Origin: a virus
Direction: 5' to 3' (one strand)
DNA: 22,278 nucleotides
IMG/VR virus record: IMGVR_UViG_3300038361_000087
Coordinates: 1-22,278 of that record
The position numbers and the translations under genes are program-made. The notes under the pieces are model-generated. The model had not been told where the DNA came from, searched no databases, and saw only the letters and a program-made list of their open reading frames with translations. Shown one piece after another: positions 1-22,278 of the stretch. The first letter of the stretch is position 1, and each line of letters opens with the position of its first letter.

Positions 1-34
1 TGAAGATACAAGATTATTCGCACAAAGTCAAGCG

Positions 35-754
35 TTATTTTGCAATGCCACCAATTATTTGATGCCATCTGGCTTCAATCATCCTACAATACAGTATGTA
101 ATTAAACCCATAATTACCAAAACCATATCCATCATTTATTTCAATTAGTGTAGTACCACCATCAGCTCTAATACCAACGTCTAGTGTATATGCAATCGGA
201 GCTTCTTTATAATCATCAATGGCACGCCTAACAAAATCAAAGTCCGGCAATACCTCATACGAGCCGGTATAATTCTTACACCCTACCAACTTACCATCCA
301 ATACAAAGCATCTATATTCAGACGCGATATCAATTATTTCAGATACCACTATTCGCGTATCAGCGGTAATCCCAGACAATTTCATCATGTCCAAATCAGT
401 ATTGGCCACGAATCCAGTAAACAACTTGTATTCATCTTTGGGTTTAACAAAAAATGGATAATCTGAATGATGTATTTCTCCAATAGTAATAGTTTCCATT
501 TTCCTATCCATACACCACACACCCAAGTGATCTTCAACATTATGTACCTCTGGGATAGTTATGCCCCGCTTTTTCATGATAGTATGCATGGTATTCAATC
601 CAGCAAATAACACCCCATCAAAATCCAAACCATCTAAATCATGCAATTCAAATGGAATAACCTGATATCCCATGCGCTGGAAGCCCCTTTGAGCAATATA
701 ACAATTCTCATTGAGCCAATCCCTATCCTGTTTCTGTACAAATACTTTTTTCAT
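35..754 (-). CDS. ATP-grasp protein, R2K (DUF4343-like) family
   Basis: A 239-residue protein with the layout of R2K-type ATP-grasp enzymes, which use ATP to ligate a carboxylate to an amine. Visible marks are a nucleotide-binding lysine segment (PFFVKPKDEYKLFTG, about residues 100-115), the core strand pair SEYRCFVLDGKLVG (about 146-159) and the metal-binding TLIEINDGYGFGNYG near the C-terminus. R2K proteins are common in phages and are discussed as peptide or protein modifiers in biological conflicts; the substrate here is unknown. The gene ends in TAA and starts directly after the TAA of the next gene upstream, so it is the last complete gene of the accessory operon. All Trp codons are TGG. 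The family call is from motif recognition only. Confidence 0.72.
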   Translation of the reverse strand: MKKVFVQKQDRDWLNENCYIAQRGFQRMGYQVIPFELHDLDGLDFDGVLFAGLNTMHTIMKKRGITIPEVHNVEDHLGVWCMDRKMETITIGEIHHSDYPFFVKPKDEYKLFTGFVANTDLDMMKLSGITADTRIVVSEIIDIASEYRCFVLDGKLVGCKNYTGSYEVLPDFDFVRRAIDDYKEAPIAYTLDVGIRADGGTTLIEINDGYGFGNYGFNYILYCRMIEARWHQIIGGIAK

Positions 755-1003
755 TTAATCTTCCTGTTCGCACGCCGTAGCTAAACTAATCAGCGTGTCC
801 AATTTTTCGTTTATTTCACCATCAGTCATACGTGCCTCCAAATCTGGAACTATGTTCCAACGCGCTTCTGGATCATCTCCATCCATTACACATACTTTCG
901 GAGTACCCTCTTTTACATGAATATGATAACATCCATCCTGTGGAGATTCCGTAAAACACGCATTACAAAACCAAGTATTGTATTGTTTACCCTTAATTTC
1001 CAT
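755..1003 (-). CDS. Small hypothetical protein with CxxC motif
   Basis: An 82-residue protein I do not recognise. It has a CNAC pair near residues 13-16, further cysteines and histidines (CYHIH, VCVMD), then an acidic C-terminal helix, so a small metal-binding N-terminal half is possible but unproven. Its start overlaps the stop of the upstream gene as TAATG, and it ends in TAA just before the R2K ATP-grasp gene, so the two are probably translationally coupled. Like its neighbours it has no in-frame TGA. A role as partner of the ATP-grasp enzyme is only a guess from adjacency. Confidence 0.65.
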   Translation of the reverse strand: MEIKGKQYNTWFCNACFTESPQDGCYHIHVKEGTPKVCVMDGDDPEARWNIVPDLEARMTDGEINEKLDTLISLATACEQED

Positions 1004-1440
1004 TATTCACTCCCACTATCTTCAGTATAGCCCAAATATTTCTCTGGAATGCCCATACAAGTCGCGATGTAATCCTTTGCCTGTTCTACCGTTTTGAATA
1101 TAGTCTTGGCGGTATCACACGGTATGGATATCTCGGTATCACTTGTTTTGCACTCACAGGTTGGGTCTTGACAATTAATAATGCCCGTAGACGTCTCTGA
1201 ATCATCCGAGCCCGTTGATATATAGCCCCAATGATATTCGCTGAATTCTGGATGCTTATTTAGATATTGCTCTTTTGTTAGTATCAATGGCTTGTAATCC
1301 AATAATTCATATAGTTCATCAAGCGGCAACTCGATATGCCAAGTAGTCTCTTGCGTATTATCAATAGCCGGTCTGATAATTATATTGTCACCATCCCGCT
1401 TGGCTGTCATTGCCATTCCATCACTTCGTATAAACTTCAT
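1003..1440 (-). CDS. Hypothetical accessory protein
   Basis: A 145-residue acidic protein I cannot place in a family. It opens with a beta-rich stretch (KFIRSDGMAMTAKRDGDNIIIRP), has a cysteine cluster in the middle (CQDPTCECK, about residues 90-98) that might bind metal, and closes with a probable helix (TVEQAKDYIATCMG). Both ends are coupled to the neighbours by TAATG overlaps, so it belongs to the accessory operon. No signal peptide or membrane segment is visible. Confidence 0.62.
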   Translation of the reverse strand: MKFIRSDGMAMTAKRDGDNIIIRPAIDNTQETTWHIELPLDELYELLDYKPLILTKEQYLNKHPEFSEYHWGYISTGSDDSETSTGIINCQDPTCECKTSDTEISIPCDTAKTIFKTVEQAKDYIATCMGIPEKYLGYTEDSGSE

Positions 1441-1691
1441 TATTCTTCCTCATGTATATAATTTACTTGTATCATACCATCTGATCTATTCGTTTTTACT
1501 ATCATGGTAGTATCATTAACCCAATCAGGCCATTCCATGTCCCCCAAGTCATCAACACACTCATGATGAATGCACTCTAAATTGGAACAATACCACCGAT
1601 AGTCCCACTTCTTGCCCTGTGTCACTACTACTGGATAATCACATTCTTTACAGGTACTCTTGAGCCAGCTCAGTCCACTCATGTTATTCAT
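1440..1691 (-). CDS. Small zinc-ribbon-like protein
   Basis: An 83-residue protein with CKECDYP (about residues 14-20) and, after a short strand-turn, YCSNLECIHHEC (about 34-45). Two such cysteine knuckles separated by about 15-20 residues are typical of a zinc ribbon, here with possible histidine ligands. Such small proteins are frequent in phage accessory operons and often bind nucleic acid or host proteins; no specific role can be given. The start lies eight bases inside the end of the upstream gene and the stop forms TAATG with the next start. Confidence 0.62.
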   Translation of the reverse strand: MNNMSGLSWLKSTCKECDYPVVVTQGKKWDYRWYCSNLECIHHECVDDLGDMEWPDWVNDTTMIVKTNRSDGMIQVNYIHEEE

Positions 1692-1866
1692 TGCCCTTAA
1701 GCAGTTGCTTGCCAGAAGCTTGTAATTCTTCTACTAATACCGTAATGTACCTATTGGCTTTATCAGTCTCACCGGGTCTGTATATAATGGCCCTATTGGC
1801 ATTATAATACCCAAATTCATATATCTCGCCGTTCCATTTTACCTGATCATTTCTATTAAACTTCAT
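1684..1866 (-). CDS. Small hypothetical protein
   Basis: A 60-residue protein, mostly predicted beta strands (DQVKWNGEIYEFGYYN, RAIIYRPGE, RYITVLVEEL), which could be a single small barrel of SH3 or KOW type. I do not recognise a family. It follows the DUF1152-like gene after 14 bases, with AAGGAAAC upstream of its ATG as a ribosome binding site, and its end overlaps the next gene by eight bases. Confidence 0.58.
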   Translation of the reverse strand: MKFNRNDQVKWNGEIYEFGYYNANRAIIYRPGETDKANRYITVLVEELQASGKQLLKGNE

Positions 1867-1880
1867 TCTTTTTGTTTCCT

Positions 1881-2726
1881 TTACAATGGTATTTCTTTTT
1901 TATCGCGTGTCTGGGTTTGCAATTCCAGCAATTTCATATACGCCTCACCTTTAGTGCGAGCTGGAATTAATTCTTCTATGATTTCATTATATTGATATAC
2001 CCCACCCATATCAAAAAACCAATAAATAGGCATTAGTGGATTAATAAAAGCAACGTCACTATGGACTTTGGCCAAATTAGAAGCGGCCTGCTTATACATA
2101 TTATCATCCCCAAATCTACCTTCAATGGCAGAAATTATCTTTGACTGTACATGGCTGGGCTTATTGGTCTCCCAAATTTTATCACATATATGCCTATACC
2201 ATACATATTCTATATGATTTCTAGTCAATGCACACGTGCCATAAAACTGACCAGAATATGACAATGCCGCCATATTTTCCATAACTCTATAATGATTCAA
2301 ATTTTCTTCAGTCTCAGTACCAAATCCCATATTAACCAAGAATATGCCCCCATCACGCGGGTTATATAACTGGATATTCTTAATGGCCGCCATGAAAATA
2401 TATTCTTCCAATACAGTACCCTTCAAATCTTCATCACCAAACATCAGCGAATCCACACCACCATCTACCAATAGAATAGTACTGACCTCATGATCATCTA
2501 CAATTTTCTGAACAAGCGGCTTAAGCATAGCAGGTCCCAACTTCGGAAAAGTATATACTTCATTACCAACATAATCCCTAATATCAAAGCTCGTCGAATC
2601 ATACGTTCCCAATATAATATCTGGACGATTGTGTATAAACGGCAATGTCCCCAATATATCCTGTCCACCACCGACTCCCATAATAAATGTGTTCTGTGGT
2701 ATTTCCATAGGCCAATTCATTTTCAT
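1881..2726 (-). CDS. DUF1152-like protein
   Basis: A 281-residue protein resembling DUF1152. The glycine-rich GVGGGQDILGTLPF at about residues 17-30 fits the nucleotide-binding-like N-terminal loop of that family, and LLVDGGVDSLMFGDED at about 90-105 matches its second conserved block (VD-GG-DSL-GDE). The biochemical function of the family is not established. I chose the ATG at 2726: GGAGA lies about nine bases upstream and the ATG comes one base after the upstream TAA. An earlier ATG at 2765 would add 13 residues and overlap the upstream gene by 38 bases. No TGA codon is used. Confidence 0.68.
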   Translation of the reverse strand: MKMNWPMEIPQNTFIMGVGGGQDILGTLPFIHNRPDIILGTYDSTSFDIRDYVGNEVYTFPKLGPAMLKPLVQKIVDDHEVSTILLVDGGVDSLMFGDEDLKGTVLEEYIFMAAIKNIQLYNPRDGGIFLVNMGFGTETEENLNHYRVMENMAALSYSGQFYGTCALTRNHIEYVWYRHICDKIWETNKPSHVQSKIISAIEGRFGDDNMYKQAASNLAKVHSDVAFINPLMPIYWFFDMGGVYQYNEIIEELIPARTKGEAYMKLLELQTQTRDKKEIPL

Positions 2727-2727
2727 T

Positions 2728-3003
2728 TTATTTGTCTCCATATAATACTGAATCGTCATCTTCAATCATCTTCAGAAATTTCTTCATTACTTCATTGTGT
2801 GCTGGAATATCCCTATCAAATGTACGAATAGCAACATCATTATTATCCATATATTTCTTCAATTCAGCAAATTTGCCACCAGCTTTAATCTCATCCATCA
2901 TAGCTTGGCGCTGATTGTGTGCTGGTTTTTCATGATATCCCTTGGCACGCAAAATGCTCTTGTTTTCAATATCCGATATGAATAACCAAAATCTATACGC
3001 CAC
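2728..3003 (-). CDS. Hypothetical protein, GTG start
   Basis: A 91-residue protein, largely helical and charged (DEIKAGGKFAELKKYMDN, EVMKKFLKMIEDDDS), with no family I recognise. The GTG at 3003 is preceded by GGGGTGG and lies just before the TAG of the overlapping upstream gene (2995-2993), a typical coupled arrangement. A GTG further upstream at 3051 would overlap that gene by about 59 bases and is less likely. The gene ends in TAA one base before the DUF1152-like start. Confidence 0.5.
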   Translation of the reverse strand: MAYRFWLFISDIENKSILRAKGYHEKPAHNQRQAMMDEIKAGGKFAELKKYMDNNDVAIRTFDRDIPAHNEVMKKFLKMIEDDDSVLYGDK

Positions 3004-3166
3004 GATACCACCCCAAATATATATGCTGTTCAGTTCCAGCAAATAAAACACGAACTACCCTAAACGCAATAGCACATAATTCCATAACTCTTATCGTGGA
3101 ACAGTCCCCATAATAAGCAGTTTCATGTATCACATCACCGCCCAATATGAATAAGGTTCTAGTCAT
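2993..3166 (-). CDS. Very small hypothetical protein
   Basis: A 57-residue reading frame beginning MTRTLFILGGDVIHETAYYG and ending in TAG. It overlaps the end of the 52-residue gene upstream (whose TAG at 3161-3159 lies inside it) and the start of the gene downstream. The coupled overlaps and the AAGGAAAAG ribosome binding site about six bases before the ATG support it as a gene. It has two cysteines and no recognisable domain. It could be a minor or non-functional frame. Confidence 0.42.
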   Translation of the reverse strand: MTRTLFILGGDVIHETAYYGDCSTIRVMELCAIAFRVVRVLFAGTEQHIYLGWYRGV

Positions 3167-3317
3167 TATTCTTTTCCTTATATTTTTTTAAATCTATCCA
3201 ATATTGAGGATCAAGCTCTTTCGGTAGATGGTGTATCTTATGTAAAAGCGGTAAATGGCATATCAGGCATGTTACATCACCCGATTCTCTATATCTATGA
3301 GTTTTTACAACTAGCAT
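3159..3317 (-). CDS. Very small Cys/His-rich protein
   Basis: A 52-residue protein starting MLVVKTHRYR with CLICHLPLLHKIHHL at about residues 17-31. The CxxC pair followed by several histidines could bind zinc as a single knuckle. Its ATG overlaps the TAA of the GIY-YIG fusion gene as TAATG, and it has a good ribosome binding site (AAGGAAAAAG). It ends in TAG inside the start of the next small gene. The function is unknown. Confidence 0.45.
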   Translation of the reverse strand: MLVVKTHRYRESGDVTCLICHLPLLHKIHHLPKELDPQYWIDLKKYKEKNND

Positions 3318-4504
3318 TATTCTTTTTCCTTTTCTGATAATTGCGATGTCGTTACCGGATGATCACGCATTACATCAGAAACAAATTGATTCTCTTGCAA
3401 TACAATATGTTCACAACCCACTTGATTTTCCATCTCATCCATCCAATTGTCCCAATTCGTTTCTACCAACTCAATAAATTCCGATGGACTGCCCCTCTGC
3501 TTGTATCTATCTATATAATGTTCCTTAAGTGATCGGTCTGGATATATCAATTTGAACTCCAATCCATTTTCTACTAGTGCATCGCGGACTTCTTTATGAC
3601 TACTTATGCAGATGACGTCCGCTCTGCTGGCATTATCCTTGATGTGCTGAATATAATTCTCTGGAAAATACCCCTTATCAAATTTGCTACTATCACTATC
3701 CAATACCAATTTATCCGAAGCTTCGTAGAAATGTGTCTTTCCAGTTCCTGGGAATGCCGATAATAGTGTTACTTCTTGCTGATAACCAATTCCCATGTCC
3801 TGTGCTTCCCGTGTAAGTTCACGGAGTATTTCTTTTTTATCAAGCCATGGATAATGATTAACCGCTGGATTCTCAAATGGAGTGAATGATGGTTCTGGAA
3901 AATCGGATTCACGTGAACGCTCGGCATTCTCAGATTTTTTCACAAATTTACCATCAGGCCCTTTCTTGAGATTCCGATTTTTCAATTTCAAGCATCTCTC
4001 CTCATATAGTCTAATGCCCTCTTCAATTCCATTTCTTTCAATGTACCATTGCTTAGAGAATCGACCTTTAGCTTTCGATTTCATTTTTTCTATTGAAGAA
4101 TCTTTGTGTGTTTTACCGTACATACCATTATTAGAACCACCATTTATCAATGTCATTTTTTCAACCCAAGCTTCGTATTCTGGGGTGTCCCTTTTTCCTT
4201 CCCATAAATCTCCACCACCTTCAGTGTCCAATACGGCATTATAACCACTTTTAAAGCTATCATATTTTTCAATATAGTATGATTCCAATGTGGGGCTATC
4301 TTCTGATTTGCACTCACATATTATTTCTTTAGTAAAATTATCCCAGCCATGTTTTCTAATGGCTTTATGAATTGGAAATTGTGAATCAATTTTGGATTTG
4401 TATTTGTGCCCAGCCATACGTTCACTAAAATCGTGTGTTCTACCAATATAATGTTTCCCACTGGGGCTTGTCAATTTGTATATTATGTCCATAGAATTTT
4501 CCAT
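3317..4504 (-). CDS. GIY-YIG endonuclease / NUMOD3 / P-loop kinase-like fusion
   Basis: A 395-residue protein of two unrelated halves. Residues 7-95 are a GIY-YIG nuclease domain (IIYKLTSPSGKHYIGRT, catalytic-type Arg in SERM, Glu in TLESYYIEKY, then GYN). Residues about 122-147 (GSNNGMYGKTH...) match the NUMOD3 DNA-binding repeat of homing endonucleases. After a charged linker, residues about 220-360 form a P-loop domain with Walker A AFPGTGKT (250-257), similar in style to small phage nucleotide-kinase-like proteins. It starts from ATG with AGGAGAG upstream, directly after the capsid gene terminator. It may be a free-standing homing endonuclease fused to, or inserted at the front of, a kinase-like gene. 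The nuclease half is well supported; the kinase substrate is unknown. Confidence 0.8.
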   Translation of the reverse strand: MENSMDIIYKLTSPSGKHYIGRTHDFSERMAGHKYKSKIDSQFPIHKAIRKHGWDNFTKEIICECKSEDSPTLESYYIEKYDSFKSGYNAVLDTEGGGDLWEGKRDTPEYEAWVEKMTLINGGSNNGMYGKTHKDSSIEKMKSKAKGRFSKQWYIERNGIEEGIRLYEERCLKLKNRNLKKGPDGKFVKKSENAERSRESDFPEPSFTPFENPAVNHYPWLDKKEILRELTREAQDMGIGYQQEVTLLSAFPGTGKTHFYEASDKLVLDSDSSKFDKGYFPENYIQHIKDNASRADVICISSHKEVRDALVENGLEFKLIYPDRSLKEHYIDRYKQRGSPSEFIELVETNWDNWMDEMENQVGCEHIVLQENQFVSDVMRDHPVTTSQLSEKEKE

Positions 4505-4521
4505 ATAACTCTCCTTTAATA

Positions 4522-4534
4522 ATAAGTATCAGGT
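4522..4534 (-). promoter_or_regulatory. Candidate promoter element (ACCTGATACTTAT)
   Basis: On the minus strand ACCTGATACTTAT lies about 18 bases before the ATG of the GIY-YIG fusion gene and just after the capsid terminator, where a new transcription start would be needed. A 12-of-13 match, ACCTGATATTTAT, occurs in the gap before the scaffold gene. The role is inferred from position and recurrence only. Confidence 0.3.
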
Positions 4535-4565
4535 GAAACCTCAAACACCCGATTTATTTTTGCGC

Positions 4566-4595
4566 AAAAAAAAGCCCCCAATGAAGGAGGCTTTT
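4566..4595 (-). terminator. Intrinsic terminator after the major capsid gene
   Basis: The minus strand reads AAAAGCCTCC, a six-base loop (TTCATT), GGGGGCTTTT, then more T. The arms pair over ten positions with one G-U pair and run into a T tract, a textbook rho-independent terminator. It lies 27 bases after the TAG of the capsid gene and separates the head genes from the accessory operon. Confidence 0.9.
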
Positions 4596-4621
4596 AGTTT
4601 TGTACGTTTAACCAGTAATTA

Positions 4622-6238
4622 CTAGACTAAGTTCGTATCTGCTACGACGATTGTCCCGTAAAATTCGGGCCTTACCATCTTTTTAGCATAACGCGTCATG
4701 ACGCCTTTCCGCGGGGTGAAATTTACTGGGTCATATACCAATGGAGTCATGATCAATGGTACATATGGAGCGTAAACAGCACCAGTTTCTAAGAAGTTAC
4801 TTCCACGGAAACCGACAAGAATGACGTTTTCGTGCATGTAAGGATTCTTGTAAACTGTAAATCTGTTATTCAACATACCTACTTTTTGAACACCCATTGC
4901 AAATGAAGTGATTGATGCTTCACCGGTCGTATCTGCAGCATAACCTGGAATACTTTCGATGATTGTAGCAGTTTCCGGAGAAACAACTAGGAAGTTAGCA
5001 CCACCACGTAGTGTTTTCTGATGAATTGCAGCAGAAACTCTTTGAATCTTGTTACCAAGAGTCTGGAACCATAATCCCTTAGTGTAAGCGGATGCGTTGG
5101 TTGCAGTTTCTTCGAATACACCAGTAGAACTGTTATATTCGTTAGCAATCTTTGCTGACCAGTACTCAGTCCTAGCAGAAGCGTTTGCACGCAACATGTC
5201 AAGAATTTCCAAGTCAATTTCCATCGTCACATATTCTGACAACATAGCAGTTAATTCTGCTTCGGCGTCAACGCTGTGATATGCGTTTAAATCCTGAGCT
5301 AATTCAGGTGTCCAGATAGCTTTTAACTTTCTGGTCTTTGCGACGATCGGAATCGAACGCATCTGAATGTCGATCTCAGGGATACCAATATCATCATCAG
5401 TACTTGGAGCAGGCGTTGTAAATGTCGTCTGTTCGAAATCACCACGAGTGACGTCAGTAGGTTGTTTACTATATTTCACTGACCACGAACCAGTTGCTTC
5501 TGGGGTGGATGCAGGATTAATAATAAATGTATAGTTTGTACCACTAAGTGCGCTGTAAGCGGGGTATAGTGTAGTTACTTCGGTTAGACCGGAGCCACTA
5601 AGTACAAATGAACGGATTGCATCACTATCAGCAACTGAGCTAACATTTGCTTTCGGAATAGTAATTTTAAGAAGTGAACCTGCGGCGATTGAAGCAGAAA
5701 GGTCTGGTTCAAATGCTACATCGCCCCAAACTGCGGATGCAGTTGCGGTTGATGCTGCGGTTGCAGTTGAATCATTCAAGGAATATCCAAAACGACCTGC
5801 GCCGTAAAGACCACCAGTTGCATCACCAGATGAACTTGTGTCACCATAAATGTCGGACCCACTATCGAATCCTGGTTGTGCTGTAGAATACTTAAAATCT
5901 AGATAGAAAATAAGTCCAGAAGGAAGGTTCATAGGTTGTACAGAAACGAATTCCTGTGCTGCTAATTCACCAAAGATTCTACGAACTAATGGAAGGGCAA
6001 CGCCAGACCATTCTTCAGAGTTAGATGCTGTACCTGTTTTGGATGCTTCATCAATTAGCTGACGTGCTTGGTTTTCAAGCAAGACTGCCATGTTATTGAC
6101 ATCATGTTCACGGGCAAGACCTTCAAGAAGTCCAGTAGGCTCTCATTTTGACACAAGTGCTTTGGATTCTTCTAATCTCTTACGAACGGGGGAGTAACCG
6201 GTCATTAGTTTTTCGATTGTTTGTAAGCTTTTACTCAT
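4622..6238 (-). CDS. 23: Major capsid protein (T4 gp23-like), with in-frame TGA
   Basis: A 538-residue T4-type major capsid protein. The true start is the ATG at 6238, with AGGAG about five bases upstream; codon 32 is TGA (6145-6143) in the context SK-TGA-EPTGLLEG, where gp23 relatives have Trp. Reading from the next ATG after the TGA would lose the conserved N-terminus. Other hallmarks are NMAVLLENQARQLIDE (about 49-64), VRRIFGELAAQEFVSVQPM and the C-terminal GVMTRYAKKM. LIDE/A at residue 64 fits the gp21 site Leu/Ile-x-Glu and lies where T4 gp23 is cleaved (about residue 65). The gene follows the scaffold gene and ends in TAG before a strong terminator. Confidence 0.95.
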
Positions 6239-6248
6239 TTAAATTCTC

Positions 6249-7412
6249 CTATTTAATATTTGCGAGTTTTTGGAAACGTTCTTTCAATTCCTGACCTTCG
6301 GTTAAGATATTCTCATTCTTAGGTTTGGTTGATCGAACAGGCTTGGAACTTGAGCTCCGTACCTTATTGTTTCGTTTGTTTTCAGATAGTTGTGATTTAG
6401 GTTTTCTAGTGACACGTGCACCAAATGATTCTGCCAATGTTGAATATACCAACTTGACCTCACGAATATTTTTTGCTCGGTCGAAAGTCTCAACCACTTT
6501 AAATTTCTTACTATTGTCCAGTTCAAAGGAACGGAACAGTTTGTTGGAATAAAGTAATTTTGCGTTAAGCAGGTTAACTTCATTCAATTTGTCACGTAAG
6601 TACTTGACCACTTCACGGTGCTCAGTAAGCTCAGCCTGTAGGGTTTCTACCTGTTCATTAGTATCTTCTTCTGTTTCTTCCTCAGTAAGCTGATTAAGAA
6701 GTTCCTGAAGGTCGATATCTTCATCGAATTCTTCTTCTTCGTCCTCATCTTCAAATTCATCAACTTCTTTCAGTTTAGCCTTACCGACTGTACCGATTCC
6801 AGATGTTTGATTTGCTTTACCAGGTTGTTTGTTGTCAGATTTACCAATGTCTGAAGATACATCATTTTCATCAAGTTCGTCTTCATCGTCCTCAATGTCC
6901 ATATCCATTTCTTCTTCATCTTCGTATTCTTCATCGATTTCAGATTCTAGTTCACGAATTACTGCTTCCAAGTCCAAGTCATCCTCGTCCTCTTCTTCAA
7001 ATTCATCACTATCACCAAATTCGTCGTCTGCGTCAAAATCTTCAGATTCGTCGAATTCTTCTTCATCGTCTTCAAGTTCGGGTGCTTCTTCAGCGTCAAA
7101 TTCATCTTCGCCCTCAAATTCATCACCGTCTACTTCGATATCTTCAATCTCGCCCTCTTCGGGTTCGACTGCAACATCTTCATCTTCAAAGTCGTCGTCG
7201 GCTTCATCAAATGATTCCTCATCGTCAAATGATTCCTCATCTTCAAATTCGTCTTCGTCTTCAAAGTCATCAACTTCAGCTTGAATTTTCTTAGCTAACA
7301 TTGATTGAATACGTGGTTGAAATGCCTCTTCTAGAGCTATACGAGCATTAGCTAGTGCGGTTTCCCTTACTGCTTTTGCATCTGCAATAGCGTTTTTTAA
7401 AAGATCATCCAT
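6249..7412 (-). CDS. 22: Prohead scaffold/core protein (gp22 position)
   Basis: A 387-residue protein immediately before the capsid gene, as in T4 gene 22. It opens with a helical segment (AVRETALANARIALEEAFQPRIQSM in two runs, about residues 14-40) that I associate with the scaffolds of marine T4-like phages. Residues about 48-180 are an extreme Asp/Glu-rich stretch with short repeats, and another acidic patch lies near 218-255. The C-terminal half is coiled-coil-like (LQAELTEHREVVKYLRDKL) and ends basic. LTE/G near residue 372 is a possible protease site. It ends in TAG, and that TAG overlaps the AGGAG ribosome binding site of the capsid gene. It acts as the internal core on which the prohead assembles and is normally degraded by the protease. 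Confidence 0.82.
   Translation of the reverse strand: MDDLLKNAIADAKAVRETALANARIALEEAFQPRIQSMLAKKIQAEVDDFEDEDEFEDEESFDDEESFDEADDDFEDEDVAVEPEEGEIEDIEVDGDEFEGEDEFDAEEAPELEDDEEEFDESEDFDADDEFGDSDEFEEEDEDDLDLEAVIRELESEIDEEYEDEEEMDMDIEDDEDELDENDVSSDIGKSDNKQPGKANQTSGIGTVGKAKLKEVDEFEDEDEEEEFDEDIDLQELLNQLTEEETEEDTNEQVETLQAELTEHREVVKYLRDKLNEVNLLNAKLLYSNKLFRSFELDNSKKFKVVETFDRAKNIREVKLVYSTLAESFGARVTRKPKSQLSENKRNNKVRSSSSKPVRSTKPKNENILTEGQELKERFQKLANIK
7204..7239 (-). repeat. 18-base tandem repeat in the acidic scaffold region
   Basis: Two adjacent 18-base units differing at one position encode the repeated acidic hexapeptide (DEESFD, DEESFD). It lies in the Asp/Glu-rich part of the scaffold gene and suggests that the acidic stretch grows and shrinks by slippage. 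Confidence 0.7.
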
Positions 7413-7525
7413 TTTTATTTCTCCAATTTTCCAATTGTGGATTTACTAAAGTTATTAGGAACTTCAATGCGGTTTGTTTTGATTGCGATATATGATGGCG
7501 GAAGTCGCCCATATCGTATTTACAT

Positions 7526-7538
7526 ATAAATATCAGGT
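7526..7538 (-). promoter_or_regulatory. Candidate promoter element (ACCTGATATTTAT)
   Basis: On the minus strand ACCTGATATTTAT lies about 114 bases before the scaffold gene, in the 155-base gap after the last tagged gene. It matches the element before the GIY-YIG gene at 12 of 13 positions. The gap from 7413 to 7567 holds no gene I can support and would be a natural place for a promoter driving scaffold and capsid expression. The opposite strand contains a perfect TATAAATA, but pointing away from the genes. Confidence 0.33.
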
Positions 7539-7567
7539 CATTTACCAAAAGGCGATAAAAAACCCAT

Positions 7568-7729
7568 TTATTTTCATTTTTTATATTTTTTCTTTAACAA
7601 TTTTTCTATAAAATTTTCCACTTCTTCCCACAATTCCTGTTCAACTTTTATTAGATCAGCCTTTGTTACCACATCGCTTTCAGTTAAAAGTTCTTCCCTT
7701 ATCATTTGTCGTAATTCTGATTTTTTCAT
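7568..7729 (-). CDS. Tagged putative internal head protein, 53 aa
   Basis: The smallest member of the tagged set. It starts MKKSELRQMIREELLTE/SD, where LTE/S fits the gp21-type site, leaving a 36-residue charged helix as cargo (LIKVEQELWEEVENFIEKL, then a Lys-rich end). The last codons are K-TGA-K-TAA, so Trp is the penultimate residue if TGA is sense. If TGA were a stop the protein would lose only two residues, so this gene alone does not test the code. It begins one base after the TAA of the preceding tagged gene. A basic, helical peptide released inside the head could bind DNA, but that is inference. Confidence 0.68.
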
Positions 7730-7730
7730 A

Positions 7731-7961
7731 TTATTCCCCAAGATCGCTCTTTATATCTTCGACTTCATCAATTCACTTTTCCGTAATCTTGTTCAATCTA
7801 TTATGTAGTTTCTTATTTTTTGCAATATTAAGTAAATAAGCATTTAAATTTGTCATACCCTTAAAAACAATTTCACTATAATGTTCAAAATCCTTACCAG
7901 ATTTCTCATTTAATGCTTGAATTTCTTCTCTAATTATTTGTCGTAGTTCTGATTTTTTCAT
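7731..7961 (-). CDS. Tagged putative internal head protein, 76 aa
   Basis: It starts with the shared tag MKKSELRQIIREEIQALNE, followed by a cargo of about 57 helical residues I do not recognise (SGKDFEHYSEIVFKGM, LLNIAKNKKLHNRLNK). Codon 63 is TGA (7775-7773); reading through it adds 14 residues (W-IDEVEDIKSDLGE) and brings the stop to TAA at 7733-7731, one base before the next tagged ATG. The ATG at 7961 overlaps the upstream TAA as TAATG. An upstream TTG frame extension is not needed. Expected path: targeted to the prohead and cut after LNE. Confidence 0.72.
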
Positions 7962-8512
7962 TAGTCTCATTGCCTTCCGCCAGCTCTCAAATATTTTTCG
8001 AAATCTCCGAGTTTAGAATCGGGTATTATTCCGCCCTTAATATTTAAAGTTACACGAATGACATATTGTTTATTGTGATTTTGTGCCAGAGCGGTGACTT
8101 TATCTCCCGAAGCACTAACAAATCTATATGGTTTATCTTCAAACCAAAAATCGTTGCCCTTTTTTAAATCCTTCACTTTTCTATCTTCATTTATCTTGCC
8201 CTCTTTGACAATTTTGAATACAGATTCGTCTTTTAGGAAGTGATCGTATACTACGAATTCACCTCTGCCACTGGGATTCATTACTACTAGTCCCTGTTGT
8301 GATGGATGTAATGCTTTTGATGTTCTGCCCAATATGGTCAGCTTCTGACCTTTTTTGAAATTCTTTTTACCGAATTTACCACCCTGAGTTACTACCAGAT
8401 ACCCATGATTGTCCTGTTTTGCAAATGCTTGGCGTAGGAAGTCGGCTTTTCTATCTTCTTGCAAGCTCTGAATTTCTTCTCTTATGATCTGACGTAATTC
8501 TGATTTTTTCAT
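7961..8512 (-). CDS. Tagged putative internal head protein, 183 aa
   Basis: It starts MKKSELRQIIREEIQSLQE/D, tag plus a possible site. The cargo looks like two beta-rich modules (GYLVVTQGGKFGKKNF, KGQKLTILGRTSKALHP; then KGNDFWFEDKPYRFVSAS) separated by KINE/DRKVKDLKK, which repeats both the site and the following D-R-K of the first junction, so the precursor may be cut twice. Codon 182 is TGA (7969-7967): reading through it gives GGRQ-W-D and a TAA that forms TAATG with the next gene, a neat junction that supports TGA as sense. The modules resemble small SH3/KOW-type barrels, but I cannot assign a family. Confidence 0.72.
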
Positions 8513-8513
8513 A

Positions 8514-9860
8514 TTATCCCTTTTTGACTGCTTTAATGAAATTTATTAATACTTTGGCAATTTCCTTCTTTTTACCCGATTCGACCGCTTTAGTTAAATC
8601 GTCGTGAGCCTGTATTGCTTTTTGTTTCAAAGGTCCTGATACTTTCGTTTTTACAGCTTTTTCAACCTGTTTGTCGGCCATTTTCATTTTGGAATCTGGC
8701 ACTTTACCTGCGGCGAATTTTTTAAATTGTTGGATCGGATTGGTGTCTTCAGTTAGTCCTTCATCGGTTGTCATTTGCCCATCGTATTCTCCCATTGAAA
8801 CTATGGGACCCATATATGCAAATCCCGCTCCAAATGCAACCAATACCCATCCTATCAATTCCCATAACCCAGATGGGCGAATGCCAGCCAAATCTGGTAC
8901 TTGGCTTAGAATGCTTCCACCGATTATTATACTGACAAAACCACCAATGGTCATTTTGGCGGGGAAATTTAATTTTTCATCCAATTCGGTTGCACGTGCG
9001 GCTCTGACCTTACCCATGTCCATTTTTTCATTTGTACTCTTATTGGATATTGCAAAGTTATAAACAAATAGTCTCAAATATTCACGGGTTATTTTACCAC
9101 GCCTTAGTCCTGGGAAAAACCACTTTTCAACCTTTGGACTTTTCATAAATATACCTTGGACAACCTTATACCGCTTGGATTTAGTTGCTTTGCTCATGCC
9201 ATCTTCATATGCATTTGCATAACTTAATATAGCTCTTTTGAGTTCATCAAATCCACTGCCATTTGGAATTCCTTTAAACATCTTAACAGCATTGGCTTTG
9301 ATATACTTTTCAATGGTGTGTTGTTCCATGCCCTTTTCTATGAATTTTTTGAAATCGGCAAATGCACCCTCATTGATAGTGAGCTCTATTTCTTTTAATT
9401 CATTTTTCTTTTGAAGTTCATTCCAATACTTTTTCAGACCTTTCATAATGATACCGAGTGATAATTCCTTGCCACCTGGAATTGTCCATTTGACAGGAAA
9501 TGGGTAGCCACCTCTGGTTTTCTTATTTCCTTTGTCTTTTAATATAGGTCTAATTTTGCCAAGTTCTGGCTTTTTAAGATCACCAATTTTTCACGATCAA
9601 TTACTAGTATGTACACCTTTGCCAAGGCCACTTTTAATATGAGCCTTTTCAATTACCAATCTTAACCCAGAAGTTTTGGTATTGAAGAAAATCCAAGCGT
9701 TTGTAGCATCTGAATCATATTCTCACTGCCAGTATGAACGATTTGTAGCTACTGGTTTTTCATTGTTACTTATATATTTTGTATGATCACCGTATCCAGC
9801 CGCCTCATTTAGAGCCTGTATTTCTTCCCTGATTATTTGGAGTAGCTCAGATTTTTTCAT
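8514..9860 (-). CDS. Tagged membrane protein with three in-frame TGA codons
   Basis: A 448-residue reading frame from the tagged ATG at 9860 (MKKSELLQIIREEIQALNE/A) to the TAA at 8514, open only if TGA is sense at codons 46, 88 and 90. The frame stays the same across all three, so this is not a frameshifted remnant. Residues about 20-138 form an unrecognised domain (WIFFNTKTSGLRLVIEKAH). A second site, TINE/GAFADF, lies at residue 164. The C-terminal half has a helical region and two hydrophobic segments at about 303-321 (MTIGGFVSIIIGGSILSQV) and 332-354 (LWELIGWVLVAFGAGFAYM), so the product probably inserts into a membrane. As cargo it could act in the host envelope during DNA entry; that is inference. 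Confidence 0.72.
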
Positions 9861-10147
9861 TATTTTTTGAATCCAAATTTCTTCAATACTTTTTTAACCT
9901 CGGAATCATTGGGGACATTCCCATCAATTGCACCGTAGTCATATAACCACATTGAATTGCGGCCACCCTGAAAATCAAATCTGGTTGCATTACCTTCACC
10001 TTCAACATAATTCCAATCATATGCACGTTCCATTTGATCCAGTGCGTCATGAAAGTTACCTTTAAGGGTTTTCTTAGGTTCCCAGCCAGCTTCATTAATT
10101 TTCTTAATTTCTTCCCGTATAATTTGTCGTAGTTCTGATTTTTTCAT
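9860..10147 (-). CDS. Tagged putative internal head protein, 95 aa
   Basis: It starts MKKSELRQIIREEIKKINE/AG, a good gp21-type site. The cargo of about 76 residues reads as helix then strands (NFHDALDQMERAYDWNYVEG, TRFDFQGGRNSMWLYDYG) and ends in a Lys-rich helix. Its pattern (G-W-x-P, a helix, then Asp/Gly-rich strands) resembles the cargo of the gene at 12019-12240, so the two may be distant paralogs; the similarity is weak. Both ends are TAATG overlaps with neighbouring tagged genes, and Trp is encoded only by TGG. Confidence 0.72.
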   Translation of the reverse strand: MKKSELRQIIREEIKKINEAGWEPKKTLKGNFHDALDQMERAYDWNYVEGEGNATRFDFQGGRNSMWLYDYGAIDGNVPNDSEVKKVLKKFGFKK

Positions 10148-10434
10148 TATTCATCCTTTAAGTGGTGCTTAATACCATCAATCATGTTATATTTAAACTT
10201 GACTTGATCAGTATCCCAGAATCATCTGGTAGATTTCTTTAGCGTGCCATTAACATACGCATAAATAGCTTTGATTAACTTATCATTGGAATCACCAGAC
10301 TTAACTTTTCCGGAATTAACTATCGCCTTTGACCATTGATCAACCGACGATCCTTTTATGGGATTTCCCTGAATACCTTCATTTAATGTCCGAATTTCTT
10401 CTTTTATGATTTGTCGTAGTTCTGATTTTTTCAT
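10147..10434 (-). CDS. Tagged putative internal head protein, 95 aa, with TGA
   Basis: It starts MKKSELRQIIKEEIRTLNE/GI. The cargo has a helical first half (SSVDQWSKAIVNSGKV, DKLIKAIYAYVNGTLKKS). Codon 71 is TGA (10224-10222); with TGA as Trp the protein continues R-W-FWDTDQVKFKYNMIDG and ends at a TAA that overlaps the next ATG as TAATG. Stopping at TGA would instead leave a 75-base untranslated gap in an otherwise gapless operon. I do not recognise the cargo. Confidence 0.72.
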
Positions 10435-10769
10435 TATTTACTAGCCTTTACATATTCTTTATAAAAATCTGATTTTTTAGTTTCTGAGGCATTCATTTCT
10501 GAGTGTCCGGGATATATATCTTCATATGCACTAACTATGGCTTGATAATATTTCCCCTTAACATTTATACCATACTCTTTAGGGTGCATCATATAATCCT
10601 CAAGATATGCACCAAATTGTATAGGTGACAATGTGCTGTCACTTAAATTCTTTAAATGTTTAGCCGCGATTTTCGGTTTCACTAGTGTTTCAACCGCATC
10701 CGCATACTTATTTTCAGTTAATTTCTGAATTTCTTCTCTAATAATTTGACGCAGTTCTGATTTTTTCAT
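10434..10769 (-). CDS. Tagged putative internal head protein, 111 aa
   Basis: It starts MKKSELRQIIREEIQKLTE/NK. The cargo of about 92 residues is helical (DAVETLVKPKIAAKHLKNLS, QFGAYLEDYMMHPKEYG, YYQAIVSAYEDIYPG) and contains no Trp. I do not recognise it. AGGAA lies about eight bases upstream of the ATG and partly overlaps the TAG of the gene before. The TAA overlaps the next tagged ATG as TAATG. Confidence 0.72.
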   Translation of the reverse strand: MKKSELRQIIREEIQKLTENKYADAVETLVKPKIAAKHLKNLSDSTLSPIQFGAYLEDYMMHPKEYGINVKGKYYQAIVSAYEDIYPGHSEMNASETKKSDFYKEYVKASK

Positions 10770-10778
10770 GATGTTTTC

Positions 10779-11027
10779 CTATTTTAATCTTTTCAAATGT
10801 GCTTCCATGTGTTCCAAGTCATTCAATATTCTATCAATCCATACTTTCAAAACTTTGCCTGATGTCATATCTTCCAAATCACCATCTCCCCCCGAATATT
10901 CATGGGCGAGCTCGTAGTGGAGGTCTTCCATATCGGAAAACATTTTTTGGACTGTTTTGACATGGGGATTTTTAGCTTCTTTTAAAAGTTCTTCTTTTAT
11001 AATTTGTCGCAGTTCTGATTTTTTCAT
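10779..11027 (-). CDS. Tagged putative internal head protein, 82 aa
   Basis: It carries the short form of the tag, MKKSELRQIIKEELLKE/AK, two residues shorter than the usual form but with the same Leu-x-Glu/Ala end. The cargo is a helical, His- and Asp-rich stretch (VQKMFSDMEDLHYELAHEYSG, VWIDRILNDLEHMEAHL) that could form a helical hairpin. No family is recognised. AAAGGA precedes the ATG by about nine bases, right after the upstream TAA. It ends in TAG. Confidence 0.72.
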   Translation of the reverse strand: MKKSELRQIIKEELLKEAKNPHVKTVQKMFSDMEDLHYELAHEYSGGDGDLEDMTSGKVLKVWIDRILNDLEHMEAHLKRLK

Positions 11028-11038
11028 CTGTATATCCT

Positions 11039-11410
11039 TTAGTTGTTGACCGCTTTGATAAACATATCAAATAATTTGGCTTCAGGTGAACCTTTAGCTG
11101 GTTTATCATTACCAGCCCAATGACCCCGATCCCAATATACCTCATCTTTGGTTTTAATATCACGTATCCACAATTTAGATACTCGGCCATCTTTATACCC
11201 AAATCCACTTGGGTCTTCAAATACCACCGCACTTATTTCATATTTTCCATCTTTGGATTTTCCAACTACCCAAGGATTCATGCCACTCTGTTTAATCTTA
11301 TATACCATGAATTTCTTCAAAGGTGAAAGATCACCAGTAGATACTTCGGAACCCCTCTTTTCTTTTAGAATTTCCTCGCGGATGATTTTACGCAATTCCG
11401 ATTTTTTCAT
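11039..11410 (-). CDS. Tagged putative internal head protein, 123 aa
   Basis: It starts MKKSELRKIIREEILKE/KR, the short form of the tag. The cargo of about 106 residues is beta-rich and Trp-rich (MNPWVVGKSKDGKYEISAVV, VSKLWIRDIKTKDEVYWD) and ends AKGSPEAKLFDMFIKAV. That last segment faintly resembles KGSPNRKLYFDGLWK in the tagged gene at 16698-17183. AGGAG lies eight bases before the ATG. All four Trp codons are TGG. It looks like a compact folded domain rather than a simple basic peptide, and I cannot name it. Confidence 0.72.
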   Translation of the reverse strand: MKKSELRKIIREEILKEKRGSEVSTGDLSPLKKFMVYKIKQSGMNPWVVGKSKDGKYEISAVVFEDPSGFGYKDGRVSKLWIRDIKTKDEVYWDRGHWAGNDKPAKGSPEAKLFDMFIKAVNN

Positions 11411-11419
11411 TGTTATCTC

Positions 11420-11602
11420 CTATTTAGAGTCTTCTACTGATACCTTTCGATATTCAGTTACAAGTTTCTTGATCTCGCCCAAGTGTTTCCTGGCCCTGCC
11501 TGCTGCGGCTTTATTACCCTTTTCAACGAATTTTTCGTGATTGGCTTGAAAGTCAGCGAATAGTTTTGTAATTTGTTCGTATAGTTCTGTTGTCTTTTCC
11601 AT
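11420..11602 (-). CDS. Histone H1-like protein, Hc1 type
   Basis: A 60-residue, lysine-rich helical protein without the MKKSEL tag. Residues about 23-54 (EKFVEKGNKAAAGRARKHL, then EIKKLVTEYRKVSVE) match the signature of the Hc1 family of bacterial histone H1-like proteins, in which a G-N-K-A-A-x-R-x-R-K core is followed by a helix ending in Y-R-K. Hc1 proteins bind and compact DNA in Chlamydia and related forms occur in other bacteria. Here it may bind the phage or host genome; its place inside the tagged block suggests a head-related or takeover role, but it lacks a visible targeting sequence. It ends in TAG just before the next gene's AGGAG. Confidence 0.75.
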   Translation of the reverse strand: MEKTTELYEQITKLFADFQANHEKFVEKGNKAAAGRARKHLGEIKKLVTEYRKVSVEDSK

Positions 11603-11625
11603 TTTGTGTATCCTTTATTTTTATA

Positions 11626-12003
11626 TTATTTTAAGAAATCGTCTGATACTATATACATACTACCAGCCATTCCACTTTTTAAACTGTTCATATCAACTCC
11701 AGCATCTTCGGCGTTAATAAATTTTTCTATTAGTTTCTGTATCTCTGGGAGTGCTTTTTTTGCTTGTGCAAATACACGTTCCCGTTCTTGGGCGGTCATT
11801 CCCACTATAAATCCTGGGCCGCGTTCTTGATCAACTACCACGGATAAAATATTTTCACCAGTAATATATGCTCGCATATTTTTTTCTAGCTTATATTTTT
11901 TGGCCACTTTATTGACAATCCCTTGGATTTTACCAGAAACTCTAGCTTCAGTTAATTTCTGAATTTCTTCCCTGATTATTTGACGCAATTCTGATTTTTT
12001 CAT
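11626..12003 (-). CDS. Tagged putative internal head protein, 125 aa
   Basis: It starts MKKSELRQIIREEIQKLTE/AR. The cargo begins with a basic helix (GKIQGIVNKVAKKYKLEK), then strands (RAYITGENILSVVVDQE, GFIVGMTA) and a long helix (ERERVFAQAKKALPEIQKLI), an alpha/beta layout I cannot assign. The ATG at 12003 is preferred over a TTG two codons upstream because it aligns with the other tags. It follows the TAA of the preceding tagged gene by 15 bases and has no Trp codon. Confidence 0.72.
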   Translation of the reverse strand: MKKSELRQIIREEIQKLTEARVSGKIQGIVNKVAKKYKLEKNMRAYITGENILSVVVDQERGPGFIVGMTAQERERVFAQAKKALPEIQKLIEKFINAEDAGVDMNSLKSGMAGSMYIVSDDFLK

Positions 12004-12018
12004 ATCCAATGCCCTTTA

Positions 12019-12240
12019 TTAGTGTATTTTTATTGTTACTTCATATTCAACGTCACCATCATAAATCACAATCATGCCCGTACCGTTCGACACATCATAA
12101 TCCATTTGGGTGCCATTGCCCCATATTTTTTTAGCCGTTTTAACTATACCATTATGGAGTTTGTCAGCATTTGGAGTCCATTTGCCCTCTTGGATAGTCA
12201 TTTCTTCTCTAATAATTTGTCGCAATTCTGATTTTTTCAT
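12019..12240 (-). CDS. Tagged putative internal head protein, 73 aa
   Basis: It starts MKKSELRQIIREEMTIQE/GK, a one-residue-shorter tag ending in Ile-x-Glu/Gly. The cargo of 55 residues is a helix then beta strands (LHNGIVKTAKKIWGNG, GTGMIVIYDGDVEYEVTIK), a small alpha-beta-beta unit. Its opening G-K-W-T-P resembles G-W-E-P in the gene at 9860-10147. It ends in TAA. Both Trp codons are TGG. Confidence 0.7.
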   Translation of the reverse strand: MKKSELRQIIREEMTIQEGKWTPNADKLHNGIVKTAKKIWGNGTQMDYDVSNGTGMIVIYDGDVEYEVTIKIH

Positions 12241-12249
12241 ATTATGCTC

Positions 12250-12492
12250 CTAAGCGTAATTCAGTATGGACTCAATTTGACGCAGTGCTAGTGTTAATTT
12301 TTTAACATCCTCTGGGCTCAATTTGGCGTCTTTTAATTTTTTCATAATCTTTTTGGACTGATCAACCAAGCCTCTATAATTGGCTTCATTGATTTCATCC
12401 CTGACCATTTCACGAATTACAGCCTCGCTGAATGGGATTTCCCCTTCAATTAGGTTTGAAAGTTTTAGAATCTTTTTAGCTGGTTTTCCCAT
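12250..12492 (-). CDS. Head-block protein with degenerate tag, 80 aa
   Basis: From the ATG at 12492 (GGAGA about eight bases upstream) the protein is 80 residues. It lacks MKKSEL at the start, but residues about 21-36 (FSEAVIREMVRDEINE/AN) look like a diverged tag: an amphipathic helix with the I-R-E-x-x-x-x-E-I pattern ending in INE/A. The remainder is a helical hairpin (YRGLVDQSKKIMKKLKDA, PEDVKKLTLALRQIESIL). The start overlaps the end of the bS21 gene by 17 bases, so the two are coupled. Longer starts upstream would run across most of the bS21 gene and are rejected. It ends in TAG. Confidence 0.66.
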   Translation of the reverse strand: MGKPAKKILKLSNLIEGEIPFSEAVIREMVRDEINEANYRGLVDQSKKIMKKLKDAKLSPEDVKKLTLALRQIESILNYA

Positions 12493-12682
12493 TTTGTGTC
12501 TCCAATGTACGGTATTTCTCTCGTATTTTTGCCTTTGCTTTCCGTTCCCTACGGACCTCAGACGGTTTTTTATACTGTTCATTTTCCCTTAGTTCCACGA
12601 ACAATCTTGTATCTTTAATTTTTCTCTTCATTATCTGAAGTGCTTTTTCGATGTTTCCATCTATGACCTTTACTTTAATCAT
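12476..12682 (-). CDS. rpsU: Phage-encoded ribosomal protein bS21
   Basis: A 68-residue basic protein that is clearly bS21: IKVKVIDGNIEKALQIMKRK, then an ELRENEQYKKPSEVRRER segment (the E-x-Y-x-K-P-S-x-x-R-R core of the family) and a Lys/Arg-rich tail. bS21 sits on the 30S subunit near the anti-Shine-Dalgarno end of 16S rRNA and helps initiation. Phage copies are known from marine phages and are thought to join host ribosomes and favour phage mRNA. It lies inside the head gene block, with AGAGG upstream, and overlaps the next gene. It has no capsid tag and no Trp. The length is close to that of bacterial bS21 (about 65-70 residues). Confidence 0.92.
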   Translation of the reverse strand: MIKVKVIDGNIEKALQIMKRKIKDTRLFVELRENEQYKKPSEVRRERKAKAKIREKYRTLETQNGKTS

Positions 12683-12703
12683 GTAAACCTCTTTTGTTTT
12701 TTG

Positions 12704-13513
12704 TTATTTTATTCTTCGTTTGAGCTCTTTTTTGACCTCTTTAGCCACTGGGCCTGTCCAAGACCTTGCATTGGATAGAAAGTATGCTACCACTGATCTT
12801 CCAGAATCCTGATAATAATCATCAGTAATTTTCTCGAGACTAAACATAGCATCCAAATACGGCTTTGCGGCGTAATTTACTTTTTTCCAATCACTTGAAA
12901 TGACATCAGCCAGTTCATCAATTGACATATTTTTATAATCCGCATTTTCTGTGAGTATTTCACTTAAAATGCTTCTAATTTCTGTGCGCACCATTTCTTC
13001 AAGTTTATTTGATTTATCACGTTGTTCCACAAATTTAGTGGCGTACTTTTGTTCCCGTACATATGATGCATTGGGATTCTTTTTCCTGAGTGATTTTGGC
13101 ATTTCGGCAATTTCCTCTTCATTTAATCCGTGATTGTTCACAAAGTAGTTAATTCTGCGTGCGTCAATTGGATAGGTTTTTCTCCACTTATTTTCTTCAA
13201 GTCCTCTGAACCATTTGTGTATTTCTTTTACAGTAGTTCGTTTTGGTTTTGTATCCATATCTTCACTCCATGCTGCTTTTAAATCATTTTTATAATTTTG
13301 AAATGTGGCTGGTGTATAGTCACCATAGCTCAGTTGATATTTTTTTTTATTGACAATCGATCTAACGTCTATTGAACCTGGGTCTTTAAGTAATACCTTA
13401 AAAGCACCCGATATTACTTTTTTATTGACTTTAAAACGCCTCATTAAATCCTTATAGGCACTATGTTTGATCTTTACCAAATCACCTATATATGCTTTTT
13501 CGTCTAATTTCAT
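12704..13513 (-). CDS. Head-block protein with internal tag-like segment, 269 aa
   Basis: A 269-residue basic protein. Residues 1-165 are an unrecognised helical region (GDLVKIKHSAYKDLMRRFKV, RTTVKEIHKWFRGLEENKW). Residues about 171-189 (LEEMVRTEIRSILSEILTE/N) resemble the shared tag placed internally, ending in LTE. The remaining 80 residues form a second domain (MSIDELADVISSDWKKV, VVAYFLSNARSWTGP) with a basic end. It may therefore be two proteins joined by a cleavable tag, or a core protein split by the protease. It starts a few bases after the TAA of the preceding gene. All five Trp codons are TGG. Confidence 0.66.
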   Translation of the reverse strand: MKLDEKAYIGDLVKIKHSAYKDLMRRFKVNKKVISGAFKVLLKDPGSIDVRSIVNKKKYQLSYGDYTPATFQNYKNDLKAAWSEDMDTKPKRTTVKEIHKWFRGLEENKWRKTYPIDARRINYFVNNHGLNEEEIAEMPKSLRKKNPNASYVREQKYATKFVEQRDKSNKLEEMVRTEIRSILSEILTENADYKNMSIDELADVISSDWKKVNYAAKPYLDAMFSLEKITDDYYQDSGRSVVAYFLSNARSWTGPVAKEVKKELKRRIK

Positions 13514-13517
13514 TTAT

Positions 13518-14543
13518 TTAATATCTCCGGCTAGCGTCTTTTAATACTTTTTTCATTGTTTTTAGATAGAATTTCAAATCTTCATTGGCACCTTTTGTAG
13601 TATATTTAACAAAATTCGGTTTAAATTTATCGTCATAATCACCACCATCGTCTATCACATTAATTGGCAATCCCGATCCATCTCCATCCCAAAATAGGGT
13701 AGCATATATTAATGTATCATCGCTGTCACGAGACCATTCCCATGCACCAGACATTTGATCATATCCAAATTCCCATTCGCCAATTTTCTTACCTTTTAAT
13801 TTTCGCTCAATGTGATCTTGAGATGCCAATTCTCTATCTTCATCCGTTAAATCGTCATCACTGCCCATTGAGAATTTACTGGCTTCATGGAGTTTACCTT
13901 CAGTCTTAGCCTGATAGTTCTTATCCACATAATTGTAGAATTTTTTCTTTTTCTCATCTTCCAATTCGTCTGGAGAAGAAATACCAAATTTCTGCATAGC
14001 ACTTCTGAAGAATTCTTCGTATTTGCCATCGTTCTCTTTGATTTTCTTGCCTATCGCTCTAACGTCGGTATCACTATTTTCAGAAACTTCTGCCTCATTG
14101 ATGTTATAATAACGCCCTAAAATGTGACCCATGTCCTCATATAGCGACTCCATACGCTGTTGCACTGAAGCGGCATCTCCTGCAATCTTAGTGAACTCCT
14201 TTGCATGGTTGCCTAATGTTTTCATGTTCTTATTGATCGTTATCTTATCGAATGCTTCATCTACATTATTAAGAGAATGATGTTTTGCAATCTCACACAT
14301 CTTAGCCAGTTTCTGAGCAGTTTCTCTGATATCATTTTCACGATAAATCATTTTACCAATCTCATTATACCCAGCAACTTCCTCTTGGAATTCCTTAAGA
14401 TCGTATTTGGGACCGTCTTCTTCAGCTACAAATTCTTCGGCAATATTGCTCAATTTATAGTGATGAAAGTTGTTCGTTGGATTAACAAAACCACCGACTA
14501 TTGATAGCATGTGTTCGTCTAATTTTTGTTTTTTCTTTGCCAT
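13518..14543 (-). CDS. Head-block protein with two predicted protease sites, 341 aa
   Basis: A 341-residue protein in three parts separated by gp21-type sites. Residues 1-150 are helical (DEHMLSIVGGFVNPTNNFHH, YKLSNIAEEFV, ASVQQRMESLYEDMGHILG) and end NINE/A at 150. Residues 151-220 contain KYEEFFRSAMQKFGISSPDE and KKKFYNYVDKNY, a module I have seen in marine phage head-region proteins but cannot name, and end KLHE/A at 220. The last 120 residues are an acidic beta-rich domain (GEWEFGYDQMSGAWEWS, TLIYATLFWDGDGSG). The MKKSEL tag is absent. It ends in TAA. It could be a core component or a precursor of three mature pieces. Confidence 0.68.
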   Translation of the reverse strand: MAKKKQKLDEHMLSIVGGFVNPTNNFHHYKLSNIAEEFVAEEDGPKYDLKEFQEEVAGYNEIGKMIYRENDIRETAQKLAKMCEIAKHHSLNNVDEAFDKITINKNMKTLGNHAKEFTKIAGDAASVQQRMESLYEDMGHILGRYYNINEAEVSENSDTDVRAIGKKIKENDGKYEEFFRSAMQKFGISSPDELEDEKKKKFYNYVDKNYQAKTEGKLHEASKFSMGSDDDLTDEDRELASQDHIERKLKGKKIGEWEFGYDQMSGAWEWSRDSDDTLIYATLFWDGDGSGLPINVIDDGGDYDDKFKPNFVKYTTKGANEDLKFYLKTMKKVLKDASRRY

Positions 14544-14553
14544 TATTTGTCTC

Positions 14554-14796
14554 CTATTTACTTAAAATCTTTTTTATAGCATCAAATTGTTTTTTTGTTA
14601 TTGATAGATGTTTTGATTCATTTTCAGTGCCACCGATTTTGAGGTTCATTTTATATTTCCAATTATGACCATTTTCAGCCTTTTCCAGTTCACCAACTTC
14701 ATAATTAGCCTCATTTAAAGTATCTTCTTCAATGTATTCCTCTAGTCTCCAGTCTCTCCACTTTTTATTCATTTCCATCATATCTTTATTTTTCAT
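14554..14796 (-). CDS. Small head-block protein with predicted protease site, 80 aa
   Basis: An 80-residue protein. Its N-terminus (MKNKDMMEMNKKWRDWRLEE) is not the standard tag, but it plays the same layout: a charged helix of 29 residues ending DTLNE/AN, a good gp21-type site. The cargo is about 50 residues, strands then helix (GHNWKYKMNLKIGG, LSITKKQFDAIKKILS). AGGAG lies about eight bases before the ATG, overlapping the upstream TAG. It ends in TAG. This may be a heavily diverged or independent targeting peptide. Confidence 0.66.
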   Translation of the reverse strand: MKNKDMMEMNKKWRDWRLEEYIEEDTLNEANYEVGELEKAENGHNWKYKMNLKIGGTENESKHLSITKKQFDAIKKILSK

Positions 14797-14805
14797 TATT
14801 GTCTC

Positions 14806-15822
14806 CTATGACATATCACCGACGGTGCCCATTTGAGCTCGTCGCAAGTGAAGGTTTGCTGGTAAATCGATTTCATTCTTTTGTCCATATTTATCACCGA
14901 CGTTAACGCCATGATTCATAAATATACTAATTTTAGATTCGGGGCTTTTTTTCTGCTCAGCTTTAGCCTTTTTAGTTGAATCCTTTTTTGAGCCTTTAAA
15001 TTTTACAATGCCATCCTTCGTATATCCATACGCGGTTGATTTCTTCATCACCTCTTTTAATTCGCTTCTAACAAGATTTCTAACCATTTGTTCTTCAGTA
15101 GATTCTTTTAATCGTTTAGTAATTTTGGCCTTATCTGCATTAGATACCATATTACCAAGAGATACCATAAATTTTCCCAAATCGGATTCCATATGTTTTG
15201 CACCTTTTGGTTTTTGATAATAATACCTAATCCCGAAATTTTGAGTGCTGATGCCCTTATTATCCTTGCCAACTGTAATATCGCCTATTTTAAATTCCGT
15301 TTTTACTTCATTCATTGTAATTTCTTCATTCGGGCCTGCTTTTTTTCTCTTACTACCCTTTACTCGGCTACCCTCTGCTCGACCTCTATTTTTACTCTGA
15401 TCCTCATATCCAGCAATTTTGCCGTTCTTATGTGAAGCATCCTTACCATCACCATTGCCGTATGTACCATTATCTCTATTGTACTTATTCAGCTCGGCTC
15501 TGTATTTTTTCTTCTCTGGTGAGGACTGAAATTTTTTGTAATAATAGCTTTTTCGTGCTTGGTATTCCTTTGCGTGATCCCTCTTTTTCTCAGCTTCATT
15601 AATCGATTCAATTTCTTTTCTGATTAGTTGTCTAATACTTTCTTCCTTCTTTACTTTGGTAGGAAGGTCCTTAGTATCAGTTGAAGCAAAATCGTCAGCG
15701 TCCTCATCGGAAATCTTCCCCGCGATATCTTTGACTTTTTGGTCAACCTTACTGTTCTTGCCATCTTTGTATGCTTTGACAAGAGCGAATAATTTTTGTT
15801 GTTGTTTACTAACCGATGGCAT
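14806..15822 (-). CDS. DUF3008-like N-terminus fused to tag-containing protein, 338 aa
   Basis: Residues 1-58 match the small DUF3008 family (MPSVSKQQQKLFALVKAYKD, then KVKDIAGKISDEDADDFAST and LPTKV), usually a free-standing protein. Residues 59-76 (KKEESIRQLIRKEIESINE/A) are a clear internal variant of the tag. Residues 100-160 are basic and contain GNGDGKDASHKNGKIAGYED with downstream NR pairs, a pattern loosely like an HNH-type unit. Another tag-like helix (EEQMVRNLVRSELKEVM) lies at about 243-259. The protein thus looks assembled from modules separated by protease sites. It has no Trp codon, ends in TAG and starts after TTTTTCC-free AT-rich sequence with AAGGAAAA upstream. Confidence 0.7.
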   Translation of the reverse strand: MPSVSKQQQKLFALVKAYKDGKNSKVDQKVKDIAGKISDEDADDFASTDTKDLPTKVKKEESIRQLIRKEIESINEAEKKRDHAKEYQARKSYYYKKFQSSPEKKKYRAELNKYNRDNGTYGNGDGKDASHKNGKIAGYEDQSKNRGRAEGSRVKGSKRKKAGPNEEITMNEVKTEFKIGDITVGKDNKGISTQNFGIRYYYQKPKGAKHMESDLGKFMVSLGNMVSNADKAKITKRLKESTEEQMVRNLVRSELKEVMKKSTAYGYTKDGIVKFKGSKKDSTKKAKAEQKKSPESKISIFMNHGVNVGDKYGQKNEIDLPANLHLRRAQMGTVGDMS

Positions 15823-15832
15823 CTATTTTTCC

Positions 15833-16384
15833 TTAGGCTTTAATTAATTTAGCGGCTTTTTTCAATATCGATATACCATTTTCAATGATATTTGTACCCC
15901 TATCAAACTGTGAATATGCTTTATTGAACCAATCTTCACTTGAATTCTCATTCAAAATTACTTCTAAATTACCAAAAGCTTTATCCAATTCATCTTCAAT
16001 TTCTTCAAGTTCTTCCAGCCAATACTGCCCAGATGTCTTAGCTTCATTGACATTTTTCTTGCCATGTGCATTAATGGTATCCTCTAGAGTAGGATTTGGT
16101 TCTCCAAAACTTCTTTCGAACGCATGTTCACTCAATAAGTCTGCTAGTTTTGTTCTTTTTTTCATTGTATTTTCTCCCACTCGGATAAATTCTTTGCCCA
16201 AGCCTTTGGTTAGGTTTTCTTTTTCTATGTAATTTTTAACAGCGGCTTCATCTTTTTCTGAGACGTATACCCATGTAATGAATGCTGGTGATTTTTCCAC
16301 CGTTGCATCCAGTTTATTATCTTTTATAAATTTTTCTATTTTTTTTGTGGCTGTAAAATATATTGTATATAGCTTCTTTTTCAT
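15833..16384 (-). CDS. Head-block protein with possible nested start, 183 aa
   Basis: A 183-residue protein from the ATG at 16384, which follows the TAA of the tagged gene upstream by one base. Residues 1-70 form an alpha/beta unit (LYTIYFTATKKIEKFIKD, AFITWVYVSEKDEAAVKN). An in-frame ATG at 16165 has GGGAGA eight bases upstream and would give a 110-residue protein, MKKRTKLADLLSEHAFERSF..., with the MKK opening and NVNE/A at about its residue 41, like a tagged precursor. Either two proteins are made from one frame or two genes have fused. The acidic C-terminal half is helical. No family is recognised. Confidence 0.64.
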   Translation of the reverse strand: MKKKLYTIYFTATKKIEKFIKDNKLDATVEKSPAFITWVYVSEKDEAAVKNYIEKENLTKGLGKEFIRVGENTMKKRTKLADLLSEHAFERSFGEPNPTLEDTINAHGKKNVNEAKTSGQYWLEELEEIEDELDKAFGNLEVILNENSSEDWFNKAYSQFDRGTNIIENGISILKKAAKLIKA

Positions 16385-16385
16385 A

Positions 16386-16694
16386 TTACAATCCCGCCCA
16401 TTTTTTGAGAAGATCGTTTGTAAGTTTTTTATCTTTGCTGGATAATTTCTTGTATATTTTTTTCCAACCGGCCGATCCACGTTTATATTCCTCATTATCA
16501 TTATTCATATTAAAGAAGTATCCATGCAAATCTATGGCAAAACCCTTTGCAGATTTCAATTCAATATAATCTTCATCTTTACTATCTGGAGGTTCAGGCA
16601 TTCCAAAATCACTTCACTTTAGGTTACTGTATGAAGCTTCATTCAAAGCTTGAATTTCTTCTCTAATAAGTTGTCTTAGTTCTGATTTTTTCAT
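16386..16694 (-). CDS. Tagged putative internal head protein, 102 aa, with TGA
   Basis: It starts MKKSELRQLIREEIQALNE/AS. Codon 27 is TGA (16616-16614) in NLK-TGA-SDFG, so the tag joins its cargo only if TGA is sense; otherwise a 26-residue peptide would remain. The cargo has strands (DYIELKSAKGFAIDLHGYFF) and a basic helical end (SAGWKKIYKKLSSKDKKL). Both other Trp codons are TGG, and the stop is TAA. I do not recognise the cargo, which might be a small nucleic-acid-binding protein given its basic end. Confidence 0.72.
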
Positions 16695-16697
16695 TAT

Positions 16698-17183
16698 TTA
16701 ACTCCCCTTTGCATCCATAAGTTTCATTATTTTAGACGCATAGCTTTTTAAGTTTTGTCCTTTTTTTACTGCATCTGAAATTTTCCACAACCCATCAAAA
16801 TACAGTTTACGATTTGGCGAACCTTTTGGCTCTTTAAAAAAGCTTAAATATTTCTTTCTATATTCTTTGGCAAATTCTTCAAAATCTTTCCATACACCAA
16901 ATTTATCAACAATTAACTTAGAGTACATTCCAGTATCACTAATCATTGAACCAATTAATTTAGCAAGGATATTACCTTTAACATCGCCACTAATACCACC
17001 CCCACCGTTCCGTTCTTCATAAGAATATGATTTATGTTTTTTATCTATATCGGACTGATACACTTTAAACTTTTCTTTACCGCCCCGTGAGGTTGCTTGG
17101 AACAGCGCATCATAATCATCGGATAGCTCGTTTAACCGTTGAATTTCTTCTCTAATAATTTGTCTTAATTCTGATTTTTTCAT
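16698..17183 (-). CDS. Tagged putative internal head protein, 161 aa
   Basis: The first tagged gene after the prohead protease, starting MKKSELRQIIREEIQRLNE/LS. The cargo has a glycine-rich segment (ERNGGGGISGDVKGN, about residues 57-71) and helices (FEEFAKEYRKKYLSFFKE, LWKISDAVKKGQNLKSYASK) and is strongly basic, suiting DNA association. KGSPNRKLYFDGLWK near residue 118 echoes KGSPEAKLFDMF in the gene at 11039-11410. It ends in TAA. The fold is unknown to me. Confidence 0.72.
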   Translation of the reverse strand: MKKSELRQIIREEIQRLNELSDDYDALFQATSRGGKEKFKVYQSDIDKKHKSYSYEERNGGGGISGDVKGNILAKLIGSMISDTGMYSKLIVDKFGVWKDFEEFAKEYRKKYLSFFKEPKGSPNRKLYFDGLWKISDAVKKGQNLKSYASKIMKLMDAKGS

Positions 17184-17185
17184 TC

Positions 17186-17791
17186 TTATCCCCTGATAAT
17201 ATCGTTAATAATTGATTCTACCTTGCACCACTTGCCACACGTTCTTGTATATGGATCAACCGATTCATTTACTGGATACATAAATGCACCATGTGTAGAT
17301 GGATTTGAAACGAAATCGAATGCAATTAATTCAAAATCGTCCTGTACTTCCTGTGCCGATGATTTGGCTTCAGATTGTTGTACTGAACCTAAACCTCTGG
17401 ATGAAATACCCAGTTTGATTCCAGCTTGGAATAATTCTTTTAAAATGTTACCAGAAGGTGTACCCAGTACTTCAATAGTACCAACTAAATTATCACCTTC
17501 CCAATGCATTTCCACAATATTGTGAGATACATTTTGTAGGTTAACAACGGAGCTATCTGGGTGATCCAGTTCCCCCATTGCACGTTTTTGTTTGATGAAA
17601 TTATCAGCATATTTGCCCGATTCTCTCATTAAAATTTTCTTCGGATAGATTCTACCATTCTGATTCTCAGCATCAGCCCTTTGCAATACACCCTGTACAA
17701 TTACCTTACCATTATTTTTAACGGATTCGGCTATTTGAATGGGTGAAACATCGAATAATAGGTAGTCGACCAGTAATTGTCTATTCATCAT
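17186..17791 (-). CDS. 21: Prohead core protease (T4 gp21-like)
   Basis: A 201-residue serine protease of the T4 prohead type (peptidase family S80). Visible marks are GRIYPKKI (about 46-53), GELDHP with the catalytic-type His at 77, GISSRGLGS with the likely nucleophile Ser at 130 or 131, and LIAFDFVSNPS around residue 159. Enzymes of this type cleave scaffold, capsid and internal proteins after Leu/Ile-x-Glu inside the prohead and then destroy themselves; PVNE/S at residue 176 could be its own C-terminal cut. It lies at the head of the tagged gene block. The first of two ATG codons overlaps the upstream TAA as TAATG. It ends in TAA. Confidence 0.9.
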   Translation of the reverse strand: MMNRQLLVDYLLFDVSPIQIAESVKNNGKVIVQGVLQRADAENQNGRIYPKKILMRESGKYADNFIKQKRAMGELDHPDSSVVNLQNVSHNIVEMHWEGDNLVGTIEVLGTPSGNILKELFQAGIKLGISSRGLGSVQQSEAKSSAQEVQDDFELIAFDFVSNPSTHGAFMYPVNESVDPYTRTCGKWCKVESIINDIIRG

Positions 17792-18579
17792 TATCTCCCT
17801 TTAACTCCAGTATCTTTTTTGAAATATTTCAATACCCCATCCAAGCCCTTAGATATTACAGCAATTTTTGAGCTGGAAGATTTAGAATAATCAGCTGAGT
17901 CTTTTGCAACCGAGCTAATTAATCAAGAGGCATGATTTAATTTACCCAAATCACCTTCAGCCGCTTTAACTTTACCAGGTGCCATATCTTCATTTACCGA
18001 TTCCATAAAGTCATATTCTTTACTTTCATATGCACCCTCAAAATCTTCAGCGTAATCTTTAGCCAATTCCATTCTATCTTTTTTAGGAAACATGCCACGA
18101 ACTGTATCGTCATTTGAACCGTGATCTTTAACATACCCTTTAGCTCCATCGTCTACCAAATACATAAAAAGCTTTGGTGCTAGATGTCGGTCATATTTAC
18201 CAGATTTCTTTTTCCGAGATAAATTTTTCAATATCGGAAGAAATCGTTGTTTGTATAATTGTTGGTTATTATCAATATAGATTTTCAATTCATCCATTTC
18301 CATTGATAATTTTTCAGTCAATGGTCGGCGATTTTTCATATCTTCGTATAAATTTTTGATGTATTTGTTTGTAATATCAGCCTTTTTATAGTCAAATACC
18401 TCTGGGTCTTTATGACCTTGGGCACGACCAGTTTTTTCCACTTTCCCATTTTTCCCATTTCTGAAAGCATTGGGAGTTTTAGGTGGGCCCTCACCACCGT
18501 CAATATTACCAGTCACATTAGCTTCTGATATTTCTTGCTCGATGATACTACGGATGTAATTTCTTAACGCGTCACTCAT
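17791..18579 (-). CDS. Head-region protein with degenerate tag and TGA, 262 aa
   Basis: It starts MSDALRNYIRSIIEQEISE/AN, a diverged version of the tag with the same helix pattern and an Ile-x-Glu/Ala end, so it is probably processed. The middle (YKQRFLPILKNLSRKKKSG, HLAPKLFMYLVDDGAKGYV, MELAKDYAEDFEGAYE) matches in style a head-region family common in large phages but without an assigned function. Codon 219 is TGA (17925-17923); reading through adds 44 residues and ends at a TAA that overlaps the protease start as TAATG. Stopping at TGA would leave a 131-base gap before the protease. Confidence 0.74.
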
Positions 18580-19457
18580 TATTTATCTCCCTTAAGGGTT
18601 TTCTTAATCTCTTTTACCAGTTGGTAATATCTCATCATTTTGACAACCTGATCATCCTTAACCAATTTACCCTTTGTCAAATGTCCAATCTGATTAATCG
18701 CTTCTCGCAATTTGATAGTTGTGATTTTATCATCAACATTGGGCAATAATGTTTTCAATTCAGATGTCACTTTTTTAACTTCCGTATTGATAAATTCCCT
18801 CAAGTTGTTGGTATTTGATATATTGTTGATATATTCTTTTAATAGTCGCTTTTGAGCAGCATTCAATGAAGAATATCGCTCGTTGAACTTGTCCACTAAA
18901 ATTTGATATGATAGCAATCGCAAGTCTTTTTCTTGTTTCTTGTATTCACTAACAATTCTTTTTTCTTTATTTTCCTTGGAAATTGGTGATCTTACAATAT
19001 GTTCCAATATAGTAAATCTACTATCAACCATCTCAGTCGGATCAAATGTGTCCGCTGATGTTTCCGCTAGAAATAATTTATAAATAGAAGCGTACACTTT
19101 GTAGCTAGGAATTCTAGCCGCGAAAAATTCATCTACGTTATAATGTTCTTTAATCTCTTTTATGAGATTATATTTTTCACCGCGTAAATTTGAATTCTTA
19201 ATTTTCTGCCGTGACGTTACCACGGCATCAATAAGTTTATCAGCTTTTGCTTCAATGTTATAATTTTCACCTATTAAAATTTTATACAACTGTTGTTCCT
19301 TGCCCAAATCTGTATTCTCGTTAAAATACTTCTTAAGAATATCTATGGCAGCGGAATTTTTCCTGTTGTTAAGAACATCCACGGTTATTTGTCTGGACAA
19401 TAGTTCAAACAGTATCCCTGTATTCTTAATTTTAGAATGTCGCAAATTTTTACTCAT
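18579..19457 (-). CDS. Head-region protein between portal and protease, 292 aa
   Basis: A 292-residue, almost wholly helical, basic protein (NLRHSKIKNTGILFELLSRQ, AAIDILKKYFNENTDL, EYKKQEKDLRLLSYQILVD). T4 keeps the small core genes 67 and 68 in this position, but I see no similarity to them and do not assign a name. No tag or clear gp21-type site is visible near the start. It has no Trp codon. It lies 75 bases after the portal gene, with TTGGAGTA upstream of its ATG, and its TAA overlaps the next start as TAATG. Confidence 0.7.
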   Translation of the reverse strand: MSKNLRHSKIKNTGILFELLSRQITVDVLNNRKNSAAIDILKKYFNENTDLGKEQQLYKILIGENYNIEAKADKLIDAVVTSRQKIKNSNLRGEKYNLIKEIKEHYNVDEFFAARIPSYKVYASIYKLFLAETSADTFDPTEMVDSRFTILEHIVRSPISKENKEKRIVSEYKKQEKDLRLLSYQILVDKFNERYSSLNAAQKRLLKEYINNISNTNNLREFINTEVKKVTSELKTLLPNVDDKITTIKLREAINQIGHLTKGKLVKDDQVVKMMRYYQLVKEIKKTLKGDK

Positions 19458-19533
19458 ACTTTTACTCCAATAATTAATAAATCCTATGCAATTTATCTTA
19501 CTTATAAATATTAAAACTTCTTAAAAACGGCGC

Positions 19534-21426
19534 CTATTCAGCGTCTGCATTTTCAGAAATATCGTCTTTATATTCTTTTTCAATGTCTTCAGTTTCGTTT
19601 AATATTTTTTGATTTTTTTCGACAAATTTTTCACCTAATCTTTTCTTAAGTGAAGCATAATGTGCAAGAGATAGGGTTTTTCCGTATTTCGGACTGGCGC
19701 TTGCATTCTTTTTCATATCGTGTTTTCCTATCGGATCACGCCCAGTTACTGAGCCATCCTTACCATATTTGGGACCTTCTTTTGGACGACCTCCGCCCTC
19801 AAAACCACCTTTGGGAACTTCTTGATCTTCCCCATAATCACTATAATTTTCCTCTTGTGCGCCACCGGGTACAGGGGGTTTTTCACCACCACCTTCTTCA
19901 CCGCCAGCATCCATCATTGCACCTTGAGTACCGACTGCTTCACCACTTTTCAATGGATCATTGCCTTCGTCCTCAATTTGCTGATAACGGAATTTACGCT
20001 TTTTATCCTTGATCAATTCAAGTCTAATTTGTTCCTGTTCAGCTTTACCGAATTTGAAAATATTATCATATATCCAACTGGTAGGAGCCAAGTCATCTTG
20101 TAATAGTGAACTAGCCGCTGATATTTTATTATTCAATAATTCAAGTCTTTCTTCTTCAAACATAATGGATGAATTAGTTAAATTCAAATCAAAATTAAGC
20201 ATTTTTTCATCTCTATGACCCTGTGCGTACAAGTGTACCACACCGATTTTCATAAGTACATCTACTATTACCCTTTGAATTCGTTCAATCGTTTTAGCGA
20301 AACGAACATCTTCAGCGGCCAATGTGGATTTACTATTTAGTGCCTCATCATATCCCAAGAATGCACGAGGTACTTTCAACGCGGCCATCATTTTGTTTTT
20401 CAAGTATTCGATGTCATCAGTTGAATCATATTCCAATCCACCCAATGTATCAATTTCAGTTCCACTATCGCTCCCACGAACTGGAAGAAAGAAATCTTCT
20501 GTTAAATTTTGCATGTTATATTTAAGGTTATATTCCCCAGTAGTCTGATCGATAACTGGAGTCTTTTTCATTTTGGCAATAACCGATTTCATGAATGGTT
20601 CAACCTCATTTGGGGCAATATTACCAATGTCCAATTTGAAAATTCGTTTCTCTGGCGCACGCATGATTCTGTGAATCAACATAGCATCTTCCATTAATGT
20701 TAATTGTTTCCATACCTTACGGGCACCCTCAATCATGGATTTTCCATAGGGCAAGAAATTACTATCCGAGTGTAATCTGAAGTGTGCTACTTCAAAATCT
20801 TCTAACATCTCGGTATCATCGTTCCCCTTAATTCCATGACGGGTTTCACCTTCACCCAATTGAAATTTAACTTCATTTGGTCGAGCTGGATCTAATCCTT
20901 CAAGTCGAACCACGTCATATGCTGACATTGGTACAACATTATATATACCATAATTATCATCTATTTGTAGGTGTAAAAAGAAATCACCATATTTACACAT
21001 ATTTCTAACTCATGGCCACAAGTTGAATTCCACGTTCAAAATATCATAATACAAGTTATGCAATGTTTCTCTAATGGCTTCATCTTCAGCCGTGATTTCT
21101 ATTACATCACCATATTCAGATTTCATTGTGGATTCATCGGCATAAATATCCAATGCAGAAGAAAGGATAGCATCACTATCCATTTGTTCGTAATCTTTGA
21201 ATAATGCCATTCTCTGACCAGCTTGGTAGAACTGAATAGCACGACCAGTTGATCCACCCATTGTGGAATACAATCTGGTATATCTGTCCATAAAATTTCG
21301 ATTTACGGTCGATTGGACATTATCCGTGTCTATAACTTTTAATTTTCGGCCACCAATATTGCGAACAATAACAGTACCAGAAAATAATCTTTTTAAATTT
21401 TGTGCTAATTTACTTTCAGCCATCAT
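19534..21426 (-). CDS. 20: Portal vertex protein (T4 gp20-like), with in-frame TGA
   Basis: A 630-residue portal protein. Codon 139 is TGA (21012-21010) in NVEFNLWP-TGA-VRNMCKYGDFFL, a conserved segment of T4-type portals in which relatives carry Trp; both flanks are intact and in the same frame. Further portal marks are YSTMGGSTGRAIQFYQAGQR, LEDFEVAHFRLHSDSNFLPY, GKSMIEGARKVWKQLTLMED and ALKVPRAFLGYDEALNSKST. The last 130 residues are Gly/Pro-rich and charged, longer than in T4 gp20 (524 residues), with KILNE/T near the end as a possible protease site. It forms the dodecameric ring through which DNA enters the head. It follows the terminase gene after 18 bases and ends in TAG. Confidence 0.93.
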
Positions 21427-21444
21427 TTACCTCACTTCTCTTTT

Positions 21445-22278
21445 TTATCCTAATAATCACGAATCCAAGTTTACCCTATTGCCATGACCATCATCCATTT
21501 CCCACGATTCATTTTCGATTTCGTTTTCTTTATACATTGGTTGATAATCAATCATTTGCTTCATGAGATTCTTTTGAGCCAATACACCTTCAGTCCTTAA
21601 TCGGATTGCGGTATCCCTCACTCATAATGCAATTGCAAAACTCATTACCAAATCATCATTTGCTCCATAATCAGCCTGTGCCAATGATGGTCCATATACA
21701 AATGAAAATAATTCGTTAATGAGCCTGTTTGAATAAACTATTGCGGTTTTATCTCTAAAATATTCTACTAATTTTTCTACGATCAATGGTCTAGTTTTGC
21801 TGGTTGTAGTGAATCCAGCGACCATTTTTCGGTCATCTCTATAATACTTATTCGTCATTTGAGATTTTGTATCTACATATTTCATGTCACTAGTCGCATA
21901 AAATAAATTTTTGTAATCCCTATCAACCACTTGTTGAATTGACCCCCACCCAATGTTCGCATTTTCAATGATTAACAAGGCGTCATTGTATTCTGTAGCG
22001 GCATTTACCAATAAATCTCCAAATAACTTAGTATCAAGTTTACCCTGATATTCCGCCACCTGTTCCAAGTTATCAATATCAATTATGTGGAATGCTGAAT
22101 AATCTTTTCCATCACCTCGAGCCACATCGGCCGATACCACATAGGTTTTATCCTGTTCGGGATATTTCCATTTCCAGTAATTACCGTCAATGCCCTCTTT
22201 TGCAATAGGTTCTTTTTTCAGATTTTCCAAATACCATTGAATGATGGGACCTGGAACTACCGATTTACCAGAAGTGAT
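21445..22278 (-). CDS. 17: Terminase large subunit (T4 gp17-like), C-terminal part, two TGA codons
   Basis: The nuclease half of a T4-type large terminase; the N-terminal ATPase half lies beyond the right edge. Acidic active-site positions are visible in VSADVARGDGKDYSAFHIID (Asp 51 of the visible part), LLIIENANIGWG (Glu 105) and GANDDLVMSFAIAL (Asp 208/209). TGA at 21624-21622 falls in SFAIAL-TGA-VRDTAIRLR, where relatives have Trp, and a second TGA at 21459-21457 lies four codons before the TAA. Without read-through the conserved C-terminal segment would be lost. The enzyme packages and cuts the genome at the portal. The next gene is the portal; the sheath and tube genes that separate the two in T4 are absent here. 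Confidence 0.93.

Follow-up and report, generated by a model that had tools for sequence, protein, structure and literature searches.

Why should thirteen neighbouring genes of one phage begin with almost the same residues and then continue into sequences that have nothing in common? This question is raised by a 22,278-base virus record (the whole stretch analysed, hereafter the window), which derives from an uncultured T4-like phage and carries a T4-type head module on its minus strand. In phage T4, the internal proteins are directed to the prohead core by leaders of 10-19 residues, which gp21 then cleaves off; the T4 head contains about 300 copies of each internal protein, many of which are ejected (PMC9026906). 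The T4 proteins Ip1-3 have only the leader in common, each of them inhibits a different GmrSD restriction system, and T4-related phages possess at least 10 internal proteins of this type (PMC12373910). We suggest that the window probably encodes a large and modular relative of this internal-protein/capsid-targeting-sequence system, the products of which would be enclosed in the head, cleaved by an S77-type protease and injected, with some of the genes organized as polyproteins. A preliminary description of the same DNA had proposed a modular loading system of this kind, and its interpretation is partly supported by the data presented here.

Head module, genetic code and the tagged genes

The tagged genes occupy a cassette of 9.6 kb between the protease and scaffold genes of a head module with the following features:

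21445-22230, minus strand: C-terminal part of the terminase
19534-21426, minus strand: portal
18579-19457, minus strand: protein of 292 residues without family match, in the head region between the portal and the core protein
17791-18579, minus strand: prohead-core-like protein of 262 residues (TGA read as Trp), its function assigned by position
17186-17791, minus strand: prohead protease, Peptidase_S77 (T4 gp21 type; PF03420, 2.6e-29; phrog_207, 2.7e-53)
6249-7412, minus strand: scaffold-like acidic protein in the gp22 position, kept in relatives, without family match
4622-6238, minus strand: major capsid protein of the Gp23 family, 538 residues (TGA read as Trp; PF07068, 5e-76)
3317-4504: protein that joins a GIY-YIG endonuclease domain to a second domain (phrog_4182), directly downstream of the capsid gene

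The Pfam matches to PF03420, PF07068 and PF07230 all lie above their cut-offs in the window; the match of the protease to Peptidase_S77 reaches 102.6 bits against a curated cut-off of 27, and this protein is presumed to be the processing enzyme of the tagged proteins. The preliminary description was right in linking the cassette to a T4-type prohead protease, but its assignment of the enzyme to S80 found no support in the searches made, in which Peptidase_S77 was the sole Pfam match. The adjoining core-like protein possesses a leader of its own (LRNYIRSIIEQEISE|ANVTG; the bar marks the predicted cut) and an inner VNE|D, and a search with the tag HMM did not show homology between this leader and the tag. 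At the position that corresponds to 18579-19457, Microcystis phage Mel-JY01 holds a gene with a similar N-terminus.

Under the standard genetic code, TGA codons interrupt the portal, the terminase and several tagged genes, so that several of the latter are truncated (26, 45 and 51 residues); reading TGA as Trp restores complete frames for the portal, the terminase, the capsid protein and several genes of the cassette, with TAA or TAG as the stop codon of every main gene. Alignments of the head genes argue for this reading in the window: at the TGA positions, the aligned relatives show 23 Trp in the portal, 17 Trp and 1 Tyr in the capsid protein, and 14 Trp, 3 Tyr and 2 Phe in the terminase. 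Recoding ranges from none to heavy among the relatives (e.g., G015, G017, G018, L091, L149, L150, L164), and a standard-code tRNA search found no suppressor tRNA for TGA in the relatives that were scanned. With TGA as Trp, the predicted mature tagged proteins comprise 36-429 residues, and it is only with this reading that the lengths of 36 to about 430 residues given in the preliminary description fit the sequence; its end coordinate 7568 agrees with this reading as well.

The cassette contains thirteen tagged genes, each starting at the higher of the two coordinates; three genes of the cassette that are without the tag are listed as well:

16698-17183, minus strand: tagged gene 1, 161 residues, tag ends RLNE|L
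16386-16694, minus strand: tagged gene 2, 102 residues (TGA read as Trp), tag ends ALNE|A
14554-14796, minus strand: tagless gene, N-terminal stretch ends LNE|A
12250-12582, minus strand: tagless gene, inner INE|A after a tag-like stretch
12019-12240, minus strand: tagged gene 3, 73 residues, tag ends TIQE|G; tagless relative in contig L131
11626-12003, minus strand: tagged gene 4, 125 residues, tag ends KLTE|A
11420-11602, minus strand: tagless Hc1 histone H1-like protein of 60 residues (PF07432, 5e-20)
11039-11410, minus strand: tagged gene 5, 123 residues, tag ends ILKE|K
10779-11027, minus strand: tagged gene 6, 82 residues, tag ends LLKE|A
10434-10769, minus strand: tagged gene 7, 111 residues, tag ends KLTE|N
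10147-10434, minus strand: tagged gene 8, 95 residues (TGA read as Trp), tag ends TLNE|G
9860-10147, minus strand: tagged gene 9, 95 residues, tag ends KINE|A
8514-9860, minus strand: tagged gene 10, 448 residues (TGA read as Trp)
7961-8512, minus strand: tagged gene 11, 183 residues, tag ends SLQE|D; inner INE|D
7731-7961, minus strand: tagged gene 12, 76 residues (TGA read as Trp), tag ends ALNE|K
7568-7729, minus strand: tagged gene 13, 53 residues (TGA read as Trp), tag ends LLTE|S

All thirteen minus-strand genes begin with MKKSELRQIIREEI or a close variant of it, soon followed by [LI]xE (13/13; the next residue is A, G or S in eight of them) and then by unrelated sequence. A search of the window with a single tagged N-terminus returned 13 places, with E values from 7e-37 to 0.006, and the window cargos have no mutual similarity, which confirms the earlier count of thirteen genes with unrelated remainders. 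Every one of these genes carries the pattern MKKSEL[RL]x[ILM]I[RK]EE[ILM]; the literal sequence MKKSELRQIIREEIQ, given previously as their common start, is not present in each. Tagged gene 2 belongs to a recurrent cargo family with relatives in L184, L164, L093, L177 and L185. In L009, a near-identical contig that shows no differences from the window in the protease and the first tagged genes, a 14th tagged gene (104-760, 218 residues) is located upstream of the terminase, outside the window. The tagless genes at 12250-12582 and 14554-14796 are possibly protease substrates as well, judging from their motifs. The Hc1 protein, which is kept in several relatives, could be a DNA-packing protein.

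Selection on the tag, its distribution and the predicted cut site

In a scan of viral contigs, 107 stretches matched a degenerate DNA pattern that covers tag residues 1-13; the reversed pattern had no match in 20 related tag contigs, in which the real pattern gives dozens. Over the 14 codons of the thirteen window tags, pS is 0.60, pN is 0.05 and pN/pS is 0.086, while the DNA directly upstream of the tags is 33% identical and the cargo DNA 29%, both near chance. Because synonymous sites have diverged, the amino acids are fixed and no DNA flank is shared, selection acts on the protein: the 14-codon tag is under purifying selection, and its copies are old ones held by amino-acid selection, not recent DNA duplicates.

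The tag was found neither in cultured phage records (tblastn with the 20-residue tag, which has limited sensitivity for so short a query), nor in 84,980 bacterial and archaeal genomes (exact pattern), nor in the literature searched. Its consensus does not seem to resemble the T4 leader. Two proteins of about 185 residues, in L117 (7697) and L152 (3294), have tag-like N-termini (MKRSELVKLIREVIKKEM, MKKTELIALIREVVKKEM) without LxE; the tag may derive from them or be related to them.

The statistics of the predicted cut site are based on a non-redundant set of 230 tagged proteins encoded by virus contigs. Between residues 13 and 27, 81% of them have [LI]xE and 88% [LIVMF]xE, compared with a background of 8-14% at residues 41-55; the Glu is found mainly at residue 17, 19 or 20, and it is followed by A, G or S in 42% versus 19%. 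As the pattern used in the search extended no further than residue 13, the enrichment of LxE was not selected for. About 12% of the tagged proteins are without LxE at the expected place. The predicted maturation site of the major capsid protein, QLIDE|ASKTG, has the same motif in 18/18 distinct sequences, with A, G or S as the next residue in 15 of these 18. Conservation of LxE in several registers, together with a next-residue preference that recurs in the capsid protein, supports the cleavable leader that was originally proposed.

Co-occurrence of tag and protease across virus contigs, which had been put forward as a check, was indeed observed. Of the 14 tag contigs that measure 40 kb or more, 11 contain Peptidase_S77, versus 2 of 18 random contigs of similar size (p 2e-4); among those of 74 kb or more, all nine tag contigs contain it, versus 2 of 10 random contigs (p 6e-4). 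Three tag contigs of 45-65 kb, which show neither an S77 protease nor a Gp23 or T4 portal gene, may be fragments. In the 14 contigs with a protease, all 79 tagged genes lie on the protease strand, at a median distance of 9 kb from the protease gene compared with 19 kb at random placement; only 16 of the 79, however, lie between protease and capsid gene in the relatives, the others being spread through the late/head region. The tagged genes thus belong to the late region and are not tied to one slot, so that their confinement between protease and scaffold, correctly described for all thirteen genes of the window, does not extend to the relatives.

Cargo diversity and module borders

The 192 cargos form 156 families (140 singletons), and the cargo set differs between close relatives. 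Among the 124 longer cargos there are few Pfam or PHROG matches, almost all of them to families of unknown function, in agreement with the earlier impression that the cargo families are mostly undescribed. One rare cargo with a recognizable enzyme domain is a tagged P-loop kinase/zeta-toxin-like protein (L187, 1748-2620). Matches in Pfam, PHROGs and PADLOC are all rare, and the weak PADLOC matches were dismissed as noise.

Cys is lacking from 93% of 190 cargos and likewise from most head proteins of the window, while most genes beyond the capsid gene hold several Cys, a comparison that is only indicative for other ORFs since the ORF sets include spurious frames. The cargos are small and have a median pI of 9.1 (60% above 8.5 and 22% below 6; comparison ORF sets 8.35 and 7.67); they are hence basic only on average, with a sizeable acidic minority. 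Structure prediction, which had also been advocated, gave a weak model for the cargo of the gene starting at 16694 (pLDDT 74), but no PDB match to it better than E 3; the model of the core protein is poor (pLDDT 56).

Cargo modules reappear tagless or as internal segments of other proteins. In 10 of 19 families, the homology of these relatives starts exactly after [LIVM]xE (0.5 expected, p 1.5e-11), and in 16 of 19 it starts within three residues of LxE (3.5 expected). This coincidence of module borders with LxE is the strongest new evidence. Inner LxE sites, which give several cargos a multi-module look, had been absent from the preliminary description.

Tagged gene 10 provides the most elaborate example. 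Its 448 residues consist of the tag, a first cargo, a module that begins at INE|GAFADF, a junction ATELDE| and a hydrophobic module; the INE|GAFADF module carries its own tag in contig G001 (L148). From this layout, the protein is likely to be a polyprotein; searches of Pfam and PHROGs at E 0.001 gave no match for it, and it is without recognizable effector domains. The module of the gene starting at 8512 follows a tag ending LQE|D in the window and a tag ending LDE|D in G005, and it lies behind an inner ALNE|D in G001; a search for further relatives of this cargo returned G001 only. Conversely, the cargo that follows the tag at LTE|GQVKIWKS in G001 is internal in G005, where it comes after GLTE|GQVKIWKS, and the C-terminal module of the core-like protein (17791-18579) is a tagged stand-alone protein in L096. 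Four single ORFs contain two complete tags (L093, 784-1311; L118, 5220-5669; L133, 1248-1802; L134, 11042-11731), as if two tagged genes had been fused. A homologue of a tagged cargo is also present in a cultured relative, Flavobacterium phage immuto, whose protease gene has as its neighbour a gene for 75 residues (QQO91881.1) with the predicted cut IQE|QGGYVEV.

Since the module borders are located at LxE, the termini of the mature proteins can probably be read from the protease motif, and several of the genes have the appearance of polyproteins. The data lean slightly towards the view that one tag would bring at least two different cargo modules into the prohead, where the prohead protease would separate them at LxE inside the capsid. 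If this is true, cargo genes would evolve via module swaps at the sites of protease cleavage, and a module that forms a tagged gene of its own in one phage could lie within a larger protein in another.

Proposed mechanism, alternatives and relation to known systems

In the mechanism that we envision, the leader of about 19 residues would serve as a capsid-targeting sequence, of which the front part, MKKSELRQIIREEI, is predicted to be helical (the models are weak) and would bind the prohead core or scaffold, by which unrelated small proteins would become enclosed as the shell forms. The S77 prohead protease would cut after [LI]xE and free the mature cargo inside the head, from which it would exit together with the DNA at infection. 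Some genes would be polyproteins in which a single tag is followed by several modules joined by further LxE, each to be cut free; we infer for the cargo a role in anti-defence or takeover.

The cargo could, however, represent core components and not injected effectors. The tagged proteins would then be parts of the prohead core or scaffold that are enclosed and cleaved, help to give the head its shape and are lost by expulsion or degradation no later than packaging. The conserved core-like protein beside the protease, with its own leader, its LxE and a C-terminal module that is tagged alone in L096, fits such a role, as does the cleavage of the T4 core proteins gp22, gp67 and gp68 by gp21 (PMC9026906, PMC5694885). 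We nevertheless regard this explanation as unlikely, given a cargo that is small, basic on average and so variable that 140 of 192 members are singletons, whereas core proteins are conserved in dozens of relatives. Far less probable is an uncleaved leader that acts as a docking helix onto another partner (tail, polymerase or membrane): the helix predicted for the front part and the leader-like N-termini without LxE on other phage proteins (e.g., L117:7697) are compatible with it, but it explains neither LxE at varying distances from the tag nor module borders at LxE. We give hardly any credence to the idea that the tag acts as DNA, as a site of recombination or gene capture by which cassettes spread, with the protein sequence as a by-product. 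Such a site would account for the swapping of cargo modules between phages and for the tag being the sole part common to the genes, but it is disfavoured by the pN/pS of 0.086 at a pS of 0.60, and the DNA beyond the tag has no shared flank.

The preferred reading, a relative of the T4 internal-protein system, builds on the likeness to T4 IPI-IPIII and Alt seen in the T4-type head genes and the S77 protease (PMC9026906; PMC12373910), in a short N-terminal leader common to unrelated small accessory proteins, and in a protease motif that ends in Glu. There are 13-14 tagged genes per phage here, in contrast to three Ips in T4; the cargo modules are also joined into apparent polyproteins, and one tag extends across a wide set of uncultured phages, some of which read TGA as Trp. 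Packaging and injection have been reported for T4, whereas we infer them here from sequence. In the giant phages phiKZ and SPN3US, too, a prohead protease strips N-terminal propeptides from head and ejection proteins, and the divergent paralogues gp53 and gp54 have identical N-terminal 15 residues; the propeptides of these phages are, however, mostly longer than 100 residues and have the motif A/S-x-E, and a large family of unrelated cargos with one tag is not described there (PMC5694885). The polyvalent proteins of phages and conjugative elements likewise combine several domains in one polypeptide and are thought to be delivered with the DNA, but they have recognizable enzyme domains, whereas the modules considered here are small, mostly domainless and split by prohead-protease motifs (PMC5512222).

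That unrelated packaged proteins can have one cleavable leader in common is already known from T4. What is new is the scale, with 13-14 genes in one phage and about 156 families over the contigs found; an apparent polyprotein organization with borders at protease sites; and a leader that is absent from the literature searched and occurs in uncultured phages, some of which use an altered genetic code. Phage-injected proteins are hard to recognize because they share no domains, and a tag of about 20 residues marks candidates for such proteins, a single scan yielding about 190 distinct cargos in 156 families, hardly any of which contain a recognized domain. Since the T4 equivalents block restriction enzymes, this list is one of candidate anti-defence or takeover proteins, and as the mature ends can be predicted exactly from the LxE border rule, the idea is directly testable.
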